Source of the DNA: a virus
DNA: 46,582 bases
Direction: 5' to 3' (one strand)
Virus record (IMG/VR): IMGVR_UViG_3300027970_000045
Coordinates: 1-46,582 of that record
Shown here: positions 1 to 46,582 of the stretch, piece by piece
Position numbering within the stretch: the stretch's first letter is position 1
Layout of the letters: every line of letters begins with the position of its first letter
Position numbers and translations under genes: made by a program
The notes under the pieces: generated by a model
Told to the model about the DNA's origin: nothing
Seen by the model: the letters and a program-made list of their open reading frames with translations, nothing else
Database searches by the model: none

Positions 1-529
1 TTTCAGACTCACCTTCACCTTTCTCTTTATTACCTTCTCCGGCATCCTTTTTTGGATCCTCTATAGGTTTTAATTTATCCGCAGGTTTTAAGTCATCCGC
101 CTTTTTTAATTCTGGTTTATCAATTTTTTTATCTGGGATGTCTGATTTTTTAGGTTCAGTAGCTTTTTTAGGAGTAGCTTCCGTCTTAGGTTTTTCTACT
201 GCCTTAGGTTTTTCTACTGCCTTAGGTTTTGCTGCTGCCTTAGGTTTTGCTTTAGCCTTAGGTTTAGCCTTAGGTTTAGCCTTAGGTTTCGCTGGCTTTC
301 CCTTAGCAGCTTCTATAAGTGATAAATATGACTCATTTTCAAGGAGTTCATCGTTAAATTCTTCTAAAGATTCAAGAAGATCTTCAATCTCTGTATCTTC
401 GAAAATTTCTATATCGAAATTGTCGGAAACACTTTCTATAAAACTCTCCATTAGAATAACATCAGACATTCTCTCATATTCTTGAAGAAGTTGATATTCT
501 AATAGAAGTATATTTTTAAGATTTCCCAT
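1..529 (-). CDS. Partial Lys/Ala/Pro-rich head-associated protein (3' end outside window)
   Basis: Reading from the ATG at 529 to the window edge gives 176 residues with no stop, so the C-terminus is missing. The first 70 residues are acidic and look helical. L71-I72-E73 followed by Ala matches the T4 gp21 cleavage rule (L/I-x-E). After it the protein becomes a basic low-complexity tail of repeated AKPK/EKPK units (about residues 77-115), then a mixed Lys/Asp/Pro stretch. This resembles histone H1-like tails. I infer a head protein whose acidic propeptide is removed, leaving a DNA-binding tail. An AATAAATA element sits 18 bp before the start (548-555). The function is not recognised by homology. 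Confidence 0.7.
   Translation of the reverse strand, partial: MGNLKNILLLEYQLLQEYERMSDVILMESFIESVSDNFDIEIFEDTEIEDLLESLEEFNDELLENESYLSLIEAAKGKPAKPKAKPKAKPKAKAKPKAAAKPKAVEKPKAVEKPKTEATPKKATEPKKSDIPDKKIDKPELKKADDLKPADKLKPIEDPKKDAGEGNKEKGEGESE
187..296 (-). repeat. 12-15 bp tandem repeats coding AKPK/EKPK units
   Basis: The plus strand shows repeated copies of gccttaggttt with short variable spacers. On the minus strand these encode the Pro-Lys-Ala units of the partial protein above. This kind of repeat can expand or contract by slippage, so the tail length may vary between related phages. Confidence 0.75.
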
Positions 530-550
530 TCTTTTATTCTATGTTTTTAT

Positions 551-1135
551 TTATTTGCTTTTTGGCTCAGGAATCGGTTCTAATTCTCCACCAGCTTTTG
601 CCATCCCTGGAAATTCAACTGAGGATGGAGCTTCACCTTTTAATTTGCCTAATTGTTTCTTTAGATCGTAGAGTTTTTGATATTTTCCTAGTTTTTGTAG
701 TTCAGCATCTAGTTCTTTTTGAGCTAGCTTTTTAACTTTACCTTTTTTGAAAAGGTACTGAACATACATTCCAGTAGCAACTGCTCCAGCAATAGCAGCA
801 CCTCCAGCAGCCATAGCCCCTGTTTTAACAATTCCAGTTGCTGTAGCAAAATCAGCTTTGTTATCATAAGAGGAATCTCCTGCAAATGCTGTATATTCAT
901 CAATCGATTCAATGTCCTCGGAGAAAGATTCAAATATATGATTTGTAATGGAATTAGGATTTGCTTCAAATGATTCACACATATACCCTACTGAAGTATG
1001 ATTAAGAAGTAAGAATTTAATTATTTCATTAAAGTCTTCTTGAACTGGACGATAGTTTTGGGATTTGCATAGAATAACAAATTCATTCAATTCTGAACGA
1101 AGATCTGAGTACTCGTTTGGATATATTAACTTCAT
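551..1135 (-). CDS. Hypothetical hydrophobic protein next to the capsid gene (194 aa)
   Basis: I do not recognise the family. The first 95 residues are mixed and acidic. A Gly/Ala-rich hydrophobic segment (about residues 103-127, TGAMAAGGAAIAGAV) could span a membrane or form a glycine-zipper helix. A Lys-rich helix with coiled-coil character and a Pro-rich tail follow. It lies directly downstream of the gp23 terminator and has its own GATATATA element 24 bp before the ATG, so it is likely expressed late and separately from gp23. It lacks the usual targeting peptide, although L-N-E occurs near residue 17. A virion or head-assembly role is inferred from position only. Confidence 0.75.
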   Translation of the reverse strand: MKLIYPNEYSDLRSELNEFVILCKSQNYRPVQEDFNEIIKFLLLNHTSVGYMCESFEANPNSITNHIFESFSEDIESIDEYTAFAGDSSYDNKADFATATGIVKTGAMAAGGAAIAGAVATGMYVQYLFKKGKVKKLAQKELDAELQKLGKYQKLYDLKKQLGKLKGEAPSSVEFPGMAKAGGELEPIPEPKSK

Positions 1136-1159
1136 ATCTATTATATGCTTTATTTGTTC

Positions 1160-1167
1160 TATATATC
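1160..1167 (-). promoter_or_regulatory. Candidate late promoter element GATATATA
   Basis: The minus strand reads GATATATA, 24 bp before the ATG at 1135 and just after the gp23 terminator. The motif and spacing recur before many virion genes in this window and resemble the T4 late element TATAAATA. Assignment is by motif and position only. Confidence 0.5.
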
Positions 1168-1186
1168 TTTTAGAAAAAATGACAAT

Positions 1187-1218
1187 AAAAAAAGAGCCAC
1201 TCTTTCGAGTAGCTCTTT
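1187..1218 (-). terminator. Rho-independent terminator after gp23
   Basis: The minus strand forms a 12-bp stem (AAAGAGCTACTC with GAGTGGCTCTTT, one G-U pair) closed by a GAAA tetraloop and followed by a run of T. It lies about 20 bp after the gp23 stop codon, as expected for a strongly expressed capsid gene. Confidence 0.92.
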
Positions 1219-1240
1219 AATATGAAGTATAAGGTTAAGA

Positions 1241-2863
1241 TTATACTAGAGAACCAAGTTCTGAAGCCAAGTTAACACCTGAAGTCAAATACATAGTTTC
1301 TGGATGGAAACCTGCTTCAACTAAAGCGTAACGAGATTTAACAGCAACCTTAGGAGCCATAGTTCCTTCAGCGATTGTTTGTACTGATTCAGCCATTAAG
1401 TAAGGCATGAATACAAGACCTGGAGAGTTACCATCACCTTTACGGCCTACACAGAAACGAGTATCGTTCCAAGCACGGTTTGGATCGTTGTAGATCGCAA
1501 GACCTGCAAGTGTTCCAATTGGGTAAAGTGAACCTGCCATTTGGTTAATTGTATTAGCCATTGGTGCAGGGATAAATCCAGCAACATCTTGTAATGCTGA
1601 ACATACTTGTCCGTTAGTTACTACGAAAGTAGCTGGACCACGACGACCTCTAATAGCGATTAAGTTCGCAATAGCAAGGATCTTAGACATGATCTTTCTT
1701 TGACGTGTATGTAAGTTCTCTGAAGCAGAGTTAGCAACCTCAGTCTGATTAACTGTTTGATTTCTCAAAGAAGTTGATTGGATGTAAGCACCGAAGTTAG
1801 TTCCAGAAGCACATCCTGTACCAGCGATGATTGCAGTTTGACCTAAGTTCAAGAAGAAGTTAAGACCTTGAGTACGTACAACGAATTCATGGTTTCTTTC
1901 TCCTAAGAAGAATAAACGATCTAGGATATTTTTGTTGATTGATTGAGTCAATTCGTTGATAAGTACTGATTCTACTTGAGATACAGCATCTACTCCGAAT
2001 TGTTTCAAATCTTGAACTTGCTCACGAGTAACAGCAGCAGCAACTTGGAAAGTCTTAGCTTCAACTGATTTGTTGAATAGACTTAAGTTCATTACATTGT
2101 CTGTTGTACCTTCACCGTCGGCTCTTGAGTAAGGATCGTTAATATCGAATCCTGTGTAATCATTGTCTTTCAACGCTGTTCCAGAGAATCCAGTAATATG
2201 ATCTTCTAAAGCTTTAACTAATTCAATAGTTAAACCAGTAGTAGCACCAGTTACACCACTAATACCTGTTACACCAATTGCAGTAGTTGCAACAGTAAGT
2301 AAAGTACCACTTGTTAAAGTTCCTCTTACATGGAAGATTGGATAACCATCAATACGAGAAGCTCCAACATAACCTAAAGTAATACCGCTAATAGCAACTG
2401 AAGTACCACCAGCAACGAATGCAGGAATAGCAGTTGAACCATAGTTAACTTTAATTAATAAAGGAAGATTATCACCTGTACCAGAAGTTTTACCACCAGC
2501 ATATACGAAATCCAAGTATGTAAGAACACCCATTGGACCAGGCATAGGAACTACAGGAACTAAATCTAGACCTACAGTTTGAGCAGCAACTTGCATAGCA
2601 AGAGGAAGAAGTGTGTGAGCTTTATCACCAGAACCTGCTTGTCCAGTGTAAAAATCAGTTTGTGTTCCAGGATCACCAGGGAAACGGGTTGAACCCATAC
2701 CATTAACAGCACCTAGAACTGCAGTTGAATTACTTTCGTAAAGTTCATGATAGTGGCAGTATTTAGACATCCACTCAATACGACTACGATCAGTAATACC
2801 AACTTCGGACTCCAAAATTGGAGACCATTTAGAGAAAATCTCTTGTTCGTTTAACAAATACAT
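1241..2863 (-). CDS. 23: Major capsid protein, T4 gp23-like
   Basis: This 540-residue protein has the length and layout of T4 gp23, the HK97-fold subunit that builds the head hexamers. The N-terminus (NEQEIFSKWSPILES) matches the gp23 propeptide pattern. The predicted maturation cut is after L41-Y42-E43, fitting the L-x-E rule of the gp21 protease encoded nearby. The mature arm then starts SNSTAVLGAVNGMGS. The body includes motifs typical of the family, such as RRGPATFVV near residue 410 and the C-terminal FHPETMYL region. Gene order portal, protease, small ORF, capsid is as in T4-like head clusters. Two promoter-like elements lie upstream and a strong terminator lies downstream. Confidence 0.95.
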   Translation of the reverse strand: MYLLNEQEIFSKWSPILESEVGITDRSRIEWMSKYCHYHELYESNSTAVLGAVNGMGSTRFPGDPGTQTDFYTGQAGSGDKAHTLLPLAMQVAAQTVGLDLVPVVPMPGPMGVLTYLDFVYAGGKTSGTGDNLPLLIKVNYGSTAIPAFVAGGTSVAISGITLGYVGASRIDGYPIFHVRGTLTSGTLLTVATTAIGVTGISGVTGATTGLTIELVKALEDHITGFSGTALKDNDYTGFDINDPYSRADGEGTTDNVMNLSLFNKSVEAKTFQVAAAVTREQVQDLKQFGVDAVSQVESVLINELTQSINKNILDRLFFLGERNHEFVVRTQGLNFFLNLGQTAIIAGTGCASGTNFGAYIQSTSLRNQTVNQTEVANSASENLHTRQRKIMSKILAIANLIAIRGRRGPATFVVTNGQVCSALQDVAGFIPAPMANTINQMAGSLYPIGTLAGLAIYNDPNRAWNDTRFCVGRKGDGNSPGLVFMPYLMAESVQTIAEGTMAPKVAVKSRYALVEAGFHPETMYLTSGVNLASELGSLV

Positions 2864-2887
2864 TTTGTTTGTGTTTTTTTGTTGTTT

Positions 2888-2895
2888 TATTTATT
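2888..2895 (-). promoter_or_regulatory. Candidate proximal late promoter element AATAAATA for gp23
   Basis: AATAAATA on the minus strand, 24 bp before the gp23 ATG, differs from the T4 late element TATAAATA at one base. Leader DNA here is very A-rich, so a chance match is possible. Confidence 0.35.
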
Positions 2896-2939
2896 TTTCC
2901 TATAGCTTTTGGCATCTTAGCGTTTTCGGAATTTCTTAC

Positions 2940-2947
2940 TATATATC
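2940..2947 (-). promoter_or_regulatory. Candidate distal late promoter element GATATATA for gp23
   Basis: The minus strand reads GATATATA just after the stop codon of the preceding gene and 76 bp before the gp23 ATG. The same octamer precedes gp21 and several other virion genes at shorter spacing. If used, it would give gp23 an unusually long leader. Confidence 0.45.
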
Positions 2948-2950
2948 TTA

Positions 2951-3358
2951 TTAGAAATTAGAATTTACGGTGAATTGATATGCTATAAATCCTTCGTCAG
3001 AAGTTCGTGTAACATTAAGTACAGAATCATATTCTGCATCGAACATATCATTATCGAAGATTTCTGTTTGCTTAAATTTCCTTTCTAAAAAATCATAAAT
3101 TGTACCACCCAATTTTGTCTCTTCCTCTGAATTTTCATCTGATTGCATAACTTGAGAGATATCGCCATCGGCGATACCTAATTTTTTAGCAAATTGTTCA
3201 GCAGCTGCTTGCATTTCTGAATCACCTTTAGTTCCCCATGCATTTGATAAAACACTTGTTGATACAATTTTTCTATCAGAAAAAGCCTTTTTAGACATAT
3301 TTCCTTCTGTTATTAAAGATTCATTTAAGAATTCACTGAATGATAGTAATGTTTTCAT
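2951..3358 (-). CDS. Small head protein with capsid-targeting N-terminus (135 aa)
   Basis: The N-terminus MKTLLSFSEFLNES fits the targeting peptide shared by many proteins here, with a predicted cut after L-N-E (residue 13). A second possible site, L-I-T-E, follows four residues later. The rest is acidic and not recognised; it has a short helical region (EMQAAAEQFAKKLG) and a beta-rich C-terminus. It lies between the protease-scaffold gene and gp23 with a 5-bp gap to the former, so it belongs to the head-assembly unit. I infer a prohead-core or internal head component; no function can be named. Confidence 0.8.
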   Translation of the reverse strand: MKTLLSFSEFLNESLITEGNMSKKAFSDRKIVSTSVLSNAWGTKGDSEMQAAAEQFAKKLGIADGDISQVMQSDENSEEETKLGGTIYDFLERKFKQTEIFDNDMFDAEYDSVLNVTRTSDEGFIAYQFTVNSNF

Positions 3359-3363
3359 ATATT

Positions 3364-5268
3364 TTATTTTTTGAATCTTTGACGGAATCCAGCTTTTACA
3401 GCATCCAAATAAGTATCTGGAGTTTTGTATTCAGAAGTCTCATTGAGTGGAGCATTTAAGTTTTCGTTTTCGTTAATCAAATCTACTTTAACTTCTCTTA
3501 AATCTCTAGTTGCCCAGAAATTATCAATTTGATATTGAGATTCAAGTAATCTTGTAGAAGCTTGAGCTTTAATAGCGTTCTTTTGAGATTCAGTTAAAGT
3601 ATTCCAAGAAGCTAAGTATCTATTTGGCATTTGAAGTAACCAATCTGCTCTTTTTGTAGGTTGTGTAAAACAGGATTCCCAAATCTTATTAGCATCAGCG
3701 GTTCCATAATATCTATTAGTTTGAAAAGCATTAACTATTTTTTCTTGAGTTTCAGAATTAAGAGAATCAAATTCTCTTCTTTTTGTTTCACCTAAGAATT
3801 GAAAGAAATGATATTTTTTATCAACTTCCGATTCCTTTTCAGTTTTAGCTGATTCAAGAATAGCATTCAATTGATTTGTAATATCTGATTTGAAATCATC
3901 ATTGTTATCAACTTCTAAAGACTCGGAAATTTGTACAATTTCTTTTGCTTTTTCTGTGATGATATCAGTTGATTTTTTGATGTCTTCGAATGAAGCACCT
4001 TCATTGATTTGTTCAACTACATAACCTAAGTAGTTTGATAGGTTTTCGGTATTTTCTTTTAAGTATTCAGAGTATTTAACAACGGAATCAACTCCTTCAA
4101 CGATATAATCATTATGAGAAATAACTTTATCTAGTTGTTCGTTGATGTGTGTTTGATATCCCCAACGATTAGAAGTTTCTTCTGAAAGGTAATTAGAGAA
4201 ATCAATTAAAGACGAAGTTTTTTCACCAAGATATTGTGTATAATTGATGCTTTCGTTTGTTTTCTCAGCAACCATTTTAGTATACTCAATTAGGTGATCC
4301 ATTGATTCAGCAAGTTGTTCTGAGTAATTGATTCCTACATTAGTTTTTTCTCCAACTAATTCGGCGTAGTTTTTAACTTTCTCGAGATTTTCAATGATAT
4401 AATCATTATGAGAAACTAATCCATCAACATTTTCGGTAATTCTACCAATATGTTCTTGAATACTATTTACTTTTTTAGCAATTGATTCCGCATATTTAAC
4501 GAGTCCTTCATTTAAAGATTTGTCATCTTTATTTGATGAAGCTTCCTGAACAGATGTTTTAAGATTTTCAAATTCATTCTTAATTATCTTCGTATACTCA
4601 TTAAAGTCCTCAACGGAAATGTATTTTTTTGCATCCATTTCGTTTATTTTTTTATTTTCGGGTTCTATGTTATTTTCTTTGTTTTCTGCAATTTTATTAG
4701 ATGCAAAAGTCCAAAAATCAGGAACTTCAAAAAGTCCTATATTATCATCTTCAGCATCAAAACCATAACTTTCATTTACTCTTTTTAATTCGGCATTTGA
4801 AAATCCTGGATTTGCAACTAAGTCATAAGTAAACATTTTTTTTATTTTTACGTGACCGTTGCTTTCAACAACACCAGCAGCTCTACTAGAAATATGAAGA
4901 GGAACTCCTGCATCAACAAGGGCTCTAGCATTTTTTCCAGCATCTGTATTTAATAAACGAATACGACCTGTAACTTTTTTAGTAGAAGGATCATAATCAA
5001 TAGATTCAATTACGTGAGATGCATTTTTAAGAGAAATATCAAAAGATTTTGGATGATCTAATTCACCTAAAAGTTTGTTATTTTCACATTGTTTTTTAAG
5101 CTCATTAACGTGAGGGAGAATCTCCTTTTCGTCATATATTCTATTATTGTTGTTCTTAACGCCAATTTCAGTAAATGTTCCCTCTAAGACGTATTTGTCT
5201 TCTCCTTCGGAGATAAGGTTCAATTTATTTTCCGATCGTTCAACAATCAGAAGAGTCTTATTGCTCAT
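3364..5268 (-). CDS. 21: Prohead protease fused to scaffold core (gp21-gp22-like fusion)
   Basis: The first ~180 residues match the T4 prohead protease gp21: LGELDHP holds the catalytic His72, and HISSRAAG (125-132) holds the catalytic Ser (127 or 128). The remaining ~450 residues are a long acidic helical region with a repeat of about 20 residues (pattern NY-x-x-YLxExT, roughly 285-420), then a mixed domain ending DTYLDAVKAGFRQRF, which resembles the gp22 scaffold C-terminus. L/I-x-E sites are dense in the repeat, as in T4 gp22, which gp21 degrades. Met211 follows an A-rich tract typical of starts here and follows I-N-E, so scaffold alone might also be made. T4 gp21 is about 212 residues; this protein is 634. 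Confidence 0.9.
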   Translation of the reverse strand: MSNKTLLIVERSENKLNLISEGEDKYVLEGTFTEIGVKNNNNRIYDEKEILPHVNELKKQCENNKLLGELDHPKSFDISLKNASHVIESIDYDPSTKKVTGRIRLLNTDAGKNARALVDAGVPLHISSRAAGVVESNGHVKIKKMFTYDLVANPGFSNAELKRVNESYGFDAEDDNIGLFEVPDFWTFASNKIAENKENNIEPENKKINEMDAKKYISVEDFNEYTKIIKNEFENLKTSVQEASSNKDDKSLNEGLVKYAESIAKKVNSIQEHIGRITENVDGLVSHNDYIIENLEKVKNYAELVGEKTNVGINYSEQLAESMDHLIEYTKMVAEKTNESINYTQYLGEKTSSLIDFSNYLSEETSNRWGYQTHINEQLDKVISHNDYIVEGVDSVVKYSEYLKENTENLSNYLGYVVEQINEGASFEDIKKSTDIITEKAKEIVQISESLEVDNNDDFKSDITNQLNAILESAKTEKESEVDKKYHFFQFLGETKRREFDSLNSETQEKIVNAFQTNRYYGTADANKIWESCFTQPTKRADWLLQMPNRYLASWNTLTESQKNAIKAQASTRLLESQYQIDNFWATRDLREVKVDLINENENLNAPLNETSEYKTPDTYLDAVKAGFRQRFKK

Positions 5269-5289
5269 AGTTTAAGCTTTATTTTTAGG

Positions 5290-5297
5290 TATATATC
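5290..5297 (-). promoter_or_regulatory. Candidate late promoter element GATATATA for gp21
   Basis: GATATATA on the minus strand, 21 bp before the protease-scaffold ATG and between two head genes. It is one of the set of equally spaced elements. Confidence 0.55.
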
Positions 5298-5329
5298 TTT
5301 AGACTTATTTAGCTTTTTCTCAATGCTAA

Positions 5330-6940
5330 TTAAGCTATAGCTTCTGCTGATTTCTTAGATGCAGCTAATTTATCTTCATCTTCAATTGTTTTCATTTTCT
5401 TATTTGTTCGTAGATCTTCTGCGGATAATCCTAAGAATCTTTGAATTAAGAATTCGGATGCAAAGTATTTAATTTCATTCATATTAGCATCCATTTCAAC
5501 AAGACCATCTTTCATTGCTGTAACAAAATCAAGACGTTTTTGAAGGATTTCTATTTCTTTCATCTCTTCAAAAATGTTATATTTATGGAATTTTATACCG
5601 ATTTGTGCTTTAAATGCATCATCATCTTTTAATTCTGGAAAGTCAAGACACATCTGAATCCAAAGAGGTTTAACAAGAATTTCTTGAAATACGGATCTAA
5701 TACGAGTAACAAAACGACCAAATTTAATTTCGTCTCTTGTCATACCTTCAGCATTCATCTCCCAAGAAGGCGGTGATTCCATATCAAAACGAGAAAGAGG
5801 AATTTTAGATACTTTAATTAGTTTTTCACGAAAGTATTTAAGAGCTTCTGTATCAGAAAGATCAGGTCCGTCATTACCAATAGTTTCAATTGTTGGTTCT
5901 CCAGCTTCACCAGATGGTAACCAATACTCTTTATTAAATGGCATCATTGCTTTACCATTAACTTTTAGCTCTCCTGATTCTGTATCAAAATCGATATTTT
6001 CTCGGTAGTTTTGCATCAAAACACCTAGAGATTGACGAGCTCTTGTTTTAGATTTACCACCAACAGGAATAACGAATTTTGTTTTGAATGAAGCATTTAC
6101 AGTAGCCCAAATTACTCGGGAATGTTCCATAATTCTTAGTAAGTTAAATGATCTTACTAAACGTTCTACATAAGAAACACGATTTGCTGTGTTAACATTT
6201 GCATATGATATGTATATGACTTGTGAATCATATAGCTTTCTTTCTTTTTGTACTTGACCTTTGAATTGAGTCCAAATTTTCTTTCCTTCTTTATCAAGTC
6301 CTGGAGTTAAATTGATTGGATCTATTTCTTTGAAACCAATAATTCTAGTTTGTTCCTTATTGTAAATAATTTCAAAAGAGACAAATCCATCAACTAACCA
6401 TTTTCTAAAATATGACCAAGCAGCGATATCATTATTGAATCCAAAGTATTGATAAATTCTTTTGAAGTTAGTTTCTAATGCGATTCTAACAGCTTCAATA
6501 GTTCCAGGTTCTAATGTTTCGTCATCAAAAGCTACAGGAATACAAAAGTAATTTTTATCATCATATACAATAGCTTCATCACAAATAGTATCTAGAATTT
6601 CTTCGATTTCATCTTGTACAGCGAATTTACGAAGATCTTCTCTCTTTTTTGGATATGATTTATCGAATATAGAAATTGATTTTCTTAAATTAATATCTGT
6701 CATTGAAAGATTAGCAAATAAAGCATAATCATCATATTCTCCACCGGTAGCATTCCGTGGATCCATTTTCCAACCATACAAATCTTCATTAACACCAATA
6801 GATTTAGAGTTACGAAGAACCATATCGTCATACATCATCCCGAAAGATGATAGAGATTTTAAAGCTTTAGAAACGATATTTCTTGCTGAGGCACTTTGTC
6901 TCTGTGCATAAACATCATCTCTATTTACAAAACCTGACAT
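5330..6940 (-). CDS. 20: Portal vertex protein, T4 gp20-like
   Basis: The 536-residue length and sequence fit T4 gp20, which forms the dodecameric portal used for head initiation, DNA packaging and tail joining. Family features include EEILDTICDEAIV near residue 112, the RSFNLLRIMEHSRVIWA stem region, and the EYWLPSGEAGEPTIETIG segment followed by LIKVSKIPLSRFDME, typical of gp20 crown and clip regions. It lies upstream of the protease-scaffold gene, as in T4 (20, 21, 22, 23). An AATATATA element lies 20 bp before the start, and the leader is A-rich without a Shine-Dalgarno sequence. Confidence 0.95.
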   Translation of the reverse strand: MSGFVNRDDVYAQRQSASARNIVSKALKSLSSFGMMYDDMVLRNSKSIGVNEDLYGWKMDPRNATGGEYDDYALFANLSMTDINLRKSISIFDKSYPKKREDLRKFAVQDEIEEILDTICDEAIVYDDKNYFCIPVAFDDETLEPGTIEAVRIALETNFKRIYQYFGFNNDIAAWSYFRKWLVDGFVSFEIIYNKEQTRIIGFKEIDPINLTPGLDKEGKKIWTQFKGQVQKERKLYDSQVIYISYANVNTANRVSYVERLVRSFNLLRIMEHSRVIWATVNASFKTKFVIPVGGKSKTRARQSLGVLMQNYRENIDFDTESGELKVNGKAMMPFNKEYWLPSGEAGEPTIETIGNDGPDLSDTEALKYFREKLIKVSKIPLSRFDMESPPSWEMNAEGMTRDEIKFGRFVTRIRSVFQEILVKPLWIQMCLDFPELKDDDAFKAQIGIKFHKYNIFEEMKEIEILQKRLDFVTAMKDGLVEMDANMNEIKYFASEFLIQRFLGLSAEDLRTNKKMKTIEDEDKLAASKKSAEAIA

Positions 6941-6960
6941 ATTTTTCTTTTTAATTATTG

Positions 6961-6968
6961 TATATATT
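6961..6968 (-). promoter_or_regulatory. Candidate late promoter element AATATATA for gp20
   Basis: AATATATA on the minus strand, 20 bp before the portal ATG; it differs by one base from the GATATATA form seen before other virion genes. Confidence 0.4.
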
Positions 6969-7016
6969 CAATCTTAAACTATCACATATTTTATGTTAAT
7001 TACTCATTCGAGTTTC

Positions 7017-7766
7017 TTATTTAAGGAACTTAAAACGATTCTTCTTTTGGGATTCTTCAGTCTTCTTTAACATAGCTCCTTTATTTGTTCTACATCTTAA
7101 AACATAATCTTCATAATTTTTATAGATGTCAAATAACTTACCGTCTCCTTTTATTTCAGGGAAGATTTGTGGAATGTCTAGCTTACTCATTTTATCCCAA
7201 TGTTCGTAAGCTATAACATATGCTGGTGATTGAATTTGCTTAGGAAGGTAATTTCTTATTGCCCAAGAAAGACCGAATTGATCAAGACTAAGTTTTAATC
7301 GATAAACATCGAGTGGTATATTGACTTGTTCAACAGCGTCTCCTGCTTTTTTCTTAATTGATTCTTTCATTGGTTTATCATACATCTTTTTAATTTCATC
7401 CATGATATATTTTCTTGCCTTCGGTGGATACCAACTAAGATTCAATCCAACATTCATTTCTCCTTGAGCAGCTGGCATTTTTCCTAGTGATAAAACTATG
7501 GGGTGTTCATCCCAAAATGAATATTTGTCTTTGTGAAATGGTTTATATTTGAAAATGTAAATTTTTCCTGGAATAAAGAAAGGATCTTTGCTTTTAGCAA
7601 CATCTTTTGCTTTACTATCTTTCATTTTCTTAAGTAACCAAGCATAAACATCTTTAGGCTTAGCATCCGGTCCTAAATCTTCTTCTTTACTCTCTTCTTC
7701 TTTTCCACCTGCTTCTATATTAAGAATCTGTAGTAGATAAGAAAAGAATTCAATTATACTTTTCAT
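7017..7766 (-). CDS. Possible DNA end protector or head-completion protein (gp2-like?)
   Basis: The ATG at 7766 overlaps the gp4 stop as ATGA, a better start than the upstream TTG, giving 249 residues. The N-terminal helix (MKSIIEFFSYLLQ) is followed by an acidic linker. The central motif GKIYIFKYKPFHKD, then FWDEHPIVLSLG and VGLNLSWYPP, resembles a conserved block I associate with phage head-completion or DNA-end proteins; I recall this only loosely. In T4, gene 2 lies next to gene 4, which supports gp2. The C-terminus is Lys-rich. It could equally be another neck or baseplate protein. Confidence 0.65.
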   Translation of the reverse strand: MKSIIEFFSYLLQILNIEAGGKEEESKEEDLGPDAKPKDVYAWLLKKMKDSKAKDVAKSKDPFFIPGKIYIFKYKPFHKDKYSFWDEHPIVLSLGKMPAAQGEMNVGLNLSWYPPKARKYIMDEIKKMYDKPMKESIKKKAGDAVEQVNIPLDVYRLKLSLDQFGLSWAIRNYLPKQIQSPAYVIAYEHWDKMSKLDIPQIFPEIKGDGKLFDIYKNYEDYVLRCRTNKGAMLKKTEESQKKNRFKFLK

Positions 7767-8233
7767 ATACTTTTGAAAAAATCTTCTGTTACCAACATAA
7801 ATTTCCAACCTCGAGAAGAAGCATACTGTTCAGCTGCAGATTTCTTACACATATTCTTCACATATTCAGTGAATAACCATTTGTAAGATTCAACTGATTT
7901 TACAGTTTTTCTCTTAGGAGGTGCTGGTTTTTGTAGTTGCATTTTTGGTTTTACTTCTACAATAAAAGTCTGTCCGTCTTCTAAATGAACTATAAAATCA
8001 GGATAGTATTTGTGGTATTTGTTATCTAAGGGACTAAAATAAGGAATACAGAAAGATTCCGAAGACCATTTTTTGATCTCCGGATTTCTTTCACAATATA
8101 AACAAAATTTTCTCTCCCATGAAGATCGATAAATTATGGGTCCTATTCCTTGATATTTTTTACATTCATTCAAAGGAAAATAGCCTTGAACAAACCCTGA
8201 CTTCTTCGAAGGTTTATTACTTTTTATCGACAT
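7763..8233 (-). CDS. 4: Head completion protein, T4 gp4-like
   Basis: This 156-residue protein matches T4 gp4 (also called gp50/65), needed to finish DNA-filled heads before tail joining. Shared features in order are KYQGIGPIIYRSSWERKF, NPEIKKWSSESFCIPYF, HKYYPDFIVHLEDG, FIVEVKPK, and a C-terminal GWKFMLVTED. The D...E-x-K pattern (PDF...VEVKPK) is that of a restriction-endonuclease-like nuclease fold. It is translationally coupled to the next gene through an ATGA overlap. Confidence 0.92.
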   Translation of the reverse strand: MSIKSNKPSKKSGFVQGYFPLNECKKYQGIGPIIYRSSWERKFCLYCERNPEIKKWSSESFCIPYFSPLDNKYHKYYPDFIVHLEDGQTFIVEVKPKMQLQKPAPPKRKTVKSVESYKWLFTEYVKNMCKKSAAEQYASSRGWKFMLVTEDFFKSI

Positions 8234-8242
8234 AAATAGTTA

Positions 8243-8557
8243 TTATGCTGCTACTTGAGAAATTCCACCAGCTGCAATAATTTTAGTGATTGCATCATCG
8301 GAAAAAGACATAGGCTCAGCATTATGATCAGCTTCATTAAAGATATGGTAACCATCAGTATATCCTGAATATATCATATCTGTGTTAGTTTTACCATCTA
8401 AAGTAATAGTAAATTCTTTACCTGGAAGTAAATCATCAATAGATTTAACAGCTGGTAAAGTTGGGTCAGTATCCTTTTGTTTTGCTGGATCATAACCATT
8501 TGCATCGTTAGCAGCTTCGTTTACGAATTGCTCGAATGTAGGAATGTAATTCTTCAT
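8243..8557 (-). CDS. Internal head protein candidate with targeting peptide and SH3-like module (104 aa)
   Basis: The N-terminus MKNYIPTFEQFVNEA fits the targeting peptide with a predicted cut after V-N-E. The mature remainder is about 90 residues. Its C-terminal half (LLPGKEFTITLDG ... SGYTDGYHIFNEA) matches the C-terminus of the 535-residue protein at 11589-13196, so both share a small beta-rich module that may dock them to a common partner. A GATAAATA element lies 21 bp before the start. Family and function are unknown. Confidence 0.8.
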   Translation of the reverse strand: MKNYIPTFEQFVNEAANDANGYDPAKQKDTDPTLPAVKSIDDLLPGKEFTITLDGKTNTDMIYSGYTDGYHIFNEADHNAEPMSFSDDAITKIIAAGGISQVAA

Positions 8558-8578
8558 TTTATTTGTTTTTGTTTTTAT

Positions 8579-8586
8579 TATTTATC
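8579..8586 (-). promoter_or_regulatory. Candidate late promoter element GATAAATA
   Basis: GATAAATA on the minus strand, 21 bp before the ATG at 8557; seven of eight bases match the T4 late element TATAAATA. Confidence 0.55.
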
Positions 8587-8591
8587 TTTGT

Positions 8592-9419
8592 TTATTGAAA
8601 GAATGTAGATCCACCAGATGAAGCATCTGTAGTATCTCTACCTCCACCAACCATATAATTGGAATCTGAAGAAGTTGCAGTATAAGTTCCTGTTCCAACA
8701 GTTCTACTTGGATCTGAAACTACATCTTCTTCAACTTTGTTTCCTTGATCGTCAGTAAGAGGTTTATCTCTTAATATCTTATTTATTTCTACAAAGAAAG
8801 GAATTTCTTCAGGTGTTAATTTCGATTTAACATATTTCGAAATTTCTCTCATCAACCTATTTCTTTCTTTATTAGTTGCATCAGCTTTAGCTTTCTCTCT
8901 TTTACCCTTAACATAAAGAGTATCTTGGTAAGGATATTTTTCCAGTTCTTGCATCATACTAGTAAGATCACTATCACCATTAAATTTATTAGCGATTCCA
9001 TGAGCTTGATCTTTTAGCTCAGCGAATTTTTTATCTTGTTTAATCTTTTCTATTTTATTAGCTATTGAATTTCTCCAATTAGAAAAAAGAACACCGGCAA
9101 GTAAAACTCCACCTCCTGCAAAAGCTAATCCTACTTTAATTAAATCAGCAGCAATAATACCTTTTGTTACCTCCCACCAAGTCATATCTGCTTCATTTAA
9201 GATTTCATCCGAAGTAAGTTCATATGATTCTACAATTCTTACAACACCTTTATGATCTCTATATTGAACCTTTCCATTAACTGATTCTTTAGAAACGATG
9301 ATACCAGAGTAACCATCGAAAGATTTAACTGAGTTTCCTACTTTAAGTTCTTGTCCATCAAATGAATATGACGGCCAATTCTCAAATAGATATTGTTCGT
9401 AAGTTTGTAAGTTTTTCAT
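8592..9419 (-). CDS. Targeting-peptide protein with membrane segment (275 aa)
   Basis: I chose the ATG at 9419 because it gives the targeting peptide MKNLQTYEQYLFEN and lies 1 bp after the upstream stop; the 35 upstream in-frame residues are the other frame of the neighbouring Lys/Glu-rich tail. A predicted cut follows L-F-E. Residues 20-65 look like a small beta barrel (VGNSVKSFDGYSGIIVS). A second site, L74-N75-E76, precedes ADMTWWEV. A hydrophobic segment follows (88-112), then a charged helical domain and a Gly/Ser/Thr-rich tail. A membrane-active internal protein released with the DNA is possible, but this is speculation. Confidence 0.8.
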   Translation of the reverse strand: MKNLQTYEQYLFENWPSYSFDGQELKVGNSVKSFDGYSGIIVSKESVNGKVQYRDHKGVVRIVESYELTSDEILNEADMTWWEVTKGIIAADLIKVGLAFAGGGVLLAGVLFSNWRNSIANKIEKIKQDKKFAELKDQAHGIANKFNGDSDLTSMMQELEKYPYQDTLYVKGKREKAKADATNKERNRLMREISKYVKSKLTPEEIPFFVEINKILRDKPLTDDQGNKVEEDVVSDPSRTVGTGTYTATSSDSNYMVGGGRDTTDASSGGSTFFQ

Positions 9420-9420
9420 T

Positions 9421-10161
9421 TTATTCTTCTTTAGCTTCCGCTTCTTTTTTTTCAGGTTTTTCTTCTCCACCTTTTGCTGGTAGAGCTTCTTTCTTAGCAT
9501 CCGGATCAACACCAGCAAGATCATCTTTAATCTTCTCGGCCTTATCCTTAACTTCTTCCATGTCTTTTGAACTCATTTCATCATCTAAAGAGAAATCATC
9601 AGGTGTTGAATTAGTGAATATGATATTTCTAGCATAATCAAAAACCATAAGAACCTTATCGTCTTTATCTTTTACTTCATAAGTTTTAGCAAAAGCATCT
9701 TTTTCAATTTTAAGACCTTCTTTTTTCTCATTCTGATCTCTCCAAGCTGACCACCAAGTCGGTGTCATTGAATATCTTCTATGTAGAGCTGATGTGTCGT
9801 GAGCTTCATCCACTAATTCTGTAATAACAGATTCATTTCTAACTATCGATTCACTTTTAAGGAAATCAAAAACGTGAGATAAATTTTCTTTAGCAACTGT
9901 TACATGATCATTTGCCCAATCATGTCCATTGTTTAACATACTATCTATTTTTTCTTGATTCATTTCGAGAATCATTTTAGATAGATCTTGAATCCTTTTT
10001 AAGTTAGAGAAGAACATATAATTAGAAGGTTTTTCTTCGTCATCATCTTCTTTAACTGCTGTAGGATTATAAGTGAATCCACCAGGGTTATCGACTGAAG
10101 TAATTCCCATTTGAGCATTACCATTTTCAAATAACCAATCTTTGTAATTTTTTAATTTCAT
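9421..10161 (-). CDS. Targeting-peptide head protein with acidic-basic tail (246 aa)
   Basis: The N-terminus MKLKNYKDWLFENGNAQMG fits the targeting peptide with a cut after L-F-E. The following stretch (MGITSVDNPGGFTYNP) loosely echoes the mature gp23 arm. The middle (about 45-120) is helical; 140-200 is Trp-rich then beta-rich (TPTWWSAWRDQ, KVLMVFDYARNIIF). The tail is a Lys/Glu low-complexity segment. It is followed after 1 bp by the next targeting-peptide gene, suggesting translational coupling. No family is recognised. Confidence 0.8.
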   Translation of the reverse strand: MKLKNYKDWLFENGNAQMGITSVDNPGGFTYNPTAVKEDDDEEKPSNYMFFSNLKRIQDLSKMILEMNQEKIDSMLNNGHDWANDHVTVAKENLSHVFDFLKSESIVRNESVITELVDEAHDTSALHRRYSMTPTWWSAWRDQNEKKEGLKIEKDAFAKTYEVKDKDDKVLMVFDYARNIIFTNSTPDDFSLDDEMSSKDMEEVKDKAEKIKDDLAGVDPDAKKEALPAKGGEEKPEKKEAEAKEE

Positions 10162-10164
10162 AAC

Positions 10165-10527
10165 TTAAATTGAGTAAATTCCTTCAGATTCCGATGAGGA
10201 TTTTTTATCTAAAGAAACTGTACCTTTATATTTTCCTGGATGTAATTTATGCCATCCTTTTGCATATCCATTTTTTGCAATTTGTGTATAAAAAGCAAAA
10301 GCATTGGTTGTCTTTTCTGGTTTGAATCGATCCCAATACTTAAATAGATCTAGCATTGCAAATCCTATACAATCTTCTCGATCCATTGGATCTGTGTATC
10401 GTAATTTTTGATTAGCTCTTTCTGCTATAAGTATTAACATTGCTTGTGCCTTTGGTGTTAGTTTTTTTTGTTCTAACGAAACACATATTTCTTCATATAA
10501 CTCTTTCGGTTTAATATATCCGCTCAT
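10165..10527 (-). CDS. 55: Late-gene sigma factor, T4 gp55-like
   Basis: In T4, gp55 replaces the host sigma factor and directs RNA polymerase to TATAAATA late promoters, together with gp33 and the gp45 clamp. This 120-residue protein shows the family pattern: AQAMLILIAERANQKLRY, then REDCIGFAMLDLFKYWDRFKP, then NAFAFYTQIAKNGYAKGW, corresponding to T4 gp55's DGIEASIKGLHNF and NPHAYITQACFNAF regions. It is short (T4 gp55 is 185 residues) and its C-terminus SEGIYSI lacks the clamp-binding tail of T4 gp55. It lies among head genes. Confidence 0.75.
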   Translation of the reverse strand: MSGYIKPKELYEEICVSLEQKKLTPKAQAMLILIAERANQKLRYTDPMDREDCIGFAMLDLFKYWDRFKPEKTTNAFAFYTQIAKNGYAKGWHKLHPGKYKGTVSLDKKSSSESEGIYSI

Positions 10528-10569
10528 TTATTCATTTTTCTCTTTTTATGCCATTTATTCCAAAATGGA

Positions 10570-11544
10570 TTAAAGTTTAACGGTAATGTATTTTTTAAGA
10601 ATCTCTGCTTTATTACCATCAGGTAGAATACAAGTTATCTTTTCGTCGTCACCTCTTCGAGTATAATCTAATGCATCTAATTTAATTACATCTCCAATTT
10701 TTAATGTATCGAAAGGTGTATTAAGAGTTCCTGTTACAAATTTCCCAGCATCTCCATCTTCATTCATACTTTCATTCCAAGATTTTACGTATTCAAGATC
10801 TTTAAGAGGCAGTTCAGTAGTTGAACCGTCCCAATTATGAATCTCGACATTAGATCCTTTGATTGATAGTATCTTACCACCTGTAAAATCCTTATCTTTT
10901 TTGTACCTAACAAAAGTACCAACTTCTATTTTTTCAGCTTCGTTAACTTCGACTGATTCATTAGTTGCTAGAACTTTAGCAAATGATTTTGCATCAGTTA
11001 CTTCTTCACCAAAAAGTTCGATTGTTTCGTCATCTAAATTGATGTAAATTTCCGATCCGTGATGTTTCATATCAAGGATAATTGTGCTATAATTTTTACC
11101 AATAGCAGTTCCATTAGAAATATATTTTCCAGCCTTTTCTGCCCATCCAGCAGCTTTCTTAACAAGAGCTGTAGCATAAGGTCCTTTACGTTTAGCAAAT
11201 TCCATAACATTAGAAGGAACTCTAGCAGCTTCATTAACAGATTCTTGAATTTGTTTAACCGAAGTTACCTTTTTACCTTGTTGTTCAGGATCCGTGTCGG
11301 ATGAATAATAAAGTAGATTATTATCTATAAGACGTTGGTAAATTTCATCTTTAACATCGTCCCAATTGATTCCTTCGAAATCATCGGCTTGATTAAAAGT
11401 ATCATAAACATAAGAAGGATCGATCCAACCATATCCAGTTTTAACATTTCTAATTAAAGACGAAACTCCCATTTCGAATTGTTTTACTGCTCCTTCATTA
11501 ATAGATTCATTAACAAATTCACTAAAATTAAGTAGTTTTTTCAT
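10570..11544 (-). CDS. Multi-site targeting-peptide head protein (324 aa)
   Basis: The N-terminus MKKLLNFSEFVNESINEG carries two adjacent cleavage-type sites (VNE, INE). Further sites occur at ESVNEAA (about residue 105) and VEVNEAE (about 200), and MNEDG occurs near 260; together they separate discrete segments. The last two segments look like small SH3-type barrels (VGTFVRYKKDKDF and IGDVIKLDALDY). I infer a precursor cut into several internal peptides or domains by gp21, in the manner of T4 core proteins. A terminator ends 8 bp before its start, so expression needs read-through. Confidence 0.8.
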   Translation of the reverse strand: MKKLLNFSEFVNESINEGAVKQFEMGVSSLIRNVKTGYGWIDPSYVYDTFNQADDFEGINWDDVKDEIYQRLIDNNLLYYSSDTDPEQQGKKVTSVKQIQESVNEAARVPSNVMEFAKRKGPYATALVKKAAGWAEKAGKYISNGTAIGKNYSTIILDMKHHGSEIYINLDDETIELFGEEVTDAKSFAKVLATNESVEVNEAEKIEVGTFVRYKKDKDFTGGKILSIKGSNVEIHNWDGSTTELPLKDLEYVKSWNESMNEDGDAGKFVTGTLNTPFDTLKIGDVIKLDALDYTRRGDDEKITCILPDGNKAEILKKYITVKL

Positions 11545-11551
11545 ATTTTAT

Positions 11552-11576
11552 AAAAAGAGAGAGCCGAAACTCTCTC
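11552..11576 (-). terminator. Rho-independent terminator after the 535-aa gene
   Basis: The minus strand forms a GAGAGAG stem closed by a U-G pair and a UUCG tetraloop (8 bp in all), followed by TTTTT. It lies directly after the stop of the 535-residue gene and immediately before the start of the 324-residue gene. Confidence 0.88.
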
Positions 11577-11588
11577 AATTAAATTATT

Positions 11589-13196
11589 TTACATGCACTC
11601 AGCAATTTCCTTGGTTTTGTGAGCAGCTTCGAAACCTTTAATATCGTATGTAATAGGCTCTTTTCCACCCTTGTCGTTATTGAAGATATGTTTACCATCA
11701 GTTTCACCTTGGTAAACCCAACCACCTTCACCTTTGATCTTGTATTCCTTTCCGGGTGTACAATTTTCGTTGATAACAATATCTTTACTTGTGATTTTAG
11801 CAAGTTCGTTATTTTGTAGTTGAATTTGAGATTCAAGAAGTTCTTTTGCTTTAACGATTTGTGTTGAATTTTCAACACCATTAATTTTAGCAACCCTTTC
11901 AAGATCACCTAAAGATTCCATAAGGAATTTAATACGACTTTGAACTTTATCTAGCTCTTTTTCTCTCATGATTCTTTCTGAATTTTCAGTTTCAAGAAGA
12001 TGCGTAAGTGAATTAGAAATGTCGTAGTTCATAAAGTCTTTAACTATAGAAACTGCATCTTCAGCAGATTCAGCAAGAACGAATGAATTTTCTTTCATTC
12101 CTTTATTTATTTTTTGAATATAGATATTTTCGTTAAGATTGAAAACATTTACAGAAACACCTTCGAATAAAGAAGAATTAACTCTATAACCGAAATCAAG
12201 TTCTTTAATGTTATTACCTTCAGAAATAGTATGCATAATTTGAGCAGCTTTATCCTTTTCAGTATATTTTAAGAATCCAGAAGCTAACATAAATGATTCA
12301 ACGTTAGTAGATTCAACAACTTTATTATTAATTATAACTTTCGGAGATTCACCATTGAAATCAACATCAACAATTGAACTTGGATTTGGATATAAACGAA
12401 TAACACCATTTCCAAATTTAGCAGATTCTGTAATAGAAACTAAAGATTTGAAGTTTTCAGAAACCTGACCATCAAATTCAGATATTGTAGATCCATCAGT
12501 TTCAAGAACTTTACCATTTGTATAGAAAGTATAAGTTCCCTTTTCCTCAAGAAATTCAATAGGTGAATAAATTTTAGAAACTTTGAAATTAGGATTTTGA
12601 CCATTAACAGATCCTTTTAATTTTGAACAGTATTCATAAAGTTTCTTAACAAGTGGAATCCATTTTTGATCTTCCATTGTTTCTGTAATAGCATAAATAG
12701 GATTTTCTGATTTAGAAGCTTCAGATAATCCGATGATAGCTTTCTTATAATAACCTACATTTTTATCTACTTCTAGATCAAAAATAACTCTTTCAATTAA
12801 GATATTAAGTTCATTTCTTTTTAAGAAATCTTGAGTTTCTGTAATGAAAGTTCCTACAGGTTTCATCCAAGAATAAGCTCCTAGTTCTTTACAAGATTTT
12901 TCAAGAATAGCTACTCTTTGTAGTAAAAATTGATCAGCTACTGTTGTTCTTTTTTCATTCATCATTGAAGCTGTAATAAGGTGTCTAACTTTATTTTGTT
13001 CAACTCCAATTCCTTTTAGTTCGTCTTGAACATCGATTGCTGTTGAAGTTCCTTCAGCAATTTCTAAAGAACATAGTTCTCCATATTGTCTTTCTATAAT
13101 CATCTTAGAAGTATTAGTTCTATCTAGACTTTTTAGAAGTGTATTGAATTTCTCTTTGAGAATTCCAGATTCTAAACTTTTTTTGAATTGTGACAT
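11589..13196 (-). CDS. Probable abundant head or core protein (535 aa), unknown family
   Basis: No family is recognised. It starts MSQFKKSLESGILKEKFN without the usual targeting peptide, but L/I-x-E motifs are frequent. Residues 1-180 are mainly helical, the middle (200-380) is beta-rich with FYTNGKVLE and YPNPSSIVDVDF-like stretches, and 390-470 forms an acidic coiled coil (ERIMREKELDKVQSR). The last ~65 residues (PGKEYKIK ... VYQGETDGKHIFNN) match the C-terminus of the 104-residue head protein at 8243. A strong tetraloop terminator follows, as after gp23 and gp32, which suggests high expression. A prohead core or structural role is inferred. Confidence 0.85.
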   Translation of the reverse strand: MSQFKKSLESGILKEKFNTLLKSLDRTNTSKMIIERQYGELCSLEIAEGTSTAIDVQDELKGIGVEQNKVRHLITASMMNEKRTTVADQFLLQRVAILEKSCKELGAYSWMKPVGTFITETQDFLKRNELNILIERVIFDLEVDKNVGYYKKAIIGLSEASKSENPIYAITETMEDQKWIPLVKKLYEYCSKLKGSVNGQNPNFKVSKIYSPIEFLEEKGTYTFYTNGKVLETDGSTISEFDGQVSENFKSLVSITESAKFGNGVIRLYPNPSSIVDVDFNGESPKVIINNKVVESTNVESFMLASGFLKYTEKDKAAQIMHTISEGNNIKELDFGYRVNSSLFEGVSVNVFNLNENIYIQKINKGMKENSFVLAESAEDAVSIVKDFMNYDISNSLTHLLETENSERIMREKELDKVQSRIKFLMESLGDLERVAKINGVENSTQIVKAKELLESQIQLQNNELAKITSKDIVINENCTPGKEYKIKGEGGWVYQGETDGKHIFNNDKGGKEPITYDIKGFEAAHKTKEIAECM

Positions 13197-13219
13197 TTTT
13201 ATATTTCTATTTTTGTTTT

Positions 13220-14014
13220 TTACTTAGCAGCACCAAATCCGGTTAGACTTGGATATCTTTTAAGAACTGCTTTAATGATCAGTTCTTTTTTGTTAGCATA
13301 TTGAGGCCATGTAGCCCAAACTAATGCTGTTTTTGCATGTGATTCATCGTGAATCGGCCATGCTCTATCTTCAGGGAAAACGAAATCTTTCGGTTTTAAT
13401 TTATCTCTTTGTGCTTGAGATAATTTCTCGTTAACAGAATGATATTCAAAGATTCCACTTATAAATTCTGTACTTTCTTCAGAAAGATCAAATTCGAAAG
13501 TTTCTGAAAGAATTTTCTTAATTTTGTCTAGCTTCTCAGCATCTTTTAATGCAGATTGAAGAGCAGCTATTTTAGAAGATTCTTGATCATCTTTATCTTT
13601 AGAATCACCCTCCTCTTCTTTGTCTTTCATTGAATCTTCATCACCTTTTTTCAATTTATCAAGTGCTTTATCGATTTCTGGATCCACTTTTGCTTTAGCA
13701 GGATCAATACCTTTAGCTAAATCAGAAGTATCAGCTTTAACTAGTTTCTCTATCTCGTTATCTTCATCGTCTTCGTAAATACCGGCCTCTAACAAATCAA
13801 AATCAATTTGTTCATTAAGGAAGATTTTAGCGATCACTGTTCGCTTTCTTTCTTCATCAACACCTAATGTTGTTAGATATGTGTATATCTGTTGTGCTGA
13901 TTTTCCTTCAGATGCCAATTTACTAACGATTGGGAAAAGAGATCCTTGTCCATAATAAGAGTATTGTCCTATGAGATTCTCATTAACAAACTCATCGTAA
14001 GATTTTATTGCCAT
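13220..14014 (-). CDS. Targeting-peptide head protein with DUF6582-like C-terminus (264 aa)
   Basis: The N-terminus MAIKSYDEFVNENLIGQ fits the targeting peptide with a cut after V-N-E. A helical domain (30-75) follows, then a highly charged Asp/Glu/Lys linker (about 80-150), a helix, and a C-terminal block KPKDFVFPEDRAWPIHDES, followed by HAKTALVWATW and KAVLKRYPSL. The block P-x-x-R-x-(W/Y)-P-I-x-D-x-x-H-A resembles the DUF6582 domain seen in other phage head or core proteins; this is from memory. The layout suggests a scaffold-associated or internal protein. A GATATATA element lies 19 bp before the ATG. Confidence 0.8.
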   Translation of the reverse strand: MAIKSYDEFVNENLIGQYSYYGQGSLFPIVSKLASEGKSAQQIYTYLTTLGVDEERKRTVIAKIFLNEQIDFDLLEAGIYEDDEDNEIEKLVKADTSDLAKGIDPAKAKVDPEIDKALDKLKKGDEDSMKDKEEEGDSKDKDDQESSKIAALQSALKDAEKLDKIKKILSETFEFDLSEESTEFISGIFEYHSVNEKLSQAQRDKLKPKDFVFPEDRAWPIHDESHAKTALVWATWPQYANKKELIIKAVLKRYPSLTGFGAAK

Positions 14015-14033
14015 ATTTCATTCTTATTTTATC

Positions 14034-14041
14034 TATATATC
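14034..14041 (-). promoter_or_regulatory. Candidate late promoter element GATATATA
   Basis: GATATATA on the minus strand, 19 bp before the ATG at 14014, in the short gap after the 336-residue virion gene. Confidence 0.55.
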
Positions 14042-14051
14042 TAACTATATG

Positions 14052-15062
14052 CTATGGTTGTGCATCAGGATCAACATTAGCGGTTCCTCCTTCTGGTGGA
14101 AGAATTGTTCTTGGTGATATAGGCCATGATGGTATATTAGGTCCATTTCCAAAAGATTCCGGCGGTTCTGGTGGAATTGGTGGATCGGATGCAGGATTAT
14201 TTCCATATTGATTATTTCCTGGAATAGGAGGGGGTGTAACAGTTCCTCCAGGAAGGATTGGGGAAATTGTTTGATTAGGAAGACCTACTTGATTATCGGC
14301 ATTAGCTTCATTTGCTCCTGGACCAGCAGCACTACCAGCACCAAAGGATCCAGCAAAATTAAGATTTGTTTGGAATCCTGACATATTAGTTCCAGCAAAG
14401 ATTGTAGTTCCTTCTTTGAATACAGGAATATAAGCTTTTATTTGTAAAGCAAAAGATGTAGTAAATTCTCTTTTATCTGTGAATGAGAATTCAAGAGTTC
14501 TTTCATTTGTATAATCATCAGGAAACAAAATCAAACAAGGAATTCTTGTATAAGCTACATCTACTTGATATGATTTGTTCTTAAAGAAAGTTTTGATTAT
14601 AGCTTCAGTACATTTTAATTGATCGACTATAGAATCTGTATAAACTTTACAATCAGCATTAAGGATAATAGGAACCCAAAAACATTCCGTGCTATATGTG
14701 TTTAATGTTCCGTCTTGTTCTTGAACTTGATGGTTCATTCTAACATATTTATTTACAATTGCTTGTGCTTCAACTGTTATTCCAGTTAGATCAACTATTC
14801 CTCTAGGAATAGAATTATAAAAAGCTTCAGCCTTTAAATTATCAGGGTCGAAATCGATATTATTTAAGAAGTTGTCTTGTAGATAACGTTCTGTTCCTGT
14901 AGTCGAAAAGTAAAAAGGAACTTTTATTTGTCGTCTATCTTTTATATCATTTCCTACTTGATTATACCAATATATCGTTTCGTGTAATGTAGCTAAAAGA
15001 CCGATTAAGATATTTCTTATAGTTACGTCGTCTTTGTTAAAATGTAAATCGTATACCGACAT
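14052..15062 (-). CDS. Virion structural protein with proline-rich tail (336 aa)
   Basis: Residues 1-235 form a mixed alpha/beta domain (RNILIGLLATLHETIYW, VPFYFSTTGTERYLQDNF, then beta strands with EFSFTDKREFTTSFALQ). The final 100 residues are Gly/Asn/Pro-rich and disordered-looking (PPIPPEPPESFGNGPN). I do not recognise the family with certainty; the fold layout and position between recombination and head modules would suit a neck or tail-terminator protein such as gp3 or gp15. A GATATATA element 21 bp upstream indicates late expression. Confidence 0.75.
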   Translation of the reverse strand: MSVYDLHFNKDDVTIRNILIGLLATLHETIYWYNQVGNDIKDRRQIKVPFYFSTTGTERYLQDNFLNNIDFDPDNLKAEAFYNSIPRGIVDLTGITVEAQAIVNKYVRMNHQVQEQDGTLNTYSTECFWVPIILNADCKVYTDSIVDQLKCTEAIIKTFFKNKSYQVDVAYTRIPCLILFPDDYTNERTLEFSFTDKREFTTSFALQIKAYIPVFKEGTTIFAGTNMSGFQTNLNFAGSFGAGSAAGPGANEANADNQVGLPNQTISPILPGGTVTPPPIPGNNQYGNNPASDPPIPPEPPESFGNGPNIPSWPISPRTILPPEGGTANVDPDAQP

Positions 15063-15083
15063 TTATTCTTCTTATTTTCTCTC

Positions 15084-15091
15084 TATATATC
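15084..15091 (-). promoter_or_regulatory. Candidate late promoter element GATATATA
   Basis: GATATATA on the minus strand, 21 bp before the ATG at 15062 and just after the gp46 stop codon. It marks the switch from the replication to the virion gene block. Confidence 0.6.
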
Positions 15092-15096
15092 CACTT

Positions 15097-16764
15097 TTAA
15101 GAAATAGTTTCTATAGATAGTTTTGAGAAGCCACCTTCTCGGTAAGCTTCTACTTTTTTATCAAATAACTCCATAGGTAGTTCTGTGTGATTGATTACCC
15201 ATGTGTTAAGATTGTTTTCTTTTGATACTTCTGAAAGAATTTTTATAATCTCGTATATTCCAGCTGAATCGACCGAAGAGAAGATTTCATCTAAGAAAAG
15301 TAAATTAAGAGAAGGATATCGAATCTTTAAGATCTTTAGCATTGCAATAATGATAATGAAATCTGCTTTCTTTCTTTCCCCAGTTGACATACTTTTTGGA
15401 TTGATTTCTTCACCAAGAGCATTAATTATACAATTGAATTTATCATCAAATTTAATCGAATATGGAAGGTGTATTTGTGCAGCCATATTATGAATCGATT
15501 GATTTAATGAAGGAAGGATTGTTTTCATTGCAAGATTCTTAACACCATCATCACCTAAAATAGATTCAACAATTTCTAAGAATGTATCTTCTTGAACTTT
15601 CTTAATATGATTTGTTTTACGTTCTTTAGCTTTATTTGAATTTTCATTTACTAGTTCTTGTAAATAATTTTCATCGACCTCTTTAGTTTCCTTTACTAAC
15701 CTTTCTGCTTCGTTTTTATATTGATTTATCATCAAATTTATTCTTATAACAGAAGATTGAATTTCTTGAATTTTATTAGATATTTCTTTTGTTTTTGTAC
15801 TTACAGATCTAACAGATTCGTCTAGAGTATATTTTTTATCTTCTTTCAATTGAAGATTTTCTTCTAAATTTTCTTTGATAGATTTATGATGTTCTGTATG
15901 TAGATCTGATCCACAAGTAGGACATTGATTATTTGAATAAAGATTCATTTTTGTTTTATCATTCTTTATTTCGAAAGTTATTTCAGAAAGTTCTTTTTGT
16001 TCTTCATTTAGAGAAGTTAACATATTAGATTCTTTCTCTTTTATTTTTGAAACAAGATCTTCTAGTTTCTTCTTTTCACCTATAAGACCTATTATTTTCT
16101 CTTTGTATTCAGAAGCTAATTTAATGTTATCTTCTGCTTTAGATTTTTCTAAAGATTCTATTTTTTCATTAATCGAAGCAATCGATTCCTCGATGATATT
16201 TAGCTCGTCATTTATTGTTTTGATTTGCTCTTTAATTTCTCTTCTTTCCGATCTTATAGAATCCCTCATTGTATTAATTAAAGTGAATCCAAAAAGTCGA
16301 TCGACGATATTTCTTTTATCACCAACTGACATTGTAAGGAATGATCTAAAATCATTAATTGATAAAACGATGATATTCTTGAATACTTGATATGGTATAT
16401 CGAATAACTCATATTCGAGATAATCTTGTACATTAGAAGTACCTGAGGTATCATAAGGTACACCGTCTATGTCCACTTCGAAAAGACCAGGTGAAACTCC
16501 CCTAGTTATTGTTATTTTCTTTCCTTTTGAAATAACAACAATACGACACCAAAGATTCTTATTGATTCTATTAGGTAGATCACCTTTCTTTTTATTCTCT
16601 AGTTTTCCATATAGAGAAAATGTAATTACTTCGGATATTGTACTTTTTCCATTTCCGTTACCACCAAGAAGAAGATACAAATCTCCACCGTTTCCTAAAT
16701 CAATTCTTTGTGGAACATTTCCATAGGAATTAAAATTTTTCCATTCAACTGATTCTATTCTCAT
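15097..16764 (-). CDS. 46: Recombination nuclease ATPase subunit gp46 (SbcC/Rad50-like)
   Basis: With gp47 this forms the exonuclease complex that resects DNA ends for recombination-dependent replication and degrades host DNA in T4. The Walker A motif GGNGNGKST is at 34-42, coiled-coil arms surround a zinc hook CPTCG (Cys281, Cys284), and the ABC signature MSTGERKKAD and Walker B LLFLDEIFSS lie in the last 110 residues. The 555-residue length fits T4 gp46 (560). Its ATG overlaps the gp47 stop as TAATG, so the pair is translationally coupled. Confidence 0.96.
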   Translation of the reverse strand: MRIESVEWKNFNSYGNVPQRIDLGNGGDLYLLLGGNGNGKSTISEVITFSLYGKLENKKKGDLPNRINKNLWCRIVVISKGKKITITRGVSPGLFEVDIDGVPYDTSGTSNVQDYLEYELFDIPYQVFKNIIVLSINDFRSFLTMSVGDKRNIVDRLFGFTLINTMRDSIRSERREIKEQIKTINDELNIIEESIASINEKIESLEKSKAEDNIKLASEYKEKIIGLIGEKKKLEDLVSKIKEKESNMLTSLNEEQKELSEITFEIKNDKTKMNLYSNNQCPTCGSDLHTEHHKSIKENLEENLQLKEDKKYTLDESVRSVSTKTKEISNKIQEIQSSVIRINLMINQYKNEAERLVKETKEVDENYLQELVNENSNKAKERKTNHIKKVQEDTFLEIVESILGDDGVKNLAMKTILPSLNQSIHNMAAQIHLPYSIKFDDKFNCIINALGEEINPKSMSTGERKKADFIIIIAMLKILKIRYPSLNLLFLDEIFSSVDSAGIYEIIKILSEVSKENNLNTWVINHTELPMELFDKKVEAYREGGFSKLSIETIS

Positions 16765-17855
16765 TATTTTTCGTGTTTAATAGTTTCTTGATATATCGAA
16801 TTGATTTTCGACATAATTTTATCCTTTGTTTCACTTTCAATTGTTTTAACTGAAGTAATATATTTCTCACAAAGACTTATGATATTGAAAGTTCCTTCAT
16901 CTGAAAGACTACCTTCATCTACATCATCATAAAGATCCGCTTCATAAGGAATGACTTCGAGTTTCTTCGTTATTTCTGATAGGATATCGATAATTGGATT
17001 GATCTGATATCTCATAAGATAAGCTGAAGGAACATAAAGATCGACTCGATTATTTTGACATTCGGCCTTAAGATCTTCAACTGTTTTATCGATATATTTG
17101 TTCAAATAAACTCTTACGAATTTAGGTGAATATGTATTTTCTCTAAATTCGAGATTATCTGTTTCAAAATCAAGAAGATAAAACCCTTTTGTATTCATAG
17201 CATCTGATCTTGTCATTTGGTAAGGATTACCGATCATAGTAACATTTCCTTTTTGTTGTCCCCAATGAATATGCCCTGCAAAAACACGTCGTATGTCGGA
17301 AAGTTCTGTAACAGAAAGTCCTTCATCAACTTCACGATAATTGTCAAAATGTAGAGATCTGATATTAGTATGACAGAAGAGATAATCGATTCTATCTGAA
17401 CTAAAATCTGCTATACATTTTCTTTCTTCTTCGTCGTTAGTTCTCCATGGCATAAATAGAATTCTATTACTGCTTATTTCTGCAATCACTGGTTCTTTTA
17501 AGATATTAACTCTTGGAATGTATTTCAAACAATCAAGAGAAGAAACATCATTAGATGTTTTTCTCATTACGTCATGATTTCCAGCAATAACATAAATTCC
17601 ATCTATAAAGATTTCGGATAGCTTTTCGAAAAGAGTTATTCCTTTATGTAGAACAAGTAAATTAACAGATTGTCTATTATCAAATACATCGCCGTTGTGA
17701 ATAAGAATATCCCCTGGTTTATATTCGGCCTTTACTCTAGGAATGAAATCATTATCGAACCAATCCATCATTTCATCTAACCATTCGACCGAATTAGACC
17801 TAGCGCCAAAATGTGTGTCGGAAATTATAAAAGCTCGTTTAGCATCTATTTTCAT
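16764..17855 (-). CDS. 47: Recombination nuclease subunit gp47 (Mre11/SbcD-like)
   Basis: Metallophosphoesterase motifs occur in order: ISDTHFG (Asp13, His15), HNGDVFD (Asp56), AGNHDVM (Asn93, His94), FCHTNI and FAGHIHWGQ. These coordinate two metal ions in Mre11-family nucleases. The 363 residues agree with T4 gp47 (339). It is flanked by TAATG overlaps on both sides, linking it to gp46 and to the upstream 157-residue gene. Confidence 0.95.
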   Translation of the reverse strand: MKIDAKRAFIISDTHFGARSNSVEWLDEMMDWFDNDFIPRVKAEYKPGDILIHNGDVFDNRQSVNLLVLHKGITLFEKLSEIFIDGIYVIAGNHDVMRKTSNDVSSLDCLKYIPRVNILKEPVIAEISSNRILFMPWRTNDEEERKCIADFSSDRIDYLFCHTNIRSLHFDNYREVDEGLSVTELSDIRRVFAGHIHWGQQKGNVTMIGNPYQMTRSDAMNTKGFYLLDFETDNLEFRENTYSPKFVRVYLNKYIDKTVEDLKAECQNNRVDLYVPSAYLMRYQINPIIDILSEITKKLEVIPYEADLYDDVDEGSLSDEGTFNIISLCEKYITSVKTIESETKDKIMSKINSIYQETIKHEK

Positions 17856-18328
17856 TAGAATAAAGATTTGTGATTCTTAAGATATCCTCTTCTTTTTAAT
17901 TCAGTTATAAGTTCGGTCTTAAAAGTATTAGATAAAGATTCATAGAATTTATCTGGAGAAATATCATAAATGCTCGTAACAATAGAAAAAACTTCTATTT
18001 TCGGAACTTGTGTAAGTTTCTCGGTTATACATCGATAAATTTCATTTATTTCGCTTTTGTTTATCTTCGGAAATCCTCCTGTAGGAAGGGCCGAATTAAG
18101 AGTATTTAATCTATGATTTGATTTAATAAATTCTGTTACGTCAGCATAAAACATTGATTCATCTATTTTTTCATCGAAAGTTTTTTCAACGAAATTAGCA
18201 TCGATCGAGAATTTTTCAGTTGTATCGAGTTCTGTATTTTCGAAATCATTGTCGAAGATTTTGTCCCTAAATAAGGGTGCGTCGTTTTCTTCTTCTGGGT
18301 TATTAACCTCTAAATTTTCATTTTCCAT
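17855..18328 (-). CDS. Acidic small protein, possible late co-activator gp33-like (157 aa)
   Basis: The first 65 residues are strongly acidic and disordered-looking. The C-terminal ~90 residues look helical (SEINEIYRCITEKLTQ, SPDKFYESLSNTFKTEL, ITELKRRGYL) and the protein ends KNHKSLF. T4 gp33 is a small acidic helical protein whose extreme C-terminus (TLDFLL) binds the gp45 clamp; the layout here is similar, though I see no convincing alignment. It starts 1 bp after the gp41 stop and overlaps gp47. Other replication-associated functions are equally open. Confidence 0.8.
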   Translation of the reverse strand: MENENLEVNNPEEENDAPLFRDKIFDNDFENTELDTTEKFSIDANFVEKTFDEKIDESMFYADVTEFIKSNHRLNTLNSALPTGGFPKINKSEINEIYRCITEKLTQVPKIEVFSIVTSIYDISPDKFYESLSNTFKTELITELKRRGYLKNHKSLF

Positions 18329-18329
18329 T

Positions 18330-19628
18330 TTAGTTTGATGTATTTATTACGGTTTCTGTTTCTATTAACCGCATATATTTGTAGTCTATTTTATATAGAC
18401 ATCTACTACTTTTACCTGATCCATTTCTAATTTTTAGTAGCTTCAAAAAGTATTCATTGTTTACTAACATTGTACTATCTTGAATGATACCATAGATAAC
18501 ATCGGCTGTGTGTGATAGACCAGCTGATTCTGCGATATGACCCATATTTAATTCTGTAGAATCATATCCACCTCGATTAATTTGAGTTGCAGTAATTATA
18601 ATCCATTCGTTTCGAACCGCCATAGCACGTAAGTCTTCAGCGATTTGTTTGATTTTCATGTAGGTGTTTTCACTATTAGGATTTCTACAATTTGAAAGGA
18701 TGTTAATGTAATCAATGATAATTGCTTTTAGCTTAACACCTTTAGTTGATTCTAATTCTTTTAGATATCCTTCGATATCAGGAACAGTTGCTTGAGATGT
18801 TGGATATTCTTTAACGAAAAGATTTCCTGGAGGAATAACACCACCTCGAAGATTAGCTAATTTAGATTTAATTTGATCTGGATTTTTAGCATATTTTTCA
18901 TAATCTGAGATTGGTATATTAAGAAGATTAGATCCTATACGATAAGTGAAATCTATTTCTGCCATTTCTGCAGTAATGACAGCGACATCATATCCTGCTT
19001 TTACGTAATTTACAGCATCATTTGCTAACCAAATTGATTTACCGATGTTTTGTTCACCTGCATAAACAATAAGAGATTTTGTTCTATAACCACCTGTAAA
19101 ATGATCAATCCAATTATGACCTGTTGTGATTTTAGAATTTGCTTCTGGTATATGTGATTCCACGTCGAAGAAATCACGACCTAAAGATTCATTGAATGTA
19201 AGATTATTTCTTTCGTTAATTAGATTTTTAACCTTATTAACGATTTCCATTACGTTATTAGGCGTTACCTTAACAGTCTTAACGAATTCTAATGTATCGA
19301 TAAGAGATTTATCTAGATTTTTCCAAAGGATCCAAGATTCAGAAGTTTCCTTTACCCATTTTTCATCATATGAATCAATAGGTTCATCGAATATGATATC
19401 GATAATTTTTTCTGAAAGTTGACTCGAGAATTTTTCTTGTTTAGCTATTGCTTTTAATTGTTCCTTTGTAGGAACAGTACTAAATCGATCATTGAATGTT
19501 TTATCGATAGTAAATAAAGTTCCTATTTCATCGCTTTCGAAGAAATCTTGAGAAACAGATCTGAGGTAATTTGGATTGTTTCTAACGTATAGATAGAAGA
19601 TTTTTTCGAAGTCTGAAGATCCGATCAT
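18330..19628 (-). CDS. 41: Replicative DNA helicase gp41 (DnaB-like)
   Basis: gp41 is the hexameric 5'-3' helicase of the T4 replisome and works with primase gp61, also encoded here. The 432-residue protein has an N-terminal helical domain and a RecA-type motor: Walker A GEQNIGKS (191-198), LKAIIIDYINIL as Walker B, and the H3-type sensor ITATQINRGGY. These are typical of phage DnaB-family helicases. It lies downstream of uvsX with one small gene between, as in T4 (uvsX-40-41). Confidence 0.95.
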   Translation of the reverse strand: MIGSSDFEKIFYLYVRNNPNYLRSVSQDFFESDEIGTLFTIDKTFNDRFSTVPTKEQLKAIAKQEKFSSQLSEKIIDIIFDEPIDSYDEKWVKETSESWILWKNLDKSLIDTLEFVKTVKVTPNNVMEIVNKVKNLINERNNLTFNESLGRDFFDVESHIPEANSKITTGHNWIDHFTGGYRTKSLIVYAGEQNIGKSIWLANDAVNYVKAGYDVAVITAEMAEIDFTYRIGSNLLNIPISDYEKYAKNPDQIKSKLANLRGGVIPPGNLFVKEYPTSQATVPDIEGYLKELESTKGVKLKAIIIDYINILSNCRNPNSENTYMKIKQIAEDLRAMAVRNEWIIITATQINRGGYDSTELNMGHIAESAGLSHTADVIYGIIQDSTMLVNNEYFLKLLKIRNGSGKSSRCLYKIDYKYMRLIETETVINTSN

Positions 19629-19672
19629 AATTAAATTGTTTATAAAAATTATATGAATTCCTGAGTTAAGGT

Positions 19673-19984
19673 TTACATAAGCTCATAGTAGTTGGTAAAC
19701 TTAGTAGCTTTGTTTAGTTTGATTCTTCCGGATTCCTCAAGAGATTTGAGGAGTCTAATTGCTGACTCCTCATCTCCATCAAGTTTTTCTTTTAGAACTA
19801 CATCAGTAAAAACAAGATTACCTGTTTCTGTTATAGCTCGATATGAATGAATAAAATGGTGACCACCTTCATTCCAATACCAATTTTTTATTAGATATTC
19901 GAAATCTTCTATTGTCGGATAATTTAATTCATCCTTATAGGTTCCGATGATGTATTTTATTTTGATTTTTTCTTTATCAAACAT
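19673..19984 (-). CDS. Hypothetical protein between uvsX and gp41 (103 aa)
   Basis: No family is recognised. The sequence is mixed alpha/beta: an N-terminal strand-rich part (KIKIKYIIGTY), a Trp/His-rich stretch (NWYWNEGGHHFIHSY), and a C-terminal helix-turn-helix-like part (ESAIRLLKSLEESGRIKL). It sits where T4 has gene 40, but no similarity to gp40 is visible. The winged-helix look of the C-terminus would fit a nucleic-acid binder. It starts 3 bp after the uvsX stop. Confidence 0.8.
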   Translation of the reverse strand: MFDKEKIKIKYIIGTYKDELNYPTIEDFEYLIKNWYWNEGGHHFIHSYRAITETGNLVFTDVVLKEKLDGDEESAIRLLKSLEESGRIKLNKATKFTNYYELM

Positions 19985-19987
19985 GGC

Positions 19988-21172
19988 TTAATCTTCGTCT
20001 AAATCAGAAAGGAAATTTTCGATTTCAGGGGTTTCATCAGAATCGATTCCATAAGAGAATTTAGCTTTGATGCATTTTTCATTGATTAATTCGAGTACTT
20101 CTTGAGTCCAAACCATATCGGTAAATAGCTCTTGTGCAGAAACTCCTCTTCCTAAGTGTTTAACGATATAATTTCTTGCAGTATCTCTTGGCATAAAGTA
20201 AACTGTATCTCCGTCGATTTGAAATGGTCTTGATTTTTCCTTTTCAGCCTCAGTCCATTTATCATAATCTTTTTGTGGATGGATGTTTCCTTTTTGAATA
20301 CCGCAATTATCCCATGACATATATTCTTCCATTCCAATATAAGGATTCATTCCTCGATCCCAACGAATATGGAATTTAATAGGAATTGGTTTACCAAAAC
20401 GATTCTTTAAAGTCTTAACAGAAACGATAATTCCTGTTTGTATAGCACCATCTTTAATTTGTGCTTTCGAAAGAGCAAGAATAACCGAAGCCGAATAAAC
20501 TAATCCTCCACCACCTGAAAGGTTAATTGTAGGGAACATACCTGTTGAAGCATATGTGTGATTAGTAAAGACAAAAGGAATTTGTAATCCTGTTAAATCT
20601 GAAGTAATGATACGGAATAAAGATCTAATGGATTTTGCACGAGTCATATCGGCTGCTGTATTACCGCTGATTGCATCATCTATTTCTTTTGTAGTTGCAA
20701 GCATTCCTAAAGAATCAAGTGCAATAAAGATCTTAGGAGTCGTAAATCCTTTCTCTTTAGCTTCCATTAACTTTTTAGTCAATGTAGTAATTGAGGTTCT
20801 GAATTTTGCTAAATCAGAAACTGGTTGATGATCGAATCTTTCAGGATCCACACCGAATGCTTGAATGTTATCAACATCTACAGCACCTTCAGTATCGTAA
20901 TAAATTACATAATAACCCATTTTCTGAGCCTGTGCAACCATGTTAAGAAGAAGGAATGTTTTTCCTGTTCCTGAATCACCTGCTAAACAGATTGTTCTAT
21001 TGTTTGGAATACCACCAAATAAATCTCCACTGAAGACTGCATTTAAGTGATAATTACCTGACGGAATCCATTCAGTAATTTTAGAGAAATCAGACTTACT
21101 GATAACGTCCCCAAATGGATTTATTTTTCGTAGCTCCTTTTGAAGCTCACCAATTGAAAATTCTTTTGCCAT
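19988..21172 (-). CDS. uvsX: RecA-like recombinase UvsX
   Basis: UvsX forms filaments on single-stranded DNA and catalyses strand exchange. Here Walker A is GDSGTGKT (65-72), Walker B is IFIALDSLG, and the L1/L2 region contains NLSGGGGLVYSAS. The 394-residue length matches T4 UvsX (391), and the C-terminus is acidic (NFLSDLDED), as in T4. Its partners UvsY and gp32 are also encoded in the window. Confidence 0.96.
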   Translation of the reverse strand: MAKEFSIGELQKELRKINPFGDVISKSDFSKITEWIPSGNYHLNAVFSGDLFGGIPNNRTICLAGDSGTGKTFLLLNMVAQAQKMGYYVIYYDTEGAVDVDNIQAFGVDPERFDHQPVSDLAKFRTSITTLTKKLMEAKEKGFTTPKIFIALDSLGMLATTKEIDDAISGNTAADMTRAKSIRSLFRIITSDLTGLQIPFVFTNHTYASTGMFPTINLSGGGGLVYSASVILALSKAQIKDGAIQTGIIVSVKTLKNRFGKPIPIKFHIRWDRGMNPYIGMEEYMSWDNCGIQKGNIHPQKDYDKWTEAEKEKSRPFQIDGDTVYFMPRDTARNYIVKHLGRGVSAQELFTDMVWTQEVLELINEKCIKAKFSYGIDSDETPEIENFLSDLDED

Positions 21173-21228
21173 ATTTACTTTTAATTTTTTATATTATATG
21201 ATTAATTAGATGCTTGATTTTTAATAAG

Positions 21229-22416
21229 TTAGAATAAACTTACCGTATAAGCTAATGAAGGATTGAGTGGAGGTAATCCTGCTGGAACGATAATTCGATT
21301 TAGAGGATCAATAATGGTCGATCTAAATTGTCCTTCTATATCCATTTTAGGAGCGAATTCCATAGGGAATTGACCTGGTTTGTAAGCGAAAACATTACAA
21401 AAATCATCGGCTGCATGATACCATTTTACTTTACCACCGGCACCAATAAGTTCATATTTACCTTTCATTCCACTTTGATGTAGTAGGTAATTATGATAAC
21501 CACCTGCTCGAATATGAATAGGACAACCTGAATTCATTTCGAATGTATCGGTATCATTTAGAATAAATTTACGATAATCGGATATTCCACGAGACATGGA
21601 AATCTTTTCGATATTAGAAAGCTTGAATTCTTTCTTTATTTCTTTGATTAGACCTACGAGTTCAGCGTTATCTTTTACTGTTAATTTTTTCTTCGAGAAG
21701 ATGAATTTTACAATTTCAATAAGTTTTTCTCGACAGAAAGGAGGTGTACTCGATTGAATAATTTCTAATCCTGTAGTTTTGATATAACTTAAAGGTTCAT
21801 ATTCCTTACCATCTTTCCAAATGATATTTTGAACGTATTTTTTCTTTGCTACCCATATAGCATTTTCTGCAATAGTTTCTAATTCGAAATCTAAGTAGTT
21901 TTCTGTGTTATTTACTTTTGCGTAATCATCAAGAACTTTCTTAACATAAGCAGCTAATCGGAAATTGTTAAGTGTTAAAACAAAATCTTTTACAGACCCT
22001 TGCCAATTAACAGCTTCGATACATTCTTCGAAAATTAAGTAACCTGAATCGGTATCTGTATATTTCCATACCTTTCCTTTAATAGGAGGAACCACTTGAT
22101 CTTCTTTAACACCTAGAGCTGCTAGTAAAGGTTTATCTCGATGAAAAAATTCTGAGAAGTATTTTTCAATTAATCTTTCAGTGTATTTGATTGCATCTTG
22201 ACCTTGAAGAGTAACTGTTTCTGCGATTGCTATGTTATAAAAATGAAAGTATTCATTAGCAAAGGCACCATAGATACTGTTAATCGCAAGTTTGATACTT
22301 TGTTCGAATGAATAACAATTAAGGGATTCTTTTTTTAGAAGTTCTATATCTTCTTCTGATAGATCTGCTTTGATTAAACCTCGAATATCTTCATCCGTTA
22401 AGTTTTCTATATTCAT
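21229..22416 (-). CDS. 43: DNA polymerase gp43, C-terminal half (split family B polymerase)
   Basis: This 395-residue ORF begins inside the polymerase domain: motif B KLAINSIYGAFAN (from Lys42) and motif C YTDTDSGYL (Asp121, Asp123) are present, then the thumb region with TGLEIIQSSTPPF, as in T4 gp43. There is no exonuclease domain or motif A; these are in the separate ORF at 26293-27672. It ends in VSLF, reminiscent of the SLF within T4 gp43's clamp-binding C-terminus. The ATG is 1 bp after the gp45 stop (TAATATG), so synthesis is probably coupled to the clamp. Confidence 0.93.
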   Translation of the reverse strand: MNIENLTDEDIRGLIKADLSEEDIELLKKESLNCYSFEQSIKLAINSIYGAFANEYFHFYNIAIAETVTLQGQDAIKYTERLIEKYFSEFFHRDKPLLAALGVKEDQVVPPIKGKVWKYTDTDSGYLIFEECIEAVNWQGSVKDFVLTLNNFRLAAYVKKVLDDYAKVNNTENYLDFELETIAENAIWVAKKKYVQNIIWKDGKEYEPLSYIKTTGLEIIQSSTPPFCREKLIEIVKFIFSKKKLTVKDNAELVGLIKEIKKEFKLSNIEKISMSRGISDYRKFILNDTDTFEMNSGCPIHIRAGGYHNYLLHQSGMKGKYELIGAGGKVKWYHAADDFCNVFAYKPGQFPMEFAPKMDIEGQFRSTIIDPLNRIIVPAGLPPLNPSLAYTVSLF

Positions 22417-22417
22417 A

Positions 22418-23167
22418 TTATTCCGTTATTGCAAGATTTAATGCGATTGTAGTATTTGTTTCTTGAGAAGTTAAAATTAGCTTGTTTTCACAAACAGAAA
22501 CGTGATATGTTTCTTTATCTACTCGTTCAAAGAATGATTTGAAAGTTGATTTTTGAATTCCATCGCTGATTTTTTGATTATCATCTATAATGATATCGAA
22601 TGCATCTGTTTTAATATGAATTCCATCGGATTCACCTGTAATTTTTAGAAGTTCTGATTTATCTAAAGAAATTAGAGATGATACTTTTGTAAAGTCTTCT
22701 TTTGAATACTGGAATTGAAATAGCTCTGAAGATTTATCGAATGCTCGAGTAACTTGATCTTCTGTCATTGAAGTGAAACCTAATGAAATATCTTGACAAT
22801 GAATTTCAATCTTTAGTTTTTGATCACGAAGAATCATTTTATCAGCATAGAAAACCCCTTCGTCTTCGTCTTTGAAGATTGATATTTCCATTTGTAAATG
22901 ATGTGGATCGAAGTGTCCTATACAATTTGCTAATCTAGATCCTGAAAAGAATGATAGCTTAATTGTTTCTTCTATTGGGCTTTCAAATGTAAAAACATCT
23001 GAAGTCGGCATAGAAAACGATTTAACAACATCTTTAGTTGGTGTATAGACAGATGACCATACTTGATCTTTGTTGATATTAATGTATAACGACGTATCCA
23101 TTAACAACATTTTTCGAATCAGTCCATTAAGATGGGCAACTGATACTTTTGTTACTTTTACTTTCAT
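22418..23167 (-). CDS. 45: Sliding clamp gp45-like
   Basis: I start at the ATG at 23167 (MKVKVTKVSVAHLNG), because the upstream residues would overlap the preceding stop region. At 249 residues it is close to T4 gp45 (228). It shows the repeated strand-helix pattern of processivity clamps, with acidic surfaces and PTKDVVKSFSMP, ETIKLSFFSGSR and KETYHVSVCENKLILTS stretches. Sequence similarity to T4 gp45 is weak, so the call rests on size, fold pattern and position directly before a polymerase half. In T4 the clamp tethers the polymerase and activates late transcription. Confidence 0.72.
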   Translation of the reverse strand: MKVKVTKVSVAHLNGLIRKMLLMDTSLYININKDQVWSSVYTPTKDVVKSFSMPTSDVFTFESPIEETIKLSFFSGSRLANCIGHFDPHHLQMEISIFKDEDEGVFYADKMILRDQKLKIEIHCQDISLGFTSMTEDQVTRAFDKSSELFQFQYSKEDFTKVSSLISLDKSELLKITGESDGIHIKTDAFDIIIDDNQKISDGIQKSTFKSFFERVDKETYHVSVCENKLILTSQETNTTIALNLAITE

Positions 23168-23183
23168 TTTTATTTTTATATGT

Positions 23184-23402
23184 TTATTTTGTTTCCATAA
23201 TCCATCCTTCACTTTGAAGTGATCTTAACCAAGATTCTAGGTCTTTTTTTATTACACAATGTGAATGGGCTGTTTTGTTTGTTTTCTTTTCGATGTATCG
23301 GATTTCAAAAAACCATCCATCGGCATCCATAGATTTATCTACGAAGACTTCTATTGTTTGTCTAGCTTTTGGTTTAGTTAATACGTATACAGGATTTTCC
23401 AT
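23184..23402 (-). CDS. Small hypothetical protein before gp45 (72 aa)
   Basis: A compact mixed alpha/beta sequence with an amphipathic C-terminal helix (KKDLESWLRSLQSEGW). The family is not recognised. It starts 17 bp after the nrdA terminator and ends 16 bp before gp45, so it heads the gp45-polymerase-uvsX transcript if transcription restarts there. The ATG follows AAATAAAT. Confidence 0.75.
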   Translation of the reverse strand: MENPVYVLTKPKARQTIEVFVDKSMDADGWFFEIRYIEKKTNKTAHSHCVIKKDLESWLRSLQSEGWIMETK

Positions 23403-23419
23403 ATTTATTTTATGTAAAA

Positions 23420-23446
23420 AACAAAAGGGAGATTTGCATCTCCCTT
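23420..23446 (-). terminator. Rho-independent terminator after nrdA
   Basis: The minus strand has a 9-bp stem (AAGGGAGAT with ATCTCCCTT), a GCAA tetraloop and then TTTTG TTTTTT. It lies 18 bp after the nrdA stop and separates the reductase genes from the gp45 group. Confidence 0.9.
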
Positions 23447-23464
23447 CATTTGTTAATTAGTTTT

Positions 23465-25264
23465 TTATCCATCACACGATAAACAGCTTTCATCAAGAGC
23501 TTTAATAGCTATATCTCCTCGAAGAACTGATTCAGTTCGCATATAGTAAAGAGTTTTTATTCCTTGTTTATAAGCTTCCATATGAACTTGATTAATGAAT
23601 TTAGGTGTAGCTTCAGTTGGGAAAGCAAGATTCAAAGAAACAGATTGATCTATATATTGTTGTCTCAAACCTGCTTGTTTAACTAGTTCTAATTGATTAA
23701 TTTCTTTGAAAGTTTTGAATACGTCTTTGAATGGAATTAGATCAGCCCTTTCAGAATCTGTCATATCAATAATTTTTTCTGAGTTAACTAAATTGCTATC
23801 ATTAAAGAACCATCCGTCAAGAAAATCTAGACCTTGAACAGACCCTCCATCTGAAAGTATTTGATCCCAAATTTCTTTGTTGTTTTTCTTTATTTTCTTA
23901 AGGGCTCTTTCTAATGTAGGATTTTTACGAATGAAAGTTCCTTTTGCAGTTTGTTCAGTGAATACATTAGCTGCCCATGGTTCGATTCCAGGAGAAACAT
24001 TTCCACTTAGTTTGGAATTAGAAACTGTTGGAGCAATAGCTCTTAAATGTGAATTTCTCATTCCTGTTCCGATACACCAAAGTGGTTCTCCATATTCTCT
24101 TGCCATATCTCTACTTGCTCGTTCAGATTCAAGTTTAAGTTGTGAGAAGATTTTTCTTGTTTCGTATTGAGCAAGAAGACCTTCAAATGGAAGTCCTTTC
24201 TCTTGAAGATATGTATGCCAACCAAGAACTCCAAGACCTAAAGCTCGACCTTTTTCTGCAGAACGAACTGAATTAGAAAACCCTGACATATATTTTGCTT
24301 TCTGAATAAATTCTTCAAGGACACCATCTAAAAACCACGTAGAAGTATAAATTAGATCTGTATCTTTCCATTCGCTATATTTTGCAAGATTAATAGAACT
24401 TAAACAACAAACAAAAGAATGAGATTCGTCCGTATGTAGAGTAATTTCCGAACATATATTAGTCATATAGACTTTTAATCCATTTTTTGAATATGCTTCG
24501 GGATTTGATCGATTAACATTTCCTTTGTACATAATATAAGGTTCTCCTGTAGATCTACGTTTACGAAGAACTGCTGACCATTTAGATCTAGATTCTTTAT
24601 CGCCTAATTCTACCTTTTGCATAAAAGAATCCGATATCACAACACATTGATGAAGATTAAGAGATTGACGATTAACATCACCTTTAGGTTCTCTAATTTC
24701 TAACCATTCCCAAAAATCATTATGTTCAATATCCATATTTACTGAAGCAGCACCTCTTCTAACTGAACCTTGACTTGTTGCTAATATAGTTGAATCATAT
24801 ATCTTACAAAAAGGAACAACACCATCTGAAGTTCCATTGTTTTTTATAACTGTTCCTGCAGGTCTTATTTGATTAATTCCAATTCCTACACCACCTCCAT
24901 GTTTAGCTAGTAACATAAGTTCTAAATTCTTTGTTCCTATATCGAAAATAGAATCTGCAACATCGATACCAAAACACGAAATAGGTAATCCTCTTTCGGT
25001 TCCTGTGTTTGATAAAACAGGAGTGGCAAGATTTAACCATCCTTTAAAAACATAATCAAAAAACTTAGAAGCCATTTCTGGTTTTCCTAGTCTTTTAGCT
25101 ACTGTTGTACAAACTCGCCAATAAGCATCTTTTGGTTTTTCACCTGCTAATAAATAGCCTTTGCTTATAGTTTTTAAGTAAGTTTCTGTGTGGCCCCAAA
25201 TTGGATAATCTACTCCAACTTCCCAACCTAATGATTCAGCTATTGAATCTGCGTTACCTATCAT
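23465..25264 (-). CDS. nrdA: Ribonucleotide reductase class I alpha subunit NrdA
   Basis: It reduces ribonucleotides to deoxyribonucleotides with NrdB, supplying dNTPs. Active-site features are Cys97 (PISCFG), the N-x-C-x-E triad Asn269-Cys271-Glu273, the radical-transfer tyrosines Tyr573-Tyr574 (LYYMRTE), and the C-terminal redox pair CLSC (594, 597). At 599 residues it is much shorter than E. coli NrdA (761). The sequence starts close to the catalytic core, so the N-terminal ATP-cone that carries allosteric activity control appears to be absent. Confidence 0.96.
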   Translation of the reverse strand: MIGNADSIAESLGWEVGVDYPIWGHTETYLKTISKGYLLAGEKPKDAYWRVCTTVAKRLGKPEMASKFFDYVFKGWLNLATPVLSNTGTERGLPISCFGIDVADSIFDIGTKNLELMLLAKHGGGVGIGINQIRPAGTVIKNNGTSDGVVPFCKIYDSTILATSQGSVRRGAASVNMDIEHNDFWEWLEIREPKGDVNRQSLNLHQCVVISDSFMQKVELGDKESRSKWSAVLRKRRSTGEPYIMYKGNVNRSNPEAYSKNGLKVYMTNICSEITLHTDESHSFVCCLSSINLAKYSEWKDTDLIYTSTWFLDGVLEEFIQKAKYMSGFSNSVRSAEKGRALGLGVLGWHTYLQEKGLPFEGLLAQYETRKIFSQLKLESERASRDMAREYGEPLWCIGTGMRNSHLRAIAPTVSNSKLSGNVSPGIEPWAANVFTEQTAKGTFIRKNPTLERALKKIKKNNKEIWDQILSDGGSVQGLDFLDGWFFNDSNLVNSEKIIDMTDSERADLIPFKDVFKTFKEINQLELVKQAGLRQQYIDQSVSLNLAFPTEATPKFINQVHMEAYKQGIKTLYYMRTESVLRGDIAIKALDESCLSCDG

Positions 25265-25285
25265 ATTTTTTATTTTTTTATTAAT

Positions 25286-26284
25286 TTACCATAATTCTTC
25301 GTCTGACCAATTTTCATCTTCACCTGCTTTGGCATAATCTGTAGGTCTGATTGCAAAGAAGTCAGTATGTGTTACTCCTCCTGTTAGATGATAGAACCAT
25401 TCAAGTTGATTAGCGGATTCGATATCATATTCGAAAATAGGCGAATATTCTAATTCCGCAAGTTTTTCATTTGCTCTTCTACTGATGAAGTTTTTAACAT
25501 CTTCGGATTTTAGATTTTCTAAATCACCATCTTCGAAAATTTTATCGATGAAACGATGTTCCATTTCAACCATTAATTTAGAAGCATAAATTACTTCTTT
25601 CTGAACACTTTCTCTTAATTCTGGATATTCTTCACATACATGATTGAATAGTTGACATCCCATACGTGAATGTAGAGATTCGTCTCTTACTGACCATTTC
25701 ATTTGTTGACCGATTCCTTTAAGTAGATTTCTCATTTGAAAGCTATATAAAACAGCAAAAGAAGAATAAAGGGAAACTCCTTCAGCAAAAGCAGAAAAGA
25801 TAGCTAAAGATTTTGCAACATCTCTTCTTGCTTTTAAGGAGGTTCTTAAATCTTCAGGGGTCCAATCTGCTTCAGTTGAAAGTAGAAATTCAAATTTGTT
25901 TGCGATCGTAGGTTCATGCATAAATCCTTTGAAATCTTCTAGACCTAGAGTTTCATTTAGGTATGAATATGCAGTTGCATGTATAGTTTCTTGAGATCCA
26001 AATAACATAGCCATTTGCTTAATCTCATGTTTTGGAAACCATTTAGTTACCATCCCTGTCCAATAATCAGAAACAGCACATTCTGTTTGTGCAAATCCAA
26101 GTAAGATGTTTCCTACTAGATTTTTCTCAGATGCTGATAAATTTTCTTTCCAATCTTTTACATCACCTTGCATGGATATTTCTGTATGTAACCAAAAAGC
26201 TTGCGCTTGTTTTAACCATCCTTCTGTGTAGTATTCTGGATATTCAAAAGGTTTATATTCTATTCTTTCATCAAAAAGTCCCAT
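25286..26284 (-). CDS. nrdB: Ribonucleotide reductase class I beta subunit NrdB
   Basis: It generates the stable tyrosyl radical used by NrdA. The di-iron ligands are visible: Glu68 (FAQTECA, in place of the usual Asp), Glu99 and His102 (QETIH), Glu168 (FAEGVS), Glu202 and His205 (DESLH). The radical tyrosine is Tyr106 in ETIHATAY. The C-terminus ENWSDEELW resembles the tail that docks on NrdA. It lies 21 bp upstream of nrdA and 8 bp downstream of the N-terminal polymerase half. Confidence 0.95.
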   Translation of the reverse strand: MGLFDERIEYKPFEYPEYYTEGWLKQAQAFWLHTEISMQGDVKDWKENLSASEKNLVGNILLGFAQTECAVSDYWTGMVTKWFPKHEIKQMAMLFGSQETIHATAYSYLNETLGLEDFKGFMHEPTIANKFEFLLSTEADWTPEDLRTSLKARRDVAKSLAIFSAFAEGVSLYSSFAVLYSFQMRNLLKGIGQQMKWSVRDESLHSRMGCQLFNHVCEEYPELRESVQKEVIYASKLMVEMEHRFIDKIFEDGDLENLKSEDVKNFISRRANEKLAELEYSPIFEYDIESANQLEWFYHLTGGVTHTDFFAIRPTDYAKAGEDENWSDEELW

Positions 26285-26292
26285 GTATTTTT

Positions 26293-27672
26293 TTATTTTT
26301 TTACTAATAATCGTTCGATATCTAAATGACGATTCTTGAACTTTTTACGTTTTGTATATAGATCCGTAAGAATTTCTTTTAATACGGAAGTATCTTTGTT
26401 ATCATAAATAGCACCTGTTACAGAAACGATATAATTTTCGTCGTTTCTATATTTTTCTAATGTTGCAGGATCTTGAGTTTTCGTTATGAATGATTCAGGT
26501 GATACGTTATATTGTCTCATTACAGATGGATATAGAGAAGCATAATCATAACATGTTGCAGCTCTGAATATCCCTACCTCTGGTTCTTTTACGTAAGCAC
26601 CTTCATAAACTCCTCTAACTGAATCTCCTCTTTCGTCTGCTATAACCAATTTTCTATCATAATATCCTTTCCAAAGAAGAGCTTCAGTAAGATTAACAGC
26701 TGAAGATGCTCGATATATGGACAAATTACAAAGACAAGACATTGTAAGAATCGCATTAATTGTTTTAAGTTTTTTATGTATTAAACAAACTATCGCAGCA
26801 TCAATAGCATTGTAAAGTACATATTTGTCATAATCATTTTCGTATAGTTCTTGCAGAGTTCCTTCATATTTTAATTTAGTTACTCCAAGAACAGCATTTC
26901 CTACGAAATCTAAAGTGTTATTTTCTTTGATTGCAACTGTTCGGTCCCATCGACGATAAACATCTAAATAATCGATAATTCCTACGTGAGTTGGGATATT
27001 ATCTTTGCCATAGATTTTCTTAGATGGCGAACATCTAGAAACGTCGATACCTATTTTCTTGCATCTATTATATATGTATTTCCAATCGAATCCAATAAAG
27101 TTCCAACCTATCATTAAACTGAAATTTGGTATGAATTTATTTATGAAAGTATACATCATGTTATATTCGTCTTCGAAACAAATATATTTGAAATTCCATT
27201 CGCCATATTCTTTTAGATATTCTCGATGTTTGTCGAAGATCATCTTTTCTTGTTCTTTAGAAATAGGTTTCCATCCTAAAACAATAGTTGCATTAGCTTC
27301 AGTTGCAATAGCAATAGTTGTGATTCTTTCCCGAGCAATTTCAGGAACAGGGAATGAATCAATGACTTCAGTTTCAATATCTATTGATTGAATTTTGGGA
27401 AAGTTAAGAGCTGTTATTTCTGCCTTTTCATCTTCTGGGAGAGTATCGATAAATTCATATATAGAGAATTTATTGAATCGTGGAGAATTTTGTTTCTTTA
27501 CAGATCTACCATTCCAATTTTTGAATTCTGGATCTCTACGAGGATCTGAATCTGAGCAAACTTTCCAATTTGGACAATTATCTAATCGATAATCTTTAAT
27601 TTTTATTCTTCCTTCCTTATCGAAATAAGAAATGATTACTTGATTTTCGTTGTTTTCAACTTCTAGGATCAT
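26293..27672 (-). CDS. 43: DNA polymerase gp43, N-terminal half (exonuclease plus motif A)
   Basis: The 459 residues carry the family B 3'-5' exonuclease motifs: Exo I IDIETEV (Asp98, Glu100), Exo II NFIGFD (Asp196) and Exo III YNAIDAAI (Asp291), then palm motif A YDYASLYPS (Asp376). It ends shortly after the P-helix-like TDLYTKRKKFKNRHL. Motifs B and C are in the ORF at 21229-22416, about 3.9 kb further along in transcription order. The stop codon sits naturally before nrdB with an 8-bp gap, so this looks like a true gene split rather than a recent frameshift. Confidence 0.94.
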   Translation of the reverse strand: MILEVENNENQVIISYFDKEGRIKIKDYRLDNCPNWKVCSDSDPRRDPEFKNWNGRSVKKQNSPRFNKFSIYEFIDTLPEDEKAEITALNFPKIQSIDIETEVIDSFPVPEIARERITTIAIATEANATIVLGWKPISKEQEKMIFDKHREYLKEYGEWNFKYICFEDEYNMMYTFINKFIPNFSLMIGWNFIGFDWKYIYNRCKKIGIDVSRCSPSKKIYGKDNIPTHVGIIDYLDVYRRWDRTVAIKENNTLDFVGNAVLGVTKLKYEGTLQELYENDYDKYVLYNAIDAAIVCLIHKKLKTINAILTMSCLCNLSIYRASSAVNLTEALLWKGYYDRKLVIADERGDSVRGVYEGAYVKEPEVGIFRAATCYDYASLYPSVMRQYNVSPESFITKTQDPATLEKYRNDENYIVSVTGAIYDNKDTSVLKEILTDLYTKRKKFKNRHLDIERLLVKK

Positions 27673-27675
27673 TTA

Positions 27676-27885
27676 TTAAAATTTAGGTATGAATTCTTTA
27701 TTTATATGACCGCATGATTTACATTGGAATGTCGGTACTGGGATATATGTATCATTTGCAGCACCTGTTAGAAGTCGAGAAGCTTTACGAATAAAAGTAA
27801 CTTCCTCGAATTTTTCTTCTTTACATAGTTCACATTGAACAGCTGTTGTATCTTTAGGATTTAATCCTTTTGTTTGTAAGTCCAT
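27676..27885 (-). CDS. Small zinc-ribbon protein (69 aa)
   Basis: Two Cys pairs (CELC near residue 18 and CKSC near 55) form a likely zinc ribbon. The loop between them contains RKASRLLTGAAND. Such small ribbon proteins are common in phage replication regions and can bind nucleic acid or polymerase, but no specific role can be given. It ends 3 bp before the N-terminal polymerase half and is probably cotranslated with it. Confidence 0.8.
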   Translation of the reverse strand: MDLQTKGLNPKDTTAVQCELCKEEKFEEVTFIRKASRLLTGAANDTYIPVPTFQCKSCGHINKEFIPKF

Positions 27886-27897
27886 TTTATTTATAGT

Positions 27898-28389
27898 TTA
27901 TTTAATTCCCGTTGAACCGAATCCACCTTCACCTCTTTGAGATTCTTCAGGAAATAATTCTTCAAGTGTTTGTACTTCAATAGGATCAACGTAATTTACA
28001 GGCACAATAATGAATTGCATTAACTTTTCTCCTGGAATAATGTCTACAAATCCTGGATCAGACGAATAAGCGGTTTCACCAAATGATTCGATAGGTTGAT
28101 TTATATTTATTATATGTAAATGTAGTTCACCTTGATAATCTTCATCGACTACACAAGCACCAACAATAACACCTTTTTTTGTTGCAACTCCGGATTTATT
28201 GAATGCAATAAGAGCATGTCCGTTAGGAACTTTTAACTTAACGCCTGAAGGAATAAGAAGACTTCCGCCGGGTCTTAGATGATAAGATTCACCATTGTTC
28301 CATTCGTTAGGAATATAGAAATCAATTCCTGCTGAATGTGGTGTACCTCTTGTAGGAGATTTAACATCTCGAATTTTGATATACTTCAT
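27898..28389 (-). CDS. dut: dUTPase
   Basis: It hydrolyses dUTP to dUMP, keeping uracil out of phage DNA and feeding dTTP synthesis. Trimeric dUTPase motifs appear in order: HSAGIDFY (18-25, catalytic-region Asp23), NKSGVATKKGVIVGA, VVDEDYQGELHL and the C-terminal P-loop-like GEGGFGSTG. The 163-residue length is typical. It is grouped with nrdA and nrdB, so the block supplies DNA precursors. Confidence 0.94.
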   Translation of the reverse strand: MKYIKIRDVKSPTRGTPHSAGIDFYIPNEWNNGESYHLRPGGSLLIPSGVKLKVPNGHALIAFNKSGVATKKGVIVGACVVDEDYQGELHLHIININQPIESFGETAYSSDPGFVDIIPGEKLMQFIIVPVNYVDPIEVQTLEELFPEESQRGEGGFGSTGIK

Positions 28390-28442
28390 GTTTTTTTATT
28401 TTATTATGAACATCCGAGTTGAATAGGATCAATACTAGACAA

Positions 28443-28466
28443 CAAAAGTCCATTTTTGATGGACCT
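28443..28466 (-). terminator. Probable rho-independent terminator after the small membrane gene
   Basis: The minus strand forms GTCCAT/ATGGAC with a short A-rich loop, followed by TTTTGTTG; flanking AAA/TTT pairs can extend it past a bulged G. It lies between the 70-residue ORF and dut. Confidence 0.6.
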
Positions 28467-28493
28467 TTGCAAAATATGTTAAGAGTTATTTTA

Positions 28494-28706
28494 TTATGAT
28501 TTTGCACGTTTCGACAACAAAAAATACAGCCCAAAGAGCAATCCCGATACGCCATAAAAAATTGCATCCGTAATCCAATATGATCCCGTCCACGTCATCA
28601 CCAGATGGAATAGGGCATCGAACCCAAGAGGGTTGAAGAATGTTGCTAAAACAAGAACAAGAGTTCTTAGTTTTTTTCCTTGATTGTTTCTGTTTCTCAG
28701 GGTCAC
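28494..28706 (-). CDS. Small membrane protein (70 aa, GTG start)
   Basis: Two hydrophobic segments are visible (TLVLVLATFFNPLGFDALF and ITDAIFYGVSGLLFGLYFLL), ending in a positive tail SKRAKS. A competing ORF in another frame starts with ATG at 28713 (75 aa, Cys-rich), but its composition looks less natural, so I prefer this frame despite the GTG start. GC content looks higher than in neighbouring genes, which may mean recent acquisition. No family is recognised; a membrane-related role is plausible. Confidence 0.5.
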   Translation of the reverse strand: MTLRNRNNQGKKLRTLVLVLATFFNPLGFDALFHLVMTWTGSYWITDAIFYGVSGLLFGLYFLLSKRAKS

Positions 28707-28727
28707 TGTCCATTGTTATAAATTTAT

Positions 28728-28753
28728 TCGGCCGGCAAACCTTATACGGCCGA
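28728..28753 (-). repeat. GC-rich inverted repeat across a stop codon
   Basis: TCGGCCG and CGGCCGA form a perfect 7-bp stem with a 12-bp loop. The stem is very GC-rich in an AT-rich genome and spans the TAA of the gp23-arm-like gene. There is no T-run, so it is not a standard terminator; it may be an RNA-stability element or a scar. Confidence 0.55.
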
Positions 28754-28990
28754 TCTTAGTTCTTCACTACCTTTGATAAAATCTTTGAATCTTACGAAGG
28801 AGGATTTCTTCATTTTCTTTGGTTGTCCTTTAGACAACGTATAAGGAATATCACCAGATCCTGTTTCTTGAGTGACATAGTCATTCTGAGTTCCTGGATT
28901 TCCTGGCATTGAAGGGGAACCCATTCCACCAACTGAACTAACAGTTGCTGCTGCAGAATTTTCTTTTAGAAAATCTTCGTATGTAGACAT
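28742..28990 (-). CDS. Head protein copying the gp23 N-terminal arm (82 aa)
   Basis: From the ATG at 28990 the protein starts MSTYEDFLKENSAAAT, a targeting peptide with a cut after L-K-E (residue 10). An alternative ATG at 29014 adds eight residues. Residues 18-52 align without gaps to gp23 residues 51-85, with 19 of 35 identical, including GMGS, PGTQ, GSGD and TL. In both proteins this segment starts 7 residues after the predicted gp21 cut. The C-terminal third is basic with a second targeting-like stretch (FVRFKDFIKGSE). I infer a packaged head protein that mimics or competes with the gp23 arm. Confidence 0.8.
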   Translation of the reverse strand: MSTYEDFLKENSAAATVSSVGGMGSPSMPGNPGTQNDYVTQETGSGDIPYTLSKGQPKKMKKSSFVRFKDFIKGSEELRSAV

Positions 28991-29018
28991 GGGTGTATGT
29001 TTTCTTTTTGGCATCTTA

Positions 29019-29348
29019 TTAGATGTAATTCTGAGATACCATTGCGTCGATAACTCTTCCGTTAATGGATTTGTATTTTTTAAGATATTGTTTTGCTACA
29101 CCTCTAAGTTCTTCGCATTGTTTAGATTGACCGAACGGAGAACGTGTATTCGGATGTTCAGATTCAGTATCCCACCACATTACTACTTCGTCATAAAGTG
29201 CATCTAGCTCTTTTTCGTTTTTAGCTACTTTTTTACCATAATCTTCTTCGCCAACTGGAGTTCCTTTTTCATATTGTTTCCAATAAGCTACATCGCCTGC
29301 TTCGTTAAGTGATTCATTTAAGAATTCTTTGAATGATTTAATTTTCAT
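29019..29348 (-). CDS. Targeting-peptide head protein (109 aa)
   Basis: The N-terminus MKIKSFKEFLNESLNEAG has two tandem cleavage-type sites (LNE, LNE). The mature part is charged with a Trp-containing helix (LYDEVVMWWDTESEH) and a basic C-terminal helix (GVAKQYLKKYKSING). The family is unknown. It lies in a run of three such genes transcribed together, with gaps of 4-10 bp. Confidence 0.8.
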   Translation of the reverse strand: MKIKSFKEFLNESLNEAGDVAYWKQYEKGTPVGEEDYGKKVAKNEKELDALYDEVVMWWDTESEHPNTRSPFGQSKQCEELRGVAKQYLKKYKSINGRVIDAMVSQNYI

Positions 29349-29356
29349 ATCTCGTT

Positions 29357-29623
29357 TTATTTAATTTGAAATTCTGTATCACCAGAGAATTGAGCTCCAA
29401 TGAGTTTTATATTTTTTGCTTCAAAACCTTCTGCCTTAAGAATATCTTCAAGAACTTCAGGATATTTAAGAGCAAGACCTACACATTTGAAAACTTCAGA
29501 AGATTTTGTATATTCAACAACAGTTCTTAGTTTTTCAGAAACTAACTTCTTAACATCCGAAACCTTAGAATCATCTAAAGCTTCGGTTATTAAGTATTGT
29601 TCGTATGTAGGTAGATTTAACAT
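29357..29623 (-). CDS. Targeting-peptide head protein (88 aa)
   Basis: The N-terminus MLNLPTYEQYLITEALDD ends in an I-T-E site, one residue further along than in the other family members, as also in the KTSC protein at 37337. The remainder is helical (SDVKKLVSEKLRTVVEY, YPEVLEDILKAEGF) with a short C-terminal strand. The function is unknown; internal head localisation is inferred from the peptide. Confidence 0.78.
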   Translation of the reverse strand: MLNLPTYEQYLITEALDDSKVSDVKKLVSEKLRTVVEYTKSSEVFKCVGLALKYPEVLEDILKAEGFEAKNIKLIGAQFSGDTEFQIK

Positions 29624-29624
29624 T

Positions 29625-30491
29625 TTAGTATTCCATGTCGTCTTCTGACATGTTTTTATTTACCCAAGAAATAAGTTTCTTTTCGTCTTTTTTAAGAAAT
29701 GCTACGTGATCGAATTCTGCATATTCATCTCCATCTACCCAAGTTGCAACGTCTACTTTTATATCTCCAATATGATAAACAATTACTTCACGTGGAAGAG
29801 AATTACTCGTAAAAGCTGAGTTAATTTGTCCTCTGTTAACGATGGAAACGTTAGATCCTTCAGGGGATTCATTTTTACGTTTTCCAGTATCAGTGATTCC
29901 ACCTGTAGCTCTTTTATCAAGGCCTACAGCCAAAGCTTTGCAAAGTTCATATTCACCCTCTTCCATTTCAGAAACAACAGTTTTCATATTTCCTTTTAAC
30001 AATTTAGCGATAGTTTCATATCCTTTAGTTAAAACTGTAATGTCAATACTATCATCATCTGATTCAGAAAAACCTTTTAATGTATCTTGTAGTAATTCAC
30101 AAGGAGAAGGATTAACAAACGCCTCATTTAATCTGATATTTTTGAAAAGACCTACACATTCATTGATCGATTGTTTTTGTGTAGTCTTACCAATCATTTC
30201 TAGAACACGTTTTCCGTATTTAGAAAGAGTGATAACCTTTTGTCCTCTATTTTCAAAAGACTCAAAATATCTTTGATTTCTACCGAACCATTTTTTATCA
30301 TCAAAAGTTTTTCCAGAATCCTCATTCATTTTAGATAAGAAATTTTTCATTTCTTCCTCAGTAACAAAACGTTTTCCTACGAAACCAATAACTTTGTTTC
30401 TTATTGGTGCTTTTTCATTTACCTTAATTTTTGCGTACTGGCCGTACTGTCTTTTGATTTGGGTTCTACCTTCGTTAAGATTTTTTTCCAT
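29625..30491 (-). CDS. Hypothetical late protein (288 aa)
   Basis: The N-terminus MEKNLNEGRTQIKRQYGQY has an L-N-E site at residues 5-7 but not the full targeting peptide; another, IRLNEAF, occurs near residue 122. The sequence is alpha/beta with a basic N-terminal part, a helical middle (TKGYETIAKLLKGNMKTV) and a beta-rich C-terminal domain (REVIVYHIGDIKVDVATW, EYAEFDHVAFL). A GATATATA element lies 25 bp before the start, overlapping the stop of the ligase-like gene. A virion role is likely; the family is not recognised. Confidence 0.78.
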   Translation of the reverse strand: MEKNLNEGRTQIKRQYGQYAKIKVNEKAPIRNKVIGFVGKRFVTEEEMKNFLSKMNEDSGKTFDDKKWFGRNQRYFESFENRGQKVITLSKYGKRVLEMIGKTTQKQSINECVGLFKNIRLNEAFVNPSPCELLQDTLKGFSESDDDSIDITVLTKGYETIAKLLKGNMKTVVSEMEEGEYELCKALAVGLDKRATGGITDTGKRKNESPEGSNVSIVNRGQINSAFTSNSLPREVIVYHIGDIKVDVATWVDGDEYAEFDHVAFLKKDEKKLISWVNKNMSEDDMEY

Positions 30492-30516
30492 TTTAATGTG
30501 TTTTTATTTGTTTTTC

Positions 30517-30524
30517 TATATATC
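30517..30524 (-). promoter_or_regulatory. Candidate late promoter element GATATATA
   Basis: GATATATA on the minus strand overlaps the TGA stop of the ligase-like gene and lies 25 bp before the ATG at 30491, heading the block of small head proteins. Confidence 0.55.
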
Positions 30525-31749
30525 AAAGTTTGATTCCTCGAGAATCATCCGTCTTTTTAGTGAAGAATTCTTCATATGTAGGAAAAGAATTAGATTCACC
30601 TACTTTTTTGGTTTCTAAAACTTTATCTTTAATTTTCTTAGCTAGATCTATAGTATCATCAATAAGCATTTGAGTAACAGTTCCGCTAGGTTTTTTCTTC
30701 GGTTTAGAGAAAGAACTCATAAGAATTTTGAAGATGTGCTTGTTGATTGTAGATTCTTTAATTAGATCTCTAACTTTTTGATCTTTAATGAATCCTGTAT
30801 TAAGATCGAATTCAGGAACCGATGCAAAAGAAAGAGGATCTATTTCAATTCCGTTATATTTATAGCCATATTTTTTCATGTATTGTGAAAAGATTTGACA
30901 AACAAGTTCTAAATATCTAGCATCTTCTCCTTCTTCTTTAAGACCATATTTTTGAAGTCCTGTTACTTTGATATATTCAACAAGATCAGAAAGAATAATT
31001 CCATAAAGATCTTGAGGTTCTCTTTCTTCATCATTAGATCGATTGATTTGTGTAATTACAGGATCTATTACTTTTGAATGGAAAACTTCACTAGTATCAT
31101 CTGAAATAAATTTGAAGATGATAGAATCGATAGGTTTTTCTATATCGTTTTTAAGAGCTGTAGCTTCAATCTCGGGATTAAGAATTGATATGATATATTT
31201 AGTGAATGAATCTGTAGAAAATCTTTTTATTAGCTCATCTTCTTGAGTTCTAAGATATTCTAAGATTCTAGTTTTTTGTGATTTATCTAACTTACCATAC
31301 CAAATAACAGGAGGTTTTTCTACTCTTAGAAGATCCGATATTCCATTAAGAATTGATACATCATCTATGATTTTACCTGTAGGATTTTTAATATCAGTTA
31401 AGACGAGACCGTTTAGAGGAATTTTATCATAAACTATATTAGCAGGTTTTGTATTATGAAAATAACGAAGACCAAATTTGAATCCGATAGGAAGTTTCAT
31501 CATATCTTCTTTAGGAAGAGATTCAATAAAACGAATAGGTGCTTCATAAAGTGAAGACATCGTTCTATCGATAGATGTTATAGGTCCATCTTTTTTGAAG
31601 AATTTAATTCCCTTAGGTCCGTTATATTCGAAGCAAAATCTAGTAGCATTAAGCTTTTCACTAACAACAACAAATCCATCTAGTAGTTTATTAACGAAGG
31701 GCATTCCTTCTTTTAGATATACCTGTCTTAGGGATAAAATTTCTGCCAT
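30523..31749 (-). CDS. Nucleotidyltransferase-like (ligase-fold?) protein (408 aa)
   Basis: The N-terminal region looks like the covalent nucleotidyltransferase fold of RNA/DNA ligases: VVSEKLNATRFCFE (Lys32) sits where ligases have motif I K-x-D-G, followed by GIKFFKKDGP, IGFKFGLRYF (motif III-like) and PLNGLVLTDIK. The K-x-D-G is degenerate (K-L-N-A), so activity is uncertain. The C-terminal half is helical. The C-terminus contains SFPTYEEFFTKK, which resembles the N-terminal targeting peptides of other proteins (LPTYEQYLITE) but lacks the final cleavage Glu. Its start overlaps the previous stop as TAATG. Confidence 0.7.
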   Translation of the reverse strand: MAEILSLRQVYLKEGMPFVNKLLDGFVVVSEKLNATRFCFEYNGPKGIKFFKKDGPITSIDRTMSSLYEAPIRFIESLPKEDMMKLPIGFKFGLRYFHNTKPANIVYDKIPLNGLVLTDIKNPTGKIIDDVSILNGISDLLRVEKPPVIWYGKLDKSQKTRILEYLRTQEDELIKRFSTDSFTKYIISILNPEIEATALKNDIEKPIDSIIFKFISDDTSEVFHSKVIDPVITQINRSNDEEREPQDLYGIILSDLVEYIKVTGLQKYGLKEEGEDARYLELVCQIFSQYMKKYGYKYNGIEIDPLSFASVPEFDLNTGFIKDQKVRDLIKESTINKHIFKILMSSFSKPKKKPSGTVTQMLIDDTIDLAKKIKDKVLETKKVGESNSFPTYEEFFTKKTDDSRGIKL

Positions 31750-31961
31750 TACTTTCCGTTTTGAGCGTTTTTATAACTTTTCATTGTTTCCAAGAATTCA
31801 GTAAGTTGTTCTTCGTCAAGTTCGGAGGGATCTTTAGCACCATATTTAGAAAGATTTTCGTTGAATATCTTTTTGAAATTTTGTGCAGCGGTTTCACGAA
31901 GCTTATTTTCCTTAGCCTCTGTTCTTAATTTTGCAAATGTTCTGTATTTAAGCAAAGCCAT
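31749..31961 (-). CDS. Small helical protein after uvsW (70 aa)
   Basis: The ATG at 31961 lies 1 bp after the uvsW stop and 18 bp after a GATATATA element, better than the ATG at 31970, which overlaps uvsW. The protein (MALLKYRTFAKLRTEA ...) is almost entirely charged helix, with an acidic C-terminal helix (ELDEEQLTEFLETMKSY). A small prohead-core or chaperone-like protein is possible. No family is recognised. Confidence 0.75.
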   Translation of the reverse strand: MALLKYRTFAKLRTEAKENKLRETAAQNFKKIFNENLSKYGAKDPSELDEEQLTEFLETMKSYKNAQNGK

Positions 31962-31962
31962 T

Positions 31963-33495
31963 TTATTCACTATTTTTACTATATATCTTCTTCAAGTCCA
32001 TACGTCTTATACTGTAAGGGAAATTCTGATCATCGTATATAGCTTGTCTAACTTCTGAATGTTTATAAAGATAGTTCTTAAATTTACCAGTACAATAATC
32101 ATCTACAAAGTCGATAATTACCAGCTTCTTCTTATCTGCATGTTTTCTAAGTCCTCTACCAATAGATTGTCTAATAATTACTTCAGATTTGAATGATTCA
32201 GTTAAGTAAATAGTGTGTATGTTTTTAACGTTGATTCCAGTAGAGAAGGTTCCAAATGATGCAATCATAATTTTTCCTTCACCTTCTTCTAACATATCTT
32301 TCTGATATTCTCTAAGATCTTTATTAACAGAGCCATCGATGTAAAAGATTTTTCTATCAGTTTTTTCTCTAAGCTTATCATATATTTTGTTACCGTATTC
32401 AATTCGATAGAAAAGAACCAATGAATTCTTATTGTTCTTTAGAATCATATCTGTAATGAATTCTAATCTTACCTCTGATTGAATAGCATATTGTTGTTCT
32501 AGATTAAGAAGTTTCTTTCGATCTTCTTCGGATCTTTGAAATAACATTTTGAATCCATCTTTTACTTCAGGACGAGCATAATCCATTTCGATAACATAAA
32601 CTTCACAAGGTGTAATATGTCCTTGTTCCATTAAATAATCTGCTCTAATTGAAGTAATCACAGGACCTGTATATGCCATAAGAGTTAATCTATCTAAAGT
32701 TCCTGGTTTTGGAATTGTTCCTGATAGACCAAATTTTCTTCCTGCATTTTCACATTTTTCTAAAATCGTTTTAATACTTGCTGATTTAGCTTTGTGAGTT
32801 TCATCGACTATTACCGTATCAAATTGATCAAAATAAGTTTTATCTTTCTTTACAAGTGATTGATATGTTCCTATAACTATATTTGATTTTTCTCTAATTA
32901 CAGATCCAGCAAAAATTTGTTGAATGTCAATTTTCAATTTACACGATTCTTCGTTATATTGATAAAAATCCTCAGTTCCTTGCACTACAAGGTCTACTGT
33001 CGGAACAATCATTAAAACCTTTCTAGCTTTTTTAGTTTCTAGAAGATAAGCAATTGTCATATAGGTAATCAAAGTCTTTCCTGCAGAAGTTGCGAGTTCA
33101 GCTAAGCAATTTTGATATTTAATGATATTAAAAACTGTATTAACTTGATAATCTCTAGGTTTTCTTTCTTCTACATCTGACCATTTTTCATCAACCCAGG
33201 ATTGAAATTCTTCTTGATCGATATCTCTATCAAATTTATTTTCAATTCCTTCTATATGAAGTTCAAAATTATATAGCTTACAAATATCTACAACTTCTGA
33301 CCAAAGACCTGATGGTAGATATCTGTCAGATTTGAAGTATGAGATATAACCGTCCCACCAACCTTTTTTTACTCTCGGATCCCATTTTGCATTAGCTGTT
33401 TGTCTTCTAAATGATAAATTGAGTTGATCAATTTCTAATCCAGTTGCTTCAGTTAATGTTAGGATTCTATCATTGTGTGTTAGTGTCCATTTCAT
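31963..33495 (-). CDS. uvsW: Recombination helicase UvsW
   Basis: UvsW is the T4 superfamily 2 helicase that unwinds R-loops and branched DNA and helps switch replication from origin- to recombination-dependent mode. Motif I is ATSAGKT (135-141), motif II is DETH (231-234), motif III-like SGTI, and motif VI includes SIGRGLRK. The 510 residues match T4 UvsW (503). Its last codons contain the GATATATA element used for the next gene, so the promoter is embedded in coding sequence. Confidence 0.95.
   Translation of the reverse strand: MKWTLTHNDRILTLTEATGLEIDQLNLSFRRQTANAKWDPRVKKGWWDGYISYFKSDRYLPSGLWSEVVDICKLYNFELHIEGIENKFDRDIDQEEFQSWVDEKWSDVEERKPRDYQVNTVFNIIKYQNCLAELATSAGKTLITYMTIAYLLETKKARKVLMIVPTVDLVVQGTEDFYQYNEESCKLKIDIQQIFAGSVIREKSNIVIGTYQSLVKKDKTYFDQFDTVIVDETHKAKSASIKTILEKCENAGRKFGLSGTIPKPGTLDRLTLMAYTGPVITSIRADYLMEQGHITPCEVYVIEMDYARPEVKDGFKMLFQRSEEDRKKLLNLEQQYAIQSEVRLEFITDMILKNNKNSLVLFYRIEYGNKIYDKLREKTDRKIFYIDGSVNKDLREYQKDMLEEGEGKIMIASFGTFSTGINVKNIHTIYLTESFKSEVIIRQSIGRGLRKHADKKKLVIIDFVDDYCTGKFKNYLYKHSEVRQAIYDDQNFPYSIRRMDLKKIYSKNSE
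31980..31987 (-). promoter_or_regulatory. Candidate late promoter element inside the uvsW 3' end
   Basis: GATATATA on the minus strand encodes part of the UvsW C-terminus and lies 18 bp before the ATG at 31961. Its conservation despite coding constraint is the reason for listing it. Confidence 0.5.
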
Positions 33496-33497
33496 TT

Positions 33498-33944
33498 CTA
33501 AAAGTTTTTGTGATGGAATTCTTCTATAGAAATTCTATTTCTAATAGCAAATCCCATTTTATCCACCGTTTCGATACATTGATTAAAAAATAAAATCTGA
33601 TTATCTAGAAGCTCTGTTTGTCGAGTTCTCATAGACATATCCGAATCGATGAATTGGTTTATTTCACGATAATCCAATCGGACATCATGTTGAGTTTTAT
33701 AGTATTCGAATCTTAGTTTTCTAAAATTCTGATCGTTTGTTTTCTTTTTATAAACGGCTGATCGATATTTAGCTGCCTTTTCAACAAACATATGTCGATA
33801 AGAAAGCATAAATACTTGAGCTTCTGGTATTTGATCTATCTTATTTATTTTTGAAATAAGTTCAGAAAGCTTATGACCATATTCTACACGTTCCTTTTCG
33901 AGGGCTTCGTCTATATCGTTTACTTTTCTTTCTTCTTCGGTCAT
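33498..33944 (-). CDS. uvsY: Recombination mediator UvsY
   Basis: In T4, UvsY loads UvsX onto gp32-coated single-stranded DNA. This 148-residue helical, charged protein has the family pattern: EAQVFMLSYRHMFVEKAAKY, KLRFEYYKTQHD, LLDNQILFFNQCIETVD, then a C-terminal KMGFAIRNRISIEEF, equivalent to T4 UvsY's SRGFAIKHIQDM. It lies directly upstream of uvsW, as uvsY and uvsW are close neighbours in T4. The gap is 2 bp. Confidence 0.8.
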   Translation of the reverse strand: MTEEERKVNDIDEALEKERVEYGHKLSELISKINKIDQIPEAQVFMLSYRHMFVEKAAKYRSAVYKKKTNDQNFRKLRFEYYKTQHDVRLDYREINQFIDSDMSMRTRQTELLDNQILFFNQCIETVDKMGFAIRNRISIEEFHHKNF

Positions 33945-34147
33945 TAGAATAGGGAATTATCTTCTTTTTTATTTCGGCTTTTTAGATCTAAGATAGATCC
34001 CTTTTTTACCTTTTTAGTTTTATATTTTATGCTTTCTATTTCGAAAGGATTTGCTTCAACTTTCTTATCGTCTATATCAAAATCGACAATAAGCTTAATG
34101 TTTCCTTTCTTAGAAGATTCGAAGAATTTTTCGAGTTCATTTTCCAT
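33944..34147 (-). CDS. Small protein ending in SLF, after the primase (67 aa)
   Basis: The ATG at 34147 is 4 bp after the gp61 stop; an earlier in-frame ATG would overlap gp61. The protein has an acidic helix (MENELEKFFESSKKG), a strand-rich Asp-rich middle (IKLIVDFDIDDKKVE) and a basic tail ending EDNSLF. The same C-terminal SLF ends the polymerase C-terminal half and the 157-residue protein. I infer a clamp-associated accessory factor; nothing else identifies it. Confidence 0.72.
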   Translation of the reverse strand: MENELEKFFESSKKGNIKLIVDFDIDDKKVEANPFEIESIKYKTKKVKKGSILDLKSRNKKEDNSLF

Positions 34148-34151
34148 AGCA

Positions 34152-35216
34152 CTATACGCTTCGGATGTCCAGTGGTTCATGTGTAAAGTATTTATCGAGA
34201 TTTTTAATTGCTTCGTTTTTGTTTTTCCAACAGTAGATGAATAGATCATTTAGATCTTTAACTTGTTCTCTTACTTTGAAATCTCTAACGAGCTTATTCC
34301 ACATGAAGACATTTTTTCTTTTTTTAAGTTTTGCTTCCATAACTCTTCTTCCTGCATTATCGTTATCGAAAAGATATCGTATTGTTGTTATATCGTCAAA
34401 CATTTCAGTAGGTTTGTCTGCACCTGTTATAGCTATTGAATTTGGTTGTAAAAAGGAATCAATAACACCTTCAAATATAGTAACATTCTTAGAGAAATCA
34501 GCAGATAGAATACCGAAGTAAAGACTCATAGTATTTAACTTAATTATTTCGTCTTCTGATCGATCTTCGATGCCTCGACCGAAAAGTAGATAGTTTATTT
34601 TTTCTATATTGAAACTGACGTATTTAGCTCTGTTTTCTTGAAAGTTTCTAATCTGCCATCCTAGAATTTTAGTTTTATCTGGAGTTAGATTGAGAACATA
34701 TAGCTGATCTTTCTTTTTATCGTAAAGGAAGTGATCCATTTTGAAATGCATGAATCGAGCTTTAAGATATTTTTCAATAGTCATATCTTCAGAAGGATGT
34801 AAGAGTCTTAGTTTTGATTTGACGGTTTCGTAAGGAATACCGAATTCAACAAGATTTTGAAATGTGTTGAGTTCAAGATATTCCTTAGTTACCGTTGATA
34901 CACGATGTTCACGTATATAATCTAAAAAGAACGTTAATTCATCAGTATTTTGAACAGGACTGTTAAAATCTTTATAGAAATTTACAAGATTAGTGTGCTT
35001 TTTACAACCATCATTGAAGCAATGATACATTAGATTTGCCCAATAGATATTAGCACGTTTTTTGTGTTCATTCGTAGAATCCCCACAATAAGGACATGCA
35101 AAGTTAAGTCTATCTCTAAAAAATCTTACTTCTCCCTTTACTCCTGAGAATTCTGATTTTATGATATTTTCGACCTTAGCATTAATCTGTAATTTTTTCT
35201 GTTCAGTTATTTCCAT
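34152..35216 (-). CDS. 61: DNA primase gp61-like
   Basis: gp61 makes RNA primers for lagging-strand synthesis and works with helicase gp41. The N-terminal zinc site uses Cys41, Cys44, Cys66 and Cys71 (CPYCGDS ... HCFNDGCKKH). The central and C-terminal parts hold the TOPRIM signatures TIFEGVIDSF and YLFDNDNAGRR. The 354-residue length matches T4 gp61 (342). It starts 5 bp after rmlA. Confidence 0.92.
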   Translation of the reverse strand: MEITEQKKLQINAKVENIIKSEFSGVKGEVRFFRDRLNFACPYCGDSTNEHKKRANIYWANLMYHCFNDGCKKHTNLVNFYKDFNSPVQNTDELTFFLDYIREHRVSTVTKEYLELNTFQNLVEFGIPYETVKSKLRLLHPSEDMTIEKYLKARFMHFKMDHFLYDKKKDQLYVLNLTPDKTKILGWQIRNFQENRAKYVSFNIEKINYLLFGRGIEDRSEDEIIKLNTMSLYFGILSADFSKNVTIFEGVIDSFLQPNSIAITGADKPTEMFDDITTIRYLFDNDNAGRRVMEAKLKKRKNVFMWNKLVRDFKVREQVKDLNDLFIYCWKNKNEAIKNLDKYFTHEPLDIRSV

Positions 35217-35221
35217 TATTT

Positions 35222-36142
35222 TTAATATGTACCGTGTATGTGTAAGGGTTTATTTTCAGCAATAGAAGTTAGATATTCACCATATCCACTTTTTTCATAT
35301 TTCTTAGCTATAGACTTTAGTTGATTTTCATTAATCCAACCCATTTTATATGCAATCTCTTCGATACATCCAACTTTTTGTCCTTGTCTTTTTTCAATCA
35401 TATGAATAAATTGCCCTGCTTCCATTAGTGATTCGAAAGTTCCCGTATCTAACCAGGCAGTCCCTCTTTGTAATTGAGCAACATGTAGATTTCCTTCATC
35501 TAAATATAACTGATTAATATCAGTTATTTCTAATTCACCTCTTCGTGAAGGTTTTAGATTTTTCGCCATTTCAACAACTTTATTATCGTAAAAATAGAGT
35601 CCTGGAATAGCAAAGCTAGATTTTGGTTTTTTAGGTTTTTCTTCGATAGAAACAACTCTATTCATAGTATCGAATTCTACTACACCATAACGTTCCGGAT
35701 CACTAACGTGATAAGCGAAAACACAAGCCCCTTTAGCTCGTGAAACTCCACGAAATCCATCCCATTCCTTTGTTTTAGTTTTAAGAAGACCTGCTAATCC
35801 TGAAGAGTAGAAGATATTATCTCCTAGAATTAAACAAACAGGATCAGATCCTATAAAATCTTCAGCGATAATAAAAGCATCAGCTATTCCTCTTGCTTCG
35901 GTTTGTACTTCATATTCAAATTTACATCCTAATTCAGATCCATCTCCTAGAAGTTTTTTCATTGAATGAACGTCTTCTGGATTTGTAATAATCATAATCT
36001 CTTTGATTCCGGCAAGCATCAAAATAGAGATAGGGTAATATATCATTGGTTTGTCATAAACAGGCAAAAGCTGTTTTACTTGAGTTATAGTGATAGGGAG
36101 TAATCTAGTTCCTTTACCACCGGCTAATACGATTCCTTTCAT
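35222..36142 (-). CDS. rmlA: Glucose-1-phosphate thymidylyltransferase RmlA
   Basis: It makes dTDP-glucose from glucose-1-phosphate and dTTP, the first step of dTDP-rhamnose and other deoxysugar pathways. The ATG at 36142 gives the classic start MKGIVLAGGKGTRLLPIT, then KQLLPVYDKPMIYYPIS, CLILGDNIFY, ISIEEKPKKPKS and RGTAWLDTGTFESL. At 306 residues it is full length, and no key residue is obviously lost. It is a metabolic gene placed between gp32 and gp61, 12 bp after the gp32 terminator. No rmlB, rmlC or rmlD is nearby, so host enzymes would have to use its product. Confidence 0.95.
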   Translation of the reverse strand: MKGIVLAGGKGTRLLPITITQVKQLLPVYDKPMIYYPISILMLAGIKEIMIITNPEDVHSMKKLLGDGSELGCKFEYEVQTEARGIADAFIIAEDFIGSDPVCLILGDNIFYSSGLAGLLKTKTKEWDGFRGVSRAKGACVFAYHVSDPERYGVVEFDTMNRVVSIEEKPKKPKSSFAIPGLYFYDNKVVEMAKNLKPSRRGELEITDINQLYLDEGNLHVAQLQRGTAWLDTGTFESLMEAGQFIHMIEKRQGQKVGCIEEIAYKMGWINENQLKSIAKKYEKSGYGEYLTSIAENKPLHIHGTY

Positions 36143-36153
36143 AGTTTTTGAAT

Positions 36154-36185
36154 AAAAAAAGGACACCTCGATAGAGATGTCCTTT
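36154..36185 (-). terminator. Rho-independent terminator after gp32
   Basis: The minus strand has a 12-bp stem (AAAGGACATCTC with GAGGTGTCCTTT, one G-U pair), a TATC loop and TTTTTTT. It lies 14 bp after the gp32 stop and just before rmlA. Confidence 0.92.
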
Positions 36186-36199
36186 TGATTAAATTTGAT

Positions 36200-37150
36200 T
36201 TATTTAATATCGAATTCTTGTAACCAAGATTCAATATCTGAGTCATTTGAATTACCGGCATCTTTCGAGGCGGAATTAATAGATGGTGTTTCTTTAACAA
36301 TCTGAGTTTCAGTAGTTCCTGCCATAGGAGGAGTAACCGATTTAACAGGAGTTGGAGAAGAAACAGCTTGATAAGCAGCACCTGGATTAGATCCTGTAAG
36401 TTCTGCGATGTAATTGAATACCTTTTCACGAAGTTCATTAGTCCATGGTTTAAATTCTTGATCTTCTAAAGCAGAAGCACCTGTATAAATTCCCATGATC
36501 ATTTTACGACATTCTTCGTTGTTTTCCATTTGAGCACCATTAAGTTTAACAGCTGCTGGAGTATTTCCGAATTTACATTCATCATAATTCCAATATCCAC
36601 CTTTCATGGTTACTTTTAATTGGAAGTCTTTTCCTTGAAAGAAGTCGAAGATGTTTGTTGGTTCGATTCCCATTTCGATATCTTCAGCAGATGGTTGAAT
36701 TTGAGCATCGATAAGTTTCTTAACGGCTCTAGGGAAACGGAATAATTGAACTGTGTTTTCCAATTCAGGACGTTGTGGATCCTTTACAATCAAAACATAT
36801 GAGTAGTAATACTCTTTACGTTTAATTTTTTCAGCTTGTTTCTTTTCGAATGCTGATTCAGATTTGTAAAGTTTCCAGAAAGTATCTTGGATAACTGATT
36901 TTTCACCTGGAACAGATGAAGGACAATCTGCGTAGAATCCACTACCTTCGGCATTTTCTAACCAATAGGAGTATTTTCTTACGATAGATTTTTTAGGATT
37001 ATTAAGATTCGGAATGAATCTAATAACTGCTCTATAAATAGAGTCTTTTGAATTTTTTGGATCTGTTTTATAGATGTCAGTTCCACTTGTTTGTTTTTCC
37101 TCGGATTTGAAATTGTCGAGGCTCAAATTAAAAATGTCTAAATTTTCCAT
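36200..37150 (-). CDS. 32: Single-stranded DNA-binding protein gp32-like
   Basis: The OB-fold core is recognisable: KYSYWLENAEG, YYSYVLIVKDPQRPELENT, VQLFRFPRAVKKLIDA and MKGGYWNYDECKFG, paralleling the T4 gp32 YSYVLVLEDPHNPEN region. The C-terminus is acidic (SNDSDIESWLQEFDIK), as needed to recruit replication partners. The 316 residues agree with T4 gp32 (301). The zinc-binding His/Cys cluster of T4 gp32 is not evident: Cys76 stands alone in that area. A TATAAATA element is 27 bp upstream, and a strong terminator follows. Confidence 0.9.
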   Translation of the reverse strand: MENLDIFNLSLDNFKSEEKQTSGTDIYKTDPKNSKDSIYRAVIRFIPNLNNPKKSIVRKYSYWLENAEGSGFYADCPSSVPGEKSVIQDTFWKLYKSESAFEKKQAEKIKRKEYYYSYVLIVKDPQRPELENTVQLFRFPRAVKKLIDAQIQPSAEDIEMGIEPTNIFDFFQGKDFQLKVTMKGGYWNYDECKFGNTPAAVKLNGAQMENNEECRKMIMGIYTGASALEDQEFKPWTNELREKVFNYIAELTGSNPGAAYQAVSSPTPVKSVTPPMAGTTETQIVKETPSINSASKDAGNSNDSDIESWLQEFDIK

Positions 37151-37177
37151 TTTGCTTTACTTTTTTATTTACGTTAT

Positions 37178-37185
37178 TATTTATA
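37178..37185 (-). promoter_or_regulatory. TATAAATA element before gp32
   Basis: An exact copy of the T4 late promoter core on the minus strand, 27 bp before the gp32 ATG. T4 gene 32 is expressed from several promoters, including a late one. Confidence 0.55.
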
Positions 37186-37320
37186 TGAACTTACAGTTAA
37201 GAGATTCACTTACAATTACTTACTACTCCGGATTAATGTTCGTTGTAGGATTATCACTTACTTTGGGTACCTTACTTACTTTTTATTTACTAATTAGATA
37301 TTATATGTATCTATATTGAT
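37186..37320 (+). CDS. Possible small membrane protein on the opposite strand (44 aa)
   Basis: An ATG at 37186 opens 44 residues starting MNLQLRDSLTITYYSG, with one long hydrophobic segment (LMFVVGLSLTLGTLLTFYLL) and the end IRYYMYLY. It would be the only plus-strand gene in the window, divergent from gp32. A weak hairpin (TTAGAG/CTCTAA, 37320-37340) and a T-run follow. The same 186 bp may instead be the gp32 control region, whose GTAAGT repeats produce part of this hydrophobic reading frame, so confidence is low. Confidence 0.3.
37189..37279. repeat. Five ACTTAC/GTAAGT hexamers upstream of gp32
   Basis: Exact ACTTAC copies on the plus strand start at 37189, 37208, 37218, 37256 and 37274, giving steps of 19, 10, 38 and 18 bp. 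They occupy different reading frames, which argues against a purely coding origin. They lie between the KTSC gene and the gp32 start and may be binding sites for a regulator. Confidence 0.55.
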
Positions 37321-37336
37321 TAGAGTTTCTTCTCCT

Positions 37337-37675
37337 CTAACTTATTTTTTCATATTTATAATCACCTTTACGTATTAGAGACCAAAATCTCGTTCCAAAA
37401 GTTCCTTCCTCTACGGCATCCTTTCCAAAAAGTTTTCTAGCTCCTTTCGCTATACCACCTCCAATTTTTTGAAGGAGGTTCTTTTCTAAAGAAAGTTCTC
37501 TCCAAACGGATTTAGGAACTTCACTATATTTATATTTTGATCCGTCGTGAAATTCTATTTCTAAAACTTCAGTATCTGAATCATATTCCATAGAAACCAA
37601 ATGTGAAGATTTAACTTCTTTCTCCCATTTTTTTTCGGTAATTAGATACTCATCGTATGTAGGTAGATTTTTCAT
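37337..37675 (-). CDS. Targeting-peptide protein with KTSC domain (112 aa)
   Basis: The N-terminus MKNLPTYDEYLITEKKW fits the targeting peptide with an I-T-E site. The rest resembles the KTSC domain: SSHLVSMEYDSDTEVLEIEF, HDGSKYKYSEVPKSVWREL, and a C-terminal GTRFWSLIRKGDYKYE. Between them is an inserted segment of about 30 residues (LLQKIGGGIAKGARKLFG). KTSC domains occur at the end of some lysyl-tRNA synthetases and as small stand-alone proteins of unknown role. Here the domain appears to be addressed to the phage head. The ATG overlaps the previous stop. Confidence 0.82.
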   Translation of the reverse strand: MKNLPTYDEYLITEKKWEKEVKSSHLVSMEYDSDTEVLEIEFHDGSKYKYSEVPKSVWRELSLEKNLLQKIGGGIAKGARKLFGKDAVEEGTFGTRFWSLIRKGDYKYEKIS

Positions 37676-38229
37676 CGAAGTATGCCGTAAATTCTCTTGG
37701 TTATTCTTTTATTGGCCTTGGATAGTAATCTCGTGTAATACCCATCTTTCTGCATTTCTGGTTTTTTATCAGCTCCAACTATATCTTTAATGGCCTTTTC
37801 ATCGGTTACTACTGGAGCTTTTGAGGATGATAAAAGTTCTTCCATTCTTAATGAAGCCTCAATGTACCAACCTCGAGTATTAACCAATTCTAGAATCTTC
37901 TTTACCATATCCCTTTTAGCTTCTTTTATTCCATTGGTACCTAGCAAAGCAATTTTGTTACCGTAAGGAGTTTCTTTGTAAATGATAAATGCATCTGGTA
38001 ATTTATCTCGATCAACATCTTTTAGAAAAGTGGCTTTATATTTAGAACGAATTTCACGATAATCAGATGCAGAAAAATCCATGCCTGCTTGAGAATAGGT
38101 ATCAGAATACATCTTCCATATTAATTCCATTCCCTCATCGTCTACTTTATTCAAATCGAAATCTACCCATTTCATAGATGGCATTTTGAATTCTAATAAG
38201 AATTCGTCATATTTTAAGAATTGATTCAT
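37672..38229 (-). CDS. Targeting-peptide protein (185 aa), unknown mature domain
   Basis: The N-terminus MNQFLKYDEFLLEFKM fits the targeting peptide with a cut after L-L-E. The mature ~170 residues form an alpha/beta domain (GMELIWKMYSDTYSQAGMDF, DAFIIYKETPYGNKIALLG, then helix AKRDMVKKILELVNTRGWY), loosely reminiscent of small acyltransferase-type folds, and a basic tail (YYTRLLSKANKRITKRIYG). I cannot name the family. Overlaps on both sides show tight coupling to the KTSC and HNH genes. Confidence 0.78.
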   Translation of the reverse strand: MNQFLKYDEFLLEFKMPSMKWVDFDLNKVDDEGMELIWKMYSDTYSQAGMDFSASDYREIRSKYKATFLKDVDRDKLPDAFIIYKETPYGNKIALLGTNGIKEAKRDMVKKILELVNTRGWYIEASLRMEELLSSSKAPVVTDEKAIKDIVGADKKPEMQKDGYYTRLLSKANKRITKRIYGILR

Positions 38230-38576
38230 ACGTATCCGAATTGATTTATTTTTTCAAATAGCTCGTCTGTGGTATGTCCACATTTAGCATTTTTCTTCTT
38301 ATTTTCCTTGGCCTTTAACATTTGAAGATTGCAAGGATGTGCTATAAAAAAGGGATTTATTTGATCTTTGAATGCTTGAGATATCGAATAGATATGATCT
38401 AAATGATTAGCTTTCCAAGATCTTTTCAAATTTTTTGGATTGATTTGTGACTTAAATATATCATAATTCTTCTCAGTTAGTGCTCTAACGAAGATAAAAT
38501 AATCTTCCTTGGTTTCAAGTAGATCATCGTAGTTATCTCTATAACTTTCAAAATTGATTAGATTCGGATTTAGCAT
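38226..38576 (-). CDS. HNH endonuclease (116 aa)
   Basis: The HNH core is visible as NHLDHIYSI (His58, Asp60, His61), PCNLQML (Asn83) and KENKKKNAKCGH (Asn92), matching the beta-beta-alpha-metal nuclease fold. The N-terminal half lacks an obvious extra DNA-binding module. It could be a free-standing homing endonuclease, common in T4-like phages, or a genuine phage nuclease. It starts 1 bp after the 49-residue ORF and overlaps the next gene by 4 bp, so it is embedded in the late operon rather than in an intron. Confidence 0.8.
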   Translation of the reverse strand: MLNPNLINFESYRDNYDDLLETKEDYFIFVRALTEKNYDIFKSQINPKNLKRSWKANHLDHIYSISQAFKDQINPFFIAHPCNLQMLKAKENKKKNAKCGHTTDELFEKINQFGYV

Positions 38577-38577
38577 A

Positions 38578-38727
38578 TTAAGCAGTTGCTCCTGTTCCTC
38601 CTATGCCAGTAACTGTAGTAATATCATCATTAAGTAGGAGAAGTTGAATCATTTGTAATCTAGCTTCTTCTTCCCTCTGACGTCGTTTTTTAGCATTTTG
38701 TTGATATAACCATTCAGGTGTAGGCAT
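38578..38727 (-). CDS. Very small protein (49 aa)
   Basis: An ATG at 38727 opens 49 residues: a charged N-terminal helix (PEWLYQQNAKKRRQREEEAR), a Leu-rich middle (LQMIQLLLLND) and a Gly/Thr tail ending TGIGGTGATA. It fills the gap between the neighbouring genes exactly (6 bp before, 1 bp after), which supports it as real. No family is recognised. Confidence 0.65.
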   Translation of the reverse strand: MPTPEWLYQQNAKKRRQREEEARLQMIQLLLLNDDITTVTGIGGTGATA

Positions 38728-38733
38728 AATTTC

Positions 38734-39072
38734 TTATTTTTTTCCAGTTGTTCTATTCTTTTCAATCCAGGCTTTAAATACCTTAATAGCATCTCGCATT
38801 TCTGGTGTTTGATGTTGATGTTTTTCAGCTCTATTCAACATGGTTGTAGCAACTGACATTGCCCACATATGTTCTCCTTTTTTCTCTAGTCCATCTAACT
38901 GTTTACAAGTAGATTCGGCTTTTGCAGCATTTGCATATCCAGTTCCTTTTAGAGCATACTTACCTCCTCCTGTATAAAGTCCATCTTCTTTAGGATCACC
39001 TGGAGCTCTCTTATGTCCTTGTCCTTTATCCCCTTCGTTGATAAATTCGTCAAAATCCATTATGTTTTTCAT
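38734..39072 (-). CDS. Targeting-peptide protein (112 aa)
   Basis: The ATG at 39072 (rather than the TTG two codons earlier) gives MKNIMDFDEFINEGDKGQ, a targeting peptide with an I-N-E site. The mature part begins with a basic Gly-rich stretch (HKRAPGDPKEDGLYTGGG) and continues as a helical domain (ANAAKAESTCKQLDGLEKK, then HMWAMSVATTMLNRAEKHQ and FKAWIEKN). A GATAAATA element lies 20 bp before the start. The family is unknown; internal head localisation is inferred. Confidence 0.8.
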   Translation of the reverse strand: MKNIMDFDEFINEGDKGQGHKRAPGDPKEDGLYTGGGKYALKGTGYANAAKAESTCKQLDGLEKKGEHMWAMSVATTMLNRAEKHQHQTPEMRDAIKVFKAWIEKNRTTGKK

Positions 39073-39092
39073 AGTCAATTTTTTTTATATTT

Positions 39093-39100
39093 TATTTATC
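39093..39100 (-). promoter_or_regulatory. Candidate late promoter element GATAAATA
   Basis: GATAAATA on the minus strand, 20 bp before the ATG at 39072, in the 130-bp gap after the RuvC-like gene. Spacing matches the other elements. Confidence 0.58.
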
Positions 39101-39141
39101 TCAAGTTGAATTTTGAAACTCACTCCATCTAGAATACATAT

Positions 39142-39155
39142 AACCATTAATGGTT
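39142..39155. repeat. 14-bp perfect palindrome AACCATTAATGGTT
   Basis: It lies in the noncoding gap between the RuvC-like gene and the next promoter element, about 42 bp before that element. A dimeric regulator site is possible; no other copy was noticed. The rest of the gap (39101-39202) shows no gene. Confidence 0.4.
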
Positions 39156-39202
39156 GTTTAAGTAAAAGGATAACAGTTACGACAAGGATCCACTTCAGTT
39201 AG

Positions 39203-39817
39203 TTATTCCACCTCAATAAGAGTTAGTGCTATGGCATCCACTAAGTCATCTAAAGGCTTAGGTATATTGAATTCCCCTTCTATTACGATATTTAATTTTT
39301 CTATTTCATTTCTAAGCTTACTATCGGATTTTTCCATAAAGGATCTGAGCATATCACATTTAGAAGCATTACCGTTTCCTGTGTAAGCTTTCTTTATTGA
39401 CTTAGGGGAGATAACTCGGATTATATGTCCAAACTTCTGAATGAGCTTGACCTTTAAGAATGTGTTAAATGTAATCATATCAATGAAAGAATTTCCCTTA
39501 GATCCAAACGAAAATCCTTCAATTCTGATCTCTGTAGGAACGATTCCTGTGTAATTGAATATCTCTATAATCTCATTAGATAGTGCATCAGCGTTCCTCA
39601 ATTTGATCGCCTGATCTTCTATAGCATCTTTAATAAGATTATCTTTATTATATGAAGTAATTGTAACAGTTTTTGATTCGTGAAGAATCTTATGTAATTG
39701 AAATCCTTTTAGCTTTGGATTGTAATTCGGAACGAATGAAAAAAGTAGAAATTTATCTTTCGTCGTCTTAATCGCTACCGCTGTTGAATTTATTGAAAAA
39801 TCTATACCAATAATCAT
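39203..39817 (-). CDS. RuvC-like Holliday junction nuclease
   Basis: The ATG at 39817 (1 bp after the previous stop) gives MIIGIDFSINSTAVAI, an RNase H-fold start with Asp6. Other acidic residues of the RuvC type are Glu100 (IRIEGFSFG) and Asp190/191/194 (PLDDLVDAIAL), with VISPKSIKKAYTGNGNASK between. T4 uses endonuclease VII (gp49) to resolve branched DNA before packaging; a RuvC-like enzyme may do this here, and no gp49 is in the window. The 204-residue length fits phage RuvC proteins. Confidence 0.85.
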   Translation of the reverse strand: MIIGIDFSINSTAVAIKTTKDKFLLFSFVPNYNPKLKGFQLHKILHESKTVTITSYNKDNLIKDAIEDQAIKLRNADALSNEIIEIFNYTGIVPTEIRIEGFSFGSKGNSFIDMITFNTFLKVKLIQKFGHIIRVISPKSIKKAYTGNGNASKCDMLRSFMEKSDSKLRNEIEKLNIVIEGEFNIPKPLDDLVDAIALTLIEVE

Positions 39818-39818
39818 A

Positions 39819-40184
39819 TTAGAATCTTTTGCCGATTGCAGCACCTAAAGCAGCACCAACAAGTCGACTAGTTAATAAGTCAAAAACAACTCCTCTTTCT
39901 ATTCCTAGAACATTTGCAATAATTTTACCAACAGAAGATCCGAGAGCAAATCCAGTAAGTCCTCCAATAACGGAACCTAAGAAACCTTCGTTTGTTAGTT
40001 CTTCATTAAATTCTTTAAGTCCTTTACTTTTTTCTAAGTATTCTTCACAGAATTTTTTTACTGCTTCATCTACTTTTTTTTCTTCATCTTCGGTCAGCTC
40101 AGACTTCAGATTTTCATTCATCATCCATATCTCAATGTCTGAGAATGTTCCTGATTCGATTAAGTATTCTTTAAATGTTTTCAT
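39819..40184 (-). CDS. Targeting-peptide protein with glycine-zipper segment (121 aa)
   Basis: The N-terminus MKTFKEYLIESGTF is nearly the T4 internal-protein peptide (MKTYQEFIAE), with a cut after L-I-E. An acidic helical part (15-65) is followed by two hydrophobic Gly-rich segments (FLGSVIGGLTGFALGSSVG and RLVGAALGAAIGKRF) that resemble glycine zippers and could insert into membranes. I infer a packaged protein, perhaps helping DNA cross the host envelope. It is separated from the tail-tube-like gene by 12 bp. Confidence 0.82.
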   Translation of the reverse strand: MKTFKEYLIESGTFSDIEIWMMNENLKSELTEDEEKKVDEAVKKFCEEYLEKSKGLKEFNEELTNEGFLGSVIGGLTGFALGSSVGKIIANVLGIERGVVFDLLTSRLVGAALGAAIGKRF

Positions 40185-40196
40185 AGTATATGTATC

Positions 40197-40763
40197 TTAT
40201 ACAACAGGGAAATCCATTTTCATTTCATTGAAAGCAAAAGTAGCTTCAAAAGTTCTAAATTCTGGTGACATATCTGAGTAAGAAAGAGTAAATTGATTTA
40301 ATCCTGTAAATAGACAATCGTGAAATTGTACTGAATACATTCTTACACCTTCAGTATCAAATATATGAAGTGGAATATCCATCGTATATGGTTGAGTTGT
40401 TTGGAAATCATACCAATAGAAGAATGTTTCTAGCATTATCCAATAATTAACATTTCCGTCTAGTAATTGAAAAGTTATAGTAAAAGTTCGATCGATAAGC
40501 ATCTCATGTGAAAGTGCTTGTCTCCATTTTCTAGTAGTTCCTTTTGCTTGTGGTGCATTTCCAGGTTTAACTTGTTCTATCGGTTCGTAATTAAAATTAG
40601 GAATCGAAATCGATTGTATAGACCAATTTATTACATCTGAAACATCGGTAACAGGAGTAGGCATTCTAAACAAATAAGGCGTATAACGGTCTTTTACTTC
40701 CTTTGGAATAAAAACTCTAGGAAGTTCTATTTTGAATAAGTCGTTTCTACTTTGTAAGATCAT
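40197..40763 (-). CDS. Tail tube-fold protein (gp19/gp54-like)
   Basis: The 188-residue sequence has the pattern of T4 gp19-type tail tube proteins and the related gp54: NWSIQSISIPNFNYEPIEQ, RTFTITFQLLDGNVNYWIML, IPLHIFDTEGVRMYSVQFHD, and FTGLNQFTLSYSDMSPEFRT. These are the beta strands that form the inner ring. Its place beside a large structural protein and the tail fibre suggests a tube-initiator or baseplate-tube junction protein rather than the main tube subunit. It overlaps the previous gene by 4 bp (ATGA). Confidence 0.65.
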   Translation of the reverse strand: MILQSRNDLFKIELPRVFIPKEVKDRYTPYLFRMPTPVTDVSDVINWSIQSISIPNFNYEPIEQVKPGNAPQAKGTTRKWRQALSHEMLIDRTFTITFQLLDGNVNYWIMLETFFYWYDFQTTQPYTMDIPLHIFDTEGVRMYSVQFHDCLFTGLNQFTLSYSDMSPEFRTFEATFAFNEMKMDFPVV

Positions 40764-43003
40764 TGTGTCTCGTTAGGTTTTTGACTCGAAGCCGGTGTAC
40801 TCTTTATGTTAGCTAAAGCTTTTCGGATTAGCTTATTTCCGACAGATGTATTAGATTCAGTTGCTGTCGGAGTTGATGTAACATCATTAGCTACATTTTG
40901 TAATCCATTAATCTGTGAAATTGCTTGTAATGTAGCATTCATAGTTGAAGTAAGTGAAGATATTTGTCCGTTTAATTGTTCTATAGTAGAATTCATTGAA
41001 TTGATCTGTTGATCTTTCTGTTCTATCATAGAATTAGTTTGTGAAATTACATCTTCAACCGTTGTTGTTGCAGTTACAGGAGTTAATACAGGTTGATTAG
41101 CTGCTGATTGTAACTGTTGATTTGTCGAATTCAAAGAATCGATAGTTGTTTTTTGTTGATCTACGACTGAATTTACTCCTTGTAATTGAGATGTTAAAGT
41201 TACTACTTGAGTTTCTAAATCTGCAATCTTACTATTCTTTTGAATATCTTGAAATTCTGATGTTGAGAAGAAATCTCCTGCATAAAGGAATGTTCTATCT
41301 TTTTGATCATTTTCTATAAAGATTCTAAATGATCTATTTGCTAAAGCTAAAACTCTACGAGTATCATTCTCGGAAAGACGGAAAATTACTTCTCCACCTC
41401 CCTTAGATGTATATTGATTAGGGAATTCTATAAATTCTAAATTTTCACCTTGAGACGAATCAAAAACAATATACAAATCTCCAAGACCTGCGAGATTCAT
41501 TCTCGTATTTTGTCCATTTTCTTTTTGAAATAAAGTAAATTTCAAGAAAGCTACAGATTCTGGTATAAGAACTCTGCCTAATCCATTGCTATAAATTTGT
41601 TGATTTGATGTTCCTGTATTTTGTAAAGTAGTATCACCTGAAGAAGATGGATTTACCGTTTCAGTTGTTATAGAAATTTCAGAATTCGTAGAGAATGATG
41701 TAACATATTTTGTACTATTCAAAACCGGTTCAGTTATTCTATTGATTTGAATATCCTTAATAACATTCTGGTTGTATATTTTAGTTTGTATTGGATTTGT
41801 TCCTAAAGCAATAGACTTAAGTTTTCTACCATATTTAGCTGCTGATTGTGAAATCATCGAGGAAGTTTTCCAAACTTGTGAATTATCTTGTCTGTTGTAT
41901 AAACGAACAACATAATCTATTTTATACGCTATAGCCGAATTATTTTTTATAATTGGTCGATAAAAATTAGGTTTGTCATATTCATCAATCTGAGAAATTT
42001 GAAGATCATCTGTTTTAATCCAAGAATAAGTCGAAGATGTATTATCATAAACATATTCTGATATTACCAAATCGTGAAGAAGAATGAAATCATATCCACT
42101 ATTATTCAAATCTAGAATGTAATTCTCTATAATGGATCCATTATAAGTTGCATAAAATTCTATATAATCGCCATCTGACGATTCTTCAATAAATGCAGAA
42201 ATCGAAGAGAATTGATCCCTGACGGGTAGATCTATGGCTTTTGTGTCATATATATTTAAGTATTCTTGTCCGTCATTAATTTCACGATCACTAACCCATC
42301 CGAAATAAACAGAGATAAGTTGACTACGCATTATTCCATTGAAATTAGTGATTCTTTCAACTACAGTATCTCCAGAAAGAACACCTAACCAATAATCATA
42401 AATAAGATTGTAAAGAGAAAGAACTCTTAGCTCAACATAAGAACTATAAACTTTACCACTAAAGAAGAAAGGATTTGGATTTATAATCTCAAAAGAAGAA
42501 TCTTCCTTATTATATGAATAATTTGCTAGAACTAAATTAGTATCATCTTTCTTTTTACATTTGATTGAAAGAACTAGACCGAAATTATCTTCAAAATTGA
42601 ATCCTTGAACAAGATGTAATCTGATTGTATCATATACAGGAGCTTGTGGATTTGTAAATGTTATAGGTAAACTGGGTGTAGATGTAAGAAGCGGATCGTA
42701 ATCATTATAGAATACAAGCTTATTTATATCTAATGATGCACCTTTATAAGGTAGAATTGCAGCGAAAGCTCGATTTCTAACATTAGCAGTTCCTATAGGA
42801 AGACCATCTTGAATAATCTCAGAAGAATCTGCATTCAAAATTTGATCTTCATTAGAATGTCCATTACTCATTTTCCAAATAGGAGCTGTTGAAGTAGATA
42901 TTCTAAATTCATTACCAGGATCGTTAATTACATCCTGATCTGAGTATATGTACTCCATCAAAACCGATGAAGAAACCTGTATGTATTTAGATGATGTTGC
43001 CAT
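40760..43003 (-). CDS. Large virion structural protein with coiled coil (747 aa)
   Basis: Residues 1-590 are beta-rich and Asn/Ser-rich, typical of tail or baseplate-associated proteins (KLVFYNDYDPLLTSTPS, DEYDKPNFYRPII). From about 595 to 700 a heptad-like coiled coil occurs (IADLETQVVTLTSQLQG, MIEQKDQQINSMNSTIEQL), followed by a Thr/Ser-rich tail. A trimeric fibre connector or baseplate protein is likely. No family is recognised. The start overlaps the preceding stop as TAATG. Confidence 0.82.
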   Translation of the reverse strand: MATSSKYIQVSSSVLMEYIYSDQDVINDPGNEFRISTSTAPIWKMSNGHSNEDQILNADSSEIIQDGLPIGTANVRNRAFAAILPYKGASLDINKLVFYNDYDPLLTSTPSLPITFTNPQAPVYDTIRLHLVQGFNFEDNFGLVLSIKCKKKDDTNLVLANYSYNKEDSSFEIINPNPFFFSGKVYSSYVELRVLSLYNLIYDYWLGVLSGDTVVERITNFNGIMRSQLISVYFGWVSDREINDGQEYLNIYDTKAIDLPVRDQFSSISAFIEESSDGDYIEFYATYNGSIIENYILDLNNSGYDFILLHDLVISEYVYDNTSSTYSWIKTDDLQISQIDEYDKPNFYRPIIKNNSAIAYKIDYVVRLYNRQDNSQVWKTSSMISQSAAKYGRKLKSIALGTNPIQTKIYNQNVIKDIQINRITEPVLNSTKYVTSFSTNSEISITTETVNPSSSGDTTLQNTGTSNQQIYSNGLGRVLIPESVAFLKFTLFQKENGQNTRMNLAGLGDLYIVFDSSQGENLEFIEFPNQYTSKGGGEVIFRLSENDTRRVLALANRSFRIFIENDQKDRTFLYAGDFFSTSEFQDIQKNSKIADLETQVVTLTSQLQGVNSVVDQQKTTIDSLNSTNQQLQSAANQPVLTPVTATTTVEDVISQTNSMIEQKDQQINSMNSTIEQLNGQISSLTSTMNATLQAISQINGLQNVANDVTSTPTATESNTSVGNKLIRKALANIKSTPASSQKPNETQ

Positions 43004-43818
43004 TATTTTTTAAAGTTCCATTGAATTATGTTGTATTGAAGACCAATTCCTAGTTGAACTCCCATACCGATTTTTGCGTTAAAGGGATCTACGTAAGGAC
43101 CAAATCCTCCATAAATACCCAAAGCCCATCTTTTGGGTGGGAAGTATTTTTTCAGAACTTCTGATTTTTTAGGATCTATTAGAGCTCCATCCATTGAACT
43201 AACACTAAATCCAGGATAATCAGATTTAACAAAAATTTCAAGAAGTCCATCTTTATTTTCTGTTAGTCCAGTAGTAATTGCCATACTGAATTCATCGTCT
43301 GTTATATGCACAGGAGTAGAAGTTAGATTCATAGAAGTATCGACCGTAATATCAAGTTTCCCTGAAAGTTTTCTACTATTTCCTTTACCGAAATCTTTGT
43401 CGTAGCTCCATTTAAGTTCTCTAGAAACTGATCCATCTTGATGATAGATTGGTGTACTAATATAAACAGGAATCTCTATCGTATCATGTTTAACAACTAT
43501 TTTTGTTTTTATGATAACGATTGGATTGTCTTTTAGGTATTTAACTTCATCTGAAAGACCTTTATTTAGGTTTTTAAGATTTCCATTTTCTGAGATCAAA
43601 GCTCCCTTTTCATAAACAAGAGTTCCTGTTTTCGTCTTATATGCTCTTATTGAATCATTAAGAGCAAAAACGTTTTGACGTAAAGTGTTTACATCTCCAT
43701 CCGAAGGAGAACATCTACGCATAAGAAGAATAACTATAATTGCAATAACTATAGTCAAATTTCTTTGATGTTTTGGATCTTTGATCCATTCTTTGAATTG
43801 AATTAAAAATTTTGTCAT
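43003..43818 (-). CDS. Envelope-spanning protein, spanin-like candidate (271 aa)
   Basis: The ATG at 43818 lies 7 bp after the fibre stop; an upstream TTG would overlap it. The protein starts with a short cytoplasmic part, then a transmembrane segment (TIVIAIIVILLM, about residues 22-34), a coiled-coil-like stretch (LRQNVFALNDSIRAYKTK), a beta-rich domain, and a C-terminus with outer-membrane strand features (KRWALGIYGGFGPYV, IGMGVQLGIGLQYN, ending in aromatic residues). This is the layout expected of a protein tied to both membranes, such as a spanin; similar proteins occur in Bacteroidota phages. A virion role is possible given the neighbours. Confidence 0.6.
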   Translation of the reverse strand: MTKFLIQFKEWIKDPKHQRNLTIVIAIIVILLMRRCSPSDGDVNTLRQNVFALNDSIRAYKTKTGTLVYEKGALISENGNLKNLNKGLSDEVKYLKDNPIVIIKTKIVVKHDTIEIPVYISTPIYHQDGSVSRELKWSYDKDFGKGNSRKLSGKLDITVDTSMNLTSTPVHITDDEFSMAITTGLTENKDGLLEIFVKSDYPGFSVSSMDGALIDPKKSEVLKKYFPPKRWALGIYGGFGPYVDPFNAKIGMGVQLGIGLQYNIIQWNFKK

Positions 43819-43825
43819 ATTTATA

Positions 43826-46582
43826 TTATTTTCCAAATCTTAATGATTTTGCACTATAAGATAGAGTTCCCGTAGTTTGAAATGCTATTCTTTTATATCT
43901 GACAATAGAAGATAATCCACTAGGTAAAACAAAACTATAAGAAGCATTAGCTGCTGTTTTTCTTCCCTGTGCAGGACTTAAAAAATCATAAGCAAGTACA
44001 GCGTGATATATTGTATTTACTCCAATAAGAACTTCCATTACCATAGATCCTTGTATTATTCCTCCACCAGAATCATCATCTCTACTAAAATAAATTATTC
44101 TATCTTTATCATCCGAGGCTATATTAATAACATTTTGATATGAAGCGTCAATAATTGTAGTAGGAGTGAGAACGGAGATTGTAAATGATCCTTCAGTTAC
44201 AAGTGTATCATTCATCATTTGAATTCCTCCATCTGGATTTAGTCGCATACGTTCTGATGTCGTAGAAGAATTATCAGTAGTTCTAAAAGAAAGTCCTAAT
44301 CGAGAATTACTGGATCCTTGATATGCTCTTATTTCGGATTCATAAGTGTCGTCATCTGAATTAAATCTCAGACCGTTTGCGAGAACGTTATTATTAGACG
44401 AAGAGCTTCTTATTCTTAAAGATCCTAGAAGATCTATTTTAGAAGACGAAGGGGTTATACTACCAAAAGCCCAATTTCCATTTTCATTCATTATGGCTTT
44501 TTGTTCGTATGTTCTTAAATTAGAAGACGCAATTCCACCCGTTCCTAATCCCCAAAACCCAATACTCGAATTACCGGATCCTCTAGATTGTCCCATATAC
44601 AAATTAAGGATTCCGCCATTTGCATCGACCGTTACTCCTGATTGACCACCTCTTACATCCAAATCAAATCCATCCCCTGTATTAGCACCACTTACACCTA
44701 TAATTTTATTTGCATTTCCTTGAAATTCTAAATTAAAAGTTGCATTTCCTTGAGAACCAACTGATATATTTCCTGAATTCGAAATTCTCATTCTTTCAAC
44801 TGTAGCAATTGTATTAATAGGAGTAGTCGAGAATCTTAGATCTGATGGATTAGAAGTTGCTGTCCATGTACCTGAAGAATAAGAAAGAATTTGCGATCCA
44901 CCGTTGTATCCAGAAGTCCAAGTAGTTCCATTATAACCACCAAAGCTTAATCCACCTAAAGCATATGCATTAGGTGTAGCAGCTGAAAGATTTGATCTTT
45001 GTAATAGGATATTATTTTGTGTTCCGATTGTTGTATTTCTTGATCTAATTAAAATAGAATTTTCTTCGTCTCCTTGTATATGAATTCTATATTCAGGAAC
45101 GTTTTGGTGTGCTGATGGACCTATACTTATGAATCCATTCGGTTGTATTCTCATCGATTCAACTGAAGATCCAGCATTAGAACTAAAGAAAGAAAGACCC
45201 ATGTTATTTGCAGGAGTACTAGTATAAGATTTTATTCCTGAATAAAATGAAGTATTATTGTTAAATTGAATTCCATATCCATTAGAATAATTAAGAATCG
45301 TAGTTGTATTTACTATAATTCCTCCATCTTTAACTTCTAAACGATCATTAGGTGTTGTTGTTCCTATTCCAAAATTACCATTTGTTTGTAATGTCATCAA
45401 ATCAGTATAAGTTCCGGCTACATTCTTAGCAAATGCTAAATTCCAACTTGATCCATCAGAACCAAAAGCTATCCTTGAACTTATTGGAGATCCTATAGAA
45501 TTTATAAATTCTATGGAATTTGATGTACCATAAATTCCTGCTCTTAATCCCATAGAGGAACCTACTACATCTAATGTATTCGAAGGGGAAGAAGTTCCTA
45601 TTCCTACTCTTGAATTTACTGTATCAATTCTAGCTATTTCTGAACCTAAAGAATTACTAAAACGAATATGTCCACTTAGATGATTAGCTACTAAATTTAT
45701 GTAACTGCCTGAAGTTGTTGAATTTATTTGTAGAGCGCCTGTTCCTGTTTGATCTATAGTCGCTACTCCATTAACTCCATTAACTCTTCCTATCGAAAAA
45801 GTAGAAGTTGTCGGTGTAGAACCGTTAGTATAAAGATTTAAAGAAGCAGATCCATCCGAAGTTCTTGCATATCCTATATGTATAGTATTTGCAAGGCCAT
45901 TCAAAGCTCCTACATAAATATCTCCTCTAGAACGCATTATTCCTGAATTATCTAAAGTTGAATTACTATCAAATGTAGGAATTGATGAATATCCAATTGC
46001 AGCCTTTTCTCTAAACATAGTAGAGGTAGCACCTATTGTAATTTGATTAGAAGTAAAATCTTTAATTAAAGTTCTATTCGATCTAAGAATAAGATCCGGT
46101 GTTTTCCCTGCAGCTAGAGCAGCAAAGTTATTATCTCCTGCTTGAATCTCTAGGTTTATAGTTCCTGTTCTCATTCGGAATTGATGCGAGTATTGACCAG
46201 CTGTATTAGTATAAGCAAATCCTGCAGTAAAGAAGTTAAGAGCATCGGTTACTTCAGTAGAAACTCCTTCATAATTAGATTGAGTAGCACCAATTGCACT
46301 CGTAGCTCCATATGCACCTATAGTTAAACCTCCTAGACCAGTTGAATCTATTGCAGTTTGTATTATAACTTGTTTCGGTATAAGTCTTTGAATGTTACCT
46401 GGAATAGTAACATCATAAACACCGAAGTTATTTAATTTTGAATATGCCCAACCACCATCTCCTAGGAAAAATGAATTCTTATTGATGTTAACTGGAATAA
46501 TAAAATCTACTCCACCTGAAGCAACAGTGGTAGCACCACCAGAACCGGGAGTATAATTTGTAGGTCCTACTGGAGGAATCGA
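43826..46582 (-). CDS. Partial tail fibre protein (5' end outside window)
   Basis: The frame stays open from the stop at 43826 to the window end (919 residues), so the Met at 46174 is internal. The sequence has repeated fibre units such as RVGIGTSSPSNTLDV and FGIGTTTPNDRLEV, each followed by Ser/Gly/Asn-rich beta strands (SMRIQPNGFISIG, RMRISNSGNISVG, RMRLNPDGGIQM). Such G-I-G-T-x-x-P repeats are common in tail fibres and spikes of Bacteroidota phages. The C-terminus (IAFQTTGTLSYSAKSLRFGK) lacks an S74-type chaperone domain. It is likely the host-recognition fibre. Confidence 0.88.
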   Translation of the reverse strand, partial: SIPPVGPTNYTPGSGGATTVASGGVDFIIPVNINKNSFFLGDGGWAYSKLNNFGVYDVTIPGNIQRLIPKQVIIQTAIDSTGLGGLTIGAYGATSAIGATQSNYEGVSTEVTDALNFFTAGFAYTNTAGQYSHQFRMRTGTINLEIQAGDNNFAALAAGKTPDLILRSNRTLIKDFTSNQITIGATSTMFREKAAIGYSSIPTFDSNSTLDNSGIMRSRGDIYVGALNGLANTIHIGYARTSDGSASLNLYTNGSTPTTSTFSIGRVNGVNGVATIDQTGTGALQINSTTSGSYINLVANHLSGHIRFSNSLGSEIARIDTVNSRVGIGTSSPSNTLDVVGSSMGLRAGIYGTSNSIEFINSIGSPISSRIAFGSDGSSWNLAFAKNVAGTYTDLMTLQTNGNFGIGTTTPNDRLEVKDGGIIVNTTTILNYSNGYGIQFNNNTSFYSGIKSYTSTPANNMGLSFFSSNAGSSVESMRIQPNGFISIGPSAHQNVPEYRIHIQGDEENSILIRSRNTTIGTQNNILLQRSNLSAATPNAYALGGLSFGGYNGTTWTSGYNGGSQILSYSSGTWTATSNPSDLRFSTTPINTIATVERMRISNSGNISVGSQGNATFNLEFQGNANKIIGVSGANTGDGFDLDVRGGQSGVTVDANGGILNLYMGQSRGSGNSSIGFWGLGTGGIASSNLRTYEQKAIMNENGNWAFGSITPSSSKIDLLGSLRIRSSSSNNNVLANGLRFNSDDDTYESEIRAYQGSSNSRLGLSFRTTDNSSTTSERMRLNPDGGIQMMNDTLVTEGSFTISVLTPTTIIDASYQNVINIASDDKDRIIYFSRDDDSGGGIIQGSMVMEVLIGVNTIYHAVLAYDFLSPAQGRKTAANASYSFVLPSGLSSIVRYKRIAFQTTGTLSYSAKSLRFGK

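Follow-up and report, generated by a model that had tools for sequence, protein, structure and literature searches.

A virus record of 46.6 kb (IMGVR_UViG_3300027970_000045; here "the window", that is, the whole stretch of 46,582 nucleotides analysed) carries a prohead protease of the T4 gp21 type and a scaffold-like chain in one open reading frame, with a phased array of candidate cleavage sites in the scaffold part and a conserved methionine in a start-like context between the two parts. The gene is probably a nested, self-digesting core gene of the T4 superfamily that would supply both a protease-scaffold fusion and a scaffold alone, in the manner of HSV UL26/UL26.5, lambda C/Nu3 and Mu I/Z. 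The entire analysis is computational, and the start positions of the ORFs in the relatives' loci are predicted.

The locus

T4-type head genes are clustered at one end of the window, all on the minus strand: a DNA end protector, a gp4-like head closure gene, the portal gene, the fusion gene, a gene for a 135-aa protein and the major capsid gene. T4-type replication genes (UvsX, SbcCD, a DnaB-like helicase, DNA polymerase and ribonucleotide reductase) are also present. The fusion gene runs without interruption for 634 aa at exactly the coordinates given in an earlier note on this DNA, and it is read from the minus strand (5268..3364). The features discussed below are collected in Table 1.

Table 1. 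Features of the fusion gene and of the window (a slash marks a predicted cut).
Feature	Position	Strand	Basis
Fused prohead protease-scaffold gene, 634 aa, 72.7 kDa	3364..5268	-	
Peptidase S77 (T4 gp21-type) domain, residues 1-166	4771..5268	-	Pfam PF03420, Foldseek, invariant residues
H72 codon	5053-5055	-	invariant in relatives
S127 codon	4888-4890	-	invariant in relatives
VNE166/S, near-invariant candidate release site ending the protease domain	4771..4779	-	relatives' alignment
Hypervariable linker, residues 167-210, φ-x-E at 181, 195, 210	4639..4770	-	pLDDT <50 at 176-218
Predicted internal translation initiation region around Met211 (ATG 4636-4638)	4624..4668	-	conservation, context, synonymous A excess
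First, isolated 14-residue unit, residues 223-236	4561..4602	-	array profile
Twelve tandem 14-residue units, unbroken register, residues 257-424	3997..4500	-	profile; AF2 helix 251-422
Conserved C-terminal helical domain, about residues 480-600	3469..3831	-	model; relatives
24-residue basic C-terminal tail after LNE610/T, candidate capsid-binding	3367..3438	-	putative
Portal protein (gp20-like), directly upstream of the fusion gene	5330..6940	-	Pfam Portal_T4 E 1e-71
135-aa protein, N-terminal capsid-targeting-like sequence MKTLLSFSEFLNE/S	2951..3358	-	motif
Major capsid protein (gp23-like), candidate cleavage site LYE43/S	1241..2863	-	Pfam Gp23 E 3e-36
Capsid-targeting ORFs, part 1	2951-3358, 8243-8557, 8592-9419, 9421-10161, 10570-11544, 13220-14014	-	N-terminal motif
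Capsid-targeting ORFs, part 2	28742-29014, 29019-29348, 33498-33809, 37672-38229, 38734-39072, 39819-40184	-	N-terminal motif

The window probably belongs to a large phage of the T4 superfamily with a Bacteroidota host. The host is suggested by genes of these loci (window and relatives) that start without a Shine-Dalgarno sequence in an A-rich context, and by the nearest named relatives, which are Prevotella Lak and Tenacibaculum phages; related large freshwater phages have been assigned to Bacteroidota (PMC9723584). Ribosomal protein S21, known from related Bacteroidota phages (PMC9723584), was not found in the window. An S21 gene does lie between the protease and capsid genes of Microcystis phage Mel-JY01 (4655-4882 of its locus), as it does in the Bacteroidota bS21 phages (PMC9723584).

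Protease and scaffold are fused in many large phages

A scan of 2.9 million viral contigs yielded 72 loci on independent contigs. Every locus with both gene ends has a single ORF of 577-815 aa, so that the proposal of protease and scaffold in one chain holds well beyond the window; the major capsid gene comes next wherever the contig reaches it, and the fusion gene lies between the portal and capsid genes wherever a relative's locus has both. The same fusion is present in huge phages of 462, 636 and 735 kb and in Lak phages (code 15), as well as in Tenacibaculum phages PTm1 and pT24, Rhizobium phage RHph_TM40 and the 110-kb phages Ab1-TPeters and IME392. An assembly or sequencing error that joined two ORFs, the caveat attached to the earlier note, is thus refuted by the recurrence of the fusion in every complete contig and in the genomes of cultured and curated phages. 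In T4 and in thirteen other T4-type phages examined, the protease is a separate protein of ~210 aa; the separation of genes 21 and 22 that had been pointed out for T4 extends, therefore, to most other T4-type phages examined.

When the fused or split state was placed on the protease tree, the label changed at least twice on well-supported branches and three times in all, with exact placements made unsure by long branches. A single origin of the fusion (one fused clade) was rejected by the AU test (p about 4e-51), with the same caveat of long branches.

The N-terminal part is a Peptidase S77

Residues 26-137 match Peptidase_S77 (PF03420) with an E value of 6e-11 and 42.6 bits, compared with the curated Pfam cut-off of 27, and the assignment agrees across Pfam, PHROG and fold. 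When the predicted fold was searched with Foldseek, the sole significant PDB matches were three T4 gp21 chains (5jbl, E 1.6e-10, TM 0.78 by target). The gp21-type catalytic residues recognised from the sequence at the outset, His72 and Ser127/Ser128, are all invariant in relatives, and H72 and S127 correspond to H85 and S140 counting along the T4 gp21 sequence. With a profile score above the cut-off and a gp21 fold that keeps the His and the Ser, the domain is a member of Peptidase S77, and an N-terminal protease and a C-terminal scaffold share one frame. The protease domain ends in φ-N-E166/S (φ, hydrophobic) in all 40 relatives, the residue after the Glu being occasionally A, N, G or Q.

A conserved methionine and probable internal start at the junction

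Residues 169-232 are hypervariable, and within them Met211 stands out as the one nearly invariant column. A Met is found at or near this column in 40/40 genes; where the column differs, a Met lies one to several positions away. Met211 had been proposed as the start of a separate scaffold product following I-N-E. That tripeptide is present in the window protein but is not conserved in relatives, whereas the Met is. Hence, Met211 is not kept as a P1' residue.

Met211 was scored for its context with a matrix built from 158 start codons, all taken from other genes of these loci. Real starts had a median score of 7.9, Met211 scored 3.1, and other internal ATGs scored -9.4. The Met211 context falls in the 98th percentile of internal ATGs, and it ranks top among the internal ATGs of its own gene in 21 of the 29 genes scored. 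Synonymous sites were also considered: A is used above the gene's own codon usage solely at codons about -10 to +3 around Met211. The excess amounts to 0.16 A per codon at -8 to -1, and none is seen at -32 to -16 or at other internal Mets (paired test over 38 genes, p 3e-9, the relatives not being independent). The linker is rich in Lys and Asn and hence A-rich for protein reasons, a confounder that the synonymous test reduces and does not remove.

Shine-Dalgarno sequences mark the same point in phages with proteobacterial hosts. In the independently fused TM40, Ab1-TPeters and IME392, the junction ATG is preceded at starting distance by GGAG, GAGG and AGGAG, respectively. Their remaining internal Met codons in that frame lack such a sequence, apart from one with a weak AAGG match. 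Vibrio phage 1.031.O, a sister in which the genes are split, begins its scaffold gene at the equivalent position behind AGGAG and reads it in frame with the protease gene; T4 genes 21 and 22 are likewise in one frame. Since a split sister has its scaffold start at the same place, the simplest history is that the stop codon of the protease gene was lost and the scaffold start was kept.

An internal promoter for the scaffold was also sought. Promoter-like sites were fewer than in shuffles, and the T4-type TATAAATA occurred at chance level in the window and was absent from the fusion gene. This negative result favours internal translation over internal transcription.

One may argue that Met211 is incidental and that the fused protein is the only product, with protease and scaffold in a 1:1 ratio. 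Phage P2 gpO acts as a single protease-scaffold chain, and the fusions of the Tenacibaculum phages PTm1 and pT24 have no junction Met, which indicates that one can be dispensed with; besides, the context of Met211 scores below that of real starts. We nevertheless consider this explanation unlikely in view of a Met maintained throughout the relatives within a hypervariable linker, a focal synonymous bias, and Shine-Dalgarno sequences at the junction ATG of three phages that became fused independently. Altogether, conservation, initiation context, synonymous-site bias and the independent Shine-Dalgarno cases strongly support Met211 as a predicted in-frame internal start with an initiation signal of its own. 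The product, residues 211-634, would have a mass of 49.1 kDa, slightly above the ~48 kDa estimated in the earlier note.

A 14-residue array of candidate cut sites

The region behind the protease had been described as helical, with repeats of ~20 residues. The helix is reproduced by the AF2 model, which predicts with low confidence one continuous helix at residues 251-422, but the actual period of the repeat is 14. The unit reads I-x-Y-[TS]-E-Y-[ILV]-A-E-N-x-[DN]-K-x, with φ-x-E at positions 7-9. The observation that a cut motif recurs about once per repeat is confirmed: φ-x-E is present in 11 of the 13 units of the window protein. The abundance of such tripeptides is also borne out, with 19 in residues 215-484 compared with 8.8 expected by shuffling (z 4.1), and φ-x-E pairs at lag 14 number 10, compared with 0.3 in shuffles. 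A profile that ignores unit positions 7-9 detected 412 units in 41 proteins and 7.6 in shuffled sequences, bearing in mind that it was seeded partly from the window and that shuffles and profile tests ignore relatedness. Position 7 of these units is hydrophobic in 97% (background 21%) and position 9 is Glu in 79% (background 12%).

Richness in φ-x-E as such is more widespread. Scaffolds encoded apart from the protease in split phages show it (z 1.6-6.6), as do fused relatives without a regular array and the protease domain itself (10 tripeptides, 4.2 expected by shuffling). Because the protease domain and the split-phage scaffolds are also enriched, raw enrichment is weak evidence; it is the constant phase of 14 residues that exceeds chance. 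The earlier description of a scaffold studded with the protease's own cut sites is therefore true of this protein and, in part, of ordinary gp22 too: a self-destructing scaffold is the T4 norm, and the phased array is what is new.

A different reading is that the array is an ordinary coiled coil in which φ-x-E recurs from heptad spacing and not for cutting. Its appeal is that the array is predicted as one continuous helix, that 14 is twice 7, that coiled-coil designs appear among weak profile matches, and that the motif is enriched in the protease domain as well. However, the period of the motif is 14 and not 7. Units with φ-x-E at positions 7-9 amount to 78%, and only 17% have it at the half-register 14-2; as heptads would favour the half-register equally, heptad constraint alone is insufficient. 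Furthermore, a coiled-coil core does not call for a Glu at position 9, and the motif also occurs at the predicted cut sites of the capsid protein and of internal proteins. A coiled coil pure and simple thus seems improbable, and cutting remains the preferred explanation for the phased motif. Complete in-silico digestion of residues 211-634 after φ-x-E gives 27 peptides with a median length of 14, the largest of 4.4 kDa.

The array varies among relatives. The most regular of all, with almost perfect IKYAEYIAEHVDNN repeats, belongs to a 735-kb phage (L080, LR756501). A branch of relatives with longer proteins of 791-815 aa (L066, L067, L068, L070, L071 and L073) retains only a few units of a degraded array, and some lose the Glu (IAKNLN). 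In Lak phages (L079, Lak-B2), the middle region is a long acidic, apparently disordered stretch without array. A regular 14-residue array was not found in PTm1, pT24 or TM40.

Candidate cut sites in capsid and internal proteins

T4 gp21 cleaves after L/I-x-E (PMC9026906). In the relatives of the window phage, a predicted capsid-protein site, L-x-E/[NSAD], has its Glu at residue 43 in 39 of 39, just ahead of a conserved GMG region. Among neighbouring ORFs in relatives, 67 of 375 start with a T4-like capsid-targeting sequence (e.g., MKNLLSFDEFVNE), compared with 2.7 expected from shuffled N-termini. The capsid protein, the protease end and the N-termini of predicted internal proteins thus give indirect support to φ-x-E as the cut site in these phages. 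The P1' residues are N, K, S and Q in the array and S, A and N at capsid and targeting sites, a modest difference which implies that not every array unit may be cut.

Additional observations were made in the window. The N-terminus of the capsid protein (1241-2863, minus strand) has three conserved φ-x-E sites (E6, E18 and E43), suggesting stepwise removal of a propeptide. Capsid-targeting sequences of the T4 kind ([FYW]xx[FYWM]φ-x-E near the N-terminus) stand at the beginning of twelve ORFs, which predicts unusually many internal head proteins. In one of them (8592-9419, minus strand), the motif implies a start downstream of that of the longest ORF. Another (28742-29014, minus strand) encodes a 90-aa protein with the targeting sequence MSTYEDFLKE/N; the residues behind it nearly match the capsid segment downstream of the predicted cut (GGMGSPSMPGNPGTQNDY...GSGD), as if the protein were a small mimic of the capsid N-arm.

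The C-terminal domain

Behind the array, the model of the C-terminal domain (mean pLDDT 78) shows two similar three-helix modules, although sequence evidence for an internal duplication is weak. The domain is common to PTm1, pT24 and Lak phages (hhalign E 1e-5 to 2e-10). No solved structural relatives were found, and matches in a viral structure library were solely other phage protease-scaffold proteins plus one uncharacterised virus protein. The gp22-like C-terminus seen in the earlier note did not withstand comparison: the C-terminal 160 residues match gp22 families with an hhalign probability below 1%.

In near relatives, LNE610/T and the 24-residue basic tail are conserved; overall, the distance of the last site from the end is the same as in shuffles. 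The idea that scaffolds generally carry a cut site near the C-terminus was rejected for the latter reason. The basic tail may bind capsid or portal.

The lack of sequence similarity to gp22, together with the many other ORFs that have capsid-targeting-like N-termini, might indicate that the C-terminal part is retained in the virion as an internal head protein, the real scaffold being encoded elsewhere. This seems very unlikely. The position between portal and capsid genes is that of gp22 in split phages, and in the group of TM40 and Vibrio phage 1.031 a gene of its own, located where gp22 would be, encodes the C-terminal part; in addition, cut sites throughout the chain favour removal over retention. 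We propose that the scaffold part would work like gp22, on account of its location between protease and major capsid genes, its predicted helix and its richness in motifs, without filing it as a member of the gp22 family.

The array resembles a capsid-targeting sequence

The heptapeptide of the capsid-targeting sequence (CTS), aromatic-x-E-aromatic-φ-x-E, has the same layout as array positions 3-9. Among array units, 76% have aromatic residues (Y/F/W/H) at both P7 and P4; among the remaining φ-x-E sites of these fused proteins, 3% do. The first φ-x-E site within 24 residues of the N-terminus of neighbouring ORFs, taken without selection, has them in 42% of cases, and shuffled N-termini have them in 2%. 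By sequence, therefore, array units conform to the CTS pattern, with aromatics at P7 and P4, φ at P3 and Glu at P1. T4 IPII and IPIII both begin with MKTYQEFIAE and are then cut before A. Genetic analysis in T4 has linked targeting to CTS residues 4 and 7, and processing to residues 8 and 10 (PMC9026906), which amounts to P7/P4 and P3/P1. The T4 CTS is, however, a single N-terminal copy on cargo proteins, while the window phage has a tandem array inside the scaffold.

A tentative possibility, somewhat less likely to be right than wrong, is that the scaffold array consists of capsid-targeting motifs repeated in tandem. Cargo might then enter the prohead by means of one copy of the scaffold repeat that packs into the helix lattice of the core, and the cut that destroys the scaffold would free the cargo. 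Simple amphipathic-helix patterning could account for part of the likeness. If the idea is correct, scaffold building, cargo recruitment and disassembly would share one 14-residue module, and the division in T4 between targeting residues (4, 7) and cleavage residues (8, 10) would have a structural reason. The array opens to experiment the old question of why a short peptide at the N-terminus is enough to direct cargo into a head of the T4 type. A sequence rule also follows: [FY]-x-[ED]-[FY]-φ-x-E near the N-terminus would predict proteins packaged in, and perhaps injected from, the heads of large phages.

A proposed model for a nested gene

We propose that translation of the full ORF would produce protease, flexible linker and scaffold in a chain of 72.7 kDa, and that initiation at Met211 would produce the scaffold alone, presumably in excess. 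If HSV UL26/UL26.5 is taken as a guide, most of the scaffold would consist of the short form, and the long form would serve to deliver the protease to the core. Both products would have the helical array and the C-terminal domain and might thus co-assemble in the prohead core, the fused copies bringing the protease. Once activated, the protease would cleave after φ-x-E, freeing itself at VNE166/S and in the linker. It would also mature the capsid protein at LYE43/S and trim targeting peptides off internal proteins. Cuts in the array about every 14 residues would yield peptides small enough to exit.

Comparison with known systems

In lambda C/Nu3, the scaffold start lies in frame within the protease gene. 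The proteases of Mu I/Z and lambda C/Nu3 belong to families other than S77, and we know of no 14-residue φ-x-E array in either system. In phage Mu I/Z, too, the scaffold starts internally and in frame with the protease gene (PMC4378225), as is predicted for the window gene.

HSV-1 UL26/UL26.5 offers a broader likeness: an N-terminal protease joined to a scaffold in 635 residues, a nested in-frame scaffold product and a release site behind the protease, both of them predicted for the window gene, and a capsid of the HK97 lineage (PMC12474303). The long form makes up about 10% of the HSV scaffold (PMC12474303). In HSV-1, however, the short product comes from a gene of its own, UL26.5, and there are two specific sites instead of an array, with a different cleavage specificity.

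T4 gp21 and gp22 share with the window protein the protease fold and residues, the order portal-21-22-23, the φ-x-E specificity (L/I-x-E in T4, PMC9026906; predicted for the window protein) and a motif-rich scaffold. They differ in that the genes are separate, the 14-residue array is missing, and gp22 is unrelated to the C-terminal domain of the window protein at the sensitivity of hhalign. A literature search, mostly without subscription journals, found no description of a gp21-gp22 fusion or of a nested start in T4-type phages. The protease of SPN3US has been proposed to reach the prohead by means of a propeptide at its C-terminus (PMC7411985); by comparison, the targeting extension of the window protease would be the whole scaffold.

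An S77 protease-scaffold in a single ORF is shared with Tenacibaculum phages PTm1 and pT24, Prevotella Lak phages and Rhizobium phage RHph_TM40. The nested protease-scaffold gene, so far a feature of herpesviruses, lambda and Mu, would thus probably extend to the T4 superfamily. It would also be found in some of the largest phages known, including one with a 735-kb genome, in a superfamily where the switch between split and fused genes has occurred at least twice.

Follow-up and report, generated by a model that had tools for sequence, protein, structure and literature searches.

The arm-copy gene and the head genes of the window

The viral source record (46.6 kb; "the window" here means the whole analysed stretch of 46,582 nucleotides) holds the gene for the major capsid protein gp23 and a short open reading frame whose product, hereafter the copy, resembles the N-terminal arm of this capsid protein. 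The features concerned are:

1241-2863, minus strand: major capsid protein gp23, 540 aa (Pfam Gp23, 3e-36; PHROG major head protein, 4.5e-33)
2609-2713, minus strand: gp23 arm that is copied, residues 51-85 (from the match to the copy)
base 2735, minus strand: predicted gp23 cleavage after E43 (read from the sequence)
3364-5268, minus strand: prohead protease (Pfam Peptidase_S77, 6e-11; PHROG head maturation protease, 4e-39)
5330-6940, minus strand: portal protein gp20 (PHROG portal, 5e-72)
28742-29014, minus strand: arm-copy gene, 90 aa, ATG at 29014 (relatives, purifying selection)
28990, minus strand: inner in-frame ATG of the arm-copy gene, which would give 82 aa
28961-28990, minus strand: N-terminal capsid-targeting-like peptide MSTYEDFLKE (pattern and eye; start likeness to T4)
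28835-28939, minus strand: arm (N-fist) copy, residues 26-60 (19/35 identical to gp23 51-85)
28799-28834, minus strand: basic, lysine-rich linker SKGQPKKMKKSS (read from the sequence)
28745-28798, minus strand: C-terminal targeting-like helix FVRFKDFIKGSEELRSAV (kept in close relatives)

The small frame of 82 residues originally predicted at 28742-28990 exists. It lies on the minus strand, the plus-strand translation of 28742-28990 being interrupted by stops, and the 90-residue form starting at 29014 is likelier because the relative L005 has Ile instead of Met where the inner start would be. The frame is also present in close relatives, a check proposed with the original prediction, since a scan with the 90-residue protein gave 12 loci. 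Among seven sequences including that of the window (64 codons), dN/dS was 0.06-0.21 in all 21 pairs, with dS saturated in some of them, and purifying selection acts on the arm-copy protein. The 90-residue protein matched no Pfam family and is thus without an HK97-fold capsid body (PF07068); DUF3008 (PF11450) was likewise not found in it by Pfam, and none of six counterparts of the window protein matched a Pfam family.

From its N to its C terminus, the copy consists of the targeting-like peptide, a glutamate, seven residues, the arm copy, the linker and a second targeting-like helix. By pattern and by eye, the first peptide appears to be an N-terminal capsid-targeting peptide of about 10 aa, as in T4-type internal head proteins: MSTYEDFLKE resembles MKTYQEFIAE, with which two T4 internal virion proteins start, and MKTFKEFIKE, the start of T4 gp61.1. 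A gp21-type cleavage is predicted behind residue 18, the last E of this peptide, at the position that corresponds to the gp23 site; the prohead protease at 3364-5268 is the likely cutter. A low-confidence structure model of the copy (mean pLDDT 61) has helices only at residues 12-19 and 76-88.

By eye, the protease itself seems to be fused to a long scaffold-like helical C-terminal part with several targeting-like motifs; genes 21 and 22 are separate in T4, whereas protease and scaffold-like part are apparently one gene in the window. Among named phage records, the window gp23 is closest to that of LR756500 (a 462-kb uncultured phage, 55% identity) and then to those of the Lak phages of Prevotella.

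Targeting-like starts were also found, by pattern or by eye, in 12 other minus-strand proteins of the window (at 2951, 8243, 8592, 9421, 10570, 13220, 29019, 29357, 37337, 37672, 38734 and 39819), which suggests that a large set of proteins may be loaded into the head of this phage. In a 408-aa protein (30523-31749, minus strand), a targeting-like stretch (SFPTYEEFFTKK) lies close to the C-terminus and may be a targeting signal placed there. The 13 proteins compared with the arm were picked by pattern and by eye, and 43003-43836, which fits the pattern loosely, was left out. Beside the copy, 11 of the other 12 showed no arm likeness and one was borderline. This protein, at 38734-39078, scored 45 against the arm (best of 500 shuffles, 38), and 0.8% of 5000 shuffles did as well against the whole of gp23; the likeness was treated as chance, as relatives do not keep it. 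A weaker echo of the arm had been claimed for the 246-aa protein at 9421, which is no better than shuffles (score 20, equalled by 76% of 5000).

The copy matches the arm of the window gp23

In T4, the N-fist comprises gp23 residues 66-91. This structure of 25 residues touches four subunits belonging to two capsomers and locks neighbouring capsomers in the mature head (available text of PMC7136217 and PMC9958956). In the window, residues 26-60 of the copy (18-52 of the 82-aa form) align with gp23 51-85 exactly as predicted, without gaps, and both segments begin seven residues after a cleavage-like glutamate (LKE before N in the copy, LYE before S in gp23). The whole copy scored 119 against gp23 in local alignment, a score that none of 3000 shuffles of the copy reached (mean 31, maximum 54). 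For the arm segment alone the score was 103, with a maximum of 57 in 20000 shuffles, and a translated search within the window genome gave E 5e-11 over copy residues 12-60. Alignment and shuffles agree that the protein is a copy of the mature gp23 arm, and the arm match withstood the shuffle check suggested for it.

The match ends two residues before the boundary of the gp23 body. In a low-confidence model of gp23 (mean pLDDT 53), helix within the arm is limited to four residues, and a longer one begins at residue 85, where the copied stretch stops. After the match, the copy has nine K/R in the next 30 residues and a net charge of +6.

At the 19 residues identical between copy and gp23, the codon is the same in eight cases and different in 11. 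Since identical residues often use different codons, the window copy is old and has been kept at the protein level. These data bear on the reading that the gene is a functionless relic of a duplicated gp23 gene. It is small and its context is variable, as a relic's might be, but the low dN/dS in every pair (with the saturation noted above) and the different codons at identical residues, here and at 11 of the 17 identical residues of T4 gp61.1 and T4 gp23, speak against decay. Given purifying selection, we regard this reading as hardly credible.

Arm proteins in related jumbo-phage contigs

An alignment-based scan gave 36 loci, gp23 itself among them. Of 14 whole related records, 12 encode a further arm protein beside gp23, and in three of these 12 the copies are identical; the remaining two are a 55-kb record with the second arm protein only and a 94-kb record with gp23 only. 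We read 24 distinct arm proteins other than gp23. Their usual core is an acidic site, the arm, a K/R-rich stretch and a targeting-like helix, flanked variably by a targeting-like peptide, a DUF3008 domain, nothing, or fusions of up to 853 residues. DUF3008 was above the Pfam cut-off in four of five relatives tested. The arm of one group of gp23s contains HLNPNMNVQGMGA, and the same or nearly the same stretch occurs in four arm proteins (L122, L116, L125, L127) from other contigs than those gp23s. Two very long arm fusions with repeated acidic sites (853 residues at L106:3694-6252, with ESVNEG; 537 residues at L115:9497-11107) look like polyproteins of internal head proteins.

T4 gp61.1 and other lineages

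A search of the T4 genome that used its gp23 arm as query brought up gene 61.1, which immediately precedes primase gene 61. Its 54-aa product, listed as hypothetical in PHROG 1823, has a targeting-like start common to two T4 internal virion proteins, a glutamate in register, a copy of gp23 67-93 and a lysine-rich tail. It scored 82 against T4 gp23 (0 of 5000 shuffles). Among 1422 T4 reading frames compared with the arm, gp23 (146) and gp61.1 (69) stand out, the next scoring 39, and among solved structures the best match of gp61.1 was gp23 58-94 (E 0.0067). From gp23, T4 gp61.1 copies the N-fist and hardly anything more.

The PHROG 1823 profile did not match the window protein, whose only PHROG match up to E 1 is to another family (0.15). 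The two proteins have a design in common, and descent from one ancestor is possible. Gene 61.1 has no T4 late-promoter consensus nearby, the closest one on that strand (15000-24500 examined) being at 15603. In the available text of the literature searched, which covered few subscription papers, we found gp61.1 named only as hypothetical, no description of it as a gp23 copy, and nothing on its presence in T4 virions.

Arm copies also occur in six other Straboviridae, and in four of these about 110 aa precede the copy. In Lak-A2 an unannotated 54-aa frame copies the phage's own arm (E 0.003), and in Tenacibaculum phage PTm1 a 279-residue frame with a copy (E 3e-9) lies just before the protease gene. 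No copy was detectable in the complete genomes of PAU and MA9V-2 by sequence search and local alignment of 1336 and 1572 reading frames, so the copy is not indispensable to this capsid type.

Two further frames were noted in these searches. In Aeromonas phage PX29 (L209, 96320-96415), a 141-aa frame ends in a resemblance to a later gp23 stretch (DEICGVQPMSEHTSKIYTLR, E 9e-8) and is perhaps a copy of a second gp23 segment. In Vibrio phage PVA8 (L208 and L210, 179994-180818), one 302-aa frame holds, in two pieces, the second match to the Gp23 family; it may be an unusual or shortened gp24.

Cyanophage copies and their presence in virions

The cyanophages were reached via DUF3008. S-SCSM1 gp275, a 61-aa protein labelled "major head protein", is encoded near the DUF3008 gene and copies the arm of S-SCSM1 gp23, quite different in sequence from that of the window, followed by a basic tail. 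We read 11 cyanophage copies (S-SCSM1 and ten more), all of them upstream of the primase gene and no more than two genes away from it; the window copy is not adjacent to its primase-like gene, identified by eye at 34152-35216. The cyanophage copies fall in PHROG 696 or 3286 (T4-GC 426, 657 and 1363 in four records) and are labelled "major head protein" or hypothetical. Three of the 11 have no N-terminal extension. Each of 11 cyanophage records searched has one Gp23-family match, and ten of these 11 have a copy. The arm-copy design is wider than the window phage, extending to T4 gp61.1 and these cyanophage proteins with other arm sequences.

Bellamy gp176, also in PHROG 3286, has a weak arm likeness, and no arm copy was seen in the S-SCSM2R protein with a DUF3008 region. 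Arm copies are called "major head" or "major capsid protein" in PHROG 696 and in the GenBank records of Serratia phage 4S and Shigella phage KNP5, labels that presumably stem from the arm alone. A segment of 1.7 kb in S-SCSM1 (L160:2501-4181) holds both DUF3008 and the arm copy, and several jumbo phages have the two fused; DUF3008 probably belongs to the same head function as the arm copy.

Evidence for a place in the virion exists for one or two members. S-CREM2 ORF160 (128342-129235), whose coordinates are those of the S-CREM2 arm copy, was detected in purified virions with seven unique peptides and 13.1% coverage (PMC10665884, Table 3, in the available text). In S-SCSM1, the copy (MK867354.2) and the nearby DUF3008 protein are labelled "virion protein". 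The available texts report 45 virion proteins by mass spectrometry for S-SCSM1 (PMC9602691) and 41 for S-SM1 (PMC3037559). Virion presence is shown for one cyanophage copy by published mass spectrometry and indicated for a second by its record label.

In six of the 11 cyanophages the copy is the start of a 193-297-aa protein. The arm might, by analogy with the cargo-loading peptides of encapsulins, be a shell-docking tag for cargo, anchoring a fused domain that does the real job on the DNA, at the portal or in the host after injection. These long proteins, the fusions to DUF3008 and to other N-terminal domains and the jumbo-phage frames of up to 853 aa would suit such a tag, but T4 gp61.1 and several others have only a short charged tail, and we think this reading quite unlikely.

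Copies compared with the gp23 of their own phage

We assembled 31 pairs of a copy and the gp23 of its own phage: 11 from jumbo phages, 11 from cyanophages, seven from Straboviridae, and those of Lak-A2 and PTm1. The pairs were found by sequence search, and the shuffles check each pair and say nothing about prevalence. Left out were Bellamy gp176; LR756500, with a copy identical to that of contig 3300025030_000039; contigs 3300009158_000031 and 3300009159_000038, with copies identical to that of 3300027733_000028; and contig 3300021958_000049, noticed late (score 97, 0/500 shuffles).

Thirty of the 31 copies beat all 500 shuffles against their own gp23, and the score of the weakest was reached by one of 500. 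Over all families, the mean score was 91 against the own gp23 and 43 against others (P 5e-5). When own and permuted gp23 were compared within families, the difference was significant for jumbo phages (P 0.002) and cyanophages (P 0.00015) and not for Straboviridae (P 0.12). The own gp23 was the single best match for only nine of the 31 copies, and for P-SSM7 it was the worst of 11 in the family. We also considered that copies track their own gp23 beyond phylogeny. With the gp23 body controlled, this was not significant within any family (partial Mantel P 0.65, 0.09 and 0.09); over all 31 pairs the partial r was 0.275 (P 0.0002), with differences between families dominating. Each copy carries the arm type of its lineage; any finer matching within families is not significant once the gp23 body is controlled.

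In 19 of the 27 copies long enough to tell, a glutamate lies at exactly the position that corresponds to the gp23 site; at each of 24 other offsets this holds for 0-5. Some of the alignments counted already include that residue. This agrees with the earlier claim that the match backs both cleavage sites. Allowing three residues on either side, a glutamate was found in 26 of 31, and four of the other five copies start about where gp23 is cut. The alignment ends within four residues of the start of the gp23 body in 21 of the 31 pairs, 8-26 residues past it in seven and 7-20 short of it in three. At least five K/R occur in up to 30 residues after the match in 30 of 31 copies, and the net charge there is positive in 29, the others being T4 (0) and c25168 (-10, an acidic stretch). 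The original prediction of a basic tail in place of the capsid body holds as to the K/R-rich stretch; the tail of the window protein also contains a C-terminal targeting-like helix. The window protein belongs to this class of own-gp23 arm copies, its match lying between cleavage site and body and a K/R-rich stretch standing in for the body.

The register of the glutamate is also what one would expect if the arm stretch were a recognition element of the gp21 protease or of a gp23 chaperone rather than a part that docks in the shell. Against this, 11 of the 12 other window proteins with targeting-like starts are without arm likeness (the borderline one, at 38734, not being kept in relatives), and the copies that start after the cut still keep the arm, which makes a pure recognition role very unlikely.

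A proposed N-fist surrogate

In the available text of PMC9958956 and PMC7136217, the N-terminal regions of gp23 are disordered inside the prohead and reach the outer surface on expansion. The N-fists help to form the Soc sites and are described for gp23 and not for gp24, and the five portal-facing N-fists are disordered (same sources). With this background, on balance we favour the reading that the copy is loaded into the head, trimmed by the protease, and stands in for the gp23 N-fist by docking in the shell's N-fist sockets. That the segment of gp23 between the cut and the first body helix is copied, usually following a targeting-like peptide or a small N-terminal domain with an acidic site at its end, and that the protein has the architecture described, can be read directly from the sequences; docking is inferred. 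The original observation is confirmed. Its interpretation is supported as to the copied arm, the two cleavage sites and the basic stretch in place of the capsid body; its further suggestions, that the copy might occupy arm-binding sites, regulate assembly or tether DNA to the shell, are possible roles.

The copy would enter the prohead with the scaffold core, and the gp21 protease would free its N-terminus in the same register as that of gp23. On expansion, its N-fist would dock in a socket otherwise used by a gp23 N-fist, while the basic part would stay inside, touching DNA or portal or holding a cargo domain to the shell. The likeliest free sockets would be those that lack a gp23 partner. 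Every phage of this kind should have them next to the portal, and Straboviridae should also have them at the gp24 vertices, because N-fists are described for gp23 only. A copy that plugs gp24 vertices only was also considered, and is weakened by the cyanophage records with one Gp23-family match and a copy. Because copies occur in phages with a single Gp23-family gene, the portal would be the common docking site. A plain plug does not account for everything, since six of the 11 cyanophage copies head longer proteins. More specifically, and tentatively, a separately made N-fist may snap into the shell where the lattice offers none, above all at the portal vertex, so that a self-mimic seals or signals the symmetry-mismatched vertex; this is possible rather than probable, and gp61.1 would be its model member. 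Against docking, T4 capsid structures exist and none shows a copy; the available text of PMC7136217 contains neither "extra density" nor "unassigned".

The copy could instead act in the prohead only, as an assembly regulator. It might compete with the gp23 N-termini while these are disordered, or bind the scaffold through its targeting-like helices and gp23 through its arm, and in this way connect the core with the shell or set the time of expansion; most of it would then leave. The targeting-like helices at one or both ends of the copies fit such a role, as does the position of the gp23 N-termini, inside and disordered before expansion (PMC9958956, available text). One cyanophage copy was found in virions, another is labelled a virion protein, and four of the 31 copies begin about at the gp23 cut and need no cleavage, all of which argues the other way; we judge a regulator of this kind unlikely.

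Some host defences sense capsid proteins, as with Lit and the Gol region of gp23, and the copy might be a decoy that shields gp23 from a host sensor, or an injected effector that acts in the next host. The copied part, however, stops about at what we take to be the start of the Gol region, and we consider this role highly improbable.

In T4 as in cyanophages the copy lies near the primase gene, which suggests that it arose once, long ago, and then changed along with gp23. It may also have been copied independently several times, because the copies do not align with confidence between families.

Comparison with known systems

Under the surrogate proposal, gp61.1, an orphan protein of the exceptionally well studied phage T4, gains a concrete and testable role, and so do the cyanophage "major head protein" entries without a capsid body; what began as a metagenomic oddity can be studied by routine work on T4. 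Should the docking prove right, capsids could be secured by a trans-acting imitation of their own subunit, and the copy would provide a short tag of natural origin with which to fix cargo inside T4-like heads.

The closest likeness in design is with T4 gp61.1, which shares with the window copy the targeting-like start, the acidic site in register, the copy of the own gp23 and the lysine-rich tail, and differs in its other arm sequence, its length of 54 aa and its lack of a C-terminal targeting-like helix. It is a relative in design and names no mechanism. The cyanophage proteins of PHROG 696 and 3286 likewise have the gp23 arm of their own lineage followed by a K/R-rich stretch, but often begin a longer protein; they are not a major head protein. 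T4 internal head proteins share with the copy a targeting-like N-terminal peptide ending in an acidic site (PMC9958956, available text), whereas no T4 frame besides gp23 and gp61.1 has a standout arm match. T4 gp24 probably arose from gp23 by duplication and became specialised for certain sites (PMC9958956, available text). It keeps the whole fold, whereas the window copy keeps only the N-fist. Encapsulin cargo-loading peptides, which are short and dock cargo on an HK97-fold shell, are to our knowledge not copies of part of the shell protein itself; their likeness to the copy lies in its proposed role, that of a short peptide that docks on a shell.
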